From contig JAKOVQ010000017.1 of the NCBI GenBank assembly GCA_029781975.1, forward strand, positions 256,074 to 320,073: a stretch of 64,000 nt of DNA, given 5' to 3'. Below the pieces are notes generated by a model that saw nothing but the letters and a program-made list of their open reading frames with translations, ran no database searches and was not told the origin of the DNA. Of this stretch, positions 1 to 64,000 are shown one piece after another. The translations under genes were made by a program, and so were the position numbers. The stretch's first letter is position 1, and each line of letters starts with the position of its first letter. This stretch comes from Acidobacteriota bacterium (lineage in GTDB: Bacteria; Acidobacteriota; Thermoanaerobaculia; UBA5066).

Positions 1-591
1 GCCGGCGAGCGGCTTCCAGGCCGAGAGGTCCGACGAGGAGGGGATCGTCACCGACACCGAGAGACCGGGAAGCCCCTTCTTGACGACCTCGAGCGCCGCC
101 GCGAGGGAGCGGGCCGAAGCCGGCGCCGGGAGGAAGTGGATGTGAACTCCCCGGACCTGAGCCCAGGGCTTCGCCTCAGCCACGAGCCGCTGCAGGCCGG
201 GGAGCCAGCTCTGGCCGATCGCTCCGGCGTCCTTCGGCTCCGTCCGCGCGAGCGTGTCGGCCAGGGCGGGGTCCGCGTTCACGACGAGGACGACGGGACG
301 CGGCATCGACGTGGGTGGCGGAGGGAAGCTCCGGACGGCCCCGCCGGCGCCGAGCGTGGCTGCCGTGACGTACAGGCTCCCGATCCCGGCGGCATCGAAG
401 GCCGGGCCCGCGTCCTCCGGGATCACCGCAGGAGCCTCGGCCAGGAAGAGCGAGTCGCCCCGGGGGACGCCTGCCGCCGCACCGCTCCCCGCCCCCTTCC
501 TCCCGCAGGAGGACCCTGCGAGAAGGACCAGCGTTCCCAGGGCGAGGGCGAGTCCCGCGCGCAACCTGCTCATCTCCGACATTTGCGCCAT
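1..591 (-). CDS. Lipoprotein of unknown function, partial (3' end outside window)
   Basis: The frame is open from the ATG at 591 to the window edge (197 codons). The N-terminus is a lipoprotein signal: positive residues, a hydrophobic run and a lipobox ending LLAGSSC, so it is probably anchored to a membrane. Nearer the window edge are a strand-like stretch (PVVLVVNADPAL) and GVHIHFLPAP followed by LSVSVTIP. That layout recalls the sugar-hydrolase-like DUF3142 fold, but this is only a guess. Three in-frame ATGs lie close together (591, 582, 573). The first is only 4 nt past the stop of the upstream sensor kinase, so it is probably the last visible gene of the hutU-kinase transcript. Confidence 0.6.
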   Translation of the reverse strand, partial: MAQMSEMSRLRAGLALALGTLVLLAGSSCGRKGAGSGAAAGVPRGDSLFLAEAPAVIPEDAGPAFDAAGIGSLYVTAATLGAGGAVRSFPPPPTSMPRPVVLVVNADPALADTLARTEPKDAGAIGQSWLPGLQRLVAEAKPWAQVRGVHIHFLPAPASARSLAAALEVVKKGLPGLSVSVTIPSSSDLSAWKPLAG

Positions 592-595
592 TCTA

Positions 596-3500
596 TCAAT
601 CGGGTTCCGCCGGAAGGCGGAATCCGATCCGGAAGCCGCCCCCCGGCGGGCGGCAGGCGAAGACCGAGCCGCCCTGCCCTTCCACGGCCTGCCGGGCGGC
701 GGCGAGCCCCATCCCGGAGCCCCGGGCCTTGGTCGAGAAGGTCGGGTCGAAGACGCGCTCCACGTCGCCGCCCGGCGGGCCGGGCCCGTCGTCGGTGCAC
801 GAGACCTCGAGGGCGAGCGCGCCGTCCTGCGGCGAGACCGGTCCCGCGGCGAGGGAGACCGACCCGGGCCGTCCCTCGAGCGCCTCCACCGCATTGAGGA
901 CGAAGTTCGTCAGCGCGTCGCGCAGGAGCCCCCGGTCCGCCCGGACGGCGGGACACCCCTCCGCCACCTCCACGCGGACGCGCGCCGTCTCGTGGGACGC
1001 CCAGTCGGCGGCGATCTCCTCGAGCAGGGCTCTCGTCTCCCGGCCGTCCATGCGGCGCTGCTCCGGCGCGGACGGGTTGGCGAAGCGCGCCAGGCGCCCG
1101 ATTCTCTCCGTCAGGACCTCGACCTGCCTCAGGATGGCGGCGGCCGCCTCACCCGCGCCGCTCGCCGGCGGGAGGGCGCCCCGCGACTCGAGCCTCTGGA
1201 TCCGCTCCGCCGAGAGGCGGATCGGCGTCAGCGGGTTCTTCACGTCGTGCGCCACCGCCCGCGCCGCCTCCACCCAGGCCGTCAGCCGTTCGGCCCGCAC
1301 GAACGCCGTCAGGTCCTCCAGGAGGAGGAGCCCCCGTGGTCCGTCGGCGTCCGAGGGGAGCGAGGCCACCACGACGCGGAAGACGTGCTCCCGCTCCTCG
1401 AGCGGCACGGGAATCCTCTCCTCGAACGGGCGGCGCGCGTCGAGGGCGTGCCGGACCGGCTCCCAGACCGGCGGGGCGAGCCGCTCCGCGAGGTCGCGGC
1501 CCGGCAGCAGCCGGTCGGCGGTCGCGTTGGCGAGGAGGACCCGCCCCCCGTCCTCCCGGAAGAGGACGACCGCGGACGTGAGGCTCCCGAGCAGCGCCAC
1601 GGCCGCCTCCCGCTCCCTCGCGAGCGATTCGGTCCTCTCCCTCACGCTGGTCGACATCGCCACGAACGCGTCGACCAGGCGCGCCAGGTCCGTCGCCCCG
1701 GGCCTCGGGAGCGGTCCGGGGTCCTCCCCGCCCGCCAGCCTCCGGGCCGCGCCGACGAGGCCCTCGACGGGGCGCGACACGGCGACCGCCGCGCGCCCGC
1801 CGATCCCGAGGGCCGCGAGGGCCACCGCCACGGCCAGCAGCACCATGACGTCGACGGCCGCGCGGGCGGCCTGGTCCTCCGGGAGGACGACCGCGAGCGC
1901 GTCCCGACGGTCCTCGGTCAGGACCTGCGCCGCCTCCACGACCCGCCGGCCGAGGTAGGCGGCGGGCCGGAGGGCCACCGCGCCGTTCGCGCCGTCGGCC
2001 AGCTGCTCGGCGACCGGAGCGGCCAGGCGTTCGCGCGCGAGCCCGGCGGCGACCGGGAGCGCTCGCGAGGCCGCCACGAGGTGACCGTTCCGGTAGAGGA
2101 GGAGGTCGGTCCCCAGGACGCCCGCGGCCTCGTTCAGCTCCGCGGGCGACGGGGTCGCGTCCGGCTCGGCCGAGAGGAGCCGCCGCGCCTCGGAGAGGAG
2201 ACCGAGGGCCCGTCGCTGGGCCGCCACCGCGGAGCTCCCGTCGAGCGCCGCGCGAAGGAGCACCACGCTCCCCGCGAGCGGCAGCGCCCCGGAGAGGAGG
2301 AGTGCCGCGACCAGCCTCGAGCGAAACGTCGAGAGGAGCCGGGGCGGCCACCGGAGCGGCCCGGGCCGGCCCAGCGGCGCGTGCGGGCGCCGCCGCGGCG
2401 GGACGAGGAAGAGGGCCAGGAGGGGAAGGACGAGCTCCAGCCGGGCCACGGCGGACCCGACGAGCGAGAGGGGACCCGGCGCCGGCGCCGAGTCGGCCAG
2501 GAAGCCCGTGGGGACCGCCCGGACGTGGACGCGCTGGCGATCGCCACCGGAGCCCTGGAACCCGACCGCCCGGCCCGCCATCCGCGCCGTCGCCACGAGG
2601 TCGGGCGGCAGGTCCGAGCGCTCCAGGCCCGTCTTCCCCACCGCGCGCCCGGCGGGATCGTAGGTGATCCTCTCCGCGGTGACCGGCGGCGCCGCCTCGC
2701 GCAGGACCGCCGCGGAGAGGAGGGGATCGCGGTCGGAGGCGGGCGGATCGGGGACCCGCGTCACGATCCCCGACAGTCCCGGCACGGGGAGACTCAGCCC
2801 GATCGCGGTGCCGCGCCCCTCGGTCCCGGGCCGGAGGACCCCGTACGACGACACGACACCCCCCTGCTCGTCCCGGATCGTCAGGAGGTCCCCGCTCTCC
2901 GGGAAGATGTCGTTGGCCCCGCGGACCCAGAGGGCCCGGGCCAGGTCGAAGAGCCTCGTGGCGGGGCCGCCGGGGAGCCAGGGCGCGATCTCCGGCCGGG
3001 AGACCCGGCTCTCCCACGAGGCCGGTCCCTCCTCGTCGCGCCGCTCCCGGTCGGGACCGGCTGCCGCCTGGGCCGCGGAGAGGATCCGGTCGAGACGGAC
3101 GGTCCTCCCGGCCTGGAGCCCCGCGCTGGCCGGCAGGACGGCTGCCACGGCGAGGAGGACCACGCCCATCGCGCGCGAGGAGGCCTTCGTCCTCTCGTCG
3201 AACGCGAGCGGCCGCGCGAGCCCCGCGGCGAGGGCGGCGCTCCCGACCGCGGCGACGACGAGGGCGCCGCCGCCCGGCGCCGCCAGCGCCCACGTCAGGA
3301 GGACGCCCCCGGCAGCCGCGGCCGCGAGGGCCCCTCGCGGGGGGAGCGGAGCGCGGGCCAGGAGGGCGGCCGCGGCTCCGAGGAGGGCCGCGACGAGCGC
3401 CGCCCCGCCCGCCCCGGCCGCGAAGCGTTCCGCCGAGGCCGGCACCAGCTCGAGACCGCTCCAGAGCTCTCCCCGGGTCCCCCCGGCGAGGCTCGAAAGG

Positions 3501-4501
3501 AGCGGCACGGCCGCCGCGAGGGCGAGGCCGCCCGCCACGGCTCCGCCGCGGAAGAGCCTCCCCCGGGCCGGCCCGTCGCGAGGGACCAGCGCGCGGAGGA
3601 CGACGACCGCCGCCAGACCGGTGAGCGCCAGGTCCGCCGGAGAGGAGAGGAGGCCGCCGTCGACGGAGGGCGCCCGCGGCCCGAGGAAGGGGCGCCACGC
3701 GCCCTGGGCGGCCCGTGGCGCCCCGAGGAGGAGGACCAGGCGGGCGGCCACCACCCCCCAGGCGGTCCGGCGGGCGGCGAACCCGGCGGCCAGCGCGAGG
3801 CCGGCTGCGAAGACCGAGAGCGGGCGAGCCCGCGCGCGGCGGACGTCGTCCGCGACGAGCGCCGGGAGGGTCGCCTCCAGGTCGAGCCGGACGAGCCTCC
3901 CCGGGACGTTCGAGGCCCTCACCCGGAGGCGCCTCACCGTCGGCCCCCCCCGCAGCCCGAGCGCGGCGATCAGATCCGGCCGGAGGATCCCCGTCGGGTA
4001 GCGACGCGAGACGACGAGCGCCCCCCGGAGGTCCTGGCCCGTGACCCTCCGCGACACAAACGCGAGGGTGAACCGCGTGACCGAGAAGTCCGAAGCGAAC
4101 CGCTCCCCCCGCTCCTCCGGAGCCAGGGGAAGGTCCGCCGCCTCCCCCGCCCAGGCCACCGCCTCCCCGCGGCGGTCGTGGAAGACGACCCCCCAGCCGT
4201 TCCCGGACGGGAGCGCGTCGGCCAGGAGCGCGAAGAGGCGCGCGGGCCGGGCATCCGCCATCCCCCCGTCGACCACGTCCGCGAAGGCGCGCGACCGCTG
4301 GAGCCGCTCGGCGACCTCGCGCATCCTCCCCGCGTCCCGCTCGAGCCGCTCCGTCGCGGCCCGACGGAGCGCCGCCTCCCGCGCGGCGACCGCCCGGTCC
4401 GAGAGGGGCAGCAGCCGCCCGCCCAGCGCCGCCACCGCGGCCGCCGCCCCGGCGGCGGTCAGGAGCCAGGCGGCGCGCCGCGACGGCGTCGGGCTCGACA
4501 A
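596..4501 (-). CDS. NtrY-like transmembrane sensor histidine kinase
   Basis: A 1301-aa membrane histidine kinase. The N-terminal half has many alanine- and leucine-rich hydrophobic segments, with a HAMP-like linker before a PAS-like region. The HisKA box VAHDVKNPLTPIRLSAERI has its phospho-acceptor His near residue 1085. The ATPase domain shows an N box (NFVLNAVEAL, near 1199-1208), a G1 box (DDGPG, near 1237) and GSGMGLA. The H-box wording HDVKNPLTPI is typical of NtrY nitrogen sensors, but no ntrX regulator is adjacent and the extra membrane segments make it longer than usual NtrY proteins. The start is a TTG placed 4 nt after the hutU stop with no clear ribosome site, so translation is probably coupled. 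Confidence 0.85.
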   Translation of the reverse strand: MSSPTPSRRAAWLLTAAGAAAAVAALGGRLLPLSDRAVAAREAALRRAATERLERDAGRMREVAERLQRSRAFADVVDGGMADARPARLFALLADALPSGNGWGVVFHDRRGEAVAWAGEAADLPLAPEERGERFASDFSVTRFTLAFVSRRVTGQDLRGALVVSRRYPTGILRPDLIAALGLRGGPTVRRLRVRASNVPGRLVRLDLEATLPALVADDVRRARARPLSVFAAGLALAAGFAARRTAWGVVAARLVLLLGAPRAAQGAWRPFLGPRAPSVDGGLLSSPADLALTGLAAVVVLRALVPRDGPARGRLFRGGAVAGGLALAAAVPLLSSLAGGTRGELWSGLELVPASAERFAAGAGGAALVAALLGAAAALLARAPLPPRGALAAAAAGGVLLTWALAAPGGGALVVAAVGSAALAAGLARPLAFDERTKASSRAMGVVLLAVAAVLPASAGLQAGRTVRLDRILSAAQAAAGPDRERRDEEGPASWESRVSRPEIAPWLPGGPATRLFDLARALWVRGANDIFPESGDLLTIRDEQGGVVSSYGVLRPGTEGRGTAIGLSLPVPGLSGIVTRVPDPPASDRDPLLSAAVLREAAPPVTAERITYDPAGRAVGKTGLERSDLPPDLVATARMAGRAVGFQGSGGDRQRVHVRAVPTGFLADSAPAPGPLSLVGSAVARLELVLPLLALFLVPPRRRPHAPLGRPGPLRWPPRLLSTFRSRLVAALLLSGALPLAGSVVLLRAALDGSSAVAAQRRALGLLSEARRLLSAEPDATPSPAELNEAAGVLGTDLLLYRNGHLVAASRALPVAAGLARERLAAPVAEQLADGANGAVALRPAAYLGRRVVEAAQVLTEDRRDALAVVLPEDQAARAAVDVMVLLAVAVALAALGIGGRAAVAVSRPVEGLVGAARRLAGGEDPGPLPRPGATDLARLVDAFVAMSTSVRERTESLAREREAAVALLGSLTSAVVLFREDGGRVLLANATADRLLPGRDLAERLAPPVWEPVRHALDARRPFEERIPVPLEEREHVFRVVVASLPSDADGPRGLLLLEDLTAFVRAERLTAWVEAARAVAHDVKNPLTPIRLSAERIQRLESRGALPPASGAGEAAAAILRQVEVLTERIGRLARFANPSAPEQRRMDGRETRALLEEIAADWASHETARVRVEVAEGCPAVRADRGLLRDALTNFVLNAVEALEGRPGSVSLAAGPVSPQDGALALEVSCTDDGPGPPGGDVERVFDPTFSTKARGSGMGLAAARQAVEGQGGSVFACRPPGGGFRIGFRLPAEPD

Positions 4502-4505
4502 GGGG

Positions 4506-6191
4506 TCAGCGGCTCATCGGGACCCGGACGCCGTGCGCCTTCGCGAAGGCCGTCGCCTCCGGGTAGCCGGCGTCGACGTGGCGGACGATCCCCATCCCCG
4601 GGTCGGTCACCAGGACGCGGGCGAGGCGGCGCGCGGCGGCCTCCGTCCCGTCGGCCACGACGACCATCCCCGCGTGGATCGAGTAGCCGATCCCGACCCC
4701 GCCCCCGTGGTGGATCGAGACCCAGGTCGCCCCGGCGGCGGTGTTGACGAGCGCGTTCAGGAGCGGCCAGTCGGCGATGGCGTCGCTCCCGTCCCTCATC
4801 CCCTCGGTCTCGCGGTTCGGGGAGGCGACGGAGCCGCAGTCGAGGTGGTCGCGGCCGATGACGATCGGGGCCTTCACCTTCCCCGTCCTCACCAGCTCGT
4901 TGAACGCCAGCCCCGCCCGGTCCCGCTCCCCGTAGCCGAGCCAGCAGATCCTCGACGGAAGCCCCTGGAACGCCACCCGCTCGCCGGCCAGGCGGATCCA
5001 GCGCGCGAGGCCGGCGTTGCCGGGAAAGAGGTCGAGGATCGCCCGGTCGGTCGCGGCGATGTCCGCGGGGTCGCCGGAGAGGGCCGCCCAGCGGAACGGC
5101 CCCTTCCCCTCGCAGAAGAGCGGCCGGATGTAGCGCGGGACGAACCCCTCGATCCCGAACGCGTCCTCCACGCCCGCCCGGACGGCCTGCGCGCGGATGT
5201 TGTTGCCGTAGTCGAACGCCACCGCCCCCCGGCGCTGCAGCTCGAGCATCAGCCGGACGTGCTCCCCCATCGACGCCACCGCGCGGCGCCGGTACTCCTC
5301 CGGGTCGGCGACCCGGAGCCGGAGCGCCTCGGCGTAAGGGAGCCCGTGCGGGACGTAGCCGTTCAGGTCGTCGTGCGCCGACGTCTGGTCGGTGAGGAGG
5401 TCGGGGACGATCCCCCGCGCGACCAGCCGCGCGAGGAGGTCGACCGCGTTCGCCAGGACGCCGATCGACACGGCCTCCTTGCGGTCGCGGGCCGAGAGGG
5501 CGCGGTCGATGGCCGCGTCGAGGTCGTCGACCCTCTCGTCGCAGTACCGCGTGGCGAGGCGACGGTCGATCCGCGACGGGTCGACCTCGGCCATCAGCGC
5601 CGTCCCGCCGTTCAGCGTCACCGACAGGGGCTGGGCCCCGCCCATCCCGCCCAGGCCGGCGCTCACGGCGAGGCGCCCGGCGAGCGAGCCGTCCGGGCTC
5701 CCGAGGTCGCGGCGGGCGGCCTCGGCGAAGGTCTCGTAGGTCCCCTGCAGGATCCCCTGCGTCCCGATGTAGATCCACGAGCCGGCCGTCATCTGGCCGA
5801 ACATCGTCAGCCCCAGCCCCTCGAGCCGCCGGAACTCGTCGTACGTCGCCCACTTCGGGACGAGGTTCGCGTTGGCGATCAGGACGCGCGGAGCGTCGGC
5901 GTGGGTCCGGAAGACCGCCACCGGCTTGCCCGACTGGACGAGGAGGGTCTCGTCCTCTCCCAGCCTCTTCAGCTCGGCCAGGATCGCCTCGAGGCACGCC
6001 GGGTTGCGCGCCGCCTTGCCCGAGCCTCCGTAGACGACGAGGTCCTCGCGCCGCTCGGCCACCTCCGGGTCGAGGTTGTTGAGGAGCATCCGGTACGGGG
6101 CCTCGGTGAGCCACGACCGGCAGGAGAGGGCGGTTCCGCGCGGGAGGGCGGGAGGGGCGTACGGGGAGCGGACGTCGGGGAGCGTCGGCAT
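4506..6191 (-). CDS. hutU: Urocanate hydratase (urocanase)
   Basis: Second enzyme of histidine breakdown, which converts urocanate to imidazolonepropionate using tightly bound NAD. The 561-aa length is normal. Visible signatures are the N-terminal NNLDPEVAE and [10 protein letters not shown], the NAD-binding [28 protein letters not shown] (Cys416, matching the conserved urocanase cysteine) and [21 protein letters not shown]. It leads a three-gene unit with an NtrY-like kinase and a lipoprotein. Its partner hutH lies 7 kb away, so the hut genes are scattered. A TACCAT hexamer ends 6 nt before the ATG and there is no Shine-Dalgarno, which suggests a leaderless message. Confidence 0.96.
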
Positions 6192-6197
6192 GGGGAA

Positions 6198-6203
6198 ATG
6201 GTA
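6198..6203 (-). promoter_or_regulatory. Candidate -10 box of hutU
   Basis: On the minus strand TACCAT is followed by exactly six bases and then the hutU ATG. That would place the transcription start at or next to the start codon. No clear -35 was seen. See the leaderless-start finding. Confidence 0.4.
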
Positions 6204-6242
6204 GCCCCGACGCGCGGGGGGCGCCGGCGGGACCGGGCGAAA

Positions 6243-6287
6243 TTACACAGCGCATTACTTGACAAGGTTTACGCAGCGCGTTATCTT
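6243..6287 (+). promoter_or_regulatory. phaR promoter with repeated operator-like element
   Basis: A consensus-type promoter: TTGACA at 6259-6264, a 17-nt spacer and TATCTT at 6282-6287. Expected transcription start is only about 3 nt before the phaR ATG. Two 16-bp copies of a near-identical element, TTACACAGCGCATTAC (6243-6258) and TTACGCAGCGCGTTAT (6269-6284), match at 13 of 16 positions. They are 26 bp apart; the first lies upstream of and touches the -35 and the second overlaps the spacer and -10. This is a good layout for autoregulation by the PhaR-like protein encoded just downstream. Confidence 0.6.
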
Positions 6288-6296
6288 TTCCCTGTC

Positions 6297-7010
6297 ATGA
6301 ACGCCACCGCCCGCCGCATCGTGAGATACCGGAACAGGAAGCTCTACGAGCCCGCGGAACGCCGCTTCGTCACCCTCGACGACATCGCGCGCTCCGTCGC
6401 CTCGGGGACCCGGATCGAGGTGAAGGCCGCGGACAGCGGCGAGGACATCACCGCCCGGATCCTCTCCCGCGCCCTCGCCTCGGACCGGACCCCGGTCCCG
6501 GCGTCGGCCGACGCCCTCACCCTCCTGCTCCGCGCCTCGAGCGACGCCGCAGGAACGGTTGCCGACGTGGTCGAGCGCGTCGGCGCCCCGCGGATGGCCG
6601 CGTCCGTCCGCCGCGCCACGGCCCCCGACAAGATCGCCGAGACGATCGCTCCCGTCACCAGGCGCCTCGAGACGGCGCGCCAGGACGTCGAGCGGATCGT
6701 CGGCGGCCTCGTCGGCCGGGGCCGGCTCACGTGGGAGGAGGGGACCCGGCTCAAGGAGGACGTCGGCGCCGTCTTCGGCGACAGCCTGGCGGACGTCCTC
6801 GGCCGCGTCCGGGACCTCCTCCGCCGCCTGAACGGGAACGCGACCAGCGACATGCGGAAGGAGATCCAGGACCTCGAGGGCCGGCTCGACCAGCTCGAGC
6901 AGCTCGCCGCCTCCTCGTTTCCCAAGTCCGTACGAGCCCCGAAGGGGATCCCAATGCCCACCGGCGGACGCCCGGCGCCCGCCCGCAAGAAGGAGTCAGC
7001 CAAGCCATGA
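6297..7010 (+). CDS. phaR: PhaR-like polyhydroxyalkanoate synthesis regulator
   Basis: A 237-aa protein whose first 40 residues match the PhaR DNA-binding/accumulation-regulator domain (RIVRYRNRKLYEPAERRFVTLDDIA). The family represses phasin and storage-granule genes until granules form. The rest is charged and helical with a likely coiled coil (DMRKEIQDLEGRLDQLEQL) and a basic proline-rich tail, unlike the short proteobacterial PhaR. The ATG at 6297 is chosen because the family motif starts right after it and the promoter lies directly upstream. The stop overlaps the start of the phasin-like gene (ATGA), so the two are co-translated. Confidence 0.82.
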   Translation: MNATARRIVRYRNRKLYEPAERRFVTLDDIARSVASGTRIEVKAADSGEDITARILSRALASDRTPVPASADALTLLLRASSDAAGTVADVVERVGAPRMAASVRRATAPDKIAETIAPVTRRLETARQDVERIVGGLVGRGRLTWEEGTRLKEDVGAVFGDSLADVLGRVRDLLRRLNGNATSDMRKEIQDLEGRLDQLEQLAASSFPKSVRAPKGIPMPTGGRPAPARKKESAKP

Positions 7011-7495
7011 GAACCGCCCGCAAGAGCCCCGCCGCCGGCACGATCAACCTCCCGTTCGCGGTCCCCGAGCCGATCGACCGCGCGTACAAGTCCGCGGTCC
7101 GCAAGGTCGGCGCCGTCAAGGACGAGACCCTCCAGGTGGCCAACAAGGTCGAGGAGACCGTCAAGTCGGCCGCGAGCACCGTCCGGAGGAAGGGCCAGAC
7201 CATCGCGAAGAACCCCCAGGGCTTCGTCAACGAGGTCGTCCGCGACGCCCGCGGCGGCGTCGACAAGGTCCGCACCGGCCTCTCCCGCGAAGCGGGCAAG
7301 CTCGCCGACGACCTCGCCCGGAGGATCGGCGGAGCCGTGACCCCCGTCATCGAGACGACGCTCCATCGCCTCAACGTCCCGACCCAGCGCGAGCTCAAGA
7401 CCCTCTCGAGCAAGGTCGACGGGCTGTCCCGGAAGATCGACGCCCTCCAGAAGCCGCGCGCCGCCCGCACCACCCGGACCCGGAAGGCCTCCTGA
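7007..7495 (+). CDS. Phasin-family granule-associated protein
   Basis: A 162-aa, strongly helical, lysine-rich protein. The family coats storage granules. The C-terminus LNVPTQRELKTLSSKVDGL resembles the leucine-rich coiled-coil end seen in PhaF/PhaI-like phasins, where a short helix follows an 'NVPTRxEL' phrase. The middle holds repeated amphipathic stretches (KVEETVKSAASTVRRK). The tail AARTTRTRKAS is basic and could touch DNA, as in PhaF. The ATG overlaps the phaR stop. A related but shorter protein is encoded at 11073-11369. Confidence 0.72.
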   Translation: MRTARKSPAAGTINLPFAVPEPIDRAYKSAVRKVGAVKDETLQVANKVEETVKSAASTVRRKGQTIAKNPQGFVNEVVRDARGGVDKVRTGLSREAGKLADDLARRIGGAVTPVIETTLHRLNVPTQRELKTLSSKVDGLSRKIDALQKPRAARTTRTRKAS

Positions 7496-7540
7496 GCCTC
7501 CCCGGCCCCCGTCCCGGGGTCTTCCGTTTCCGATAGACTC

Positions 7541-7565
7541 GAGGCGCCGGCGAACCCGGCGCCTC
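7541..7565 (+). terminator. Perfect 10-bp hairpin followed by a T-rich run
   Basis: GAGGCGCCGG (7541-7550), loop CGAAC and CCGGCGCCTC (7556-7565) pair perfectly and are followed by TTCTTTC. It lies 46 nt after the phasin stop and could end the phaR-phasin message. A TAGACT hexamer (7534-7539) directly precedes the stem, so the hairpin could instead begin the patatin leader. A weaker 6-bp hairpin (7500-7519) lies closer to the phasin stop. Confidence 0.6.
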
Positions 7566-7575
7566 TTCTTTCAGC

Positions 7576-8880
7576 GTGAGACCGACTCGCCTCCGCCTCG
7601 TCCCGTCGACCGGCCGCGGGGGGCCGTCCTTCCCCGCGCCCGTGCCGCACCGCCGCGCGCTCGTCTGCGCGGGAGGCGGGATCATGGGCGCCATCTACGA
7701 GATGGGCGTCCTGGCAGCCCTCGAGGAGCGCCTCGAGGGGGCCTCCGTCAACGACTTCGACCTCTTCGTCGGCGTCTCCGCCGGGTCGTACGTCGGGACC
7801 CTCCTGGCCAACGGCATCTCCCCCACCGTCCTCTACCGGTCGGTCACCCGCTCGGCGGGGAGCCGCTCCGACCTGGACGACATGCAGCTCTTCCGCCTCA
7901 ACCTCTCCGAGATCCTGGTCCGCCTCGCGCGGGCCCCGGTGACGGTGGCCGAGTCGGCCTGGGACTACTTCAAGAACGGCCGGGAGACGACGCTCACCGA
8001 CCTCGTCGCCTCCCTCTCCGCCGTTCTCCCGTCCGGCTTCTTCACGCTCGAGGGGCTCGAGGAGTGGCTCGAGGTCTGGCTCTCCCAGCCGGGGCGGACG
8101 AACGACTTCAGGCAGCTCCGCAACGAGCTCCGCTGCGTCGCCGTCGAGCTCGACACCGGCCACGTCGCCGCCTTCGGCGCGCCGGGGCTCGACCAGGTCC
8201 CGATCTCCCGGGCCGTGAAGGCGTCCTGCGCCCTGCCGGGGCTCTACCGCCCCGTGAGGATCGGCGACTCGGACTACATCGACGGCGGCGTCCGGAAGAC
8301 CGCCCACATCTCGCTGGCCATCCGGGACCGCTGCGGCCTCGTCGTCTGCGTCAACCCCATCGTCCCGCTGCGCGTGACGCCGAGCCGGACGCTCCCGCGC
8401 TTCGGCCGGATCCCGCGCGGCGCGCTGGCGAGCCGGGGGCTCCTCTCGGTCCTCGACCAGGTCTTCCGCCTCACCCTCCACACGCGGCTCCAGTACGGCC
8501 TCGCCCGGTACGCGCGCGAGAGGCCCGACGTCGACATCCTCGTCTTCGAGCCGAAGCCGGAGGACCTCCCCTTCTTCATGCGGAACATCATGCGGACCTC
8601 CGGCCGGGTGAGGATCGCCGAGTTCGCGTACCGGTCCACCATGCAGCGGCTCGACGAGGAGCACGGCCGGATCTCGCGCGTCCTCGCCCGCCACGGCCTC
8701 GGCCTGAGGCCCGCCGTCTCGTTTCCGCGCGTCGCGCGCCCCGCCCCTCCCCGCCGGCAGCCCGGGCTGAAGGGGGCGCACGACCGGCTGCTCGCCTCCC
8801 TCGACCGGCTCGAGAAGAGCCTCGACGGGCGGAAGGCGAGCGAGGCCGGGCCGCGCGCCCGGAGCGTCACTCCCCGGTGA
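7576..8880 (+). CDS. Patatin-like phospholipase
   Basis: A 434-aa serine hydrolase of the patatin family, which cleaves acyl chains from lipids with a Ser-Asp pair. The oxyanion loop GGGIMG is at residues 33-38. The nucleophile motif GVSAG is at 66-70 (Ser68). The catalytic Asp is in YIDGGVRK (Asp236). There is no export signal, so it is probably cytoplasmic. A C-terminal helical extension follows the catalytic domain. The start is a GTG. The gene sits between granule genes and faces an acyltransferase with which it shares 14 bp at the 3' ends. A role in lipid turnover at a granule or membrane is an inference from context. Confidence 0.85.
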   Translation: MRPTRLRLVPSTGRGGPSFPAPVPHRRALVCAGGGIMGAIYEMGVLAALEERLEGASVNDFDLFVGVSAGSYVGTLLANGISPTVLYRSVTRSAGSRSDLDDMQLFRLNLSEILVRLARAPVTVAESAWDYFKNGRETTLTDLVASLSAVLPSGFFTLEGLEEWLEVWLSQPGRTNDFRQLRNELRCVAVELDTGHVAAFGAPGLDQVPISRAVKASCALPGLYRPVRIGDSDYIDGGVRKTAHISLAIRDRCGLVVCVNPIVPLRVTPSRTLPRFGRIPRGALASRGLLSVLDQVFRLTLHTRLQYGLARYARERPDVDILVFEPKPEDLPFFMRNIMRTSGRVRIAEFAYRSTMQRLDEEHGRISRVLARHGLGLRPAVSFPRVARPAPPRRQPGLKGAHDRLLASLDRLEKSLDGRKASEAGPRARSVTPR

Positions 8881-9862
8881 AGACGTTCCCGCGCCGGGCG
8901 AGGCGCGAGTCGATCATCTGCTGGATGGTCTGCCGGACGTTGTCCGCGAGCTCGTTGACGATCATCGGCCGCTCGGCCACCTCGGGCCCGAGGCCGAGGT
9001 CGATCGGCTTGCCGATGTCGATCCACCACTTCGTCGGGAGCGGGACGACGCCGAGCGGACCGAGCGCCGGGAACGTCGGCGTGATCGGGAAGTAGGGGAA
9101 GCCGAACGGGCGCCCGATGACATCGGGGCGGGCCAGGATGGGATGGACCTCCTCCGCGCCGACCACCGACACCGGGACGACGGGCGACCCGGTCCTCAGG
9201 GCGAGGCGGATGAACCCGCCGCGGCCGAACCGGGCGAGGCGGTAGCGGTCCCGGAAGTACTTGCCGACCCCCTTGACCCCCTCGGGGAAGACGCCGACCA
9301 GCTCGTCGCGCTGGAGGAGCCGCTCGCCGTTCTCGGGGCACGCGCGCACCCCTCCCATCTGGCGGAGCCAGGGCTGCAGGAACGGGAGCGTCGTGAACAT
9401 GTCGAGGATGAGCATCCGGGCCTGCCGGCGCGCCGGGTGGTCCGTCTGGATCCCCTGCTTCACCATCGCGCCGTCCCACGGCAGCGTCCCCGAGTGGTTG
9501 ATGACGAGGAGCGCGCGGCCGGAGTTCGGGACGTTCTCGACGCCGGTCAGCGTCACGCGCCACCAGACCCGGTAGAGGAAGTCGAGGAGGGGCTCGAAGA
9601 CGCGCGCCGCCGCCTCGTCGGCCCCGAAGTCGTCGAGGTCGAGCGACCGGTTCCGGTGCCGGAACATGTTCCAGATGTCGACCCAGGCCCTCGGCGAGGA
9701 GAGCTCCGGGTTGGCGGCGAGGAAGCGCCCCGCCTCCCCCAGGAGGTTCCGGAGGAGCCGGTGCTCGTCCGTCGGCTCCGGCATGAGGCTCGGGGTGAAG
9801 GGGGCGACGGCGCCCGCGGGGGCCGCCGGCGCGGGGGAGGCTTCGGGGTCGGGCCGGGTCAT
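8867..9862 (-). CDS. Lysophospholipid acyltransferase-like protein (PlsC superfamily)
   Basis: A 331-aa member of the glycerolipid acyltransferase superfamily, which moves acyl groups onto lysophospholipids or related alcohols. It shows an acceptor box LLVINHSGTLPWDG (His123, Asp130) and a second box GVFPEGVKGVGK (192-195 FPEG). The spacing between His and Asp is six residues rather than the textbook four, so this is a divergent branch. A proline- and alanine-rich N-terminal stretch of about 30 residues precedes the domain. Its ATG overlaps the stop of the SDR gene upstream (ATGA), so the two products are probably made together. Confidence 0.82.
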   Translation of the reverse strand: MTRPDPEASPAPAAPAGAVAPFTPSLMPEPTDEHRLLRNLLGEAGRFLAANPELSSPRAWVDIWNMFRHRNRSLDLDDFGADEAAARVFEPLLDFLYRVWWRVTLTGVENVPNSGRALLVINHSGTLPWDGAMVKQGIQTDHPARRQARMLILDMFTTLPFLQPWLRQMGGVRACPENGERLLQRDELVGVFPEGVKGVGKYFRDRYRLARFGRGGFIRLALRTGSPVVPVSVVGAEEVHPILARPDVIGRPFGFPYFPITPTFPALGPLGVVPLPTKWWIDIGKPIDLGLGPEVAERPMIVNELADNVRQTIQQMIDSRLARRGNVFTGE

Positions 9863-11061
9863 GACGCCACCTTCTCGAGCTTCGGGGGGGCGGCGGGAAT
9901 TCCCCCTCCGGGTCCGGCGGGAGTGTCGGGGGCGGGGCTCCGGTGCCTCCTCACGCGGCTCTCGAACCGGTACGCGGCCGTCCGGGCGATCTCCTCGAGG
10001 ACGCCGAAGTCGAGCGCGCGCCCCCGGCCCCGCTTGGCCCGCGCGACCTGGAGCACCGTCTCCAGCGTCGTGAAGCGCGGCGAGAAGCCGAGGACCCGCC
10101 GCGCCTTCTCGTTCTCCGCCACGCACGGGTAGCGGACGTAGTGAGCGTGGATCCCGGGGGCCGAGGCGAAGCCGGCCAGCCAGAGGAGCTCGGCGAGCCC
10201 GTAGGCCAGGCCGTGCGGGACCGGCAGCTCCGGCGTCCCGAAGAGGAGGTGGACGGAGGAGATCGGAAGGACGCCGTCCGGCGCGATGTTGAAGACTCCG
10301 TGCGCGTCCGGCTTGTCGAGGGTCCTGAGGAGGGCCTCCACCGCGTCGTCCGGGTGGAGGAACTGGACGAGCGGGTCGTAGCCCAGCATCGTCATCGCGA
10401 AGGCCCCCTCCAGGTACCGGAGCCTGTAGTCGCGCCGCTCGGGGGCGAGCATCGGGGCCAGGCGGAGGACGGCGGTCTTCGCGTCGGGGTGGCGGCGCGC
10501 GAAGTCGCGCGCGTGCCGCTCGGCCTCCACGAAGTCCCGGACGAAGCGGTCGCCCGGGTCGGGGCGCATCGGGTGGTCCTCGGTGAGGAAGGCCGGGTTG
10601 TCCCCCCGCGCGCCGTAGACGAGCGTCGTGGAGGTGACGATGAGGCGCTTGATCCGCGCCTCGCCGGCCGCTCCCAGGACGTGCAGGGCGCCGATGGAGT
10701 TCAGCTCGTGGGCGTACGTGGCGTCGCGGGTCGGGCTCCGGAGGGCCGCCATGTGGACGACCACGTCGGGCTTCTCCTCGCGGAGCAGCTTCCACACCGT
10801 CCCGTCCGCGTGCGGCAGGTTCAGGTCGAGGAACCGGTGGCGGACCTCGGGCGGCGTGTTGGCGGCGGGGGCGAGGTCGAGGACCAGGATGTCCCAGTCG
10901 CCCCGGGCGGCCAGGGCGCGGACGAAGCGGGCCCCGAGGTAGCCGCTCCCCCCCGTCACCGCCACCCTGGGACGTCCGGTCGAGGCCGAGAACCCGACGA
11001 CGTTCCCGTCCCTCCGCGCGCGCCGCCCGCGGGAGGCCGGCTTCTTCGCGGGTTCGTTCAT
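9859..11061 (-). CDS. NAD-dependent epimerase/dehydratase-like SDR protein
   Basis: A 400-aa extended SDR. The nucleotide-binding motif VTGGSGYLGARFV is clear, as are VVHMAALRSP and STTLVYG. Where most family members carry the catalytic YxxxK, this protein reads GDRFVRDFVEAERHA, with no tyrosine or lysine in the expected places. It may bind NAD(P) without classic catalysis, or use other residues. A basic N-terminal extension of about 30 residues precedes the fold. It is the middle gene of the phasin-like/SDR/acyltransferase unit: 11 nt after the phasin-like stop, and overlapping the acyltransferase start. Confidence 0.8.
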   Translation of the reverse strand: MNEPAKKPASRGRRARRDGNVVGFSASTGRPRVAVTGGSGYLGARFVRALAARGDWDILVLDLAPAANTPPEVRHRFLDLNLPHADGTVWKLLREEKPDVVVHMAALRSPTRDATYAHELNSIGALHVLGAAGEARIKRLIVTSTTLVYGARGDNPAFLTEDHPMRPDPGDRFVRDFVEAERHARDFARRHPDAKTAVLRLAPMLAPERRDYRLRYLEGAFAMTMLGYDPLVQFLHPDDAVEALLRTLDKPDAHGVFNIAPDGVLPISSVHLLFGTPELPVPHGLAYGLAELLWLAGFASAPGIHAHYVRYPCVAENEKARRVLGFSPRFTTLETVLQVARAKRGRGRALDFGVLEEIARTAAYRFESRVRRHRSPAPDTPAGPGGGIPAAPPKLEKVAS

Positions 11062-11072
11062 CTCCTCGCTCC

Positions 11073-11369
11073 TCAGCCGCGCCTGGCGGCCGTCCTCGGC
11101 TTCCGGGCCGCCGGCCGGGCGGGCGCCTTCATCGCCTCGAGCTCGGCCTCGAGCGCGGCGAGGCGGCTCTCGAGCTTGGCGATGTCCTTCCGCGTCGCGA
11201 CGTTCATCCGCTTCACGGCAGCCGCCACCTGCTTGTCGACCGCCTCCTTCGCGGCGACGCCCTTCTTCAGGACCTCGACGAACGCCTCGTTCGCCAGGAG
11301 ACGGTTCGTGATCTCGTTGAAGAAGTCCTCCCCACGGGACATCAGCTGCCGGATCAGCGGCTCGGCCAT
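11073..11369 (-). CDS. Small phasin-like helical protein
   Basis: A 98-aa predicted helical protein. The phrase VKRMNVATRKDIAKLESRLAALEAEL mirrors the C-terminal coiled coil of the phasin at 7007-7495. The end is basic (PAARKPRTAARRG). This ATG is chosen over upstream ones because an AAAGGAA ribosome site precedes it and the upstream extension is arginine-rich and unlike protein. It heads the SDR-acyltransferase unit. The product could sit on granules or membranes with the neighbouring lipid enzymes; the function is inferred from similarity and context. Confidence 0.7.
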   Translation of the reverse strand: MAEPLIRQLMSRGEDFFNEITNRLLANEAFVEVLKKGVAAKEAVDKQVAAAVKRMNVATRKDIAKLESRLAALEAELEAMKAPARPAARKPRTAARRG

Positions 11370-11476
11370 CGCTTCGTTCCTTTCTCGCCGGAGACGGGGC
11401 CGGCGACCTGAACGTCCGATTATGGCAGCCATCGGCGCGCCCGACGGCGCCCGCCCGGGGTGAGAATGCGGGCCGG

Positions 11477-13321
11477 ATGCCAGGCCCGTCCGCCTTCGCA
11501 CCTCTCGACCGGCTGCAGCTCGTCGTGGTCTCCGGCAAGGGGGGGGTCGGGAAGACGTCGGTGTCGGCCGCCCTCGCGGCGCGAGCCGCCGCCTCCGGAC
11601 GGCGCGTCCTCCTCGTCTCCACCGACGGCCGGGGCGACGCGGCCGCGCTCTTCGGGCAGCCGGACGGCGGGTACGAGGAGACTCCCCTCGAGCCCGGGCT
11701 CCGGGGACTGACCGCCGACTTCGACGCCCTCCTCGCCGACTTCGTCAACAGCGTCGTCCCGATGAGCGCCCTCGCCTCGGCGATCCTGGGGTCGTCGACG
11801 TTTCGCTACTTCACGCGGGCCACGCCCGGCCTGCCGGACCTCCTCCTGCTCGGCAAGGTCCGCGAGGTCCTCCGCCGCGGTCGCCCCACCGACCTGGTGG
11901 TCATCGACGCCCCGGCCATGGGCCACGCCCTCTCCCTCGTCGGCATCCCGAGGACCATCCTCCGGGTCGTCCCCGTCGGCCCTCTCCGCCAGCTCGCCCT
12001 CGACCTCGACAAGCTCCTCTCCGACCCGTCCCGCTCCGCCCTCGTCGTCGTGGCCGAGCCGGCCGAGCTCGCGGCGCGGGAGGCGGACGAGCTGGTCGAC
12101 GGCGCCCGCTCGGGCGGCGGCCTCGCCACCGCCCTCCTCGTCGTCAACCGGATCGGCCGGAGCGGCCGGGCCGAGACCCTTCCGAAGACCGCGCTCCCGA
12201 CGGTCAAGGTGCCCGAGATCCCCGACCCGCCGGCCGTGGGGAACGGGGCCTTCGCCCTGGACCGGGGCTTCTTCGCTCTCTTCCGCCGGGCGCTCGTCGA
12301 CGGCGAGCTCCCGCCGTCCCGACCGGCTTCGGTCCGGGGCGCGCCCCTCCCGCCCGGCGACCTTCGGTTCCGGGAGCTCGTCCAGGGGACGTCGCTCCTC
12401 GTCCTCACCGGGCCGGGAGGGGTCGGGAAGACCACGCTCTCCGCCGCCGCGGGGATCGCGGCCGCGCGCGCCGGGCGCCGGACGCTCGTCATCACCGTCG
12501 ACCCGGCCCGGCGGCTCGCCCAGGCGCTGGGGCTTTCGGGCGCTCTCGACCGGCCGGTCCCCGTCGACCTCCCCGGGGGCGCCACGCTCCACGTGATGCA
12601 GGTCGACCCGAAGGCGAGCTTCGAGCGCCTCCTGGCGCGGGTCGCACCTCCGGCGACGGTCCGTCGCATCCATGCCAACCGCCTCTACGCCGGCCTCGTC
12701 GACTCGCTCCCCGGCGTCGTCGAGTACATGGGGGTCGAGGCGCTCGCCGAGCACGCGAGCGACCCGGACACCGACCTCCTCGTCCTCGACACCGCGCCGG
12801 CGGCCCGCGGGCTCGACTTCCTCAAGGCCCCCGACCGGATGGTCGAGCTGCTGGAGAACGACGCCCTCAAGTGGTTCCTCCGGGGCGACTCCCTCCTGCA
12901 GCGCGCCATCTCGGGCTCGGCGCGCGGGGCGGCCTTCGTCCTGAAGTCGGCCGACCGGTTCCTGGGGTTCAGCTTCCTCCGGGACATGACCGACTTCTTC
13001 CACGCCTTCGACGGGCTCTACGACGGGTTCCGGAGCCGGAACCGGGAGATCGGCGCCCTTCTGCGGCGCGCCGACTACCTCGTCGTCTCCTCTCCGGACC
13101 GCTCGGCCCTGAGGACCGCCGCGGAGCTCGCGACCCTCCTTCCCGGCGTCTCCGGGAGGCTCGGCCTCGTCCTCAACCGGGTCCCTTCGGGAACGACGTC
13201 CGTCGCGCTCCCTCCCGTCCTGGCGGCGCTCCCCCGCCGGAACCTCGTCGAGGACGCCACTCCCGCCGACGCCCTCCCGCAGCTCCTGGCCGAGCGGCTC
13301 GCCGGCCCGGCCCGCTCCTGA
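11477..13321 (+). CDS. Two-domain ArsA/Get3-family ATPase
   Basis: A 614-aa protein with two fused ArsA/Get3-type P-loop ATPase halves. The first has the deviant Walker A SGKGGVGKTS (residues 19-28), the second TGPGGVGKTT (near 311-320). The second half has VDPARR, LDTAPAARGL and HVMQVDPKASFERL, typical of the family; the first half is more divergent. The family includes arsenite-pump motors and tail-anchored-protein targeting factors. No arsB, arsR or arsC gene is nearby, while phasin-like and lipid genes flank it, so a targeting or chaperone role fits better. It is divergent from the phasin-like gene and converges with hutH, 9 nt away. Confidence 0.88.
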   Translation: MPGPSAFAPLDRLQLVVVSGKGGVGKTSVSAALAARAAASGRRVLLVSTDGRGDAAALFGQPDGGYEETPLEPGLRGLTADFDALLADFVNSVVPMSALASAILGSSTFRYFTRATPGLPDLLLLGKVREVLRRGRPTDLVVIDAPAMGHALSLVGIPRTILRVVPVGPLRQLALDLDKLLSDPSRSALVVVAEPAELAAREADELVDGARSGGGLATALLVVNRIGRSGRAETLPKTALPTVKVPEIPDPPAVGNGAFALDRGFFALFRRALVDGELPPSRPASVRGAPLPPGDLRFRELVQGTSLLVLTGPGGVGKTTLSAAAGIAAARAGRRTLVITVDPARRLAQALGLSGALDRPVPVDLPGGATLHVMQVDPKASFERLLARVAPPATVRRIHANRLYAGLVDSLPGVVEYMGVEALAEHASDPDTDLLVLDTAPAARGLDFLKAPDRMVELLENDALKWFLRGDSLLQRAISGSARGAAFVLKSADRFLGFSFLRDMTDFFHAFDGLYDGFRSRNREIGALLRRADYLVVSSPDRSALRTAAELATLLPGVSGRLGLVLNRVPSGTTSVALPPVLAALPRRNLVEDATPADALPQLLAERLAGPARS

Positions 13322-13330
13322 CCGCGCGCC

Positions 13331-14860
13331 TCAGGCCAGGTCGGCCACCAGGTCGGCGATCCCCGAGACCAGGAGCTCGCGCGCCCGGGCCACGTCCGGC
13401 GCCGCGTAGCGGTCCGCGTCCCACGGCGGGACGACCGCGCGGAGCCGCCGGTGGAGCTCCTCGAGCCGCTCGCTCGAGCGGAGCGGCCGGCGCAGGTCGA
13501 GGGCCTGCGCCGCCGCCAGGAGCTCGATGGCCAGGACGTTCTCGAGGTTCGTCACGTTCCGCTCGAGCTTGCGCGCCGCGATCGGACCCATCGAGACGTG
13601 GTCCTCCTTGCCGGCCGACGTCGGGATCGAGTCGACCGACGCGGGGAACGAGTTCGCCTTCGACTCCGACACCAGGGCCGCCGCCGTGACGTGCAGCATC
13701 ATGAAGCCTGAGTTGAGCCCCCCCTCCCTCACGAGGAAGGCGGGAAGCTCCTCGGAGAGCGACGGGTTCACCAGCCGCTCCGTCCGCCTCTCGGAGATCG
13801 ACGCCAGGTCGGCGCACGCCGCCGTCAGCATGTCGAAGACCAGCGCCACCGGCGCCCCGTGGAAGTTGCCGCCCGAGATCAGCTCCCCCTCGCCGTCGCC
13901 CGTCACGAAGACCATCGGGTTGTCGGTGGCGGAGTTCATCTCGATCGTCACCACCTTGAGCGCGTGGGCCGCCGCGTCGCGGACCGTCCCGTGGACCTGC
14001 GGCGCACAGCGGAGCGCGTAGGCGTCCTGCACCAGGCCGCAGTGGCGGTGGCTCTCGCGGAGGGGCGAGCCCTGGAGGAGCATCCTCAGGTTCGCGGCGG
14101 ACGCGGCCTGCCCCGGGTGCGGGCGGGCCGCGTGGATCCGCGGGTCGAAGGCGACGTCGGTCCCCTTCAGGACGTCCGTCGTCATCCCGGCCACCAGGTC
14201 GACCGCCTTCGTCAGGTGGAGGAGCCGCGCCAGGGCCAGCGCGCCGACGGCCGTCATCAGCTGCGTCCCGTTGATCAGGGCGAGCCCTTCCTTCGCCTCG
14301 AACGTCGCGGGGGCGAGCTTCTCGGCCGCCAGCGCCTCGGCCGCGGTCGTCCGCTTCCCGTGGTACTCCACCTCCCCTTCGCCCATCAGCGCGCGCGCCA
14401 GGTGGGCGAGCGGCGCCAGGTCGCCGGAGGCCCCCACCGACCCCTGGGCCGGCACGGACGGGTGGATCCCGCGGCGGAGGAGCTTCAGGAGCAGCTCCAC
14501 CGTCTCCCGGCGGACGCCCGAGAACCCCTTCGCCAGGCAGTTCGCCCGGAGGACCATCAGCGCGCGGACCGTGGGCGTCGGCAGCGGCTCCCCGACGCCC
14601 GCCGCGTGGCTCTCCACGAGGTTGCGCTGCAGGAGCTGCAGCTTGTCCCTCGGGATGACGACGTCGGAGAACTTGCCGAACCCCGTCGTCACCCCGTAGA
14701 CGACGAGGTTCTCGGAGACGGCGCGGTCGATCAGGACCCGCGCGGCGTCGATCCGCCGGCGCGCCTCCGGCCCGAGGACGGCGTTGCGCCCCCGCTCGGC
14801 GACCGCGACCAGCTCCTTCAGCGTGAGGGTCTCTCCCGTGAGGACGATCGGCTCTGACAT
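13331..14860 (-). CDS. hutH: Histidine ammonia-lyase
   Basis: First step of histidine breakdown: removal of ammonia from histidine to give urocanate. The 509-aa length is standard. The Ala-Ser-Gly triad that cyclises into the MIO electrophile is in GSVGASGDLAPLAH (Ala144-Ser145-Gly146), and the YGVTTGFG motif lies at 55-62. Other family phrases are LVESHAAGVGEP and SATDNPMVF. It is divergent from purA with only 40 nt between the starts. Its substrate chain continues with hutU at 4506-6191. No hutI or hutG is in the window. Confidence 0.96.
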   Translation of the reverse strand: MSEPIVLTGETLTLKELVAVAERGRNAVLGPEARRRIDAARVLIDRAVSENLVVYGVTTGFGKFSDVVIPRDKLQLLQRNLVESHAAGVGEPLPTPTVRALMVLRANCLAKGFSGVRRETVELLLKLLRRGIHPSVPAQGSVGASGDLAPLAHLARALMGEGEVEYHGKRTTAAEALAAEKLAPATFEAKEGLALINGTQLMTAVGALALARLLHLTKAVDLVAGMTTDVLKGTDVAFDPRIHAARPHPGQAASAANLRMLLQGSPLRESHRHCGLVQDAYALRCAPQVHGTVRDAAAHALKVVTIEMNSATDNPMVFVTGDGEGELISGGNFHGAPVALVFDMLTAACADLASISERRTERLVNPSLSEELPAFLVREGGLNSGFMMLHVTAAALVSESKANSFPASVDSIPTSAGKEDHVSMGPIAARKLERNVTNLENVLAIELLAAAQALDLRRPLRSSERLEELHRRLRAVVPPWDADRYAAPDVARARELLVSGIADLVADLA

Positions 14861-14888
14861 GGAGCCCGGATTGTCCCATCTCCTCGGC

Positions 14889-14894
14889 TACAAT
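14889..14894 (+). promoter_or_regulatory. Candidate -10 box of purA
   Basis: TACAAT is followed by six bases and then the GTG start of purA, so the message may begin at the start codon. There is no Shine-Dalgarno. A recognisable -35 is lacking at 17 nt. Confidence 0.45.
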
Positions 14895-14900
14895 CGATGG

Positions 14901-16238
14901 GTGAATACGACCCGTGGCAACGCCGTCGTCGTGATCGGTGGCCAGTGGGGAGACGAGGGGAAGGGGAAGGTCGTCGACCTCATCGGCCCCTCCTTCGACC
15001 TCGTCGCCCGCTACCAGGGCGGCCACAACGCCGGCCACACCGTCCGCTTCGGCGACAAGCACTTCGCCCTCCGCCTCGTCCCGTCCGGCATCTGCCGTCC
15101 CGGGATCCTCAACGTCATCGGGAACGGCCTCGTCGTCGACCCGCGCGCCCTCCTGGCCGAGATCGCCGACCTCCGCAAGGAAGGCGTGGCGGTGGGAGAC
15201 AACCTGAAGCTCTCCGACCGCGCCCACGTCATCCTCCCGACGCACGCCCTCCTCGACGGCGCGCGGGAGAAGGCGCTCGCGGGCGCCAACATCGGCACCA
15301 CCTCGCGCGGCATCGGGCCCGCGTACGAGACGAAGGCGAACCGGACGGGGATCCGCGTCGTCGACCTCGTGGACCCCGACCGGTTCGTCGCCCTCGCCCG
15401 CCCGCTCCTGACGCACCACCTGGCCGTCCTGACGCACTTCTACGGCCTGACGGGCCCCTCGGTCGACGACACCATCGCCGAGTACCTCGCGTGCGCGCGC
15501 CAGCTCGCCCCCTTCGTGGCGGACACGCGTGCCCTCCTCCAGCAGCGCCTCGCCGCCGGCGCGCGCCTCCTCTGCGAGGGGGCGCAGGGCGTCATGCTCG
15601 ACGTCGACCACGGCACCTACCCCTTCGTCACGTCGTCCTCCTGCGGCCCGGGCGGCGCCTGCACCGGCCTCGGCATCCCGCCGTCGGCCCTCCGCTGCGT
15701 CGTCGCCGTCATGAAGGCGTACACGACCCGCGTCGGCTCCGGCCCCTTCCCCACCGAGCTCCACGACGAGACCGGCGAGAGGATCCGGACGCGCGGCAAC
15801 GAGTTCGGCACCGTCACCGGCCGCTCCCGCCGCGTCGGCTGGTTCGACGCCGTCGTCGCGCGGACCACGGTGGCCCTCTCCGGCCTCGACGCCGTCGTCC
15901 TCACCAAGCTCGACGTCCTCGACGAAGAGGACGAGATCCGGATCGCCGTCGCCTACGAGGTGGACGGGCAGACCGTCACCGAGATCCCCGCCCGCTCCGA
16001 CCGCTACGAGAGGGCGAAGCCCGTCTACCGCTCCTTCCCCGGCTGGAAGAGCATCACCGCGGGCATCGACTCCTTCGACGCCCTCCCCCCCCGCGCCCGC
16101 GGCTACCTCGCCGCGCTGGAGGAGATCATCGGCGCCAGGGTCGCCCTCCTCTCCACGGGGCCCCGCCGCGAGGAGACCATCGTCCTCCCGGGAACCCCCC
16201 TGGACGAGTGGCTCAAGCTGGCGGCGCCGGCGGCCTGA
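14901..16238 (+). CDS. purA: Adenylosuccinate synthetase
   Basis: Committed step from IMP to AMP: GTP-dependent joining of IMP and aspartate. The 445-aa length is normal. Signatures are GGQWGDEGKGKVVD near the start, GGHNAGHTV, the IMP-binding stretch GTTSRGIGPAYETK and NEFGTVTGRSRR near the C-terminal third. The GTG at 14901 is chosen because family proteins begin about 10 residues before GGQWGDEG. An upstream ATG would overlap the divergent hutH start and add an unlike peptide. Tail phrases (PRREETIVL) are also typical. Confidence 0.97.
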   Translation: MNTTRGNAVVVIGGQWGDEGKGKVVDLIGPSFDLVARYQGGHNAGHTVRFGDKHFALRLVPSGICRPGILNVIGNGLVVDPRALLAEIADLRKEGVAVGDNLKLSDRAHVILPTHALLDGAREKALAGANIGTTSRGIGPAYETKANRTGIRVVDLVDPDRFVALARPLLTHHLAVLTHFYGLTGPSVDDTIAEYLACARQLAPFVADTRALLQQRLAAGARLLCEGAQGVMLDVDHGTYPFVTSSSCGPGGACTGLGIPPSALRCVVAVMKAYTTRVGSGPFPTELHDETGERIRTRGNEFGTVTGRSRRVGWFDAVVARTTVALSGLDAVVLTKLDVLDEEDEIRIAVAYEVDGQTVTEIPARSDRYERAKPVYRSFPGWKSITAGIDSFDALPPRARGYLAALEEIIGARVALLSTGPRREETIVLPGTPLDEWLKLAAPAA

Positions 16239-16290
16239 CGGGTCGGGAGAGGGGATGGCGGCGCGGTTTCCTCCCTCCCCTGCCGTCCGC

Positions 16291-16296
16291 TAGACT
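16291..16296 (+). promoter_or_regulatory. Candidate -10 box of tRNA-Lys
   Basis: TAGACT lies 11 nt before the first base of the tRNA. It is the same hexamer that precedes several protein genes in this window, which supports TAGACT as a working -10 sequence in this genome. Confidence 0.5.
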
Positions 16297-16307
16297 GGCG
16301 ACCTGGC

Positions 16308-16383
16308 GGGCCGTTAGCTCAGCGGTTAGAGCATCTGCCTTTTAAGCAGGGGGTCCTGGGTTCGAGACCCAGACGGCCCACCA
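16308..16383 (+). tRNA. tRNA-Lys (anticodon TTT)
   Basis: The acceptor stem GGGCCGT (16308-16314) pairs with ACGGCCC (16373-16379). The D arm contains TTAGCTCAGCGGTTAGAGC. The anticodon loop CTTTTAA carries TTT. The T arm has GGGTTCGAGACCC. The CCA end is encoded (16381-16383). No variable-loop expansion. The gene stands alone, and the PAS-protein stop codon lies on the other strand only 2 nt beyond it. Confidence 0.97.
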
Positions 16384-16384
16384 G

Positions 16385-17578
16385 TTACCCCCCTCGCACC
16401 TTCGAGCTCGCTCCGTGCCGGTCCAACGGGGCGACGCCCGGGTCCTCCGTCACCTCCTGGAAGACGACCACGATTCCGCGGACCTTCCCGTCCGGGCCGC
16501 GGTCGGGCGTGTAGAGGCCCCGTCCCCGGCGCCGGCCTTCCGCCCCGGGCGGGAGCACCGACTCGAAGGTGACCGGCTCTCCGGCGAGCGCCCGCTCGAG
16601 GAGCGGTTTCAGCTTTACCCATCCCGGCTCGCCGACCACCTCCCGGACCGTCCGGCCCGGGAAGGAGTCGACGGGCTTCCCGAACCACCCGGCGTAGCTC
16701 GAGTTCACCCGCAGGTAGCGGCATTCCGCGTCGAGGTGCGCGACGGGCACCGGGAGGGACTCCAGGTGCGAGCGCCTCTTCAGGTCCCGAAAGAAGGCGA
16801 AGAACCGGCCTCCTCCGACCGGCGACCAGGACGTCGTCACCTCGGCGGACCAGACGAGCCCGCCCTTCGTCCGGTGCTCGGTCTCGAAGAGGTCGCTCCC
16901 GGTCCGCTTGAGCCGCTCCATGTGGCGTGCCGTGTCCTCCGGAGTCTCGCGGGCCTCGAGGTCGGAGATCCGCATCGAGAGGAGCTCGTCCATCGGGTAG
17001 CCCGAGAGGCGCACGTAGGTTTCGTTGGCCTCGAGGACGCGGCCCTCGGAGTCGAGGACGAGGACGCCGTCCGCGGAGGTCTCGACGACCGCCCGGTAGC
17101 GCTCCTCCCTCTCCCGAAGCCCCTGCTCGGCGCGCTTGCGCTCGGAGACGTCCCGGAAGACCGCGGCGAAGCACCCTTCCTCGGGGCAGTGGGCCGAGAT
17201 CGCGAGCCACCGCCCGAGACGCTCGACATAGGTCTCGTACTTCCCCGGCTCGCCCGTCCGAGCCACCCGTCCGTAGAACTCGAAGAGGTCGGGACTGGTC
17301 TCCCGGATGCCCGGGACGAGCTCGGAGACGCGCTTTCCGATCGGGTCCTTCAGGCCGGTCAGCCGCTCCCACGCGGGGTTCACGAGGAGGTAGACGTAGT
17401 CGACGGCGGTCTCGCCTTCGAAGACCACCCGGCAGTAGAGGAACCCCTCCTCCATGTTCGCCAGGAGCGACGGACCTTCCCGGAAGGCCCGGGCCAGCTG
17501 CTCGGAGGCGGTCATCGAGCGGGGTCGGGCGCCCGACCCGGCCGGGCCTGGGCCCGTCGCCTTCCGGACAGGGTCCAT
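16385..17578 (-). CDS. Multi-PAS sensory protein without output domain
   Basis: A 397-aa soluble protein with about three PAS modules: near residues 30-150 (YVYLLVNPAWERLTGL), 160-275 (ADGVLVLDSEGRVLEANETYVRLSGYP) and 280-385 (AHLDAECRYLRVNSSYAGWFGKP). The ends of the first and last modules read FRDVSERKRAE and FQEVTED, typical PAC ends. No kinase, GGDEF, EAL or DNA-binding domain follows, so it must signal through a partner or has lost its output. The ATG at 17578 has a GGGGAAAGG ribosome site; an internal ATG at 17515 is an alternative. Confidence 0.75.
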   Translation of the reverse strand: MDPVRKATGPGPAGSGARPRSMTASEQLARAFREGPSLLANMEEGFLYCRVVFEGETAVDYVYLLVNPAWERLTGLKDPIGKRVSELVPGIRETSPDLFEFYGRVARTGEPGKYETYVERLGRWLAISAHCPEEGCFAAVFRDVSERKRAEQGLREREERYRAVVETSADGVLVLDSEGRVLEANETYVRLSGYPMDELLSMRISDLEARETPEDTARHMERLKRTGSDLFETEHRTKGGLVWSAEVTTSWSPVGGGRFFAFFRDLKRRSHLESLPVPVAHLDAECRYLRVNSSYAGWFGKPVDSFPGRTVREVVGEPGWVKLKPLLERALAGEPVTFESVLPPGAEGRRRGRGLYTPDRGPDGKVRGIVVVFQEVTEDPGVAPLDRHGASSKVRGG

Positions 17579-17704
17579 CGCGCTGCCTTTCCCCTGGAGC
17601 GTCTCTCTCGAGGATAGCGTCCCCGCGGCCCGGTGGCCACGGGAGACGGCGCTCCTTCGGCCTCCGCTCGGGAAGACCGGGCAGGGCGGTCCGGCGACGC
17701 CGTC

Positions 17705-17710
17705 TAGACT
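17705..17710 (+). promoter_or_regulatory. Candidate -10 box of the SDR-DUF2867 gene
   Basis: TAGACT followed by six bases and then the GTG start at 17717, without a Shine-Dalgarno. This fits leaderless transcription. Confidence 0.45.
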
Positions 17711-17716
17711 CGTACG

Positions 17717-19282
17717 GTGTCCGAGGCCCTTCCCCCCGCTTCTCGCGTGCCGTCGGCTGCCGGGTCCGCAGCCCCGCTGATCCTGGTGACCGGCGCGACC
17801 GGATACGTGGGAGGGCGCCTCGTCCCGCGCCTCCTCGCCAGCGGCTACCGCGTCCGCTGCCTCGTCCGGGACCCTTCACGGCTCGACGGCCGGCCCTGGC
17901 GCGCCGCGGTCGAGGTGGCCCGTGGCGACCTCCTCGCCTCCGGCGACCTCGCCTCTTCCCTTGCCGGCGCCCGGGCCGCGTTCTACCTCGTCCACGCGAT
18001 GGCGGGCGGCGCCGACTTCCACGAGCGCGACCTCGAGGCCGCGCGGCGCTTCGGGAGCGCCGCCCGCGAGGCCGGCCTCTCGCGCATCGTCTACCTCGGG
18101 GGCCTCGGCCCGGCGGACGACGACACCCTCTCGCACCACCTCAGCTCCCGCCAGAAGACCGGTGCCGCCCTCAGGGAATCCGCCGTCCCCGTGCTCGAGC
18201 TGCGCGCGAGCGTGATCGTCGGCTCGGGCAGCCTCTCCTTCGAGCTGATCCGCACCCTGACCGAGCGCCTGCCGGTGATGATCTGCCCGCGGTGGGTCTT
18301 CACCCGGACGCAGCCCATCGGGATCCGGGACGTCCTGGACTACCTCGTGGCGAGCCTCGAGGTGCCGGTCGGCGGCGGCAGGACCGTGGAGGTCGGGGGC
18401 GCCGACGTCGTCACGTACGGCGACATGATGAAGGTCTACGCGGAAGTGCGCGGCCTGCGCCGCCTCCTCCTCCCCGTCCCGGTCCTCACGCCCCGCCTCT
18501 CCTCCTGGTGGGTGGACGTCGTCACGCCCGTGCCGGCCGCCGTCGCCCGTCCGCTGATCGAAGGGCTCACGAGCGAGACGGTCGTCCGCGACCCGAGCGC
18601 GCGCGAGCTCTACCCCGGAATCCGCCCGTCGGACTACAGGACCGCCGTCGAGAGGGCGCTGGCCCGCAGCGAGCAGGAGGACGTGGAGACCGCGTGGAGC
18701 GACGCGCTGATCACGAGCGGCGTCCCGGTCCGTCCGGTCCTGCGGACGGAGACCGCCGGCATGTTCGTCGAGCGGCGCCAGCGCGACGTGGCCGCGCCCG
18801 CCGAGGACGTCTTCGCCGTCGTGACAGGCATCGGCGGCACGCGCGGCTGGCTCTACCTGAACTGGACGTGGCGCGCCCGCGGCGCCCTCGACCGCATGCT
18901 CGGCGGCGTCGGCCTCAGGCGGGGACGCCGCGACCCGGATCGCCTCCGCGTCGGGGACGCGCTCGACTTCTGGCGGGTCGAGGCCATGGAGCCGCCTTCG
19001 CTGCTGAGGCTGCGAGCCGAGATGAAGGTCCCGGGCGAGGCCTGGTTGCAGTTCCAGGCCGGCCCGGCCTCGCCGGGCGCTTCGACCCTCGTCCAGACCG
19101 CGTACTTCGCCCCCAAGGGGCTCTCCGGGCTCCTCTACTGGTACGTCCTCTACCCTTTCCACCGGCCCATCTTCAGCGGGCTGATCGACCAGATCGTCCG
19201 CCGCTCGGAGGCGCGGTCGCAGGCGCGGGGGCGTCCGGGGCGACCCGGGGAAGACGGGGGACCTGCCGGAGCTACTTCATGA
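17717..19282 (+). CDS. SDR-family protein with C-terminal DUF2867 domain
   Basis: A 521-aa fusion. Residues about 20-330 form an atypical SDR (NmrA/epimerase-like) with VTGATGYVGGRL as nucleotide-binding loop and LVRDPSRL after the second strand. From about residue 345 a DUF2867 domain follows (TGIGGTRGWLYLNWTW, AYFAPKGLSGLLYWY). This pairing is known in many bacteria, where such proteins are annotated only as SDR-family oxidoreductases; the substrate is unknown. The GTG start has no ribosome site but has a TAGACT box 6 nt ahead. Its 3' end overlaps the converging lipoprotein gene by 11 bp. Confidence 0.85.
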   Translation: MSEALPPASRVPSAAGSAAPLILVTGATGYVGGRLVPRLLASGYRVRCLVRDPSRLDGRPWRAAVEVARGDLLASGDLASSLAGARAAFYLVHAMAGGADFHERDLEAARRFGSAAREAGLSRIVYLGGLGPADDDTLSHHLSSRQKTGAALRESAVPVLELRASVIVGSGSLSFELIRTLTERLPVMICPRWVFTRTQPIGIRDVLDYLVASLEVPVGGGRTVEVGGADVVTYGDMMKVYAEVRGLRRLLLPVPVLTPRLSSWWVDVVTPVPAAVARPLIEGLTSETVVRDPSARELYPGIRPSDYRTAVERALARSEQEDVETAWSDALITSGVPVRPVLRTETAGMFVERRQRDVAAPAEDVFAVVTGIGGTRGWLYLNWTWRARGALDRMLGGVGLRRGRRDPDRLRVGDALDFWRVEAMEPPSLLRLRAEMKVPGEAWLQFQAGPASPGASTLVQTAYFAPKGLSGLLYWYVLYPFHRPIFSGLIDQIVRRSEARSQARGRPGRPGEDGGPAGATS

Positions 19283-19736
19283 CCTCGATCCGGGGGTCGA
19301 GCTCGTAGGTCTTCCCGTTGTCGACGAGCATCAGCTTGTAGTCGAATTTCCCCTCGTTCTTCGCCTTGGGCGACTTGATCTTCTTCCCCGGCTTCCAATC
19401 GGGCGGCGCGTCCCAGGGAGCGCTCTTCCCGAAATCGGGCAGCTGGAGATCACCGGTCGCGGCAACCCACTCGACGTTGTCGACTCCCAGACACAGAGGG
19501 ACGAACTTCGTGTCCGTCTTTGCGACTCCGTTCTCGATTCGCACGAGGACGGTGATGGTGTTCTCCTTCGTCGCCTGGTCCGTGCGGTCGCAGAAGTCGC
19601 ACTTGGTCACGACCTGCGGGGATGGGGGCGTCGGCTCGCCGGCCCCGACGGCAGGCGGCTTGCCGCAACCGACGGCCACCAGGCCGAGGGTCGCGAAGAC
19701 GGCGGCGCAAACAAGGAAACGTCCGGGTCTCTTCAT
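19272..19736 (-). CDS. Small lipoprotein of unknown function
   Basis: A 154-aa protein with a lipoprotein signal (hydrophobic run ending LVAVGC). After the signal comes a CDFC pair ([10 protein letters not shown]) and later a lone cysteine in VPLCLGVD, so a disulfide or metal site is possible. The C-terminal part looks like a small beta domain ([24 protein letters not shown]). Its ATG overlaps the stop of the Ser/Thr kinase gene (ATGA), so it is made together with the kinase. A GAAAGGAGAGAAG stretch before the ATG gives a clear ribosome site. No family was recognised. Confidence 0.7.
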
Positions 19737-22375
19737 CTCTTCTCTCCTTTCGGCGGGGGAGGTGTGGTTGCTTTCGGGGCGAACGACGCGAGGCTCTGGA
19801 ACCTGGGATCGCCGCGGAGGGGCGCGAAGTCGGGGTCTCGCTGGATCTCGACGAGGCCGTAGCCCCGCGCGACCGCCTTCTCGAGCCACGCGAGGGCCTC
19901 GGATCTCCGGCCGAGGACCATAGCGGCGGCGGCCGCGGTCTCGAGGACGTTCTCGTCCTCGGGGCCGAGGGCGACCCCGCGGCGGATCTCCGCCCAGGCC
20001 TTGTCGGGCTCGCCCGTCTTCGCGAGGCACCGCCCGAGGGCGACGACGAGCGTGCCGTCCGAGGGGTTCACCGCGAGCTCGGCCCTCACCAGCGGCAGGG
20101 CGTTCTCGTAGGCGCGGCGGGCGTCCTCGCCCCGCGCCGGGAGCTGCGAGAGCGCGTCGCCGAGGTACAGCTGCCAGCGGTAGTCCTTCGGCGAGAGGTC
20201 GGCGGCCCCCTGGAACGAGACGGCGGCCTCGGAGTAGCGGCCCAGCAGGTATTGCGTCGTGCCGAGGTTCGAGTACGCCTGGGGAACGGGCTCGATCCGG
20301 ATCGTCGCCTCGAACGCCTCGCGCGCTTCCTCGAAGCGGCCGAGCCGCAGGAGGGCCGCGCCGAGGTTCAGGTGAGCGCGGGGGACGCCCGGGTCGAGGG
20401 CGATGGCCTGCCGGAACGCCGCCACGGCGTCCTGGTAACGGCTCGCCAGGAGGTAGAGGACTCCGAGCCGATTGACGGCCGTCGGGGAGGTCGGCCGGAG
20501 CTCCACCAGTCGACGGGCCGCTTCCTCCGCGCCGGCCACGTCCCCCGAACGACGGAGAGCCCAGGTGAGGGCGAACAGCGCGGGGACGGAGCCCGCGTCC
20601 CGCGCGAGGACCCTCCGCAGGACCGCGACCGCCTCGCCGCTCCGCCCCGTCTCCGACAGCACCTCGCCGAGCGTGACCTGCGCCTCTGGGAGGTCGGGCG
20701 CGAGGTCGATCGCCCGCTGCGCCGCCTCCACCGCGCGCGCGGCGGCCGGCGCGTCCTTCGAGTGGTCGTACGACGCGAGGTAGGCGCGCCCCAGCGCCGC
20801 CTGCACCGGGGCGGAGCGGTCCCCTCCTGGGATCGCCTCCAGGAGGCCGATCGCGCGGTCCACGGACGTCCTGTCGTCGTACCGCTCGAGGTACCCCAGC
20901 GCTACGACGTAGTTCGTCTGCTCCGGGCCCGCCGGGACGCCGGGCGCGGGCGTCGGGACCGACGCTCCCGTCGCCAGGTGGACCTTCAGCGCGGCCGCGA
21001 GCTTCTGCGTCAGCTCGTCCTCCAGCCGGAAGTGCTCGGCCGACGGGCCGGTGACCTCTCCAGCCGCGACCTGAACGGGCGAGCCCGCCAGGGATATGGA
21101 GAAGGAGAGCTGACGGGTCTCGCCCATCTGGCGGACGGCCGGCTGGACGAGGAGGTTGGCCCCCGTGTCGCGCGCCCACTTCGCCGGGTCCGTCTCGCGG
21201 AGCATCGCGGGGCTGGACGGCCGCATGATCGCGATGCCGGGGACGCTCTGGAGCTTCACCCCGAGGCCGAACGACACCCCGTCGCACAGCTGCCGGCCGT
21301 CAGGTCGGCCTGTGAGGTCCGTCGCGGGGAGGATCGCGAGGAGCTTCGTCGACGGCAGGGCCACGCTGGAGCGCCCCCGGACCGAGAGCCAGAGCAGCCC
21401 GCCAATCGCGGCCAGGAGGACGGCGCCCGCGACGGCCAGGGTCCGGCCCCTCGCGCGAGCCGCCGGCGACGCCGTGGCGCCCCGGTCCGCCGCGCCGGGC
21501 GCTCCGCCCGGGCCGGCCGCCCCCGAGGAGCGCTCCTCCAGCGCGAACGCCACGTCCCGGGCGGACTGGTACCGGCGCTCCGGGCTCTTCTCCAGGCAGT
21601 GCCTCACGATTCGCTCGAGCGACGCGTCGACGACCGCGCCCGATCCCGCCAGCTCCGGCGGCTCCTCCCTCAGGATGGCGGCCATCGTCTCGGCGGCCGA
21701 GTCGCGCTGGAACGCCCTCCGGCCCGACAGCATCTCGTAGAGGACCGTCCCGAAGGAGAAGAGGTCGGACCGCGCGTCGACCTCGAGCCCCTTGAGCTGC
21801 TCCGGGGACATGTAGCCCAGCGTCCCCATCACGGCTCCGGGCGCCGTCTCGTGCGACGCGGTCGGGCTGCTGGAGACGTCGTCCACGCTCGGCGGGTCGA
21901 TGCGACGGGCGAGGCCGAAGTCGAGGATCTTCACCTGGCCGCCGGTGGTCACGAAGACGTTCTCGGGCTTCAGGTCCCGGTGGACGACCCCCTTCTCGTG
22001 CGCGGCCGCGAGCCCCCTGGCCATCTGGAGCGCGTAGTCCAAGGCGCGACGCTCCGGGAGGGGGCGGGATGCGATCTCCTCGCGGAGCGTGCGCCCTTCC
22101 AGCAGCTCGGTGACGGCGTACGTCACGCCGCCGTCGCTGCCGAAATCGTGGATGTCGAGGATGTTCGGGTGAGAGAGGGCGGCGACGGCGCGGGCCTCGC
22201 GCTCGAAGCGCGCAAGGGCCTCTGTACTCTTCCAGAGCGCTTCCGGCAGGACCTTCACCGCGACGTCACGTTTCAGCCTCGTGTCGCGCGCGCGGTAGAC
22301 CTCGCCCATCCCTCCCGCCCCGAGGGGCGAAAGCACTTCATACGGGCCGAGCCGGGTCCCGGGCTCCAGCGCCAT
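19733..22375 (-). CDS. Transmembrane Ser/Thr protein kinase with TPR C-terminus
   Basis: An 880-aa Hanks-type kinase. The kinase domain shows the glycine loop [13 protein letters not shown] (19-31), Lys41 in [13 protein letters not shown] (Asp134 catalytic), DFG at 152-154 and [11 protein letters not shown] single membrane helix ([18 protein letters not shown]) follows. Outside it comes a domain starting [12 protein letters not shown], which resembles the TolB-like N-terminal part of such kinases, and then a long run of TPR repeats (for example [33 protein letters not shown]). This architecture is common in Acidobacteriota. A TATTCT box lies shortly before the ATG at 22375. The next gene is a lipoprotein that overlaps it. 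Confidence 0.92.
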
Positions 22376-22493
22376 CGATGGTTTCCGGGGAAAGAATACC
22401 CTTTCGGGCTTCCGTGGGAGGACGAGGCCTCGGCCCCGCATCGGACCCCCCCGGGACAGAGCCTAGAATGTCGTCACGCGAAAGGGGGCTCCG

Positions 22494-22745
22494 ATGCTCC
22501 ACGTCATCTGGTCGATCATCGTCGGGTTCTTCGTCGGCCTCATCGCCCGCGCCGTCCTGCCCGGAGTCGACCACCTGGGGTTCATCATGACCACGCTCGT
22601 CGGCATCGCGGGCTCGCTGCTCGGCGGGTTCGTCGGCAGCCTCATCAAGAAGCCCGCGGAGGGCGCCAGGTTCCACCCGGCGGGCTTCTTCATGTCCATC
22701 GTCGGCGCGGTGATCCTCCTCCTGCTCCTGCGCTTCCTCCGGTAG
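22494..22745 (+). CDS. GlsB/YeaQ/YmgE-family small membrane protein
   Basis: An 83-aa protein with three hydrophobic helices: VIWSIIVGFFVGLIARAVLP, the glycine-rich FIMTTLVGIAGSLLGGFVGS, and FFMSIVGAVILLLLLRFL. This is the transglycosylase-associated (GlsB/YeaQ) family, linked to general stress responses but of unknown mechanism. A TAGAAT -10-like box (22464-22469) and an AAAGGGGG ribosome site precede the ATG, so this gene has a normal short leader. Confidence 0.9.
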   Translation: MLHVIWSIIVGFFVGLIARAVLPGVDHLGFIMTTLVGIAGSLLGGFVGSLIKKPAEGARFHPAGFFMSIVGAVILLLLLRFLR

Positions 22746-22778
22746 CCGGGCGGCTCGCCCGCGGCGTCCGGCGGCTTC

Positions 22779-24923
22779 TCAGCCGTCTCGGCGCGGCCCC
22801 TCCTTCCTCTTCTCGTCCTTCTTCTCCTCCTTGGGCGGAGGGGTCGCCTTCCGTTCCTGCTGCGGCGCGCGCTCGACGCGGGGGGCGGGGACCCGCCGCT
22901 CCTCCACCTGCGGCGGACGCGCGACCGGGCGCTCCGCCGGCCTCTGGAGCTCGATGCGGGAGGGTGTCTCCTTCCGTTCCTCGACCTGCGGCTGACGCTC
23001 GACCGGACGCGGCTGCGGGCGTTCCCTCTCGTAGGTCCGGGTCGGCGGTGGCTGCTGCTGCTCGAACGTGCGCGTGGGCGGTTGAGTCTCCTGGGCTCGC
23101 GTCGGCGGCTGCTCGCGCTCGTACGTCCGCGGCGCGGGTCGACTCTCCTGGGCTCGCGTCGGCGGCTGCTCCCGCTCGTACGTCCGCGGCGCCGGTTGAC
23201 TCTCCTGGGTTCGCGCCGGCGGCTGCTCGCGCTCGTACGTCCGCGGCGCCGGTCGACTCTCCTGGGTCCGCGTCGGCGGCTGCTCCCGCTCGAAGGTTCG
23301 GGGTTGCTGCTGCTGCGGCTGCTGCTGCACGTACACGGGGCGCTCCGAGGTGGCGAGCGTCCTCCCCCGCGGTGCCGTCACCTCCACCGGCCGCGGACCG
23401 GATGCGTCGGTCCGCCGCGGCGCGAAGTCGACCCGTTCCTGCGCCGCCGGCCTGACCGGCACCGTCGTCCGGACCTCGCGGGACCTGTCCATCGACAAAC
23501 GGGTGGCGGCCGCCGGGGCCACCGGCGCTCCTCCGTTCTCGCGGATGTACTCCACCTTCGCCGAGAACGGCGGCGGGGCGGGAGGCGGAGCCAGGCGCGT
23601 GACGACCTCGCGTCCCCGGAGGGACGCGGGCGGACGGCCGACCGCCCGTCCGCTCAGCTCGGTCGAGATGCGGATCGAGCCAGCCACCGGAACCACCGGG
23701 ATCGGCCCCCGGAGGACCGGTGCCGACTCCACCGAGCGGATGACCCTCTGGTCCCGCACGAAGTGGTTCGACACGACCCGACCCGAGACGAAGACGTTCC
23801 GATCGACGACGGTGACGTACGAGCGGTTCACGTAGGTGACGTGCGGGGCGAAGGTCTGCGCGTGGCGTCCCCACCACGGGATGAACGGGTCGGCCGGCGC
23901 CAGCGGGAACCAGCCGAGGTAGCCGCCGTGGATCGAGACCGAAGCCGACCAGCCCGGCCCACCGCCGACGAAGGCCACGAGGGCCGGTGCGTACCTGACG
24001 CGGACGCGCGGCGCGGCGGGGACCCACCACCAGCGCGAGGAGTGCGTGATCCAGCGGCCGTAGTGATACGGAGCGAATCCCCAGGGCTCCGTGGCGACCC
24101 ACGACCAGCCCCACGGGTCCTGCCACACCCACCGGCCGTCCCGGTAAGGAGCCCACCCGACCCCCACGGACGACGGGGTCCAGCACGCCCCGTAGCCCGG
24201 GACGGAGCCCCACGTACCGTAGCCGGCGAGGTCCTGGTAGCCGATGACGTCCTCGTTGACGTACGCGGCGTACCGCGTGGAACGCCAGCGCCGGGCCCGC
24301 TGCTCGACCCAGCGGTCCCAGCCGTCGAGCCGTCCGGCGGCGTAGACGTCGTACCTCGGGCGGTCGAACCCGTCGATCGACATCTCGTCTCCGGCCTCCA
24401 GCGGCACCTGGCCGCCTCCCGATGCGACGAGGGCGCGTCCGCGCCGGACGACCACCCGCGACCTCCCGTCCGCGTCGACGTCCAGGCGATAGTCGCCGGC
24501 GCTCTCGAAGGTCACCGCGGCGTTCGGCGTGTCCACCTCGAAGACGTCGTCGTCACCGAGGCGGTGGACGCGGACGGAGACCGTCCCCTGGACCAGCGAC
24601 AGCTGACGGACGTCCTCCGTCATGTTCAGCACCGCGAGCTCGGTCTCCGCGTCCACGAAGAGGTAGGCGCCGAGAGCCTGCAGCTCCGCGCGGCCCCCGC
24701 GGCCGGCCCAGATCCGATCCCCGATGGTCATCGGGAAATTCAGCGTGGCGGCGTCCCACGCGTCGGGGTCGTCCCCCCGGTTGAACGAGACGTCGCCGCT
24801 GACGTAGGCCACCCGCGCGACGGTCTGCCGGATGTCGTCGTCGTCGGGACCGTACTGCGCCGGCGCCGGCCACGCCGCTGCCAGGAGCACCAGGGGGAGG
24901 ATCCATCGCCTGGCGAATCTCAT
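22779..24923 (-). CDS. Secreted FecR-like/DUF6600 protein with proline-rich repeat tail
   Basis: A 714-aa protein with a signal peptide (ILPLVLLAAAWPAPAQ). Residues about 30-190 resemble a FecR-type beta domain (VSGDVSFNRGDD, GDRIWAGRGGRAELQ). The centre is rich in Trp, Tyr and Gly (GRWVWQDPWGWSWVATEPWGFAPYHYGRW), the hallmark of DUF6600. The C-terminal 200 residues are disordered and carry 19-residue repeats (EREQPPTRTQESRPAPRTY type). The start has a strong GGAGGTGA ribosome site. Probably envelope-located; function unknown. The gene is divergent from a ZIP transporter. Confidence 0.85.
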   Translation of the reverse strand: MRFARRWILPLVLLAAAWPAPAQYGPDDDDIRQTVARVAYVSGDVSFNRGDDPDAWDAATLNFPMTIGDRIWAGRGGRAELQALGAYLFVDAETELAVLNMTEDVRQLSLVQGTVSVRVHRLGDDDVFEVDTPNAAVTFESAGDYRLDVDADGRSRVVVRRGRALVASGGGQVPLEAGDEMSIDGFDRPRYDVYAAGRLDGWDRWVEQRARRWRSTRYAAYVNEDVIGYQDLAGYGTWGSVPGYGACWTPSSVGVGWAPYRDGRWVWQDPWGWSWVATEPWGFAPYHYGRWITHSSRWWWVPAAPRVRVRYAPALVAFVGGGPGWSASVSIHGGYLGWFPLAPADPFIPWWGRHAQTFAPHVTYVNRSYVTVVDRNVFVSGRVVSNHFVRDQRVIRSVESAPVLRGPIPVVPVAGSIRISTELSGRAVGRPPASLRGREVVTRLAPPPAPPPFSAKVEYIRENGGAPVAPAAATRLSMDRSREVRTTVPVRPAAQERVDFAPRRTDASGPRPVEVTAPRGRTLATSERPVYVQQQPQQQQPRTFEREQPPTRTQESRPAPRTYEREQPPARTQESQPAPRTYEREQPPTRAQESRPAPRTYEREQPPTRAQETQPPTRTFEQQQPPPTRTYERERPQPRPVERQPQVEERKETPSRIELQRPAERPVARPPQVEERRVPAPRVERAPQQERKATPPPKEEKKDEKRKEGPRRDG
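23080..23310 (-). repeat. 57-bp coding tandem repeat, about four copies
   Basis: Four copies of a 57-bp unit encode the 19-residue block EREQPPxRxQExxPxxRTx of the DUF6600 protein. Copies differ at a few bases, some silent, so the repeat is kept at protein level. Copy number may vary between strains by slippage. Confidence 0.85.
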
Positions 24924-25137
24924 CGCGTCACCTCCAAGGTCCGGCTGAGCCTGCCCAACCGCTTCGGCAGTGGCTACGCAAGGTGCGCGCCAATGTCCGC
25001 GAGACCTCGGGCAGCTCCAGTCGCCTTGCAAAACGATAGACCGGCGTCATGCATTCCGCCAGCGGCACCTCCGCTCTTCCACCCATATTCGTCCGGGTCG
25101 CGTCCCGGCGTTCCATCCGTGTAGAGTTGTCGGCCGC

Positions 25138-25860
25138 ATGACCGGGCACGAGCTCCTCCTCATGGCCATCCCGGCGGTCGTCGGTCTCGCCGGGGGCGTC
25201 CTCGCCGCCGTCTGGCACCCGTCGAGCACGGCGCGGCGCCTCGTCCAGCACTTCGCGGCCGGTGTCGTCCTGGCCGCCCTCGCCGTCGAGCTCCTCCCGG
25301 AGATCGGGCGCGAGCACGCCCCCGGACTCGTCCTCGTCGGCTCGTTCGCGTTCGGGGCGCTCGTCATGTTCGGCCTGAAGCTCTTCACCGAGCACCTCGA
25401 GAGCCGACCCGGCGAGAGGACCGGCATCGACACCGGCCTGATGCTCGCCACCTTCATCGACGTCGCGATGGACGGCTTCATCATCGGCGCGGGCTTCGCC
25501 GCGGGGGGCGAGACCGGCCCGGTCCTCGCCGTCGGCCTCTCCGTCGAGCTCCTCTTCCTCGGCCTCGCGCTCACGTCCGACAGCACGGGCGGCTGGAAGA
25601 TCGTGGCGCTCTCCGGCGCCCTCGGCGCGACGGTCATGCTGGCGGCCATCCTCGGCAAGCTCGTCCTCGGCGGCGCGTCGCCCACCGTCATCGGCGGCGC
25701 CCTGGCGGCCTCCGCCGCCGCGCTCCTCTACCTCGTCACCGAGGAGCTCCTCATCGAGGCGCACGAAGGGCTCGAGGGGCGGGAGACCCCGGCCGCCACG
25801 CTCGTCCTCTTCGCCGGCTTCCTCGCGTTCTGGGCCGTCCAGCTGCTGGGAAGGGCGTAG
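25138..25860 (+). CDS. ZIP-family divalent metal transporter-like protein
   Basis: A 240-aa polytopic membrane protein of the ZIP type. It has about eight hydrophobic helices. TM4-like FIDVAMDGFIIGAGFA and TM5-like helices hold acidic residues where ZIP proteins bind metal, although the usual HNxxDG histidine is replaced by FID. TEELLIEAHEG near the end matches another conserved helix. Substrate may be zinc or another cation. A TAGAGT box (25122-25127) lies 10 nt before the ATG and no Shine-Dalgarno is visible. Confidence 0.8.
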   Translation: MTGHELLLMAIPAVVGLAGGVLAAVWHPSSTARRLVQHFAAGVVLAALAVELLPEIGREHAPGLVLVGSFAFGALVMFGLKLFTEHLESRPGERTGIDTGLMLATFIDVAMDGFIIGAGFAAGGETGPVLAVGLSVELLFLGLALTSDSTGGWKIVALSGALGATVMLAAILGKLVLGGASPTVIGGALAASAAALLYLVTEELLIEAHEGLEGRETPAATLVLFAGFLAFWAVQLLGRA

Positions 25861-26015
25861 CGGCACGCCTGGGACGCCACGGGGCCGCTCGCCGGCCCCG
25901 GCGCCCCGGCGATTGATGAATCTGAACCATGGACCTTGGGGTACCACCGGGACATCATTTGTCCGGCGGTTGGGACCACCTTGCACGGGGTGGCTGAGGA
26001 TGGGAGGTCTCGGGA

Positions 26016-26534
26016 ATGAGACGGAGCTCGTGGTTTGGCCGGTCGTTCTTCCCCGTGCTCGCGGCGGTCGCCCTCGGATCCGCCCTTCCCTCCCGCGCCG
26101 ACAAGACGCTCACCCTTCAGTTCACGCCGAAGGAGAACGTCACCGCGAACGTCCCGAAGATGGTCCTCTGCGAGGGAATCGCCAACGGCGACGCCCACCA
26201 GTGGGGCCGCTCCTTCTCCGCCGAGAACTACAACGAGCAGGTCAGCGACGCCCTGAAGCGCACCTACGCGAACCTCCTCTCCGACGAGGGGTTCCAGAAG
26301 GCGTGGACGGGATCGGCCTCGGTGGCGGCGCCCTCCCCGGCTCCCGCCGCCATCACTCCCGCCGCCCTGAAGGAGTCGATCCTGAAGATGCAGGCCCAGG
26401 GCGTCGCCATCGACATCGTCGAGGGCTACGTCAGGGGGGTGAAGGTCGATCCGCCCCTCTCGCCCGACGACATCGTCGACTGGAAGGCCGCCGGCATCCC
26501 CGACCCCGTCGTCAAGGCCGCCGTATCGCGTTAG
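26016..26534 (+). CDS. Secreted protein of unknown function
   Basis: A 172-aa protein with a signal peptide (SFFPVLAAVALGSALPSRAD). The mature part includes LTLQFTPKENVTANVPKMVLC and a helical C-terminus with proline-alanine linker (SPAPAAITPAALKESILKM). The final stretch LSPDDIVDWKAAGIPDPVVKAAVSR resembles a small helical repeat often seen at the end of acidobacterial secreted proteins. The GGGAGG ahead of the ATG gives a ribosome site. It ends 13 nt before drmD, marking the left edge of the defence island. I do not recognise the family. Confidence 0.7.
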   Translation: MRRSSWFGRSFFPVLAAVALGSALPSRADKTLTLQFTPKENVTANVPKMVLCEGIANGDAHQWGRSFSAENYNEQVSDALKRTYANLLSDEGFQKAWTGSASVAAPSPAPAAITPAALKESILKMQAQGVAIDIVEGYVRGVKVDPPLSPDDIVDWKAAGIPDPVVKAAVSR

Positions 26535-26547
26535 CGCAGACGCGCCG

Positions 26548-29500
26548 ATGACTCTCCCTTCGGTCCCGTCCCCGGGTCAGCTCGTCCGGGTGAGGTCCCG
26601 GCAGTACCTCGTCGAGGAGGTCGTTCCTCCGGCCTCCGCCTCCGAGCAGACGCTGGTGCGGCTCTCGTGCCTCGACGACGACGCCCAGGGCGACGAGCTC
26701 GAGGCCCTCTGGGAGCGCGAGGTGGACGCCTCGCTGGCCGGCGGGGCCGGCTGGTCTTCCGTCGGCGGCAAGGGATTCGACCCGCCGCGTCTCTTCTCGG
26801 CCTACCTCCACACCCTCCGCTGGAACGGCGTCACCGCGGCCGACGCCCGTTTGATGCAGGCCCCCTTCCGCGCCGGCATCCAGGTGATGGCCTACCAGCT
26901 CGAGCCGCTCCGCAAGGCGCTCCGGATGCCGCGGGTCAGCCTCTTCATCGCCGACGACGTCGGGCTCGGCAAGACCATCGAGGCCGGCCTCATCGTCCGC
27001 GAGCTCCTGATGCGCCAGAAGGTCCGCCGCGTCGTCGTCGCCTGCCCGGCGTCGGTCGTCCTCCAGTGGCGCGACGAGCTGGAGCGCCGCTTCGGCCTCA
27101 CCTTCGTCGTCTACGACCGCGACTTCGTCCTCTCCTCGCGGCGCGAGCGGGGTTACGGCGTCAACGCCTGGAGCACCCACTCGCGGTTCATCGTCTCGCA
27201 CCAGCTCCTGCGGGACGAGGCCTACGCCGGCCCGCTGCGCGACTGGCTGGGCGACTTCACCCCCGGCGCCCTCCTCATCCTGGACGAGGCCCACAACGCC
27301 GCCCCCGCCAGCGGGGCGCGCTACGCCGTCGACTCGCTCCTCACCCGCGTCGTCCGCGACCTCGCCCCCCGCTTCGAGCACCGCCTCTTCCTCTCGGCCA
27401 CCCCGCACAACGGCCACACCAACAGCTTCTCGGCCCTCCTCGAGCTCCTCGACCCTCACCGCTTCTGCCGCGGCGTCCCCGTGAAGGGCGCGAAGCTCCT
27501 CGACGCCGTCATGGTCCGCCGCCTGAAGGGCGACCTGCGCGAGGCGGTGGGCGGCCTCCCCCGCCGCGAGGTCGTCCAGATTGACGTCGACGGTCTCCCC
27601 CCCTCGGCCCCCGAGCTCCGCCTTCCAGAGCTCCTCGACCGCTACGCCTCCTTCCGCGCCGAGCGGCTCGAGGGCGAGCGGCGCACCGTCCAGGTGGCCG
27701 CGCAGCTCGTCGCCACCCACCTGCAGAAGCGGCTCCTCTCCTCCGTCGAGGCCTTCGCCCGCACCCTCCGCGTCCACCGCGACTCGCTCGAGAAGGCGGC
27801 CCGCTCGCCCGCCCGCCTCAGAGAGCCCACAGCGCCGCACGCCGTAGCCCCGTCCGCTCTCGCCTCCCGCTACCCCCTCCTCCGCGAGGCCCCCGCCTCG
27901 GACGACGAGGCGGCCGAGCTGACCCCGGAGGACCTGGAGGCCGCCGCCGACGCCCAGATGGCGGCGGCGACCCGGAACGCCGCTCCCGCCCTCCTCGCGG
28001 AGACCGAGCGCCGCCTCCTGGACGAGATGCGCGACCTGGCCGAAGCCAGCCGCGGCCTCCCCGACGCCCGCGTGAAGAAGCTCGTCGAGTGGATCGGCGC
28101 GAATCGCTGCCCCGTCTGCCCCGGCCTCGGGACGAAGGGCGCGACGCCGGTCTGGAACGGCCGCCGCCTCCTCGTCTTCACCGAGTTCACCGACACCATG
28201 CGCTACCTCCACCAGCAGCTCCGGTCGGCCCTCGCCGGAACCGACCGGGCCGAGGAGCGCGTCGCCGTCTTCCACGGCGGCCTCGGGGTCGACACCCGCG
28301 AGGACCTCAAGGCCGCGTTCAACGCCGACCCCGACGAGCACCCCCTCCGCATCCTCATCGCCACCGACTCCGCCCGCGAGGGAGTCAACCTCCAGAACCA
28401 CTGCGCCGACCTCTTCCACTTCGACGTCCCCTGGAACCCCGGCCGGATGGAGCAGCGCAACGGCCGCATCGACCGCCAGCTCCAGCGCGAGCCCGAGGTC
28501 CGCTGCCACTACTTCTTCTTCCCCCAGCGCCCCGAGGACGAGGTCCTCCGCACCCTCGTGAGGAAGACCGAGACCATCCAGAAGGAGCTGGGGAGCCTCT
28601 CGCGCGTACTGGAAGCCCGGCTCGGCGGCCTCCTGGAAGGCGGCATCCGCCGCGCCGAGGCCGACACCCTCGCCGCCTGCGTGGAGGCCGAGGGCCCCAC
28701 CGAGCGCGAGCGCGAGGCCGCGACCGACCTGGACGAGACCCGGCAAGCCCGGCTGGCCCAGCAGCTGGACGACCTCCGCGACCTGATGGAAACCTCGCGC
28801 CGCGCCCTCGGCTTCGACGAGAACGCCTTCCGCGACGCCCTCTCCGCCTCCCTCGAGCTCCACGGCGCCGAGGGGCTCACGCCCCTAGCCGCAGGCGGAG
28901 CCACGAACGGCCACCGCGCCTGGGCGTTCCCCGCCCTCGACCAGCGCGCTGGCGCCGACCCCACCTGGGCCGCCACCCTCGACACCCTCCGACACCGCCG
29001 CCCGAAGGGGCAGAAGCCGTGGGAGTGGCGCCGCGAATCGCCCCCGCGACCTGTCGTCTTCGAAGATCCCGGCACCCTCGACGAGAAGGCCGTCCACCTC
29101 CACCTCGAGCACCGCGTCGCCCGCCGCCTCCTGGGCCGCTTCCTCTCGCAGGGCTTCGTCCACGACGACCTCTCCCGCGCCTGCGTGGGCCAGACGCGCG
29201 ATCCCGTCCCCCGCGTCGTCCTCCTGGGCCGCCTCTCGCTCTTCGGCGAGGGGGCCGCACGCCTGCACGACGAGGTCCTCGCCGTGGCCGCCCGCTGGAC
29301 CGAGCCCGCCGCCCGCAAGGAGCCGCTCCGCCCCTACGCCGAGACGGCCGAAAGCCGCACCCTCGCCCTCCTCGAGGAGTCGCTCCTTGCCAGCCGGGCC
29401 GGCGCCGTCCCCGAGGCCGTCGGCACCCGCCTCCTCGGCACCGCCCCGCGCGACCTCGCCGACCTCCTCCCCCACCTCACCGCCCGGGGCGAGGAGGCCA

Positions 29501-29811
29501 TCGCCTCCGTCCGCGCCCGGCTCGCCGAGCGGGGCGAGCGCGAGGCCTCCGAGATGGCCGAGATCCTCCGCCAGCAGCGGGCCCGCATCGAGCGCGAGGC
29601 CGCGAAGCACGCCGCCCCTCAGCTGGAGCTGGGCTTCAACGAGGACGAACGCCGCCAGCTGGCCGCCGACCGAAAGCACTGGGAGCGCCGCCTCGCCGGC
29701 CTGACCCGCGAGGAGACCACCGAGCCCGCCCGCATCCGCGCCGCCTTCGACGTGAAGGCCACCCGCCTCGAGCCCGTCGGGCTCGTCTACCTGTGGCCGG
29801 TGTCAGGATGA
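26548..29811 (+). CDS. drmD: DISARM SNF2-like helicase DrmD
   Basis: A 1087-aa SNF2/RapA-type helicase. Walker A is DDVGLGKTIEAGL (GLGKT 139-143) and the DEAH box is LILDEAHNAAP (246-249). Motif III is SATPHNGH. The C-terminal helicase half has TDSAREGVNLQNHCADLF and GRMEQRNGRIDRQLQ. The long helical C-terminal third is typical of DrmD. With the methylase and the drmABC genes further on, this assigns it to class 1 DISARM, which restricts incoming phage DNA. Codons are strongly GC-rich as in the host genes. It is followed by an AbrB/PIN pair and drmMI. Confidence 0.92.
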   Translation: MTLPSVPSPGQLVRVRSRQYLVEEVVPPASASEQTLVRLSCLDDDAQGDELEALWEREVDASLAGGAGWSSVGGKGFDPPRLFSAYLHTLRWNGVTAADARLMQAPFRAGIQVMAYQLEPLRKALRMPRVSLFIADDVGLGKTIEAGLIVRELLMRQKVRRVVVACPASVVLQWRDELERRFGLTFVVYDRDFVLSSRRERGYGVNAWSTHSRFIVSHQLLRDEAYAGPLRDWLGDFTPGALLILDEAHNAAPASGARYAVDSLLTRVVRDLAPRFEHRLFLSATPHNGHTNSFSALLELLDPHRFCRGVPVKGAKLLDAVMVRRLKGDLREAVGGLPRREVVQIDVDGLPPSAPELRLPELLDRYASFRAERLEGERRTVQVAAQLVATHLQKRLLSSVEAFARTLRVHRDSLEKAARSPARLREPTAPHAVAPSALASRYPLLREAPASDDEAAELTPEDLEAAADAQMAAATRNAAPALLAETERRLLDEMRDLAEASRGLPDARVKKLVEWIGANRCPVCPGLGTKGATPVWNGRRLLVFTEFTDTMRYLHQQLRSALAGTDRAEERVAVFHGGLGVDTREDLKAAFNADPDEHPLRILIATDSAREGVNLQNHCADLFHFDVPWNPGRMEQRNGRIDRQLQREPEVRCHYFFFPQRPEDEVLRTLVRKTETIQKELGSLSRVLEARLGGLLEGGIRRAEADTLAACVEAEGPTEREREAATDLDETRQARLAQQLDDLRDLMETSRRALGFDENAFRDALSASLELHGAEGLTPLAAGGATNGHRAWAFPALDQRAGADPTWAATLDTLRHRRPKGQKPWEWRRESPPRPVVFEDPGTLDEKAVHLHLEHRVARRLLGRFLSQGFVHDDLSRACVGQTRDPVPRVVLLGRLSLFGEGAARLHDEVLAVAARWTEPAARKEPLRPYAETAESRTLALLEESLLASRAGAVPEAVGTRLLGTAPRDLADLLPHLTARGEEAIASVRARLAERGEREASEMAEILRQQRARIEREAAKHAAPQLELGFNEDERRQLAADRKHWERRLAGLTREETTEPARIRAAFDVKATRLEPVGLVYLWPVSG

Positions 29812-29841
29812 GGGCTCTCCCCCACATCTCGACGGAAGCGG

Positions 29842-29847
29842 TAGACT
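29842..29847 (+). promoter_or_regulatory. Candidate -10 box of the first AbrB/PIN pair
   Basis: TAGACT lies 16 nt before the antitoxin ATG at 29864, with an AGAGGTGG ribosome site between. It offers a separate start point for vapBC1 and probably for drmMI behind it. Confidence 0.45.
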
Positions 29848-29863
29848 GTGCCAGAGGTGGCAT

Positions 29864-30112
29864 ATGAACAGCATTACGGCGCGTATCGACACATCTGGCA
29901 GGCTCGTCGTTCCTGCCGCAATTCGTCAGGCGCTTGGACTCACTCCCGGAGCCACGGTGACCCTGAGGGTGACTGATGGCGAGCTGCGCGTCGTTGCGCG
30001 GCGGGAGGCGGTGAAGCTCGCCCAGGAGCGGGTCCGGCGTTATGTCCCGTCCGGCCGGCGCCTCGCCGCGGAGCTGATCGCCGAGCGTCGCGCAGAGGCG
30101 CGGCGTGGGTAG
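29864..30112 (+). CDS. AbrB-type antitoxin (VapB-like)
   Basis: An 82-aa protein with a SpoVT/AbrB swapped-hairpin DNA-binding domain (TARIDTSGRLVVPAAIRQALGL, TPGATVTLRVTDGELRVVAR). The basic helical tail would wrap the toxin. Such antitoxins repress their own promoter and neutralise the PIN toxin encoded next. Its last 8 bases overlap the toxin start. Position between drmD and drmMI makes it part of the DISARM left block. Confidence 0.88.
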   Translation: MNSITARIDTSGRLVVPAAIRQALGLTPGATVTLRVTDGELRVVARREAVKLAQERVRRYVPSGRRLAAELIAERRAEARRG

Positions 30113-30488
30113 GGTCGTCCTCGACGCCTCGGCCATCCTGGTCCTCCTGAACGGCGAGCCGGGGAGCGAGGCGGTGTCCGAGGCGCTCGAGGAGGCGGTC
30201 GTCAGCGCGGTTAACCTCTCCGAGGTCGTCGCCAAGCTCGTGGATGCCGGCATGCCGGTGCACGAGGCCCGCGAGGCCCTGACACCTCTGGGGCTCGAGG
30301 TGGTCCCCTTCGACGAGGCTCAGGCGTTCGAGGCCGGCGAGCTACGCCCTTCGACCCGGAAGGCCGGCCTCTCGCTCGGGGACCGCGCTTGCCTCGCGCT
30401 CGCGCGCCAGCTGAACCTGCCGGCCCTCACGGCTGACTCTGCCTGGACGAAGGCCTCAGCAGAGGTGGAGGTCAGGCTGGTGCGATGA
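30105..30488 (+). CDS. PIN-domain toxin (VapC-like)
   Basis: A 127-aa PIN ribonuclease. Acidic metal-binding residues are all present: Asp7 (VVLDASAIL), Glu40 (NLSEVVAKL), Asp93 (SLGDRACLALA) and Asp111 (LTADSAW). VapC toxins cleave tRNA or rRNA and stop growth when the antitoxin is lost. It starts at a GTG inside the antitoxin gene. drmMI begins only 16 nt after its stop, so toxin and DISARM methylase are very likely on one message. Confidence 0.9.
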   Translation: MGRVVLDASAILVLLNGEPGSEAVSEALEEAVVSAVNLSEVVAKLVDAGMPVHEAREALTPLGLEVVPFDEAQAFEAGELRPSTRKAGLSLGDRACLALARQLNLPALTADSAWTKASAEVEVRLVR

Positions 30489-30504
30489 CCGCCGAGACCG
30501 CCCG

Positions 30505-33500
30505 ATGACCCGCGACCCCGAGCTCCGCGCCCACCAGGAGTGGATCGGGTACCTGCAGCCCGTCGGGCTCGTCGTCTCGCCGCCGGCCCTCGTCGCCGCC
30601 GGCGCCCTCCCCGACCGCAACGTCGCCGAGCCTCAGGAGTCGTTGCGCGACCTCGTTTCGGGCGACCCGCCCACCCTCTCCGACTTCCCCGCCTTCGCGC
30701 GCGCACTCCTCGACTGGGAGCCCGACAACCTCGCCGGCGCCCCGGGCGGCCCGCCGCTCTCCGAGAGCCTTACCGTCCCACTCACCGACTACGGCGACCA
30801 CCTCCGCCCCACCTTCGCCGTCCCCGACGTCGACAAGCCCGACGACCCCGCCGCCTCCGTCCTCCTCGTCCAGGTCGTCCCGCCCGGGACCGACCTCGAC
30901 GACGCCGGCCCCGCCCGCGAGGGGCACCACGGCTGGCACGCCAGCCCCGAGGCGCGGTTTGAAAGGCTCCTGCGCGAGACCGGCGTCGGCGCCGGCCTCC
31001 TCGTCAACGGCGCCTCCCTCCGCCTCGTCGCCGCCCCCAAGGGCGAGTCGGCCGGGCACGTCACCTTCCCCGTCGCCGCCATGTGCGAGGTGGCGGGCCG
31101 CCCCATCCTCGCCGCCCTCCGGATGCTCCTGGGCGCCGACCGCCTCTTCACCCTCCCGTCGAAGCAGCGCCTCCCGGCCCTCCTCCGCGAGAGCCGCAAG
31201 TATCAGAACGAGGTCTCCACCCGCCTGGCCGAGCAGGTGCTGGACGCCCTCCACGAGCTCGTCCGCGGCTTCCAGGCGGCGGGGATCTCCGACGCCACCG
31301 GCGAGGAGGTCTACGGCGGCCTCCTCACCACCCTCCTCCGCCTCGTCTTCGTCCTCTACGCCGAGGACCGCGGCCTCGTCTCCTCCGACCCCGTCTACGT
31401 CGAGCACTACTCCGTGGGCGGCCTCTTCACCCGCCTGCGCGACGACGCCGCCCTCTACCCCGACACCATGGACCAGCGCTTCGGCGCCTGGTCGCGCCTC
31501 CTCACCCTCTTCCGCCTCCTCCACGACGGCGCCGCGCACGGGGGCCTGCGCATCCCGCCGCGCCACGGCCGCCTCTTCTCCCCCGACGCCTACCCCTTCC
31601 TCGAGGGGCGCACCCGCGCCGAGAAGGCCGCCCCGGGCGACCGCCTTTCCCGCCCCCCGCGCCTCTCCGACGGCGTCGTCTGGCGCGTCCTCGAGAAGCT
31701 CCTCGTCCTCGACGGCGAGCGGCTCTCCTACCGCGCCCTCGACGTGGAGCAGATCGGCTCGGTCTACGAGGCGATCATGGGCTTCGCCCTCCGCGTCGCC
31801 GAGGCGCCGATGGTCGCCGTCCCCACCCGGAAGAAGGGGATCGCGGTGGACGTCCACCTCGACGCCTCCGCCCTCCTCGCCCGCTCCCCCGCCGAGCGCG
31901 CGCGCGTTCTGAAGGACGAGGCCGACTGCGACCTGACCGGGGCCTCCCTCGACGCCCTCAAGGCCGCGAAGACGCCGGACGACGTCGCCGCGGCCCTCGG
32001 CAAGAAGCTGAGCAGGCGGACCCCGCGGCCGCTCCCCCCTGGGTCGCTGTACCTGCAGCCCACGGAGGAGCGCCGCCGCAGCGGCTCGCACTACACCCCC
32101 CGCTCCCTCACCGAGCCCATCGTCCGCACCACGCTCGAGCCCGTCCTCGCCGCCCTCGGCCCCAGCCCCACCCCCGCGCAGATCCTCGACCTGAAGGTCT
32201 GCGACCCGGCCATGGGCTCCGGCGCCTTCCTCGTGGAGGCGTGCCGCTTCCTGGGCGACGCCCTCGTCCGCGCCTGGGACGCCCACGGCGAGACCCCCGA
32301 GATCCCCCCGGACGAGGACCCCGTCCTCTTCGCCCGCCGCCAGGTGGCCCAGCTGTGCCTCTACGGCGTGGACAAGAACCCCTTCGCCGTAGACCTCGCC
32401 AAGCTCTCCCTTTGGCTGGCAACCCTCGCGAAGGACCACCCCTTCACCTTCCTCGACGACGCCCTCCGCCACGGCGACTCCCTCGTCGGGCTCTCTCCCG
32501 CGCAGATCGAGCGCTTCCACTGGGAGGCCCAGGGCCAGCAGCCGCTGTTGGCCGGCCGCATCCGCGCCGCCCTGGATGAGGCGAAGGCCCTGCGGGCCGA
32601 CCTCGAGACCCTCAACGACGCCGACACCGAGGGCCAGGAGGCCCTCCTCGCCCGCGCCGAGGCCGCCCTGGCCGACGTCCGCCTCGCCGGCGACCTCGTC
32701 CTCGCCGCCTTCTTCGGCGGCAAGAAGAAGAAGGAGCGCGAGGCCCTGCGGGCCGAGTACGAGGCGCTCTACGAGGATGTGCTCTCGCAGCGGCGGCCGA
32801 GAGAGGAGGCCGAAAAGATCGTCCGCGGGTTGCGGACGGGAGAGAAGCCCGTCTTCCCGTTCCACTGGGAGCTGGCGTTCCCGGAGGTCTTCGCGCGGGA
32901 GAACCCGGGGTTCGATGCATTCGTGGGGAATCCGCCGTTCGCCGGGAAGAACACCCTTCGAGCCTCGACGCGCGACGCCTACCCAGAGTGGCTCCTCGAG
33001 ACCCACGAGCAAAGCCACGGCAACGCCGACCTCGTCGCTTTCTTCTACCGCCGCACCTTCGACAAGCTCCGCTCCGGCGGTGCCTTCGGCCTCATCGCCA
33101 CGAACACCATCGCCCAGGGCGACACCCGCGGCACCGGCTTGCGCCACATCTGCACTCACGGTGGGACGATCTTCAACGCGCGCAGGAGAGTGAGATGGCC
33201 GGGGATGGCCGCGGTCGTCGTGAGCGTCGTCCACGTGACGAAGGGGGAGGGGAAAGCGCCGTTCCGGCTGGACGACCACGAGGTCGACACGATCACGGCG
33301 TTCCTCTTCCACGCGGGCGGGCACGAGGACCCGAAGCCGCTCAAGGAGAACGAAGGGAAGTGCTTCGTCGGGAGCTACGTCCTCGGCATGGGCTTCACGT
33401 TCGACGACACGAACCCCGAGGCGACGCCCATCGCCGAAATGTATCGGCTCATCGAGAAGAACCCGCGGAACGCGGAGCGGATCTTCCCGTATCTCGGCGG

Positions 33501-34401
33501 CGAAGAGCTGAACACCAGCCCGACCCACGCGCACCATCGCTATGTCATCAACTTCGCGCAGATGACGGAGGAGGAGGCGCGGCAGTGGCCGGACCTGATG
33601 GAGATCGTAGAGCGAAAGGTGAAACCGGAGCGCCTTCGAAACAACCGGGAAGGGTATCGCCGTTGGTGGTGGCAGCTTGCTGAGAAGCGTATCGGGCTCT
33701 ACCAGGTCGCTTCGGAGCTGAATCGTGTACTTGCGTGCTCCCTGACGAGCAGTCATCACGCCTTCTCGTTCATCCCAACGGGCCAGACCTTCGATCAGAC
33801 CCTCATCATTTTCGCCCTCACCGAAGATGCGAGCCTACCCGTTCTTCAAAGCCGAGTGCACGAAGCGTGGGCGCGAACCCTCTCGGCGACGATGAAGGAC
33901 GACCCTCGGTACAACCCATCACGCGCCTTCGGGACGTTTCCGTTCCCGTCATGCGGGGAAGCAGACGGCGTTCTCGAATCCACGGGCAAGGAGTACCGCG
34001 AGTTCCGTGCAGCACTCATGGTGCGGAACGGCCACGGCCTGACGAGGACATACAACCGCTTCCACGACCCCGGAGACACCTCGCCCGACATCGTCCGCCT
34101 CCGCGCTCTGCACGACGCGATGGACCGCGCCGTCCTCGACGCCTACGGCTGGACCGACCTCCACCCCGCCTGCGATTTCCTTCTCGACTACGAAGACGAG
34201 GACGACGAAGGCGACGAACCTGTCCGCACCCGCCAGCGCAAGAGACCATGGCGTTACCGCTGGCCTGATGAGATTCGCGACGAAGTTCTCGCACGCCTGC
34301 TCGAGCTGAACAGTGCGAGGTCCCTCGAGGAGCGACTGGCGGGCAGCGCGAGTAGCCTGCGCGCGCAAGGGTCCCCATCAGTGCCGCCCGAGGTCAGGTA
34401 G
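30505..34401 (+). CDS. drmMI: DISARM adenine-specific DNA methyltransferase DrmMI
   Basis: A 1298-aa PglX-like N6-adenine methylase. The SAM-binding motif DPAMGSGAFLVEACRF is near residue 566 and the catalytic NPPF is near residue 808 (DAFVGNPPFAGKN). In DISARM it marks host DNA so that it is spared. The first two thirds use the same GC-rich codons as drmD. From about 33.56 kb to the end, covering the likely target-recognition part, the sequence is much less GC-rich (one hand-counted line at 33721-33780 is 55% G+C against 83% at 32641-32700). The specificity part may have been exchanged. Alternative assignments such as BREX PglX or type IIG are less likely given the neighbours. Confidence 0.9.
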   Translation: MTRDPELRAHQEWIGYLQPVGLVVSPPALVAAGALPDRNVAEPQESLRDLVSGDPPTLSDFPAFARALLDWEPDNLAGAPGGPPLSESLTVPLTDYGDHLRPTFAVPDVDKPDDPAASVLLVQVVPPGTDLDDAGPAREGHHGWHASPEARFERLLRETGVGAGLLVNGASLRLVAAPKGESAGHVTFPVAAMCEVAGRPILAALRMLLGADRLFTLPSKQRLPALLRESRKYQNEVSTRLAEQVLDALHELVRGFQAAGISDATGEEVYGGLLTTLLRLVFVLYAEDRGLVSSDPVYVEHYSVGGLFTRLRDDAALYPDTMDQRFGAWSRLLTLFRLLHDGAAHGGLRIPPRHGRLFSPDAYPFLEGRTRAEKAAPGDRLSRPPRLSDGVVWRVLEKLLVLDGERLSYRALDVEQIGSVYEAIMGFALRVAEAPMVAVPTRKKGIAVDVHLDASALLARSPAERARVLKDEADCDLTGASLDALKAAKTPDDVAAALGKKLSRRTPRPLPPGSLYLQPTEERRRSGSHYTPRSLTEPIVRTTLEPVLAALGPSPTPAQILDLKVCDPAMGSGAFLVEACRFLGDALVRAWDAHGETPEIPPDEDPVLFARRQVAQLCLYGVDKNPFAVDLAKLSLWLATLAKDHPFTFLDDALRHGDSLVGLSPAQIERFHWEAQGQQPLLAGRIRAALDEAKALRADLETLNDADTEGQEALLARAEAALADVRLAGDLVLAAFFGGKKKKEREALRAEYEALYEDVLSQRRPREEAEKIVRGLRTGEKPVFPFHWELAFPEVFARENPGFDAFVGNPPFAGKNTLRASTRDAYPEWLLETHEQSHGNADLVAFFYRRTFDKLRSGGAFGLIATNTIAQGDTRGTGLRHICTHGGTIFNARRRVRWPGMAAVVVSVVHVTKGEGKAPFRLDDHEVDTITAFLFHAGGHEDPKPLKENEGKCFVGSYVLGMGFTFDDTNPEATPIAEMYRLIEKNPRNAERIFPYLGGEELNTSPTHAHHRYVINFAQMTEEEARQWPDLMEIVERKVKPERLRNNREGYRRWWWQLAEKRIGLYQVASELNRVLACSLTSSHHAFSFIPTGQTFDQTLIIFALTEDASLPVLQSRVHEAWARTLSATMKDDPRYNPSRAFGTFPFPSCGEADGVLESTGKEYREFRAALMVRNGHGLTRTYNRFHDPGDTSPDIVRLRALHDAMDRAVLDAYGWTDLHPACDFLLDYEDEDDEGDEPVRTRQRKRPWRYRWPDEIRDEVLARLLELNSARSLEERLAGSASSLRAQGSPSVPPEVR

Positions 34402-34573
34402 GCGGCCGCACGCGATGTGCCAGCGTCGAGCATCAGTCACGCTTCTTAACTCCCATCCTCGGTGACGTGAACCGCGTCAACCTTGCCAGTCCCCTGCCGC
34501 TCGTCGAGGACGCGAGCGACTTCTGCCACCTTCAGATGGCCCGCACCGGCGGCGACGGAGGAGTGCTTCTCAG
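34402..34573 (+). other. Gap between drmMI and SIR2 with a possible 36-codon frame
   Basis: 172 nt of lower GC than the flanks. A short frame runs from GTG 34467 to a TGA (34575-34577) that overlaps the SIR2 start as ATGA. It would encode 36 residues (MNRVNLASPLPLVEDASDFC...). It may be a leader peptide that couples translation into the SIR2 gene, a gene remnant, or chance. No promoter was clear. Confidence 0.3.
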
Positions 34574-35989
34574 ATGAGCGAGAAGAATGGCGAGCAGCTT
34601 CTCAAGACGCGCGATGACTCAGTTCCCATCAGGCTGAATGGCGGCATCGAAAAGCGCGAGTCAGGCCCAGTCTTTGAGTTGGCGCCGGAAGCGCAGTGCT
34701 CGTGGGCGCGACTAGGGGCCGAGATCGGGCCGGAGGAGTTGCGGCCACGCATCGAGCCCTGGCTGACTGCGCTCGTGCAGTCTGAACATCTGTCGCTGCT
34801 GGTCGGTTCCGGGCTGACGCAGGCAGTTCATGGGTTGGCGACGGACAAGCCGTTGTCGGGGATGGGCCGCATCTCGCTCGGCACACTAGACGAGGAGATT
34901 GATGCGGAAGCGAGGCGCGTTGCTGGACTCGCGGGGCGCGACGGCGGAAACGTCGAGGACCAGATCCGTGCCGCCACCGAACTGCTTCGGGGCTTGGAGA
35001 TTATCGCGTCGGCGAAGCCACGAGAGGCCCCGGAGCACATACTGGTCAGTGTCCTCAGAGACCGGCTAACGAAAGCCCTCGACTCGTTCGCGGGCTCACT
35101 TCTCGAAGGGGAGCGCCATCTCGTCTCGGCACCTAACGACAGACGGGAACAGGCGTTCAACTACCTCGTCAGCTTCCTGATGAGCTTCGCCAGTCGATCC
35201 GGCACACGGGAGCGCCTGCACCTCTTCACGACGAACTACGATCGCTATGTGGAGGCTGGCGCCGACGTCGCGGGACTGCGCCTGATCGACCGATTCGTGG
35301 GGACGTTGGCGCCCGTGTTCCGCGCGTCTCGCCTTGATGTCGATCTCCACTACAACCCGCCCGGCATCCGCGGAGAACCTCGCTACCTTGAGGGAGTCGC
35401 CCGGTTCACGAAGCTGCACGGCTCCGTCGATTGGGTGGACTGCGATAGAGCGATTCGGAGAATCGGCCTTCCCTTCGGCGCCAAGGCCGCCGGGCCTTAT
35501 CTCGAAGCGGCCGGGTTCGAGGGCGTCGACGCGATGCGGTTGATGATCTACCCGAACGCCGCCAAGGACCGGGAGACGGCATCCCATCCCTACGTCGAGC
35601 TCTTCCGAGACCTTGCGGCGGCCATCTGCCGACCGAACAGCACAGTGGTCTGCTACGGCTATGGCTTCGGCGACGAGCACATCAATCGTGTGCTCGAGGA
35701 TATGCTGACCATACCTTCGGCGCACCTGGTAGTTGTCGCTTATGGCGACCCCCTCCGCCGGATCATGAGCACCTACGAGAGGCTCGGCCGACACGCCCAG
35801 ATCACGCTCCTGGTCGGCGATCATCTCGGCGACCTTCGGACGCTCGTTGACCGCTATCTACCGAAGCCGGCGATCGACCGCACTACTTTCCGAATGGCTG
35901 AACTCCTGAAGGCCCGGTGGACCGCCGGCCACGGTGAGAGCGAGAAGGAGCGGCAGTCGTCGAGTGACTACGGAGGCCTAGCCGAATGA
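34574..35989 (+). CDS. SIR2-like NAD-consuming defence protein
   Basis: A 471-aa SIR2-family effector. NAD-site motifs are visible: LLVGSGLT (75-82), FTTNYDRYVE (218-227, the TNYD asparagine) and TKLHGSVDW with His282. A C-terminal half follows with VVCYGYGFGDEHINRVL. Defence SIR2 proteins degrade NAD during infection and stop phage growth by cell death or dormancy. The stop overlaps the start of the HerA ATPase gene (ATGA), which gives the two-gene SIR2-HerA system. Base composition is lower in GC than DISARM genes on either side, which points to separate acquisition. Confidence 0.88.
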   Translation: MSEKNGEQLLKTRDDSVPIRLNGGIEKRESGPVFELAPEAQCSWARLGAEIGPEELRPRIEPWLTALVQSEHLSLLVGSGLTQAVHGLATDKPLSGMGRISLGTLDEEIDAEARRVAGLAGRDGGNVEDQIRAATELLRGLEIIASAKPREAPEHILVSVLRDRLTKALDSFAGSLLEGERHLVSAPNDRREQAFNYLVSFLMSFASRSGTRERLHLFTTNYDRYVEAGADVAGLRLIDRFVGTLAPVFRASRLDVDLHYNPPGIRGEPRYLEGVARFTKLHGSVDWVDCDRAIRRIGLPFGAKAAGPYLEAAGFEGVDAMRLMIYPNAAKDRETASHPYVELFRDLAAAICRPNSTVVCYGYGFGDEHINRVLEDMLTIPSAHLVVVAYGDPLRRIMSTYERLGRHAQITLLVGDHLGDLRTLVDRYLPKPAIDRTTFRMAELLKARWTAGHGESEKERQSSSDYGGLAE

Positions 35990-38100
35990 GCCTCGCCCCG
36001 TTCGAACAGGCGGAGACCCTCCGGATTGGCGCGGTGGACTTCGTCTCTCCAGACGAGATCAAGGTCGCGCTGGACATCGAGGCGCCAGAGTCCGTCGCCC
36101 TGAATTCAGGTACGGCTCGTCCCTTTCCCCGAGTCAACGGGTACCTCTTGGTACCAGTCGACGATGGATTCCTCGTTGGACAGACGGAGTGGATCACGGT
36201 CGAACGGTCGCCGTTCCCGAAGCGCCGCGGCATGCAGGACTTCGGACTTGTCGACTTGCCATATCCGCTCCGCAGACTGCGACTGAACCCGCTCGGCACC
36301 CTTCGCGCCGGACCCGGGCGAGGGTGGGTCTTCCGTCGGGGGGCCGACGCTCTGCCTTCCATCGCCGCTGCGGTCGTATTGCCGACCGAATCCCAGCTCC
36401 GCTCGATCGTGGAGTCCGGCGAGCGGCGGCGCGTCCAGATCGGCACGAGCCCTCTCGCAGGCGATGCGAAGGTGTTTGTCGATCCGAACCGACTGTTCGG
36501 ACGTCATCTTGCCGTGCTTGGGAATACGGGGAGCGGCAAGTCCTGCTCAGTGGCTGGCTTGATCCGCTGGAGCATCGAAGAGGCCGGCGCCGAACGCCGC
36601 CGACGTCAGCAAGCGGCCGGCGTGTCAGAAACGCCGAACGCCCGCTTCATCGTCCTGGACCCGAACGGTGAGTACTCGCGAGCCTTTGGTACGGAGGACC
36701 CGACCGTTCGGGCTCGACTGTTCATGGTGAATCCCACTGGCGGTGCGACAGCTCTAAAGGTGCCTCTCTGGTTCTGGAACAGCGCGGAGTGGTGCGCGTT
36801 CGCTCAAGCAAGCACGAAGACGCAGCGTCCAACGCTACTGCAGGCTCTTCGGTACGTTCGGGACGGTGCCCTGCAAGCAGAGGGCGGCTCCGGTCACGAG
36901 CTTAGGCGGTTTCTTCGTACGCTTGTCGCGACGATTCGAGTCGAAGTGAACGGTGGTTCTCCATGGGGCGCGTTCCCGAAGCCGAAAGGCTTCTGGGAGA
37001 AGCTCGAGAAGTGGCGGAAGGGGCTGGAACCAATGCTGGCAGGCCTCAGCGGCGAGCAGGAAGTAGGACTTCGTACGCTCGTGGACACCCTCGAGAGACT
37101 CTGCGCTGCCCGGCGCGTTCAGTACGCCCACTACGACTTCACTCGCCAAGAAGTCAATGAACTCCTCGAAACGGCCAGGGCGGCCCATTCAGCGTTCGGC
37201 GGTGGCGACGGCGACGCGATGCCGGCCGACGTCGATGCTCCGCTTCCTTTCGATGGCGACGCTCTACTGCGGGGACTCGAGGTAGCAGCTGAGATGCTGA
37301 GTGTGACCGAGCACGTTGAGACTCTCCTTCTGAGGGTTCGGGCACTGCTCGCCGCCTCAAGGATGCGGCCGATTATCGGTGACACGGTTGGCGTCACGCT
37401 GGAGTCCTGGCTAACGGACTACGTCGGCGCTGACGACGCCTCGAACGGCTGCATATCTGTCATCGATCTGTCACTCGTCCCAACGGAGATTGTTCACGTA
37501 GTCACTGCAGTGGTGGCGCGCATGGTCTTCGAATCGCAGCAGAGGTACGTCAAGGTGAATGGCGTGGCCTTGCCGACGGTGCTCGTGATGGAGGAGGCGC
37601 ACACCTTCATCAAGCGCTATAAGGAAGACACGGAGAATCAGGAGGTGGCGGCCGCCTGCTGTCAAGTATTCGAGCGCATCGCGCGGGAGGGAAGGAAGTT
37701 CGGCCTCGGATTAGTCCTGTCGTCACAGAGGCCATCTGAGCTGTCGCCGACGGTCCTCTCTCAATGCAACACATTCTTGTTGCACAGGATCAACAACGAT
37801 CGGGATCAGGAACTCGTGAATCAACTGGTCCCGGATAACCTCAGAGGACTCCTTCGGGAGCTGCCGTCCCTGCCATCGCAGAGCGCGATCTTGCTGGGGT
37901 GGGCCTCTGAGCTGCCGGTACTCGTTCGAATGAACGATGTGCCGCGAGATCAGCAGCCCCGGTCCGATGACCCGGACTTCTGGGGCGTGTGGGTTGGAGC
38001 GGACGAGCACGGAGAGACGATCGCGCGCAGCCTAAACTGGGGGCGGATCGCGCGGGATTGGCAGGGGATGGCGGGCTGCGATTCAGGAGATGCCGAGTAG
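35986..38100 (+). CDS. herA: HerA-family ATPase, partner of SIR2
   Basis: A 704-aa FtsK/HerA-type hexameric ATPase. A beta-rich HAS-barrel-like N-terminus (about 1-165) precedes Walker A GNTGSGKS (179-186) and Walker B TVLVMEEAHTF (near 530). LVLSSQRPSELSPTVLSQC is the typical arginine/sensor region. HerA proteins pump DNA and here probably form a complex with SIR2 that senses phage and controls its NAD hydrolysis or nuclease activity. The gene shares the moderate GC of SIR2. About 165 nt without a gene separate it from mcrB. Confidence 0.9.
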   Translation: MSLAPFEQAETLRIGAVDFVSPDEIKVALDIEAPESVALNSGTARPFPRVNGYLLVPVDDGFLVGQTEWITVERSPFPKRRGMQDFGLVDLPYPLRRLRLNPLGTLRAGPGRGWVFRRGADALPSIAAAVVLPTESQLRSIVESGERRRVQIGTSPLAGDAKVFVDPNRLFGRHLAVLGNTGSGKSCSVAGLIRWSIEEAGAERRRRQQAAGVSETPNARFIVLDPNGEYSRAFGTEDPTVRARLFMVNPTGGATALKVPLWFWNSAEWCAFAQASTKTQRPTLLQALRYVRDGALQAEGGSGHELRRFLRTLVATIRVEVNGGSPWGAFPKPKGFWEKLEKWRKGLEPMLAGLSGEQEVGLRTLVDTLERLCAARRVQYAHYDFTRQEVNELLETARAAHSAFGGGDGDAMPADVDAPLPFDGDALLRGLEVAAEMLSVTEHVETLLLRVRALLAASRMRPIIGDTVGVTLESWLTDYVGADDASNGCISVIDLSLVPTEIVHVVTAVVARMVFESQQRYVKVNGVALPTVLVMEEAHTFIKRYKEDTENQEVAAACCQVFERIAREGRKFGLGLVLSSQRPSELSPTVLSQCNTFLLHRINNDRDQELVNQLVPDNLRGLLRELPSLPSQSAILLGWASELPVLVRMNDVPRDQQPRSDDPDFWGVWVGADEHGETIARSLNWGRIARDWQGMAGCDSGDAE

Positions 38101-38265
38101 GTCGCGGGAGTATCAGGCGTCCGTTGAATCGGCGGTCGCTTCAGGCGAGTTGGGGGCAGGCGTGAAAGCGTGAATTGATACCGCGTGGGCTCGTCTTTCG
38201 GATTGTCGCCTCGGGCTGATCCCTGGGCGCCCCGGGACGCTCAGAGCGTGGAGGAAGCGAACGTC

Positions 38266-40392
38266 ATGAATCAACAGCTCCAGGAGACCTGGGACGCCTT
38301 CCTTCGGGAGTGGCCGATCGAGCGGCTCCGGAAGATGACCCTGCACGAGTACTCCGCTGCCGGCGAAGGGAACTCTTTCACGGCGTGGATCGAGAGTCGC
38401 CTCGACCAGATGGGAAGCATCTGGGGAGGGTCGTCCTTCAAGTTCGGGATCTACTCCCGGCGGGACAAGACGGCGAAGGCCGGCTCGCGTGGGGCGTCCT
38501 ACACGCAGGAGTACGCGTGGTACACGAAGTACGGCGCGAGCCCTGAGGAGGCCTTCGAGAAGGTGAGGACGCTCGTCGTCCAGGTGGCCGACGCGGCGGC
38601 CCGAGGCGACTACAGCGCGATCAACGCCGTCGACCTCGGTGAAGCCTACAAGTGGAAGATCGCCTTCCACTACCAGGACCGGAAGAACCCCGGAGTCGTC
38701 GCGCTCTTCACACGCCAGAGACTCCAGGCGTGGCTGAAGGGGCGAGTCAGCCCCATCCCCGAGCAGACCTCGGAGATGCACCGCGCAATCCTTCAGCTCG
38801 AGAAGGGGAAGGACCTCCTGACCCTCTCCCGGGAGGTGTGGGAAGCGTCGCCCGCGGTCGAGATCGAGAAGAAGGCCGAGATTGAGGCCGCGGAGGAGGA
38901 GGCCGAGGCGGGCGTCCCGCAGGACCTCCCCCTGAACCTGATCCTCTACGGCCCTCCCGGGACGGGCAAGACGTTCGAGACGGCCAAGCTCGCGGTGCGG
39001 ATCTGCGACGGCGTCCTCCCGGGAAGCCGGGAGGCGCTCATGGCCCGATATCGGGAGCTGCGGCACCTCCGGCGCGTCCGCTTCGTCACGTTCCACCCGT
39101 CGTTCAGCTACGAGGAGTTCGTCGAGGGCATCCGCCCCTCCACCGAGGGCGGAGCCGTGCGGTACGACGTGCGACCGGGCGTGTTCAAGCAGGTGGCCAC
39201 GTACGCCCGCGAGCTCTGGGAGCGGAGCGGTGAGCGCCCCGCCACGGTCGACCTCAAGGGCCGAAAGCTCTTCAAGATGTCGCTCGGCGACTCCACGCGG
39301 AGCGACGAGGCGTGGATCTACGACGACTGCCTCGAGCACGGCTACGTCTGCCACAACTTCGCGGTGGGGACCGACTTCAGCGGGCGCGAGTCGCTGGCGG
39401 CGGTGCGGGAGGCGTACAAGGCTGCCCACCCCGACGCAAAGGACACCGACTACCCGATCGCCGCCGTCCACTACATCAAGAACGAGCTTCGGAACGGCGA
39501 CCTCGTCCTCGTCTCCGACGGGAACACCCGCTTCCGGGCGATCGGCGAGGTCGTCGGGCCCTACCAATACCAGCCGCGCGAGGAGGGCTACCCTCATCGC
39601 CGGCCGGTGCGTTGGCTCTGGACCTCCGCCGAGAGCCTCCCGGTCGACACGGTCTTCGGGAAGCGTCTCTCGCAGATGAGCATCTACCTCATGGACCAGG
39701 GTGCGGTGAAGTGGCCCGCCCTCGCGGAGCTTCTCTCGCCGAAGGCATCGGGCGGACAGGCCCCGAACTGCGTCCTCGTCATCGACGAGATCAACCGGGC
39801 GAACCTCGCGAAAACGCTCGGCGAGCTCATCACGCTCCTCGAGCCGAGCAAGCGGATGGGACAGTGGGACGAGCAGGAGACGGAGCTTCCCTACAGCGGC
39901 GAGCGCTTCGGCGTCCCCCCGAACCTCTTCGTCGTCGGGACGATGAACACGGCCGACCGGTCGATCGCCCTCATGGACACGGCGCTGCGGCGGCGGTTCT
40001 CGTTCCGCGAGGTGGTGCCGCGGCCCGAGCTCCTTCCCGACGACCTCGACGGGATCGACCTCCGGGCGCTCCTGAAGGCGATGAACGCGCGGATCGAGGC
40101 GCTTTTCGACCGGGACCATGTGCTCGGGCACAGCTACCTGATGGACGTCTCGACGCCGGAGGACCTCATTCGGCGCTTCGAGAGCCAGATCATCCCGCTC
40201 CTCCAGGAGTACTTTTTCGAGGACTGGCGGCGCATCCAGCAGGTCTTCGGCGACGTGGAGCAGCCGCCGGAACACCAGATCATCCAGCAGATCGACCGCA
40301 CCGTGGACGGGTCGCTCGGCCGAGAGCGCAAGGCGCGGTTCCAGGTGAACCCGGCCCTCACGCCCGCCGCCATCAAGAAGATCTACGGGTGA
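38266..40392 (+). CDS. mcrB: McrB-type GTPase with an inserted EVE-like domain
   Basis: A 708-aa motor of a modification-dependent restriction system. The N-terminal about 160 residues look like an MrcB-type module (GGSSFKFGIYSRRDK). Walker A GPPGTGKT is at 229-236, Walker B VLVIDEINR at 503-511 and the McrB signature is VVGTMNTADRS. Between Walker A and B, roughly 333-455, lies an extra module (NGDLVLVSDGNTRFRAIGEVVG... HRRPVRWLW) that resembles an EVE/PUA-like reader of modified bases. The ATG at 38266 is chosen for its GGAGGAA ribosome site; an earlier frame start lacks one. GTGA overlap with mcrC. Confidence 0.9.
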   Translation: MNQQLQETWDAFLREWPIERLRKMTLHEYSAAGEGNSFTAWIESRLDQMGSIWGGSSFKFGIYSRRDKTAKAGSRGASYTQEYAWYTKYGASPEEAFEKVRTLVVQVADAAARGDYSAINAVDLGEAYKWKIAFHYQDRKNPGVVALFTRQRLQAWLKGRVSPIPEQTSEMHRAILQLEKGKDLLTLSREVWEASPAVEIEKKAEIEAAEEEAEAGVPQDLPLNLILYGPPGTGKTFETAKLAVRICDGVLPGSREALMARYRELRHLRRVRFVTFHPSFSYEEFVEGIRPSTEGGAVRYDVRPGVFKQVATYARELWERSGERPATVDLKGRKLFKMSLGDSTRSDEAWIYDDCLEHGYVCHNFAVGTDFSGRESLAAVREAYKAAHPDAKDTDYPIAAVHYIKNELRNGDLVLVSDGNTRFRAIGEVVGPYQYQPREEGYPHRRPVRWLWTSAESLPVDTVFGKRLSQMSIYLMDQGAVKWPALAELLSPKASGGQAPNCVLVIDEINRANLAKTLGELITLLEPSKRMGQWDEQETELPYSGERFGVPPNLFVVGTMNTADRSIALMDTALRRRFSFREVVPRPELLPDDLDGIDLRALLKAMNARIEALFDRDHVLGHSYLMDVSTPEDLIRRFESQIIPLLQEYFFEDWRRIQQVFGDVEQPPEHQIIQQIDRTVDGSLGRERKARFQVNPALTPAAIKKIYG

Positions 40393-41663
40393 GGCTCACC
40401 TTCCTCGAGCAGAGCCGCGTACCGATCGCCCGGAGCGCCGATGCGGCGGAAGCGTGTCTGGGGTCGGACGAGGCCTCGGCCCTCGTCGACCTGGGGGAGA
40501 GCATGGGGGCGCGGATCGCGTCCTGGCACGGGGCGCGCGCGGTTCAGATCCACCAGTTCGTCGGCGCCGTCCGCGTGGGGGACCTCCACGTCGAGATCCT
40601 CCCGAAGATCGACGGTCTCGACGGCCCCGAGGCGATACGGCGCAGCCTCCTCGCGATGCTGGCGAATACGCAGGATCTCGAGGTGCGCGAATCCGAGGCG
40701 GCCGGTTTCCTCGAGAGCGCCGAGCCGTTCATCTGCGTCCTCGCCCGGCTCTACTGCCGGCGGCTCTTCGAGGCGGTCCGGTTCGGGCTCCGGCAGGAGT
40801 ACGTGGGGCACGACGAGCTTCTCCCCATCCTCCGAGGCAAGGTCCACTGGCCCTCGCAGGCCAGGCGACAGTCCTCGCAGCGCCTCGAGTTCCGCTGCCT
40901 CTTCGACGAGCGCGCGGCAGACACCCCCCTGAACCGGACGCTGAAGGCAGCGCTCCTCGCCGCCGAGAGCATGCTGGAGGGCGCCACCGTGACGAGCGCC
41001 GCCATCGAGCTGCGACACTTGCTGCTCGACGTCTCGGACGCCTGCCCGCCCCGCGAGGTCGTCGCGCGGCTCCGGACCGATCGGATGAGCCGTCGGCTTG
41101 CGCCCCTCCTCGCGTTGGCGAAGCTCATCCTCGGCAACCGGAGCCCGGACCTCGGGCGCGACACCACCGGCGACCGGCGGAGCTACGCCGTCGTGTGGGA
41201 CATGAACGTCCTCTTCGAGGAGTACGTGGGGCGGGTCTGCCAGGACGTGCTCGAGCCGAAGGGCCTCGACGTCGACCTGCAGGAGGCGGGCTCGCTCCAT
41301 CTCGCCGAGGAAGCCGAGACGAGGCGCTGGACGTTCCTCCTGAAGCCGGACATCCTCGTGCGGAAGGGGCGAAGCCCCCTTGTCGTCGCCGACACGAAGT
41401 GGAAGCGCCTCGACCCGCAGAAGGCCGACCTCGGCGTCTCGGGCGAGGACGTCTACCAGGTGCTCGCCTACGCCCACCGCTACGCCACCGATAGCGCCGT
41501 CCTGATCTACCCGCACCACCCGGCCGTCGGGCGCCCCGGCCCACAGCGTGACTTCGTGATCCAGGGAGGGGGGGCCGCGCCCGTCGTCGTCCGGGTCATG
41601 ACGGTCGACCTGGCGAGGCTGGAGAGGGTACCGGGGCAGGTGGAACAGGCCGTCGGTGCCTGA
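40389..41663 (+). CDS. mcrC: McrC-type nuclease subunit
   Basis: A 424-aa partner of McrB that cuts DNA. The N-terminal part binds the McrB ring; the C-terminal PD-(D/E)xK core shows FLLKPDILVRKG (Asp near 320) and VVADTKWKR (Asp near 335, Lys near 337). The GTG start overlaps the mcrB stop. With mcrB it should restrict DNA carrying modified bases, and so complements DISARM, which attacks unmethylated DNA. Confidence 0.93.
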   Translation: MRLTFLEQSRVPIARSADAAEACLGSDEASALVDLGESMGARIASWHGARAVQIHQFVGAVRVGDLHVEILPKIDGLDGPEAIRRSLLAMLANTQDLEVRESEAAGFLESAEPFICVLARLYCRRLFEAVRFGLRQEYVGHDELLPILRGKVHWPSQARRQSSQRLEFRCLFDERAADTPLNRTLKAALLAAESMLEGATVTSAAIELRHLLLDVSDACPPREVVARLRTDRMSRRLAPLLALAKLILGNRSPDLGRDTTGDRRSYAVVWDMNVLFEEYVGRVCQDVLEPKGLDVDLQEAGSLHLAEEAETRRWTFLLKPDILVRKGRSPLVVADTKWKRLDPQKADLGVSGEDVYQVLAYAHRYATDSAVLIYPHHPAVGRPGPQRDFVIQGGGAAPVVVRVMTVDLARLERVPGQVEQAVGA

Positions 41664-41800
41664 TGAGGGTCGATCGCATAACCCGTTGCCGCTGGCTCGA
41701 TGAGAAACGCTCCGGCTTGCCGCTGCAGGTATCCGAAGGCGCGCGCTCCGCGGCCGTCAGGCCTTTCCACCTTCCGACCCTCGGATGGAATCGTCTTCTG
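41664..41800. other. Gap between mcrC and the nucleotidyltransferase gene
   Basis: 137 nt. No convincing gene, hairpin or promoter was seen. An ATG near 41662 could extend the next protein, but the added residues look random. Confidence 0.4.
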
Positions 41801-42094
41801 ATGGTTCAATCCCGTGACGAGATCATGGCGACCCTTCGGGCTATGAAGCCCGATCTCGTTCGACGGTTCGGCGTCCACGACATCGCCCTATTCGGTTCGT
41901 TTGCGCGGGGCGAGGAGACCGACCGGAGCGACATCGACATCCTCGTGGACGTCGACCCTGAGATCGGACTCGATTTCGTCACGCTCGCGGACCATCTCGA
42001 GGCCGCCCTCGGCCGGCCGGTCGACCTGGTCTCCACTCGCGCGCTCCGTGCACGGCACATGGACGCCATTCAGCCTGAAGCTCTTCATGTCTAA
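41801..42094 (+). CDS. MNT-family minimal nucleotidyltransferase (MntA-like)
   Basis: A 97-aa enzyme with the intact pattern GSx10DxD: GSFARGEETDRSDIDIL with Gly32-Ser33, Asp44 and Asp46. A third acidic residue lies in RPVDLVS. Family members act as antitoxins by adding AMP groups to a HEPN toxin. No HEPN gene is adjacent: the next gene is a secreted protein. So it is an orphan or has lost its partner. Start chosen at the ATG directly before the conserved core; a longer in-frame form exists from about 41663. Confidence 0.82.
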   Translation: MVQSRDEIMATLRAMKPDLVRRFGVHDIALFGSFARGEETDRSDIDILVDVDPEIGLDFVTLADHLEAALGRPVDLVSTRALRARHMDAIQPEALHV

Positions 42095-42213
42095 GCACCT
42101 GACTTCGGCCATTGGTTCGAAATGAGACACGAGGTAGGCTGGCACTCAGGATGCAAGACGGTCCGCGCGAGCACAGTCCGCAGGACGATCGGCAGGATCC
42201 GAAGAGCCCGCCG

Positions 42214-43131
42214 ATGAAACGTCACGTGGCCGCGGAAACGAGCGCCGTTCTCGGTTCCAGCCGCTCCGGATCAGCGCCGATCGTTCGGCATGGCTTCGGG
42301 GTCCAGCGCCGGAGCCTCGGCGCGCTCGTCGTTGTCTTCGCCTGCATTGCTCTCGCCCCGGAAACCCTCTCGGCCGCGATGCCCGCGCTCCCCGCGGGGG
42401 CGACGACGCGCTGGGTCGTGGGCGATCCCCACGAGATCGTCACCTACCTCACGTTCGACCCGGCCTCGGTGGCCGGGAAGCTCCCCCCCTCGCTCCGGTT
42501 CGTCACGGTGGAGGAGCTGGCCACGGACGGGGTCCCGTGGGCCGTCGAGTACCTGGCTGCGCATCCGGCGCACGGAGGCAGGGGCGTCGCGTTCCTCGAG
42601 ATCGTCCGGACCGGCGTCTTCACGATCGACGGCCGCGCGCCGCGATGGCCTGAGGACGGAGCCATGGGTCTCTGGTGCGCCCGGGTCGAGCCCGCGAACG
42701 CCGGCACGGATCTCGGGCCGGGACGCCCGCTCCTCGTCCTGGAGCTCTGGATGCCGGACCGGGACTACGTCGCCTACATGCTCCGGAAGGGGCACCATGC
42801 CTCGTACGGCGACGTGACCCTCCGCCGCGCTCCCGACGGGACGTGGCACGGGTCGATTCGCACCCCCGACTTCGCGGCTGCCGGCGAGTGCCTGCCGACC
42901 GGCCCCGCCAGCGGGGGCCCCGGCTCCGCCGGGACCCAGGCGTTCTTCCCGCCGCTGACGTCCGCCGCGAAGGGAGTCGTCCGGTTGGCGTTCGCCGGAC
43001 ACCGCGTGCAGGAGTGCGGCGCCAGCGCGTCGTGGCACCTGGGCGGCACGCATCCCCTCGCCTCCGCCCTCCTCCTGCCGCCGACCACGTTCCAGTACGG
43101 ATACGACCTGGTCGGAGGCGCCTACCCGTGA
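42214..43131 (+). CDS. Secreted protein, possibly acetoacetate-decarboxylase-like
   Basis: A 305-aa protein if started at 42214; a longer version starts at 42151. A hydrophobic signal-like segment (LGALVVVFACIALAPETLSAA) lies unusually far in, about residues 35-55. The mature part has KLPPSLRFVTVEEL, GVAFLEIVRTGVF, GLWCARVEPANAG and YMLRKGHHASYGDVTLRRA. The order of strands recalls acetoacetate decarboxylase-like proteins, but no catalytic lysine could be fixed with confidence. It looks like ordinary host DNA in composition and is out of place between defence genes. Its stop overlaps the start of a short reading frame (GTGA). Confidence 0.6.
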   Translation: MKRHVAAETSAVLGSSRSGSAPIVRHGFGVQRRSLGALVVVFACIALAPETLSAAMPALPAGATTRWVVGDPHEIVTYLTFDPASVAGKLPPSLRFVTVEELATDGVPWAVEYLAAHPAHGGRGVAFLEIVRTGVFTIDGRAPRWPEDGAMGLWCARVEPANAGTDLGPGRPLLVLELWMPDRDYVAYMLRKGHHASYGDVTLRRAPDGTWHGSIRTPDFAAAGECLPTGPASGGPGSAGTQAFFPPLTSAAKGVVRLAFAGHRVQECGASASWHLGGTHPLASALLLPPTTFQYGYDLVGGAYP

Positions 43132-43277
43132 CCCACGCGCGGAGTGGCGAGCCGTTGGCGGGTGCCGCGGCGATAACTCTCCTCCTGGCGCCCCTCCTCT
43201 TCGCGGTCGAGGCGTCCGCCCGGGTCATCCCGAGCGCCAGGGAGGATGTCGGCGGAACTGGGGTCTGTGATCCGTGA
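43128..43277 (+). pseudogene. Short secreted frame, probably the 5' remnant of a truncated gene
   Basis: A 49-aa frame starting with a GTG that overlaps the previous stop. It consists of a good signal peptide (GAAAITLLLAPLLFAVEASARV) followed by only about 20 residues before the TGA. The overlap suggests it was once the second gene of a pair with the secreted protein before it, cut off by the rearrangement that brought in the neighbouring DNA. It could also be a real small secreted peptide. Confidence 0.4.
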
Positions 43278-43361
43278 TCCGAACGCGGGAACGATCCACA
43301 CGCGAATGCGAGCCTTCCTCCCGTTGCCTGCCCCGAGCAGAACAGTTGTCCCCGGTGATCC

Positions 43362-43691
43362 TCACAGCCGCTTTCCGCTCTTCCGGGGCCTGCGGCGAAG
43401 TGCGGCGACCCTCGACTCCAGCTCGCGATCGGCTTCGACCAACCTGACGAACAGCGCCCGGACCTCCCTTATGGCGAAGTACGCGGGGTTCAGCTGGACC
43501 ACTCGGGTTCGCCCGACCAGTCGGCCAGCGACGAGGCCGTCGCGCTCCAGGCTCTCCAGGCCCTTCTGCGTCGCCGACAGCGAAGAGCCCAGGAGGCGCG
43601 CCAGCTCTCGGGGGTACGTCTGCCCGAGAAGCTCCAGGGCGATCAGGAGACGGGTGCGGCTCTGCGAGCCGAAGGGGGATGTGACCGCCAT
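43362..43691 (-). CDS. Winged-helix transcriptional regulator (ArsR/MarR-like)
   Basis: A 109-aa protein with one winged helix-turn-helix: RLLIALELLGQTYPRELARLLGSSLSATQKGLESLERDGLV, then GRTRVVQLN as the wing. The rest is a short charged helix (EADRELESRVAALRRR), probably for dimer formation. Such small HTH proteins often sit beside MNT nucleotidyltransferases and toxins. It is on the opposite strand to every defence gene around it, just before the second AbrB/PIN pair, and may regulate the divergent vapBC2-drmABC block. A palindrome overlaps its own start codon. Confidence 0.8.
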   Translation of the reverse strand: MAVTSPFGSQSRTRLLIALELLGQTYPRELARLLGSSLSATQKGLESLERDGLVAGRLVGRTRVVQLNPAYFAIREVRALFVRLVEADRELESRVAALRRRPRKSGKRL

Positions 43692-43702
43692 CGGCTGTCA
43701 CA
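43680..43702. promoter_or_regulatory. Palindromic operator across the start of the winged-helix gene
   Basis: TGTGACCGCC-ATC-GGCTGTCACA: ten-base arms that match at 9 of 10 positions in inverted orientation. The site covers the ATG of the regulator (43689-43691). A TTGACA-like -35 lies at 43728-43723 on the minus strand, so a bound dimer would block its own promoter and early message. Confidence 0.5.
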
Positions 43703-43776
43703 TGACCTCTTTTGGCGGTCGCTGTCAAGGAAGCGCCAGTTCCGCTGGCCGGTTCGAGCTGGAGGCGGCGCATTGG

Positions 43777-43782
43777 TAGAAT
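43777..43782 (+). promoter_or_regulatory. Candidate -10 box of vapBC2-drmABC
   Basis: TAGAAT is followed by seven bases and then the antitoxin ATG at 43790, with no Shine-Dalgarno. All five genes from the antitoxin to drmC overlap in chain fashion, so this may be the promoter for the whole right DISARM block. Confidence 0.5.
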
Positions 43783-43789
43783 TCCTGCC

Positions 43790-44056
43790 ATGAAGCCCCC
43801 CATGACGACTGCCATCGACTCGTCCGGCCGGGTCGTCATTCCGAGGGCGGCTCGAGAAAGCGCGCACCTCGTGCCCGGAACGAAGCTGACCGTACGGGTC
43901 ACCGACGGCCGGGTGGAGCTCGAGCCGGCGCCGATCGAGGTCCGCGTCGTCCGGAAGGGGCGGATCCACGTTGCGGAGCCGGCGGAGCCGACAGGGAAGC
44001 TCACGGCCGGAGCGGTACGGCGGACGGTCGAGGAGATCCGGAGAGGCCGGCGGTGA
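43790..44056 (+). CDS. AbrB-type antitoxin, second copy (VapB-like)
   Basis: An 88-aa protein with an AbrB-type DNA-binding fold: TTAIDSSGRVVIPRAARE, then VPGTKLTVRVTDGRVELEP. The C-terminal half (AEPTGKLTAGAVRRTVEEIRRGRR) would bind the toxin. It is related in fold to the antitoxin at 29864 but not a close copy. Its stop overlaps the toxin start (GTGA). It probably represses the TAGAAT promoter directly upstream and, with it, the drmABC genes. Confidence 0.88.
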   Translation: MKPPMTTAIDSSGRVVIPRAARESAHLVPGTKLTVRVTDGRVELEPAPIEVRVVRKGRIHVAEPAEPTGKLTAGAVRRTVEEIRRGRR

Positions 44057-44502
44057 AGTCCCGCGTCGCCGTGGACACCAGCGTCCTCGTCGCCGCGTTC
44101 CTGTCCTGGCATGAATTCCACGAGGCAGCAGTCGAGGCCCTCGCGTCGGCGCTGGCTGCAGGGTCCCTCGTCGTCCCGGCACCGGTCCTCGTCGAGGCCT
44201 ACTCCGTCCTGACGCAGCTCCCGGCGCCCCACCGGCTCGCTCCCGAGGACGCTCTGGAGCTTCTCAGGAAGAACCTGGCCCGGGTCCCGCAGTCGTCCGC
44301 GCCCTCCGGCGCCGCGCTGTGGGACCTTCTCGACCGGCTCGCGGAGGCCGGTGTCCGCGGAGGAGCCGTCTACGACGCCGTGATCGCGGCGAGCGCGGCG
44401 ACCGCCGGGGCGACGAAGATCCTGACGCTCAACGGAAGGGATTTCGAGCGGTTGAGCCCGGCCGGACTCGAGGTCGTCGTTCCGGGAGACGAAGAGGCTT
44501 GA
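44053..44502 (+). CDS. PIN-domain toxin, second copy (VapC-like)
   Basis: A 149-aa PIN ribonuclease with all acidic residues: Asp8 (VAVDTSVLVAA), Glu48 (VLVEAYSVL), Asp108 (AVYDAVIAA) and Asp130 (NGRDFERL). It overlaps the antitoxin at its 5' end and the drmA TTG start at its 3' end (TTGA). This makes toxin and DISARM helicase translation physically linked, a layout not expected for a mere bystander. Confidence 0.92.
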   Translation: MKSRVAVDTSVLVAAFLSWHEFHEAAVEALASALAAGSLVVPAPVLVEAYSVLTQLPAPHRLAPEDALELLRKNLARVPQSSAPSGAALWDLLDRLAEAGVRGGAVYDAVIAASAATAGATKILTLNGRDFERLSPAGLEVVVPGDEEA

Positions 44503-47500
44503 GCCCGGCGCCTCGAGAGGAGACGGGCTCCTCTGCGGTCCGCGCGAAGCTCGTCGACGCCCTCCGCCTCGACCTGATCGGCCCCGTCCCCGGCGGCCCG
44601 CACCAGGACGAGGAGCTGCCCCAGGCCCCCTCGCGCTGGTACGTGGGCGGTTTCCTGGTGCCGTTCGAGGCGCCGGAGGAGCAGCGGCGGGACCCGACCA
44701 GCGGCGAGCAGCTGGAGCTGGGCGCCGAAGGCGGCGGAAACGGCGGGAGCGGCGGGGGGGGCGGCGGTGACGACGACGACGTCCCCGAGAAAGCCTCGGC
44801 GCGGAAGGCTTACTTTCCCTCGTCCATCGGGCTGTCGGTCCTGGTGCCGGAGGAGGCGTCGAGCCTCGAGGCCGAGGTCACGTGGGGCGACTACCGGATG
44901 GTCGGCGAGGAGGCCCCGGCCACACCCGGCTCGAGGGCGGTCACGTGGAAGCGGACTCCCCGACGCGAGGTGGTGACGCTTTCCCTCCCCGCGGAGACGG
45001 GCAAGCCCGTGGCGGTGCAGGTCCCCGGCTCGGGCGGGCTCCGCCTCGTCACGTCGGTGCGGCGGGCGGCCCGGGCGGGAGCGGAGATGGGGCTCGCGGA
45101 AGGGACGCGCGCCGTCTCGGTCTTCCTCGTGAACCATCGCGATGCCGCCGCCGAGGAGCGGAAGGACGAGGCGATGGCGTTCCAGGCGCGGCTCGTCCTG
45201 AGGTCCGCGCAGCCGTTCGTCCCGCGGCCGGACGTGAGGGGCCTGATCGACGGCGAGTGGGACGAGCAGGTGGCGGACCTGCAGTACCGCGACGTGGCGG
45301 AGCACGCCGTCGGCCACGGCGTGGCGGCCCATGCGGTTCCGGGTGCGGGTGGCGAGGGAGCCAAGGCTACCGAGGTGACGGAGGTCGCGACGGAGTGGCT
45401 CCCCGCGGCCGAGGTGGAGAAGGTGGAGCCGGCGTCGGTCCCCGGCGTCGAGCTGGGGATGGAGGCGCTGGCGGCGTTCGAGACGCCGAAGGCGCTCCAG
45501 GAGGCCCTGCAGGGCTTCCCCGAGCGCTACCGCGCCTGGATCGAACAGCAGCGGAAGACGCCCCTCTCGGGGAAGCGGGCGGAGGCGGCGAAGCTCCTCC
45601 TGGACGACGCCCGGACCGTCTGCGGGCGGATCGAGAAGGGAATCGACCTCCTGGCGGACCCGGACGTCTTCAAGGCCTTCCGGACGGCGAACCGCGCCAT
45701 GGCGAACGCCGGCCGGCAGCGCCGCGCGCAGGAGGCCCCTTCGTGGTTCCCGTTCCAGCTGGCGTTCCTCCTGATGAACCTCCGCTCCGTGGCGGACCGC
45801 GCCTGCCGCGACCGCGACACGGTGGACCTCCTCTTCTTCCCCACCGGCGGCGGGAAGACCGAGGCCTACCTGGGGCTGGCCGCGTTCAGCATCGTCCTCC
45901 GGCGGCTGCGCAACCCGGGGCTCTCGTCGGCCGGGGTGACGGTGCTGATGCGCTACACGCTCCGCCTCCTCACGCTGGACCAGCTCTCCCGCGCGGCGGC
46001 GCTCGTCTGCGCCCTGGAGCTGGAGCGCGAGGCGGACCCCGCGGCGCTGGGGCCGTGGCCGTTCGAGATCGGCCTCTGGGTGGGCAAGGCCGCCACCCCG
46101 AACCGGATGGGGCGGAAGGGCGACAAGAACGCCGAGGGGACGGCGCGCCAGAAGGTGCTGGGCTACCGGAAGGACAGCAAACGGCCGATTCCCATTCCCC
46201 TCGAGACGTGCCCCTGGTGCGGAACGCGGTTCAAGCCGACGTCGTTCGCGCTGCTGCCGAACGCCGACTCCCCCACCGACCTCCGCGTCGTCTGCGCCAG
46301 CCAGAAGTGCGCGTTCCGGGGCGACCGGGCGCTTCCCATCCTGACGGTGGACGAGCCGATCTACCGCCGCCTCCCCTGCTTCCTCATCGCCACGGTGGAC
46401 AAGTTCGCGAGCCTGCCGTGGGTGGGCGAGGCCGGGGCGCTCCTGGGGAAGGCAGACCGGGCCGATGCGCACGGCTTCTATGGTCCGGCGGCTCCGGCCG
46501 GGCGCGGGAGCCCGCTGGGGAAGCCGCTCCTGCCGCCGGACCTCATCATCCAGGACGAGCTGCACCTGATCTCGGGACCGCTCGGGACCATCGCCGGGCT
46601 CTACGAGGCGGCCATCGACACGCTGGCGACGCGGGTGGAGGACGGCCGCACCGTTCGCCCGAAGGTGATCGCCTCGACGGCGACGGTGCGGCGGGCGCAG
46701 ACGCAGATCCGCGCCCTCTTCGGCCGGACGGACGTCGTCGTCTTCCCTCCCCCCGGTCCCGACCGGAGGGACTCGTTCTTCGCAGTCACGGTGCCGAAGG
46801 AGAAGAAAGCCCCGCGCCTCTACCTCGGCCTGTCGGCGCAGGGGCGGAGCCCGAAGGTGCTTCTCCTCCGCTCGTACCTCGCTCTCCTCGGCGCCGCGGC
46901 CCGGCTCCACGAGGAGGCGGGCGGGGCGGCGGCGGGCCCCGGCAACCCGGCCGACCCGTACATGACGCTCGTCGGCTACTTCAACGCCCTCCGCGAGCTG
47001 GGGGGCTCGCGCCGGATCGTGGAGGACGAGGTGGCGGCGCGACTCTCGGCCTACGGCGAGAGGAAGCGGATCGGGGAGGCCGAGGGCCTCTTCCTCGACC
47101 GCGCCATCCAGCACGAGGTGGTGGAGCTGACCTCGCGCGAGTCCACCGCACGCGTCGCCCGGGCCAAGGAACGGCTGGCCCTCCCCTTCTCGCACCCCGA
47201 GCGGGTGGACGTGGCCCTGGCGACGAACATGATCTCGGTGGGCCTCGACATCGCGCGGCTGGGGCTGATGGTCGTCCTGGGCCAGCCCAAAGCCGCGGCG
47301 GAGTACATCCAGGCGACCAGCCGCGTGGGGCGCGACGACCGGCGCCCGGGGCTCGTCCTCACGCTCCTCAACCTCCACCGTCCGCGCGACCGATCGCACT
47401 TCGAGCGGTTCGAGGCGTTCCACGCGGCCTTCTACAGGGCCGTGGAGGCCACCAGCGTCACGCCGTTCGCCCCGCGCGCTCTCGACAGGGCGCTGGCGGC

Positions 47501-47984
47501 CGTGGCCGTCTCGCTGGCGCGCCACGGCGTGGCCGACCTCACCTCCTCCGGGAACGCGCTGGGCATGCGGGGGCAGAAGGAGCGGACGGCTGCGAACGTC
47601 GTGGCCGAGCGCCTCTCCGACTGGAGCGCGCGGCACGACTCCCGGCGGACGCAGGAGGAGATCGACCGGCTCCGCGCGAAGGTGCGGAGCCTGGTGGACG
47701 ACGTCCTCGACTCCTGGTCGAAGATCGCCCGCGACCACGCCGCCGTGGGGACCGGCCTCGCCTACGCGCGGCGGGAGAAGCCCGGCGAGAAGGGGACGCC
47801 GCCCCTGCTGTGGGACCCGCTCGACCCCGAGCTCGAGAGCCAGCCGCGCGAGGCGCGGAAGTTCCGGGCGAACCGGTCGATGCGTGACGTGGAGCCCACC
47901 GTGGGCCTCTGGGTGAGGAGACTCGACGGCGCCGACGCCGCGGACGACGACGCCAACGACACCAGCGACGAGGCCGGCCGTTGA
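44499..47984 (+). CDS. drmA: DISARM helicase DrmA
   Basis: An 1161-aa helicase of the type that occurs in DISARM. Walker A FFPTGGGKTEAYL is near residue 447, the DELH box in DLIIQDELHLIS near 685, and SATVRRAQ follows. The helicase C half has ATNMISVGLDIARLG (near 907) and QATSRVGRDDR (near 937). A CPWCG pair near residue 570 with later cysteines suggests a zinc site. A glycine-rich low-complexity stretch lies near residues 75-90. The start is a TTG overlapping the toxin stop, with a GAAGAGG before it. DrmA pairs with DrmB to recognise incoming DNA. Confidence 0.92.
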   Translation: MSPAPREETGSSAVRAKLVDALRLDLIGPVPGGPHQDEELPQAPSRWYVGGFLVPFEAPEEQRRDPTSGEQLELGAEGGGNGGSGGGGGGDDDDVPEKASARKAYFPSSIGLSVLVPEEASSLEAEVTWGDYRMVGEEAPATPGSRAVTWKRTPRREVVTLSLPAETGKPVAVQVPGSGGLRLVTSVRRAARAGAEMGLAEGTRAVSVFLVNHRDAAAEERKDEAMAFQARLVLRSAQPFVPRPDVRGLIDGEWDEQVADLQYRDVAEHAVGHGVAAHAVPGAGGEGAKATEVTEVATEWLPAAEVEKVEPASVPGVELGMEALAAFETPKALQEALQGFPERYRAWIEQQRKTPLSGKRAEAAKLLLDDARTVCGRIEKGIDLLADPDVFKAFRTANRAMANAGRQRRAQEAPSWFPFQLAFLLMNLRSVADRACRDRDTVDLLFFPTGGGKTEAYLGLAAFSIVLRRLRNPGLSSAGVTVLMRYTLRLLTLDQLSRAAALVCALELEREADPAALGPWPFEIGLWVGKAATPNRMGRKGDKNAEGTARQKVLGYRKDSKRPIPIPLETCPWCGTRFKPTSFALLPNADSPTDLRVVCASQKCAFRGDRALPILTVDEPIYRRLPCFLIATVDKFASLPWVGEAGALLGKADRADAHGFYGPAAPAGRGSPLGKPLLPPDLIIQDELHLISGPLGTIAGLYEAAIDTLATRVEDGRTVRPKVIASTATVRRAQTQIRALFGRTDVVVFPPPGPDRRDSFFAVTVPKEKKAPRLYLGLSAQGRSPKVLLLRSYLALLGAAARLHEEAGGAAAGPGNPADPYMTLVGYFNALRELGGSRRIVEDEVAARLSAYGERKRIGEAEGLFLDRAIQHEVVELTSRESTARVARAKERLALPFSHPERVDVALATNMISVGLDIARLGLMVVLGQPKAAAEYIQATSRVGRDDRRPGLVLTLLNLHRPRDRSHFERFEAFHAAFYRAVEATSVTPFAPRALDRALAAVAVSLARHGVADLTSSGNALGMRGQKERTAANVVAERLSDWSARHDSRRTQEEIDRLRAKVRSLVDDVLDSWSKIARDHAAVGTGLAYARREKPGEKGTPPLLWDPLDPELESQPREARKFRANRSMRDVEPTVGLWVRRLDGADAADDDANDTSDEAGR

Positions 47985-49792
47985 GGAAGCACCAGGGCGA
48001 GGTCCGGCTGAGCCAGCTCCTCAACGTCTACGGCCCGGGCGCGCTGGTCGACCTGCCGCGGCATTCGGCGGTCGTCTCCGGCATCGACTTCTGGGTGGGC
48101 GATAAGCGCCGGATCCACGAGGAGAGGCTGTCGCTGAAGGTGGCGGCGGCGCTGGGGCGCCGCGACGCCGTCCCTCTCCTCGAGCCGCCGATCCAGCGGG
48201 ATCGGGAGGACGCTGAACCGGCGGGGATCCCGGTCTTCCAGTTCCCGGAGTGGTTCGTGGCGCAGGTGCCCGCGCGGCGGCGTCCGCTGGTGCACCTCTC
48301 GCGGCTCGAGAAGGGGAAGTACGAGGCGGACGACCGGCGCAAGGTGCCGGTGGTCCCCGTCCGGTTCGTCCAGGCGTGCATCCTGGGGCACCTGTCGGAC
48401 ATCGACTGGTACCGGTTCATCCACGAGGAGGCGACCGAGTGCCGGCGCGACCTCTGGATGGAGGAGCGCGGGTCGAGCGGCGACCTGACCGACGTGGTGG
48501 TCGGTTGCGCGTGCGGCCGGGAACGGTCGATGGCCCGGGCGACCGTCCGTGGGCGGGACACCCTGGGCTTCTGTTCGGGAAGCCGCCCCTGGCTCGGCCG
48601 GGACGGGCGCGAGCGCTGCGGCGGCAAGGAGGGGAAGCCCCAGCCCGCGCGGCTCCTCATCCGCTCGGCAAGCGACGCGTACTTCCCGCAGATCCTCCGC
48701 GTCATCTCGATTCCCGACCGGGAGCAGACGGTTCGGCAGGCGGTGAGCGCCCTCTGGGACGACTTCCTCCAGTTCGTCGAGGCTCCCGGCGCGCTTGCTG
48801 GCGAGCGGAAGCGGCCGAAGGTCGCCGCGGCGCTCGCCGGCCTGAAGGACGAGGAGGTGTGGTCCGAGATCCAGGAGCGGAAGGGAGGAGGACCCGGCTC
48901 CGGCGGCCGGAAGGTGAAGGAGGCAGAGCTGGCGACGCTGCTGGCGACGGAGCAGGAGACGGGCGAGGACGTCCCCGAGGGGGCGGACTTCCACGCGCGA
49001 AGGCTCCCCCTCCCCTCGCCGCGCGTGGGGGCGCTGGCGAAGGTGGACCGGGTCGTCCTGGTGAACCGCCTCCGGGAGGTGGCCGCCCTGGTCGGCTTCA
49101 CGCGGTTCGAGTCCCAGGCACCCGACATCGACGGCGAGATCTCGCTGGACGTGAAGACGGCTCCGCTCGCGGAGACGACGTCTTGGGTACCGGCGGTCGA
49201 GAACCGGGGCGAGGGGGTGTTCCTCTCCCTCGACGCCGCGGCGGTGAAGGCGTGGCTCGCGCGTCCCGCCGTCAAGGAACGCGGAGAGCGGCTGGCCCGG
49301 GCGTTCCAGCAGTGGAAGGAGCGGCGGCAGGACAGGAAGTCCGACTTTCCCGGACTCCCGTACGTCCTCCTCCACTCGCTCTCGCACCTCCTCCTCACGG
49401 CGGTCGCACTCGACTGCGGCTACGCCGTCAGCTCCATCCGGGAGCGGATCTACGTCGGCGAGGGGGCCTACGGGATCCTCCTCTACACGGCGACGCCGGA
49501 CGCGGAGGGAACTCTCGGGGGGCTGGTGGAGGTGGGAAGGCGGCTCGACACCCACCTCGGGCGAGCCCTCGCCCTCGGTCGCCTCTGCTCGAACGACCCC
49601 ATCTGCGCCCAGCACGCCCCCGAGGACGTCCAGGAGGAGAGGTTCCTGCACGGCGCCGCCTGCCACGGGTGCCTCCTGATCGCGGAGACGACGTGCGAGC
49701 GCCGGAACGACTTCCTCGATCGGGCGCTCGTGGTCCCGACGGTCGACGGCGCCGGGGCCGAGCTCTTCGGCGACGAGGGGGAGACGCCGTGA
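47981..49792 (+). CDS. drmB: DISARM protein DrmB (DUF1998)
   Basis: A 603-aa protein with a C-terminal DUF1998 domain: LPYVLLHSLSHLLLTAVALDCGY, then VGEGAYGILLYTATPDAEGTL. Cysteines that may hold zinc follow near 536 (LCSNDPICAQH), 561 (ACHGC) and 570 (TTCER). The N-terminal half has RLSQLLNVYGPGALVDLP, seen at the start of DrmB proteins. It starts at a TTG that overlaps the drmA stop. DrmB works with DrmA as the DISARM core. Confidence 0.92.
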   Translation: MRKHQGEVRLSQLLNVYGPGALVDLPRHSAVVSGIDFWVGDKRRIHEERLSLKVAAALGRRDAVPLLEPPIQRDREDAEPAGIPVFQFPEWFVAQVPARRRPLVHLSRLEKGKYEADDRRKVPVVPVRFVQACILGHLSDIDWYRFIHEEATECRRDLWMEERGSSGDLTDVVVGCACGRERSMARATVRGRDTLGFCSGSRPWLGRDGRERCGGKEGKPQPARLLIRSASDAYFPQILRVISIPDREQTVRQAVSALWDDFLQFVEAPGALAGERKRPKVAAALAGLKDEEVWSEIQERKGGGPGSGGRKVKEAELATLLATEQETGEDVPEGADFHARRLPLPSPRVGALAKVDRVVLVNRLREVAALVGFTRFESQAPDIDGEISLDVKTAPLAETTSWVPAVENRGEGVFLSLDAAAVKAWLARPAVKERGERLARAFQQWKERRQDRKSDFPGLPYVLLHSLSHLLLTAVALDCGYAVSSIRERIYVGEGAYGILLYTATPDAEGTLGGLVEVGRRLDTHLGRALALGRLCSNDPICAQHAPEDVQEERFLHGAACHGCLLIAETTCERRNDFLDRALVVPTVDGAGAELFGDEGETP

Positions 49793-50577
49793 CGAAGCAG
49801 CTCCTCGCGTTGCCGCACGCGACGCTCGAGGCCCTTGCGACGGCGCTTCAGGCCGGCCGCCTGAGCCCGCCCTACGGCGCGATGGGGGTTGCCCGGTTCG
49901 CTCCCGGCGCACCGGCGGAAGACGTGGCCGCCGAGCTGACGGCGCTCGCCGCCCGGGGGCTGACCCCCGAGGCGCTCGGCGCGGCCCTGCACCTCGTGGT
50001 GACGGACCGAGCCCAGCGCGAGAAGGCGGCCACCGGCATCCAGCTCGTCTGGACGGGACCCGAGGTGCCGGGCAGCCGGAGCCGCGACACGGCTGTCGTC
50101 GTAGGCGAGCTCCTCGCGCAGGCCGAGCGGCGGATCGTCGTCGCCGCCTACGCCCTCTTCCAGGGACGCCAGATGCTGGCCCCTCTCGCCGCGCGGATGG
50201 AGGAGCGGCCCGACCTCGAGGTCCGGATGTTCCTGAACGCGATGAAGGACCCGGCGGCGCTGGACGCGGCGGACACCGTCTCGCGCTTCGCGGCCGACTT
50301 CCGGAAGAAGGAGTGGCCGGGGAAGCGCCTTCCCGAGGTCTACTACGACCCGCGCGCCCTCGAGACGACGAAGGAGAAGCGCGCCGTTCTCCACGCCAAG
50401 TGCGTCGTGGTGGACACCCGCCGCTCCCTCGTCACCTCCGCCAACTTCACCGAGGCCGCCCACGAGCGGAACATAGAGGCGGGGGTCCTGGTGGACGACC
50501 CCGCCTTCGCCGCGGCGCTCGAGTACCAGTTCTCGTCGCTGGTGACGGCGGGGATCCTGAAGCGGCTGCCGGTCTGA
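49789..50577 (+). CDS. drmC: DISARM phospholipase-D-like protein DrmC
   Basis: A 262-aa PLD-superfamily protein. One HxK motif is intact: VLHAKCVVVDTRRSLVTSANFTEAAHERN. PLD-type nucleases cut DNA as dimers using one such motif each. The N-terminal half is helical (LPHATLEALATALQAGRL). The GTG start overlaps the drmB stop. This is the last gene of the DISARM right block; a hairpin holding its stop codon follows and a converging gene ends 7 nt away. DrmC is known to be less essential for DISARM protection. Confidence 0.9.
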   Translation: MTKQLLALPHATLEALATALQAGRLSPPYGAMGVARFAPGAPAEDVAAELTALAARGLTPEALGAALHLVVTDRAQREKAATGIQLVWTGPEVPGSRSRDTAVVVGELLAQAERRIVVAAYALFQGRQMLAPLAARMEERPDLEVRMFLNAMKDPAALDAADTVSRFAADFRKKEWPGKRLPEVYYDPRALETTKEKRAVLHAKCVVVDTRRSLVTSANFTEAAHERNIEAGVLVDDPAFAAALEYQFSSLVTAGILKRLPV

Positions 50578-50591
50578 GCCCGGCTCAGGCC
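50571..50591. terminator. Short palindromic hairpin between converging drmC and the IPTL gene
   Basis: GGTCTGAGCC-C-GGCTCAGGCC forms a ten-pair stem with one T-G pair and almost no loop. Both stop codons, TGA of drmC and TGA of the opposite gene, lie inside it. It may act as a two-way terminator, though no T run is present. Confidence 0.4.
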
Positions 50592-51622
50592 ACCGCACCT
50601 CCCAGCCGTCGCCAGCCCAGCCACGCCAGGAGGAGCGAGAGGGCCGCCAGGCCCCACGGACCGAGGGTCGGAATCCCGGCCGCCGGGGCTGCCGGCGCCG
50701 CCGCGGCCGCTGCCGTCAGCGCGACGTGATCCGGGCTGGTGGCCGCGTTCGAGGGGACGTCCAGCTGAGCCGCGCGCGGGCCGGGGGCGGCCGCGGTCAG
50801 GCTGACACCGATGGTGCACGAACCGCCCGGGGCGAGCGTCTGGTTGCTGCAGGTGTCGTTGCTCAGGGCGAACTCGGCGGCGTTGCTGCCGCCGAGAGTC
50901 AGACCGCCGAGGACCAGGTTGGCCGTGCCGGTGTTGCCGATGGTGACGGTGTGCACCGCGCTCGGCTGGCCGACGGTGACGGCGCCAAAATCGAGGCTCG
51001 CCGGGTCGAGGCTCACGGTCGGGGCAAGCGCCTGCATCAGGAAGTTCGGGCCGAAGAACCCCTCGGCGATCCCGGCGTCGACGTTCACGAAGGCCAGTGA
51101 CCCGGCTCCGGCCACCGACAGGGTCTGACGCGACTGCAGGAAGGTGATGCCCGTGGCGTAGGTCTCCGACCCGTTGTAGAGGAGGACGTCGCCGCAGGCG
51201 CTGCCGCTGCAGAGGTCCGGAACCGGGCCGAAATAGGTCCCGACCACGTAGGTCTGGCCTGCCGTGAGGGTAATCGGCGCGATCGACGTGTACCGGTAGC
51301 TCCCAACCAGCGTTCCCCCGGTCCCCGAGGGGACGGTGGCCTGCGCGAGCAGCGTCCCGCCGCTGGTCCAGAGGCCGACGGCATGGGCGTCCACCATGCC
51401 ATCCAGGCCGTCGTCGTAGATGCCCAGCGCGTCCACCTCGACGTTCCAGGCGCCGACGGAGAAGGACCATCCGACGGACGCGCTCTGGTTGGCGCCGATG
51501 ACGTTGCGCCAGTTCGCCGAGCTGCCGCTCGCGGTCTGCACGGCGGGGACCGGCGCGGCTTCGGCGCCGCTGGCACCGCAGACGATGAGGAGGGAGAGGG
51601 CTACGGGGACGAAGGTTTTCAC
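50585..51622 (-). CDS. Exported protein with IPTL-CTERM-like sorting signal
   Basis: A 345-aa surface or secreted protein. A signal peptide (FVPVALSLLIVCGASGAEAAP) is followed by a beta domain like DUF4082 (NWRNVIGANQSASVGWSFSV). Then comes a choice-of-anchor D type domain (LDFGAVTVGQPSAVHTVTIGN... CTIGVSL). The C-terminus GIPTLGPWGLAALSLLLAW plus RR matches the IPTL-CTERM protein-sorting tail. The GTG start at 51622 is chosen for its CCAGGAG ribosome site; an upstream ATG lacks one. It marks the right edge of the island. Confidence 0.82.
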   Translation of the reverse strand: MKTFVPVALSLLIVCGASGAEAAPVPAVQTASGSSANWRNVIGANQSASVGWSFSVGAWNVEVDALGIYDDGLDGMVDAHAVGLWTSGGTLLAQATVPSGTGGTLVGSYRYTSIAPITLTAGQTYVVGTYFGPVPDLCSGSACGDVLLYNGSETYATGITFLQSRQTLSVAGAGSLAFVNVDAGIAEGFFGPNFLMQALAPTVSLDPASLDFGAVTVGQPSAVHTVTIGNTGTANLVLGGLTLGGSNAAEFALSNDTCSNQTLAPGGSCTIGVSLTAAAPGPRAAQLDVPSNAATSPDHVALTAAAAAAPAAPAAGIPTLGPWGLAALSLLLAWLGWRRLGGAVA

Positions 51623-51777
51623 GACGATGCTCCTGGGTTCAGTCGAATGTAGTTGCACCACGAAACTTCCAGTTTACACCGGCCACGGCGGGAACGGTGT
51701 CTCGACGGGAGTCAGAGGAACGGGCCGAGGGACCGTGACCGGCGGCCTGCCGTCGTGCGCCCGGCCTTGCTCGAGCG

Positions 51778-52293
51778 CTACCAGCGCTCGTTCCGGACCA
51801 GGTCCTGCAAGGGCTTCCGCTCCTTCGCTCCCGGCTGGTCCGCGGGCCAGCCCAGCGGCGTGAAGGAGACGGGGACGACGTCGTCGGGGAGGTGCAGCAC
51901 CTCCCGCGCGGCCCGGGGGTCGAACGCGGCGACCCAGCACGTCCCGAGGCCGAGGTCCGCGGCGGCGAGGATCATGTAATCCGTGGCGATTGTGGCGTCG
52001 GTCTCGGCGGCGCTCCAGCCGTCGAAGCGGCGCCGGCTCCACGCTTCCGCGGGAACGGCGCAGACGGCCAGGACGATCGGAGCCTTCACGAACCACTCCC
52101 GCGGGTAGACGCGGAGGAGCTCGGCCTCCCGCCCCCGGGTGTGGACGACGACGACGCGGAACGCCTGGGCGTTGTGGGCCGTAGGGGCGAGCCGCGCCGC
52201 TTCGAGCACCTTCAGGAGGAGCTCCTCGGGCACCGGGTCGGGACGATAGGAGCGGACGCTGTACCGCGCGAGGATCAGCTTCTGGAAGTCCAT
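51778..52293 (-). CDS. Nitroreductase-family flavoprotein
   Basis: A 171-aa FMN-binding nitroreductase-fold enzyme: RYSVRSYRPDPVPEELLLKVLEAARLAPTAHNAQ is the typical FMN-binding start, and DLGLGTCWVAAF and VPVSFTPLGWPAD follow. Members reduce nitro compounds or quinones with NAD(P)H; the natural substrate is not clear. It starts 12 nt after the antiporter gene and is probably co-transcribed with it. A short ferredoxin-less form, normal for the family. Confidence 0.88.
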   Translation of the reverse strand: MDFQKLILARYSVRSYRPDPVPEELLLKVLEAARLAPTAHNAQAFRVVVVHTRGREAELLRVYPREWFVKAPIVLAVCAVPAEAWSRRRFDGWSAAETDATIATDYMILAAADLGLGTCWVAAFDPRAAREVLHLPDDVVPVSFTPLGWPADQPGAKERKPLQDLVRNERW

Positions 52294-52305
52294 GCGCGGG
52301 CGATC

Positions 52306-54024
52306 CTATGCCCCTCCTCCGGCGGCGGCCGGGTGCTCCATCCGCGAGAGGACGTGCCCCGCCATGGCGAGCGCGAGCTCGTGCTCGCCCATGAAGACCG
52401 CGCCGGCGTTCTCCTTCCGCAGGAGCTCCGCCTCCTCCTCGGTGTGCGTCCGTAGGACGATCTCGATCGCCGGGTTCAGGGCGCGGGCGATCTCGACCAT
52501 CCTGCGGGCCCTCACGGGGTCCGGCGTGGCGATGACGAGCATCGCGGCCTTCGCGACGTGGGTCTGGACGAGGGCCGCCGGGTCCGACGCGTCTCCCGAG
52601 ACCGCGGGAATCCCCTTCTCGCGAAGCGTCGCGACCGCGTCCCGGCTCATCTCGGCGACGACGAACGGGACCTTCCGGTCGGTGAGCGCCTCGGCGATCC
52701 GCCTTCCGACCCGTCCGTAGCCGACGAGGACGACCTGCCCGACGAGCCGGGCTTCGTCCACCGTCTTCGGGAGCTGGGCGGTCGCGTCCTCCAGGGCGGC
52801 GAGGCGGCGCGCCAGCGCCGACCTCTTCTTCAGCCACTGCAGGAGTGGCTCGACCGTGGAGAAGACGACCGGATTGAGCCCGATGGAGATGATCGCGCCG
52901 ACCAGGATGAGGCTCTGACCCTCCGGGGGCAGGAGCCCGAGCGACCGCCCGAGGACGGCGACGATGAACGAGAACTCGCCGATCTGCGCGAGGGCCGCGC
53001 CCACCGTCAGCGCCGTCCGCAGGGGGTACTTCAGCAGGAGGACGAGACCGACGGCGCCGAGCGTCTTTCCGACCATGACGATGGCGATGACGAGGACGAC
53101 CTTCACCGGGTACTCGACGAGGACCCGGGGGTCGAACAGCATCCCGACCGAGACGAAGAAGAGGACGGAGAAGGCGTCGCGGAGCGGGAGCGACTCGTCG
53201 GCCGCCCGGTGGGCGTACTCCGACTCGCGCATCATCATCCCCGCGAAGAAGGCGCCGAGGGCGAACGAGACGTCGAAGAGCTTCGCCGAGCCGTAGGCGA
53301 CGCAGACCGCCGTCGCGATGACGCAGAGGGTGAAGAGCTCCCGCGAGCCGGTCCGCGCGACCCAGAACAGGAGCCTCGGGAAGACGCGCTTGCCGACGAC
53401 GAGCATCAGGCCGACGAAGAGGCCGACCTTCGCCAGCGTGAGCGCGACGGCCTTCCAGAGGCTCGCGTCCGCCGCGGCCCCGGCCGGCGCGTGGCCGCCG
53501 AGGAGGGTCGCGAGCGGCGGGAGGAGGACGAGGGCGAGGACGCACGCGAGGTCCTCGACCACGAGCCACCCGATGGCGATCCGGCCCTCGACGGAGTCGA
53601 GGATGCCCCGGCTCTCCAGCGCCCGGAGGAGGACGACCGTGCTCGCGACGGAGAGCGCGAACCCGAAGACGAGGGCCGCCCCGAGGTCCCATCCCCAGAC
53701 CTTCGCCACGCCGATGCCGAGGAGCGTCGCGACGAGGATCTGGACGACGGCGCCCGGCAGGGCGATGCGCCGGACCGAGAGGAGCTCCTCCATCGAGAGG
53801 TGCAGCCCGACGCCGAACATCAGGAGCATGACGCCGATCTCGGCGAGCTGGCCGGCGAGCCCCACGTCGGCGACGAAGCCCGGGGTCCCCGGCCCGATGA
53901 TCATCCCGGCCACGAGGTAGCCGACGATCGACGGGACCTTCAGCCGCGACGCGATGAGCCCGAAGACCAGCGCCAGGCCGAGCCCGGCGGCGATCGTCGT
54001 GATGAGGCTGACGCTGTGCGGCAC
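52306..54024 (-). CDS. ybaL: KefB/YbaL-type cation:proton antiporter with TrkA-N domain
   Basis: A 572-aa membrane protein. About 12 helices of the CPA2 monovalent cation/proton antiporter family fill residues 1-390 (LKVPSIVGYLVAGMIIGPGTPG; GVMLLMFGVGLHL; SVASTVVLLRALE). A cytoplasmic TrkA-N/RCK domain follows (VVLVGYGRVGRRIAEAL), which binds NAD(H) and gates the pore. This is the YbaL/KefB layout, used for potassium efflux under electrophile stress. The linked nitroreductase may serve the same stress. The GTG start has a CCAGGAG ribosome site. Confidence 0.9.
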   Translation of the reverse strand: MPHSVSLITTIAAGLGLALVFGLIASRLKVPSIVGYLVAGMIIGPGTPGFVADVGLAGQLAEIGVMLLMFGVGLHLSMEELLSVRRIALPGAVVQILVATLLGIGVAKVWGWDLGAALVFGFALSVASTVVLLRALESRGILDSVEGRIAIGWLVVEDLACVLALVLLPPLATLLGGHAPAGAAADASLWKAVALTLAKVGLFVGLMLVVGKRVFPRLLFWVARTGSRELFTLCVIATAVCVAYGSAKLFDVSFALGAFFAGMMMRESEYAHRAADESLPLRDAFSVLFFVSVGMLFDPRVLVEYPVKVVLVIAIVMVGKTLGAVGLVLLLKYPLRTALTVGAALAQIGEFSFIVAVLGRSLGLLPPEGQSLILVGAIISIGLNPVVFSTVEPLLQWLKKRSALARRLAALEDATAQLPKTVDEARLVGQVVLVGYGRVGRRIAEALTDRKVPFVVAEMSRDAVATLREKGIPAVSGDASDPAALVQTHVAKAAMLVIATPDPVRARRMVEIARALNPAIEIVLRTHTEEEAELLRKENAGAVFMGEHELALAMAGHVLSRMEHPAAAGGGA

Positions 54025-54178
54025 GTGACTCCTGGAGACGCTCCCGGGCTCGTCGCGGTCGTTCGGCTCGATGATAGCCGCGAGAGGCGCCGCGAGCGGC
54101 CGCCGCCCTCACCGGAGCCTGCCGACGCGCCGTCACGGCCCGACCCGGCCGCGGGCCCGAACCGGCGGCGCTTGCAGC

Positions 54179-54652
54179 CTATTCGCGCTGGAGGACGAAC
54201 GAGCCTGAAACGGGGTTGCAGCAGCCGTAGCCGGTGGCGCCTCCGGAGTACGTCCCGGAGATGGCCGAAGCGGTGAGCGTGGCCGTCCCGGTGGCGGTCC
54301 CCGAGCAGGGAGCGGAGAAGTTCAAGGTGAACGACGCGGAGCTGCCGTTGATCTGGCCCGCGACGGTCCCGCCGCCGAAGCCGGGGATGAGGGCCGTGAA
54401 GGCGCAGCCCGTCTGGAGGACGAGGACGACGCCCGTGCCGGAGCCGCCGCACGAGTTGCTGAAGCTGCCGTCGTAGGAGCCGCCGATCCGCTGGCAGGAG
54501 GGCTCCGTGGGGGAATGGCTGGCGATCCCGCACGAGGCGAGCGAGAGGAACGCGCCCGACAGGGCGGCGATCCGGATGGCCGAGCTCACGGAGAACGGCG
54601 GCCTGCGTTCGGCGGCGGGGATCGAGGCGGCGGGGCGACGGGCTTCTTTCAT
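54179..54652 (-). CDS. Small cysteine-containing lipoprotein
   Basis: A 157-aa protein. The lipobox LSLASC puts the lipidated cysteine at position 41. The mature part is rich in Ser, Thr and Gly with several cysteines (SCQRIGGSYDGSFSNSCGG, FSAPCSG, GYGCCNPVSG) and forms a likely beta fold with two or three disulfides. No family was recognised. Upstream ATGs exist but the added residues look random. It stands alone between the antiporter and a TetR operon. Confidence 0.65.
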   Translation of the reverse strand: MKEARRPAASIPAAERRPPFSVSSAIRIAALSGAFLSLASCGIASHSPTEPSCQRIGGSYDGSFSNSCGGSGTGVVLVLQTGCAFTALIPGFGGGTVAGQINGSSASFTLNFSAPCSGTATGTATLTASAISGTYSGGATGYGCCNPVSGSFVLQRE

Positions 54653-54973
54653 GGCGTGTGCCCGCTGGGGGGCCAGCCCGGGTCCCCGCAACATCCGTGC
54701 CGCGGCGTCGTCACCGGGAGGATACGTGGGGAGACGTCGATGAAGGGGTGCGCGACCCTTCCCCGGAGCGGACGGAAGGAAGAGCTCGGGCGGAATCAGA
54801 CGGGTCGGGGTTCCCCGGCGTCCACCTGAGAGCCGTTGACGTTCTTTCCCCACGCGGGGTGGGTCACCGTCGTCCCGATCTCCGAACGCTCGATCTGGTA
54901 CTCCGCCCCGCCCATCCCGAGGTCGCCCGTCGCACCCACGACGGGCTTCGGCCCCGTCTTCGCGTCGGCCGGA
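54653..54973. other. 321-bp gap with one possible 39-codon frame
   Basis: No gene is clear on either strand. On the minus strand a short frame (54915 to 54796) would encode MGGAEYQIERSEIGTTVTHPAWG... and reads like real protein. In the same frame the upstream codons also read plausibly (KTGPKPVVGATGDLG), so it could be the 3' remnant of a lost gene just before the TetR gene. No promoter or ribosome site was seen. Confidence 0.35.
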
Positions 54974-55600
54974 TCAGCGCGCGGCGGCCGACCGGAAGTA
55001 GAAGTCGAGCATTGCGGTCAGCGGCGCGGGGTTCCGCCGGAGCCGGCTCCGGAGCGCCGCGCCCTCCCAGCAGTCGACCAGGACGTCCGCCATCTGCCGA
55101 GGGTCCGACTCGGCAGGGATGTCGCCTCTCCGCCGGGCCTCCTCCAGGCAGACGGCCATCCGCTCGGCGATCCGGGAGAAGCACTTCTCGATCCGGCGGC
55201 GGAAGACGTCGCTCACGCCCGACAGCTCCTGGCCGAGCCCGCCCAGGAGGCACCCCATGTACCCCTCGGACCGGTAGTGCTGCTGCGTCATCTCGAAGAA
55301 GCGGCGGATCCGGTCGAGCGGGGGGCGGGCCTCGTCGCCGAGGCAGGCGTCGAGGCCCGCGTGGACCCCCTTCATGTACTCGTCGATGACCTGGAGGGCG
55401 AAGTCCTCCTTGCTCTCGAAGTGGTGGTAGAAGGAGCCCTTCGGCGTGCTGGTGGCATCGAGCACGGCCTGGACGCCCAGGTCGTTGTAGCCCTGCTGCA
55501 GCAGCATCGCCAGGCCCGCTTCGAGAAGCCGCTTCTTGGTCGCGTGCGTCGGCTGCGGGTTGGAGGACGGAGCGGGAGGCGACACCGCCTCGTTTCGCAC
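54974..55600 (-). CDS. TetR-family transcriptional regulator
   Basis: A 208-aa repressor. The N-terminal helix-turn-helix is classic: KKRLLEAGLAMLLQQGYNDLGVQAVLDATSTPKGSFYHHFESKEDFAL. The helical C-terminal domain contains a cysteine-bearing ligand pocket (GYMGCLLGGLGQEL), like TetR members that sense electrophiles or small organics. The start is a GTG 9 nt after the cupin stop, with GGGTAGGG ahead. A perfect palindrome upstream of the cupin gene is its likely target, so the operon is self-repressed. Confidence 0.88.
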   Translation of the reverse strand: MRNEAVSPPAPSSNPQPTHATKKRLLEAGLAMLLQQGYNDLGVQAVLDATSTPKGSFYHHFESKEDFALQVIDEYMKGVHAGLDACLGDEARPPLDRIRRFFEMTQQHYRSEGYMGCLLGGLGQELSGVSDVFRRRIEKCFSRIAERMAVCLEEARRRGDIPAESDPRQMADVLVDCWEGAALRSRLRRNPAPLTAMLDFYFRSAAAR

Positions 55601-55608
55601 GCGCCGCC

Positions 55609-55995
55609 CTACCCTTTCACCTTCCTGATCATGTGCTGGATGACGTGGCTGTGCTCGCGCTGGGGGCTGAACATGACGATCTCCGCGTCGGCGTCGACCT
55701 TCACGTTGTGCCCGGCCGGCCAGTAGAAGAGGTCGTTCGCGCTCACGGTCTCCTTCGCGCCCGTCGCGTCCGTCGTCGTCAGCTGCCCCTTGAGGACGAA
55801 GCCCCAGTGAGGGCACTGGCAGAGGTCGCCCTCCAGCCCCACGAAGAGCGGGGTCGTGTCGACGCCCGCGGCCAGCGTGAAGAGCTCGGCGCTGATCTCG
55901 TCGAACCCCTTCACGCTTCCGAAGCCCGTTCGCTGGCGGATCACGGCTCCCGGGATCTCCATCTGGACGTCGACCTTCTCCCTGGCTACGCGCAT
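55609..55995 (-). CDS. Small cupin-like protein
   Basis: A 128-aa single-domain protein of cupin-like fold: QCPHWGFVLKGQLTTTD and SANDLFYWPAGHNVKVDADAEIVMFSP match the two conserved cupin boxes, with His in place for a metal. Function is unknown; such proteins may bind small acids or act as ligand-binding partners. It is the first gene of an operon with the TetR regulator and is under control of the palindromic operator. A GGAGAGGAG ribosome site precedes the ATG. Confidence 0.75.
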   Translation of the reverse strand: MRVAREKVDVQMEIPGAVIRQRTGFGSVKGFDEISAELFTLAAGVDTTPLFVGLEGDLCQCPHWGFVLKGQLTTTDATGAKETVSANDLFYWPAGHNVKVDADAEIVMFSPQREHSHVIQHMIRKVKG

Positions 55996-56042
55996 CGTCG
56001 TCGCTCCTCTCCGCCTTCCCCTGGAGGAAGGACCCGTTGAAT

Positions 56043-56058
56043 TAGACCGATCGGTCTA
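56043..56058. promoter_or_regulatory. TetR-type operator, perfect 16-bp palindrome
   Basis: TAGACCGATCGGTCTA reads the same on both strands. The form ACCGATCGGT is typical for TetR repressors. It lies just downstream of the -10 of the cupin-tetR promoter, about where transcription should begin, so bound TetR would block the start. Confidence 0.8.
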
Positions 56059-56064
56059 GAGCGA

Positions 56065-56092
56065 AAGATACACCGCCGAACGCGGCTGTCAA
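56065..56092 (-). promoter_or_regulatory. Promoter of the cupin-tetR operon
   Basis: On the minus strand TTGACA (56092-56087), a 16-nt spacer and TATCTT (56070-56065). The same hexamers occur in the phaR promoter. The predicted start falls in the operator palindrome. Confidence 0.65.
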
Positions 56093-56230
56093 GGGGAAGA
56101 TTCCGGCCCGGCCGTCCCGCCGCCGGGGCGGCGCGTGGTCCTCCTAGAATCGAGCCCACGGAGAGATGACGTCGCCGCCGGGCCTTCCGGGCGTCCCGGT
56201 CGGCGGGCGGCGCCGGCCCGGAGACGACGC

Positions 56231-57094
56231 ATGGCATCCCGCACGGTGGTCTACGCCCTTCTCAGCCTGCTCTCCGCAGGCTGCAACGACGTCGTCTTCA
56301 AGCGCTACGCGGCCAAGGACCGCTCCCGTGGCGCCTACGTCTTCGGAATCGGGGTCGTCTGGGCCCTCCTCCAGGTCGCCTGGGGGCTCCGGAATCCGCC
56401 TGCCGCCGGCATCTCGCTCCTTTCGCTTTGGTATGGCCTCGCCGCCGGAGCGCTCCTGACGGCCTCGAACCTCCTCCTGCTCGAGAGCCTCACCCACATC
56501 GACGCGAGCCTCGGGTCCACCGTCTATCGGCTGAACACGGTCGGCGTGGTGGCTCTCTCCCTCCTCTTCCTCCACGAGCCGTTGGGCTGGCCGAAGGGCC
56601 TCGGCGTGGCGGCGGGAATCGGGGCGGTGCTCCTCCTCTACCGACCCGGCGGGCACGGGGAGGCGACCGGCGGGCGATTCGCCCTCTTCTTCGCGCTGGC
56701 CGTCGCCGCGTCGTCGTGCCGGGCCGTCTACGGAGTCGTCACGAAAGCGGCCCTGAACGCGGGCGCGCCGATGCAGTCCCTCCTCGTCGTTGCGGCCCTC
56801 TGCTGGATCGTCGGCGGTGCCGGCTACGCGCTGGCCCGGGAGGGGAGGTTCCGCGTCGACGGCAAGAAGGCGGCCTACTCCGTGGTCTCCGGGATCCTGG
56901 TCTTCCTCATCGTCAACTTCCTGCTGCTGGCCGTCGAGCGCGGAGAGGCGAGCATCGCCATCCCCATCGCCAACACGAGCTTCGTCGTCGCCCTGGCTCT
57001 CTCCGCGGGCCTCGGGATGGAGCGGCTCACGCGGCGGAAGCTCCTGGCGGTGGCCGTCTCGGTCTGCTCGATCCTCCTTCTCGCGCACGCCTGA
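56231..57094 (+). CDS. EamA/DMT-family transporter
   Basis: A 287-aa membrane protein with ten hydrophobic helices arranged as two EamA repeats. Phrases such as STVYRLNTVGVVALSLLFLHEPLGW and IAIPIANTSFVVALALSAGLGMERL are typical of drug/metabolite exporters. Substrate unknown. The ATG at 56231 is chosen for GGAGACGACGC upstream and the fit to the first helix. A TAGAAT box at 56145-56150 would give a 75-nt leader. It is divergent from the cupin-tetR operon, so it may be part of the same response. Confidence 0.85.
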   Translation: MASRTVVYALLSLLSAGCNDVVFKRYAAKDRSRGAYVFGIGVVWALLQVAWGLRNPPAAGISLLSLWYGLAAGALLTASNLLLLESLTHIDASLGSTVYRLNTVGVVALSLLFLHEPLGWPKGLGVAAGIGAVLLLYRPGGHGEATGGRFALFFALAVAASSCRAVYGVVTKAALNAGAPMQSLLVVAALCWIVGGAGYALAREGRFRVDGKKAAYSVVSGILVFLIVNFLLLAVERGEASIAIPIANTSFVVALALSAGLGMERLTRRKLLAVAVSVCSILLLAHA

Positions 57095-57143
57095 GCCGGC
57101 CCCTCCCGCAGCGCTCCGTTCGCGAGGGCGCAGAATCCATCCG

Positions 57144-59045
57144 ATGCCGCGCCACTACGCCATGGGGGGCCGCGCCTCCTCTCCTCCCCGCGCCGGCGGC
57201 GCGCCCCCCGCGCCCCGGTCGCTGCGCGAGCGCTTCGGAGCCCTGCGGAACCTCCCGCCCTTCCTCAAGCTCATCTGGAGGACGAATCGGACGCTGGCGA
57301 CCGCGGACGTCGTCCTCCGCCTTGTCCGCGCCCTCCTGCCGGTGGTGACGCTGTACGTCGGGAAGCTGATCATCGACGACGTCGTCCAGCTCGTCCGGAC
57401 GGGGACCGCTCCCGCGAGCCTGCGGGACTGGCTGGCGAACCCCCGCCTCGCCCATCTCGCGTGGCTCCTCGCGGCCGAGTTCGGCCTGGCCGTCGTCTCC
57501 GACGTCCTCGGCCGCCTCGTCTCGCTCGTCGACTCGCTCCTCTCGGAGCAGTTCACGAACGCGACGAGCGAGCGGCTGATGGAGCACGCGGCGTCCCTCG
57601 ACCTGGAGGACTTCGAGGACAGCGAGCTCCAGGACCAGCTGGAGCGGGCGCGCCGGCAGACGACGGGCCGCGCGTCGCTCATGACCCAGGTCCTCGGGGG
57701 GGCGCAGGACGTGGTGACGATCGCCAGCTTCGCGGCCGGCCTGGTCGTCTACGCCCCCTGGCTCATCGCGCTCCTCGTCCTCGCCCTCGTCCCCGCGTTC
57801 GTGGGCGAGGCGCACTTCAACGCGCAGACCTACTCGCTCGATTTCGGGAGGACCCCGGAGAGGAGGGAGCTCGACTACGTGAGGCTGACCGGGGCGAGCG
57901 TCGAGACGGCCAAGGAAGTGAAGATCTTCGGCCTCAGCGCGTTCCTCGTCGGTCGATACCGCGCGCTCGCGCAGAGGTTCTACGAGGCCAACCGGCGCCT
58001 GGCGGCGCGGCGGGCGGGCTGGGGGGGCCTCCTCACGGCGGTCGGCACGCTCGGCTACTACGTCGCCTATGCGTACATCGTCTGGCGCACGCTCCACGGC
58101 GCGTTCACCATCGGCGACCTCACGTTCCTCTCGGCCTCCTTCCGCCGGCTGCGCAACCTCCTGGAAGGGCTCCTCATCGGCTTCTCGCAGATCGCGGGGC
58201 AGGCGCTCTACCTCGACGACCTCTTCTCGTTCTTCGAGGTCGAGCCGGAGATCGTCTCGCCTCCGAGCCCGCTCCCCTTCCCGGCCCCCGTGCGCGAGGG
58301 CTTCACCTTCGAGGACGTCGGCTTCCGCTACCCGGGCGCCGAGCGCTGGGCGGTGCGCCACCTCGGCTTCACCCTCCGCGCCGGCGAGGTCCTCGCGCTC
58401 GTCGGGGAGAACGGCGCGGGCAAGACGACGCTGGTGAAGCTGCTCGCGCGTCTCTACGACCCCGACGAGGGGACCATCCTCCTCGACGGCCGCGACCTCC
58501 GCGAATACGACCTCGCGGCCCTCCGGTCGAACGTCGGGGTCATCTTCCAGGACTTCGTCCGCTACCACATGACCGCCGCCGAGAACATCGCCGTCGGCCG
58601 CATCGAGGAGCGCGACGACCGCGCCCGCGTCGTCCGGGCGGCGGAGAGGAGCCTGGCAGACCCGGTGATCCGGGCCCTGCCGAAGGGCTACGAGCAGCTC
58701 CTCGGGAAGCGCTTCCGGACCGGCGTCGAGCTCTCGGGGGGCGAGTGGCAGAAGGTCGCCATCGCCCGCGCCTACATGCGCGACGCGAGCCTCCTGATCC
58801 TCGACGAGCCGACCGCCTCGCTCGACGCCCGCTCGGAGTTCGAGGTCTTTCAGCGTTTCAAGGAGCTCAGCGAGGGGAAGACGGCCGTCCTCATCTCGCA
58901 CCGCTTCTCGAGCGTCCGGATGGCCGACCGGATCCTCGTCCTGTCCGGCGGGGAGATCGAGGCCGCCGGGACGCACGAGGAGCTCCTGGCGCAGAACGGG
59001 CGCTACGCGGAGCTCTTCGAGCTGCAGGCCGCGGGCTACCGCTGA
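57144..59045 (+). CDS. ABC exporter, fused membrane and ATPase domains
   Basis: A 633-aa half-transporter. Six membrane helices in residues about 40-340 are followed by the ATPase. Walker A is GENGAGKTT (near 420), the signature LSGGEWQKVAIAR near 529, Walker B LLILDEPTASLD near 550 and the switch histidine in ISHRFSS near 583. A homodimer would form the working exporter. A CAGAAT box ends 7 nt before the ATG, with no Shine-Dalgarno. Substrate cannot be told from sequence. Confidence 0.9.
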   Translation: MPRHYAMGGRASSPPRAGGAPPAPRSLRERFGALRNLPPFLKLIWRTNRTLATADVVLRLVRALLPVVTLYVGKLIIDDVVQLVRTGTAPASLRDWLANPRLAHLAWLLAAEFGLAVVSDVLGRLVSLVDSLLSEQFTNATSERLMEHAASLDLEDFEDSELQDQLERARRQTTGRASLMTQVLGGAQDVVTIASFAAGLVVYAPWLIALLVLALVPAFVGEAHFNAQTYSLDFGRTPERRELDYVRLTGASVETAKEVKIFGLSAFLVGRYRALAQRFYEANRRLAARRAGWGGLLTAVGTLGYYVAYAYIVWRTLHGAFTIGDLTFLSASFRRLRNLLEGLLIGFSQIAGQALYLDDLFSFFEVEPEIVSPPSPLPFPAPVREGFTFEDVGFRYPGAERWAVRHLGFTLRAGEVLALVGENGAGKTTLVKLLARLYDPDEGTILLDGRDLREYDLAALRSNVGVIFQDFVRYHMTAAENIAVGRIEERDDRARVVRAAERSLADPVIRALPKGYEQLLGKRFRTGVELSGGEWQKVAIARAYMRDASLLILDEPTASLDARSEFEVFQRFKELSEGKTAVLISHRFSSVRMADRILVLSGGEIEAAGTHEELLAQNGRYAELFELQAAGYR

Positions 59046-59078
59046 GGGCTCGGCGGGGGGCCCGCCGCCCCTGCCGGG

Positions 59079-60164
59079 TCACCAGCTGACGACGGCGCCC
59101 TGCCCCACGACGACGGTGGCTTCCCGCGTCTCCTTCCCGAGCCTCACGGTGTACTTCCCGGCGGCCAGCGTCACCGGCTGCCCCACCTTCGCGTGCGCCA
59201 GCTCGGTCCCCGAGGCGGCGTCGAGGACGTAGAAGTAGTCGGCCGCGGTCCCCTTCACGGTGAGGCTTCCCGTGGCGAGCTCGAGGAGCTTCCCCGCCTC
59301 CACCTTCGCCGGCATCGGCGTGTTGTTCACCTTGACCGTGTAGGTCCCCTCGACGAACGAGAGCGACTGGCCGAGCCTGGCGTGAGCCAGCTCGGTCCCG
59401 GTGCCGCTCAGGACGTAGTAGGACTCGTCGGTCGCGCCCTGGACGTCGAGGGTCCCGGTCTGGATCTCGAGGATCCCGCCCGCGGCCACCTGCGCGGGCG
59501 CGGTGGTGGCGTTCACCTTCACGGTGAGGGTGCCGGGAAGGAACGCCATCGGGGTCCCGAGCTTCTGGTGCGCCAGCTCGGAACCGTTGGGGCTCAGGAC
59601 GTAGTAGGACTCGTCGGTCTGGCCCTTCACGTTGAGGGTGCCGGACTTCACGTCGAGGGTGCTCCCCGGGGGGACCTCTGCGACCGCGGTCGTCCCGTTC
59701 AGCTTGAGGTCGTAGCGCCCCGGGAAGAGGGCCAGGGGGGCTCCGAGCTTCGCGTGCGCGAGCTCGGAGCCGCTGGAGTCGACGACGGTGTAGGACTCCT
59801 GTGTCGTCCCGCTCACGGTGAGGGCCCCGGCCGTGCACCGCGTGAGGGTCGCCTTCCTGCCCCAGACGGCGTGGACCGACCCGTTCAGCTTCACCTGGTA
59901 CGCGCCCGCCTTCACCGCGACCGAGCCGTTGGCCGCGGCGTGCCCCACCTCCTTCCCCTTCTCGTCGAGGACGTAGAAGGTGTCGGTCGTCGGCGCGGCA
60001 ATCTGGATCGCCCCCTGGCCCGGCTCCGACTTGGCGCTCGGCGGGAGCGGGACGTAGGTGCAGAGCGGGTCGGGCGGCGGGGCCTTCTCGCACGAGGGGG
60101 AGAGGAGGAGCAGGAGGAGCGGAAGGGAAGCGGACCTCCGGTAAGGGTGGCGGTCGTCTCGCAT
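59079..60164 (-). CDS. Lipoprotein built of five tandem repeats
   Basis: A 361-aa lipoprotein with lipobox LLLSPSC (Cys25). From about residue 52 to the end it is a row of five units of about 62 residues. Each begins with an ITV-like strand, then xxSYYVLxxxGxELAHxKLG, and ends with a strand pair around GxYTVKLNGT. The pattern resembles PEGA-type beta repeats, which sit on cell surfaces and are thought to bind glycan or protein. A GGGGGACC ribosome site precedes the ATG at 60164. It converges with the ABC exporter, 33 nt away. Confidence 0.75.
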   Translation of the reverse strand: MRDDRHPYRRSASLPLLLLLLSPSCEKAPPPDPLCTYVPLPPSAKSEPGQGAIQIAAPTTDTFYVLDEKGKEVGHAAANGSVAVKAGAYQVKLNGSVHAVWGRKATLTRCTAGALTVSGTTQESYTVVDSSGSELAHAKLGAPLALFPGRYDLKLNGTTAVAEVPPGSTLDVKSGTLNVKGQTDESYYVLSPNGSELAHQKLGTPMAFLPGTLTVKVNATTAPAQVAAGGILEIQTGTLDVQGATDESYYVLSGTGTELAHARLGQSLSFVEGTYTVKVNNTPMPAKVEAGKLLELATGSLTVKGTAADYFYVLDAASGTELAHAKVGQPVTLAAGKYTVRLGKETREATVVVGQGAVVSW

Positions 60165-60249
60165 GGCTCGGTCCCCCGTTTGCGAAAAGACTACCAGAGC
60201 GGCCCCTCGCGACCGTACCGCTCCGATATGCCGAGGGAGCCCTTCCCCG

Positions 60250-60255
60250 TAGACT
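60250..60255 (+). promoter_or_regulatory. Candidate -10 box of the HAD-CPCC gene
   Basis: TAGACT lies 8 nt ahead of the ATG at 60264 with no Shine-Dalgarno between, again pointing to a leaderless message. Confidence 0.45.
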
Positions 60256-60263
60256 CGGTCGCA

Positions 60264-61334
60264 ATGAGCGCCACCCTTCCCCGGCTCTGCCTCTTCGACG
60301 CCTACGGCACGCTGTTCGACCTCGAGTCGGTCGTTGCGGGGGTCGTTCACAGGGTGGGGGACGCGGCGCCGTCTCTCTCGCGGCTCTGGAGGCAGAAGCA
60401 GCTCGAGTACACGTGGCTGCGGACGCTGATGGACCGGTACGCGCCGTTCGACGAGGTGACGGCCGACGCCCTCCGCTACGCCCTCGCAATTCTCGGCATC
60501 GTCGACCCGTCTCTCGAGGCGGCGCTCCTCGCCAGCTACGGCCGTGTCGCGCCCTACCCGGAGGTCCCCGCGGCGCTTCACGCGCTGAGGGGCGCCGGCG
60601 TCGCCTGCGGCGTCCTCTCCAACGGGACGCCGGCGATGCTCGAGAGCGCGCTCGGCGCCGGCAGGCTGACGGAGTTCTTCGCGCACGTCCTGTCGGTCGA
60701 CGCCGTCCGCCGGTACAAGCCCGACCCCCGGGTGTACGAGCTGGGGGTCGCCTCGACCGGTGTCCCGAAGGAGGAGATCGCCTTCGTCAGCAGCAACCCG
60801 TGGGACGCGGCCGGCGCGGCCTCGTTCGGGTTCCGCGTCGTCTGGGTGAACCGCGCGGGGGCGCCGGCCGAGCCGCTGCCCGGAAGGCCATGGGCCGTCG
60901 TCGATTCCCTCGCGGGGCTCGCCGACGCTCTCGGGATCGCCGCCGCCGGGAGGAGCGCCCCTGCTCGCCCGTGCCCGGCGTGCGGGTTCTCGGTCTTCAC
61001 CGGTGTCGTCGGAACGGCCGGCCGCTGCCCCGTCTGCGGATGGGTCGACGACCTCCTCCAGCTCGTCCATCCCGACCTCGCCGTCGGCGCCAACGCCGGG
61101 CATTCGCTCCGGGCCGCGCAGCGGCGGGCGCTCGAGGCCGCTCCTCTCGCGCTCGGGCGGTTCGGCGCGTACCTGCGGGATCCAGCCTGGCGGCCCCTCC
61201 GGCCGGGCGAGGACCCGGGGAACCGGGCGCTCACCCTCTCGTCGCCCGTCTGCTTCCTGACCGCGCCGGACCCGGAGGAGGTCGAGCCGTACTGGCTGTC
61301 GCCGCCGCCGGCGGAGCCGATCGGCCGCTCGTGA
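60264..61334 (+). CDS. HAD hydrolase (haloacid dehalogenase type II) fused to a CPCC-like domain
   Basis: A 356-aa fusion. Residues 1-225 form a HAD hydrolase like type II haloacid dehalogenases: LFDAYGTLFD with nucleophile Asp11, LSNGTPAML, RRYKPDPRVYE and FVSSNPWDAAGA. From about residue 236 comes a small cysteine-rich module, CPACGFSVFTG... CPVCGWVDDLLQ, like the CPCC domain, which binds zinc. Fusion of the two is uncommon, and its role is unknown; the zinc module may contact a partner. The FMN reductase gene starts 13 nt later and is likely co-expressed. Confidence 0.82.
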   Translation: MSATLPRLCLFDAYGTLFDLESVVAGVVHRVGDAAPSLSRLWRQKQLEYTWLRTLMDRYAPFDEVTADALRYALAILGIVDPSLEAALLASYGRVAPYPEVPAALHALRGAGVACGVLSNGTPAMLESALGAGRLTEFFAHVLSVDAVRRYKPDPRVYELGVASTGVPKEEIAFVSSNPWDAAGAASFGFRVVWVNRAGAPAEPLPGRPWAVVDSLAGLADALGIAAAGRSAPARPCPACGFSVFTGVVGTAGRCPVCGWVDDLLQLVHPDLAVGANAGHSLRAAQRRALEAAPLALGRFGAYLRDPAWRPLRPGEDPGNRALTLSSPVCFLTAPDPEEVEPYWLSPPPAEPIGRS

Positions 61335-61347
61335 GGCGCCGCGTCCC

Positions 61348-61878
61348 GTGAAGGTCCTCGCCGTCTCCGGCAGCCTCCGCGCCGGCTCCTCGAATACGTC
61401 TCTCCTGAAGGCGCTCGCACTCGTCGCGCCACGGGAGGTCGAGGTCGTCCTCCATCCGCCTCTCGACGTGCTGCCCTTCTTCAACCCGGACGTCGAGGAG
61501 GCCGGCCTTCCCGCCGTCGTGGCCGCGTGGCGATCCCGGATCGGCGCCTGCGACGCGCTCGTCCTCTCGAGCCCCGAGTACGCCCACGGCGTCTCCGGGG
61601 TGATGAAGAACGCCCTCGACTGGCTGGTGGGGGGCGTCGAGATCAACGGCAAGCCGACCGCGGTGATCAACGCGCGGCCGCAGGCGACCCTCGCGCACGC
61701 CGCGCTGGTCGAGACGCTCCGGGTGATGGGAGCCCGGGTCGTCGCGCAGCCAGCGCTCCCCCTCACGGGACGAAAGCTCGACGCCCCGGGGATCGCCGCC
61801 GACCCGGAGCTCTCTTCCGCCCTCCGGGCGGTGCTCTCGAGCCTCGCGGACGCGGCGAGGAGCTCGAGCCCCGCCTGA
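61348..61878 (+). CDS. NADPH-dependent FMN reductase-like protein
   Basis: A 176-aa flavodoxin-fold protein: VLAVSGSLRAGSSNTSLLKAL binds the FMN phosphate and LSSPEYAHGVSGVMKNALDWL is the second family motif. Enzymes of this family reduce FMN, quinones or azo dyes with NADPH. Start is a GTG; ribosome site weak. It follows the HAD-CPCC gene closely and probably shares its message. Confidence 0.88.
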   Translation: MKVLAVSGSLRAGSSNTSLLKALALVAPREVEVVLHPPLDVLPFFNPDVEEAGLPAVVAAWRSRIGACDALVLSSPEYAHGVSGVMKNALDWLVGGVEINGKPTAVINARPQATLAHAALVETLRVMGARVVAQPALPLTGRKLDAPGIAADPELSSALRAVLSSLADAARSSSPA

Positions 61879-62083
61879 CTCGGCCCGACCGGCCGCTCTC
61901 CGCGAGGGCCGCCCCCTCCCCGCCGCGGCCCCGTCGCGGCACGGCCAGAATGTGCTCGCGCCGCTGGTACGCGCGATGCATTTCCCCAGGGTGCCGGCCG
62001 GCGACTCCCGGGCTCCGGGACGACGCGAACCGGCGCGAACCGCCTCGTGCCGAAAGGCGACACGGGCGGAGAAGGAGACAGCC

Positions 62084-62719
62084 ATGAGACAGATCCGTTT
62101 CGGGAAGGCGATGCCGCTCCTCGCGGCGCTGCTCTTGTCGGGACCTCTCTCGGCCAGCCAGGGGCTGCAGCCCGACGCGGGCCTCGAGAGAGACGTGTCC
62201 GCGGCGATCCGCAACACGCCCAGGTACGGGCCGTTCGACCTCATCACCTTCAAGGTGTCGGGGCACACCGTGACCCTCGGGGGCGACGTCTACCGCGGCG
62301 TCCTGAAGCAGGATGCCGAATCGGCCGTCGAGGCCGTCCCCGGGGTCGACCGGGTGGTCGACGCCATCAAGGTCCTCCCGGTCTCCTTCAACGACGACAG
62401 GCTCCGCCGCGAGGTCTTCGTCCGGATCTACCACGACGACTTCCTCTCGAAGTACGGGCCGCCGTACGCCCTGATGGGGCCGGGCGCCTGGGAGAGGTGG
62501 CACGCTTCGTGGGCCCTCGGCCCCGACCTGGCCCTCGGCCTCGAGCCGGTCGGGAACTACGCCATCCACGTCGTCGTCGACCACGGACGGGTCACCCTCG
62601 TCGGGAACGTCGACAACGCCGTCGACCGCGACAAGGCCGCCTTCGACGCCAGGTCGGTCCTCGGGGTGAGGGAGGTGGTCAACCGGATCCAGGTCCGCGG
62701 CACGGGAGCCGCCGCGTAA
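62084..62719 (+). CDS. Periplasmic BON-domain protein
   Basis: A 211-aa protein with a signal peptide (MPLLAALLLSGPLSASQG). Two BON modules are visible: ERDVSAAIRNTPRY... VTLGGDVYRG... VPGVDRVVDAIKVLP, and later YAIHVVVDHGRVTLVGNVDNAVDRDKA... VLGVREVVNRIQV. BON domains bind phospholipid or protect the envelope under osmotic stress (OsmY type). A GAAGGAG ribosome site precedes the ATG. Its 205-nt upstream gap holds a CAGAAT box near 61943-61948. Confidence 0.87.
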   Translation: MRQIRFGKAMPLLAALLLSGPLSASQGLQPDAGLERDVSAAIRNTPRYGPFDLITFKVSGHTVTLGGDVYRGVLKQDAESAVEAVPGVDRVVDAIKVLPVSFNDDRLRREVFVRIYHDDFLSKYGPPYALMGPGAWERWHASWALGPDLALGLEPVGNYAIHVVVDHGRVTLVGNVDNAVDRDKAAFDARSVLGVREVVNRIQVRGTGAAA

Positions 62720-62858
62720 GCCGAGGGGCGCGCTTTTCGGGTCCCCCACCCCCGGTTCCTCGCTAAGATCCCGGAACGGTACGGCCGCGAGCGTCGCGGC
62801 CGCAGCCGTGCGTGCGGTCCTGGCGGCTCCGGCCGCCGCGAAAAGAGCGAGGCTTCCG

Positions 62859-63323
62859 ATGGGCGAGTCCATCTCGTTCCGGCTGAACGGGAAGCCCGTC
62901 CAGCTCGACGTCGACGGCGACCGGACGCTCCTCTGGGTGCTCCGGACCGACCTCGGGCTGACGGGGACGAAGTACGGGTGCGGCGAGAGCTACTGCGGCG
63001 CCTGCACCGTCGTCGTGGGGAAAGAGGCCGTCCGGTCGTGCCAGCTGCCGGTCCGGGCCGTGCGCGGCAAGGACGTGACGACCATCGAAGGGCTGGAGCG
63101 GGACGGCAGGCTCCACCCGCTGCAGGAGGCCTTCGCGGACGCCGGCGGCCTGCAGTGCGGCTTCTGCACGCCCGGGATGATCATGGCCGCCTACGCCCTC
63201 CTCCTGAAGACGCCGAAGCCGAGCCGGGACCAGATCCTCGCGCGGATGGAAGGCAACCTCTGCCGCTGCGCCGCCCACCACCGGATCGTGACGGCCATCG
63301 AGCAGGCCTCGGCGAAGGCGTGA
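62859..63323 (+). CDS. iorA: Isoquinoline 1-oxidoreductase alpha-type [2Fe-2S] subunit
   Basis: A 154-aa small subunit of xanthine-oxidase-family molybdoenzymes. It carries eight cysteines for two [2Fe-2S] clusters: Cys41, 46, 49 and 61, then Cys100, 103, 135 and 137 (QCGFCTPGM, NLCRCAAH). It passes electrons from the molybdenum subunit encoded next. ATG at 62859 is chosen because SISFRLNGKPV begins the plant-type ferredoxin fold. Its stop is 8 nt before the next gene's likely ATG. The exact substrate is unknown; family members oxidise N-heterocycles or aldehydes. Confidence 0.88.
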   Translation: MGESISFRLNGKPVQLDVDGDRTLLWVLRTDLGLTGTKYGCGESYCGACTVVVGKEAVRSCQLPVRAVRGKDVTTIEGLERDGRLHPLQEAFADAGGLQCGFCTPGMIMAAYALLLKTPKPSRDQILARMEGNLCRCAAHHRIVTAIEQASAKA

Positions 63324-63331
63324 GGCGGGTC

Positions 63332-64000
63332 ATGTCGGACGAACGGGTCCCGATCGCCGCCCCCCCCGCCGCCGCGCCGCTCCCGTCCGGGGGCCGCGCC
63401 CTCCGCCGCCGCGACTTCATCAAGCTCCTCGGCGGCGGGATCATCGTCCTCTTCAACGTCGACCTCCTCGACCTCGCGGCCCAGGAGGTGAGGACCAACG
63501 GCTATCCCGCCGACTTCAACGCCTACCTGAGGATCGGCAACAACGGCCGCGTGACGGTCTACTCCGGGAAGATCGAGATGGGCCAGGGCGTGGTCACGTC
63601 GCTGGCGCAGATGGCGGCCGACGAGCTCGACGTCTCGGTCGAGTCGATCGACATGGTCATGGGCGACACCGACCTCTGCCCGTTCGACCGCGGCACGTAC
63701 GGCTCGATGTCGACCCGCTTCTTCGGGCCCGCCCTGCGGGCCGCCGCGGCCGAGGCGAGGGCCGTCCTCGTCGCGCTCGCCGCGGAGCAGCTGAAGCGGC
63801 CGAAGGAGGCGCTCGCCGTCGAGGCCGGCGTCGTCTTCGTCGCGTCGGATCCGAAGGTGCGCGTGACGTACGGCCAGCTCGCGCAGGGGCAGAAGCTGGT
63901 CCGGACCCTCGACGGCAAGGCGGTCGCCAAGCCGCTCTCCCGGTTCAAGGTGATGGGGAAGCCCCACCGGCGCCTCGACGCGCGGGCGAAGGTGACGGGC
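63332..64000 (+). CDS. iorB: Isoquinoline 1-oxidoreductase beta-type molybdenum subunit, partial
   Basis: The first 223 codons of the large subunit; the frame is open at the window edge. A Tat signal LRRRDFIKLLGGG with twin arginines sends the folded enzyme across the membrane. NNGRVTVYSGKIEMGQGVVTSLAQMAADEL is the conserved start of the molybdenum-binding subunit. With the [2Fe-2S] subunit before it, this forms a periplasmic molybdoenzyme. An earlier GTG at 63320 overlaps the iorA stop and could be the start instead. Confidence 0.85.
   Translation, partial: MSDERVPIAAPPAAAPLPSGGRALRRRDFIKLLGGGIIVLFNVDLLDLAAQEVRTNGYPADFNAYLRIGNNGRVTVYSGKIEMGQGVVTSLAQMAADELDVSVESIDMVMGDTDLCPFDRGTYGSMSTRFFGPALRAAAAEARAVLVALAAEQLKRPKEALAVEAGVVFVASDPKVRVTYGQLAQGQKLVRTLDGKAVAKPLSRFKVMGKPHRRLDARAKVTG

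Follow-up and report, generated by a model that had tools for sequence, protein, structure and literature searches.

The gene cluster at positions 6297-13321 of the window (the 64,000-nucleotide stretch of an Acidobacteriota contig that was analyzed) appears to encode proteins that cover and regulate a neutral-lipid body in the cytoplasm, with triacylglycerol (TAG) or wax ester inside; the components are those of PHA granules, but no PHA synthase accompanies them. Judged from sequence, we give this reading a probability of about 60%. The cluster is a variant of the phasin/PhaR granule type, probably refitted to neutral lipid: many Acidobacteriota have such a gene set, with coat proteins and a switch like those of bioplastic granules, yet the synthase that goes with it makes oil or wax, not plastic, and an ATPase of the protein-sorting type is present too, so that it probably builds and runs a bacterial fat droplet. 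In the mechanism proposed here, an oil core would be made by WS/DGAT enzymes encoded elsewhere, perhaps together with the acyltransferase of the cluster, and would be coated by phasin1 and phasin2, while the patatin may free acyl chains from this core much as fat lipases of the patatin type do on the droplets of eukaryotes. PhaR would repress its own operon (phaR-phasin1 and probably the patatin gene) via a palindromic operator in the promoter and might be drawn off onto the droplet once oil accumulates, and the fused ATPase might act as a chaperone, gated by nucleotide, whose clients are lipid enzymes or hydrophobic or amphipathic proteins of the droplet.

Neutral-lipid accumulation in Acidobacteriota is termed unexplored in a report on metagenomic WS/DGAT genes (PMC10351704), and no literature joining phasin/PhaR with ArsA/Get3 proteins in this phylum was found. 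Our comparison suggests that the phasin/PhaR kit, usually read as a PHA marker, can mark lipid bodies instead, in which case the annotation of such genes in PhaC-less genomes would change.

Gene content of the cluster

Domain profile matches confirmed every gene that the first-pass annotation had placed together here, namely phaR, two phasin-like genes and genes for a patatin, a PlsC-type acyltransferase, an atypical SDR and a fused Get3-type ATPase (Table 1). The cluster is flanked by hutU, hutH and purA, and the gene order is collinear throughout the GTDB family of the window as far as the contigs extend. The PhaR-like regulator consists of a PHB_acc_N DNA-binding domain followed by a phasin-like C-terminal coil and a basic tail; it passed the PF07879 cut-off (54.2 bits against 25) and stayed below that of the PhaR equivalog TIGR01848 (39 against 109). 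Its gene overlaps phasin1 in the sequence ATGA, and the two are translationally coupled. Phasin2, which scored slightly under the curated PF05597 cut-off (27.4 bits against 28.8), is encoded by the first gene of the phasin2-SDR-acyltransferase run and is kept in the window's family and in one further family (f47 in our numbering). The whole genome holds two phasin genes, both of them inside the cluster.

Table 1. Features of the cluster and of the predicted phaR control region (window coordinates).
Feature	Position	Strand	Basis and remarks
phaR promoter	6243..6287	+	TTGACA 6259-6264, 17-bp spacer, TATCTT 6282-6287
Degenerate upstream operator copy	6243-6257		TTACACAGCGCATTA
Palindromic operator	6269-6283		TTACGCAGCGCGTTA; within promoter spacer; conserved upstream of phaR in the window's family and 13 further families
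PhaR-like regulator, 237 aa	6297..7010	+	PF07879 1.6e-14; tail alignment; tree
Phasin1, 162 aa	7007..7495	+	PF05597 4.2e-10, 40.2 bits (passes cut-off 28.8)
Patatin-like lipase, 434 aa	7576..8880	+	PF01734 1.6e-26; start codon uncertain
PlsC-type acyltransferase, 331 aa	8867..9862	-	PF01553 about 1.4e-14
Extended SDR, atypical	9859..11061	-	PF01370 6.4e-25
Phasin2, 98 aa	11073..11369	-	PF05597 3.8e-6; phasin C-terminal half
Fused BagA-BagB-like Get3/ArsA-fold ATPase, 614 aa	11477..13321	+	PF02374 in two stretches, 1.7e-44

The patatin carries the GxSxG and DGG motifs, and its homologue adjoins phaR in most PhaC-less loci. A weak DAGAT similarity of the acyltransferase (PF03982, 1.8e-4, below cut-off) was present in 10/10 members, and the predicted fold was closest to PlsC (5kym); because of the sub-threshold similarity and this fold, assignment as a clear DGAT was ruled out. 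Alignment of the SDR revealed GxxGxxG and lacked the YxxxK motif. The pairing of an acyltransferase gene with an SDR gene is known from mycobacteria.

Storage-lipid synthases in the genome and the phylum

The absence of a synthase from the cluster, as noted in the first-pass annotation, holds for PHA synthase in the whole genome (96% complete), where the models PF07167, TIGR01836 and TIGR01838 found no match; hence, the phaC operon elsewhere that was to be reckoned with does not occur. Two WS/DGAT (wax ester/triacylglycerol) synthases are encoded outside the cluster (2.3e-60 and 2.7e-35). In a sample of 297 Acidobacteriota genomes, mostly MAGs and related to each other, so that the counts are not independent, PhaR was present in 24/24 genomes with a BagB-like ATPase (hypergeometric 5e-18; by genus 4e-14) and in 40/40 genomes with WS/DGAT. 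PhaR was also found in four more BagAB genomes outside this sample. PhaC was detected in 0/24 BagB-like genomes as compared to 11 of 28 BagB-less PhaR genomes that were tested (Fisher 4e-4). Moreover, a WS/DGAT gene adjoins the patatin gene in family f33 and lies about 5 kb off in family f7. By genome comparison, a neutral-lipid body is thus well supported, because PhaC is absent, WS/DGAT is encoded in the genome and co-occurs with PhaR throughout, and it lies near the cluster in these two families; this part of the first-pass interpretation stood, while its Get3 targeting is unproven. In 11 of the 24 BagB-like genomes, several of the window's own family among them, WS/DGAT was absent at the thresholds used, which speaks against this reading of the core lipid or its synthase in those genomes.

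It is quite improbable that the genes serve a genuine PHA granule whose synthase is divergent and went unrecognized, with phasins and PhaR in their usual roles. PHA systems do as a rule include PhaR, phasins and an operator of this kind, and a second, canonical PhaR is encoded elsewhere in the genome (C24:481777), but none of the three synthase models matched in this genome or the 24 BagB-like genomes, yet the same models readily detected PhaC in other Acidobacteriota, and the PhaC loci carry a different PhaR type and neither patatin nor ATPase. The cluster shares with the PHA granule system of Cupriavidus, Rhodobacter and Sinorhizobium the PhaR DNA-binding domain, the phasin domain, the coil with basic tail and, as predicted here, a GC-N3-GC operator core overlapping the promoter. 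It differs from that system in the distinct PhaR clade, in the patatin and Get3-like ATPase that are found instead of a PHA synthase, and in having WS/DGAT as candidate synthase. Phasins have been found on lipid inclusions of Rhodococcus ruber (PMC5658603). Metagenomic WS/DGAT neighborhoods likewise combine WS/DGAT with lipid genes and, on one betaproteobacterial scaffold, with a phasin, whereas a patatin or ATPase context is not reported in the available part of that source (PMC10351704).

The fused ATPase and its linkage to phaR

By sequence comparison, the ATPase unites in one polypeptide homologues of the Get3-like proteins A and B of M. tuberculosis (Rv3679/Rv3680, BagAB), its closest solved relatives: the C half matched 6bs3_B (1.9e-38) and the N half 6bs3_A (5.8e-19) of the PDB. 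It passed the model of the Get3/ArsA subfamily (TIGR00345, 141.9 bits, cut-off 135) and stayed below the NCBIfam equivalog cut-offs for BagB (217.8 against 521) and BagA (112.7 against 400). Unlike the mycobacterial proteins, it forms one fused chain in the window's family and is linked to phaR, phasin and patatin genes. That it is an arsenite-pump ATPase (ArsA) placed here by chance can practically be dismissed: the fused two-half architecture and the ArsA-like pseudo-dimer fold of the predicted structure (pLDDT 79) are reminiscent of such pumps, but the score of 81.8 bits is far under the ArsA cut-off of 650 (TIGR04291), the 614 residues include no cysteine and therefore no ArsA metal site, and no ars genes were seen among the neighbors read.

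No function is agreed upon for the Get3 homologues of bacteria. The fold and P-loop family are common to eukaryotic Get3/TRC40, whereas here the CxxC zinc motif is lacking in the window's ATPase and its relatives and the second half lacks the signature lysine (GPGGVGKT as compared to GKGGVGKT in the N half). The first-pass annotation had suggested that hydrophobic-tailed proteins are delivered to the body; this is unproven, and the delivery of tail-anchored proteins stays an analogy, since no protein of the cluster has a transmembrane tail that would make it a tail-anchored partner.

Scattered, unlinked homologues in relatives had been considered as the contrary outcome; instead, both ATPase genes lie contiguous with phaR, and mostly also with phasin and patatin genes, in five further families (f7, f33, f36, f61 and f16). 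ATPase-phaR linkage is thus found in 6 of 14 families, and in the others the ATPase is encoded elsewhere, sometimes beside an acyl-CoA synthetase gene. This recurrent, operator-marked link of lipid storage genes and ATPase provides a specific set of candidate clients on which a Get3-like ATPase of bacteria can be tested. We consider it speculative and rather doubtful that a BagAB-type ATPase places phasins, patatin or acyltransferases on neutral-lipid bodies while a refitted PhaR senses the droplet surface; if true, these bacteria would have an equivalent of protein targeting to organelles, under the control of droplet load. Somewhat more plausible, albeit still tentative, is a merely co-inherited ATPase in a lipid-body unit that, like BagAB, guards the cell from metabolic stress, for instance toxicity arising from glycerol. 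Rv3679 and Rv3680 are reported, as cited in PMC10597346, to interact with each other and to shield cells from the toxicity of glycerol and nitric oxide, fat breakdown yields glycerol and acyl chains, and the acyl-CoA synthetase genes beside some ATPase pairs would fit as well; however, the tight phaR linkage and a shared operator region in one genome (G022) hint at a function connected with the body itself.

The predicted phaR operator

The predicted operator, with the consensus TNMCGC-N3-GCGKNA, was found upstream of phaR in 14 PhaC-less families. Its sites numbered 46 in 661 kb as compared to 5 in shuffled sequences, and 37 of the 46 lie at the start of a cluster gene. It has the GC-N3-GC core in common with the known PhaR site CTGCN3GCAG and overlaps the -35/-10 region, as PhaR sites do. 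In the tree, one branch (support 91/81) separates the PhaRs of the operator type from the others, and in family f7 the operator lies between the divergent ATPase and phaR genes.

These sites also bear on the notion that the genes are neighbors by ancestry only and that no storage body exists, the phasin-like proteins acting instead as chaperones of a general kind or as DNA-binding proteins. The hutU, hutH and purA genes are equally collinear in the window's family, and phasins can serve as chaperones in PHB-free cells (PMC5658603). This notion is nevertheless unlikely, as the ATPase-PhaR-phasin-patatin order recurs in the five other families where the hut/pur genes do not adjoin, WS/DGAT is confined to PhaR genomes and the operator is kept in 14 families.

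A comparable logic to that proposed for the neutral-lipid body was demonstrated on real droplets in Rhodococcus, where MLDSR binds palindromes at operator and promoter and is sequestered on the droplets (PMC5504291); the equivalent steps would be taken by PhaR here. Both units combine the regulator and a major surface protein in one operon, while for MLDSR an XRE helix-turn-helix is described in place of the PhaR domain, and no Get3-like ATPase is reported for the Rhodococcus unit (PMC5504291). With at most one mismatch allowed, the window has the operator at phaR alone and at neither the phasin2 nor the ATPase promoter; the remaining three exact sites in the genome all lie within coding sequence, and no other convincing shared intergenic target of PhaR was found in the window's family. 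As a separate observation, one operator site, TTACGCGCTGCGTCA, is repeated in genus g3, but next to differing genes.

Gene organization and identity of the ATPase

The window belongs to contig C15 of an acidobacterial genome (G000; 5.37 Mb, 96% complete) whose close relatives are labeled Thermoanaerobaculia or Holophagales. Three short transcription units lie between hutU and hutH (see table); phaR and phasin1 overlap by ATGA, and in the minus-strand unit an 11 bp gap between phasin2 and the SDR gene is followed by an ATGA overlap of the SDR and acyltransferase genes. The granule- or lipid-body-like gene cluster described in the first-pass annotation was confirmed, as family scans upheld every gene assignment, phasin2 (98 aa) scoring slightly under the Pfam cut-off. 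A C-terminal coil followed by a basic Ala/Pro tail is common to PhaR and both phasins; its motif in the phasins is V-[PA]-T-R-x-[DE]-I-x-x-L-x-x-[RK]-[LV], of which PhaR carries a variant. The SDR retains GxxGxxG, and YxxxK is missing in all family members and in family f47 of another class; judged from these motifs, it may be non-catalytic or unusual.

Selected features (window positions unless a contig or locus is named)
Feature	Position	Strand	Remark
hutU	4506-6191	minus	one flank of cluster
Palindrome	6269-6283		in spacer of phaR promoter
Unit 1: phaR, phasin1, patatin		plus	
Unit 2: phasin2, SDR, acyltransferase		minus	SDR at 9859-11061
Unit 3: ATPase			single gene, 614 aa, divergent from phasin2
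hutH	13331-14860	minus	other flank of cluster
drmMI	30505-34401		DISARM
SIR2-HerA pair	34574-38100		
Further defense candidate	38185-40392		
drmA	44319-47984		DISARM
drmB	47981-49792		DISARM
Second PhaR of G000	C24:481777-481956 (L076:10379-10999)	minus	canonical, PHA-type clade
GMC oxidoreductase, ABC1/UbiB-type kinase, HMG-CoA reductase	L097:6329-7933 and L097:13536-16770		beside WS/DGAT-linked cluster
Phasin and WS/DGAT genes of G033	C68:70580-72063		

The ATPase is best called a fused BagA-BagB-like ATPase on account of its half matches, Walker A forms and lack of cysteine. Its C half matched chain B (6bs3_B, 1.9e-38) and its N half chain A (6bs3_A, 5.8e-19) of the Mycobacterium tuberculosis Get3-like A/B structure, with ArsA and Get3 structures ranking far behind; AlphaFold (pLDDT 79) predicted an ArsA-like pseudo-dimer, for which 6bs3_B was again the best single-chain half match. 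GKGGVGKT is intact in the N half. The C half reads GPGGVGKT in 9/9 fused members, unfused relatives having G[ASG]GGVGK at this point, so the deviant Walker A motif has lost its signature lysine in this half. An arsenite-pump subunit was rejected in view of the distant ArsA matches and the absence of any cysteine from the window protein. CxxC is absent, and the ATPase is not a demonstrated Get3 either. The suggested Get3-like targeting of tail-anchored proteins is unproven: none of the cluster's proteins carries a transmembrane tail, which leaves such delivery without direct support. The ATPase may act as a chaperone for amphipathic droplet proteins, or may give BagAB-like protection from glycerol-linked stress.

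Co-occurrence and neighborhoods in Acidobacteriota

Every genus of the family keeps the cluster collinear (14 genomes, to the extent that the contigs cover it), which alone proves little since the hut and pur genes on either side are equally collinear. A survey reaching past the family gives a sharper test: among 297 Acidobacteriota genomes, the PhaR DNA-binding domain PF07879 was present in 66. PhaR accompanied the BagB-like ATPase (E < 1e-25) in 24/24 genomes (hypergeometric p 5e-18 by genome and 4e-14 by genus, guides only because the genomes are related) and in 4/4 ATPase-pair genomes beyond this sample, and it was found in all 40 genomes with the wax ester/triacylglycerol synthase WS/DGAT. 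PHA synthase (PhaC) occurred in 0/24 BagB-like genomes as compared to 11 of the 28 tested PhaR genomes without BagB.

In f7, f33, f36, f61 and f16, an ATPase pair lies within about 0.8-1.6 kb of phaR, usually followed by phasin and patatin; WS/DGAT is next in line in three f33 genomes and about 5 kb on in f7. In f47, phaR, phasin, acyltransferase (63% identical), SDR and phasin2 are grouped, with patatin in one of two genomes. The PhaC loci (f9, f41, f79, f34) contain neither patatin nor ATPase.

An acyl-CoA synthetase gene precedes the ATPase pair in other genomes (f6, f11, f36); a long-chain acyl-CoA synthetase stands directly before it at L060, L062, L063, L064 and L066 (G039, G060, G033, G048, G054), from other families of the same class. 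ABC1 and HMG-CoA reductase homologs, as at L097, occur near the cluster in further families too. The sole phasin gene of G033 lies ~0.4 kb from a WS/DGAT gene, distant from phaR.

A predicted phaR operator

The phaR promoter (TTGACA-17-TATCTT) holds the palindrome TTACGCAGCGCGTTA within its spacer and a degenerate copy immediately upstream of the -35 element. T-N-A-CGC-N3-GCG-T-N-A occupies the same position in those family members whose upstream region could be read, and the variant T-N-[AC]-CGC-N3-GCG-[TG]-N-A precedes phaR in 14 PhaC-less families, often doubled with copies 29-33 bp apart. The loci (661 kb) contained 46 sites, 37 at cluster gene starts, versus 5 sites in shuffled sequence; in G022 the palindrome separates divergent ATPase and phaR genes, and at one PhaC locus (f34) it lies upstream of a phasin gene. 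Known PhaR sites (CTGCN3GCAG) have equal GC-N3-GC spacing and lie near -35/-10 (PMC12542648). From this placement and likeness, we infer that PhaR represses its own operon.

In the PhaR tree, a branch (91/81) separates PhaRs of operator-bearing loci from those of PhaC loci and the second PhaR of G000. No PhaC, phasin or operator was found beside this second PhaR. The tree is to be read as a guide, since several of its sequences were long or incomplete, that of f34 having been trimmed to 29 aa, and since f41 and one f33 sequence were left out.

A predicted neutral-lipid body

The first-pass proposal of a neutral-lipid body is supported by the absence of PhaC from BagB-like genomes, the constant pairing of WS/DGAT with PhaR, and the linked loci. 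In the best reading of these gene contents, the phasins would form the coat, patatin would be the lipase and PhaR the load sensor. Patatin resembles eukaryotic droplet lipases of the ATGL/Tgl type. WS/DGAT, where present, would be the likely synthase of the core; G000 has two such genes, both outside the cluster. Eleven of the 24 BagB-like genomes, including several from the window's family, have no detectable WS/DGAT, and there the acyltransferase is only a candidate for the synthase role (PlsC fold; DAGAT similarity in 10/10 members, sub-threshold in the window).

Lipid inclusions of Rhodococcus ruber have yielded a phasin (PMC5658603), and MLDS/MLDSR of Rhodococcus demonstrates that a droplet-sequestered repressor can work in this way (PMC5504291); the same logic is proposed for PhaR.

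Elsewhere in the window, positions 30505-49792 form a defense island in a lower-GC stretch (62-69%).
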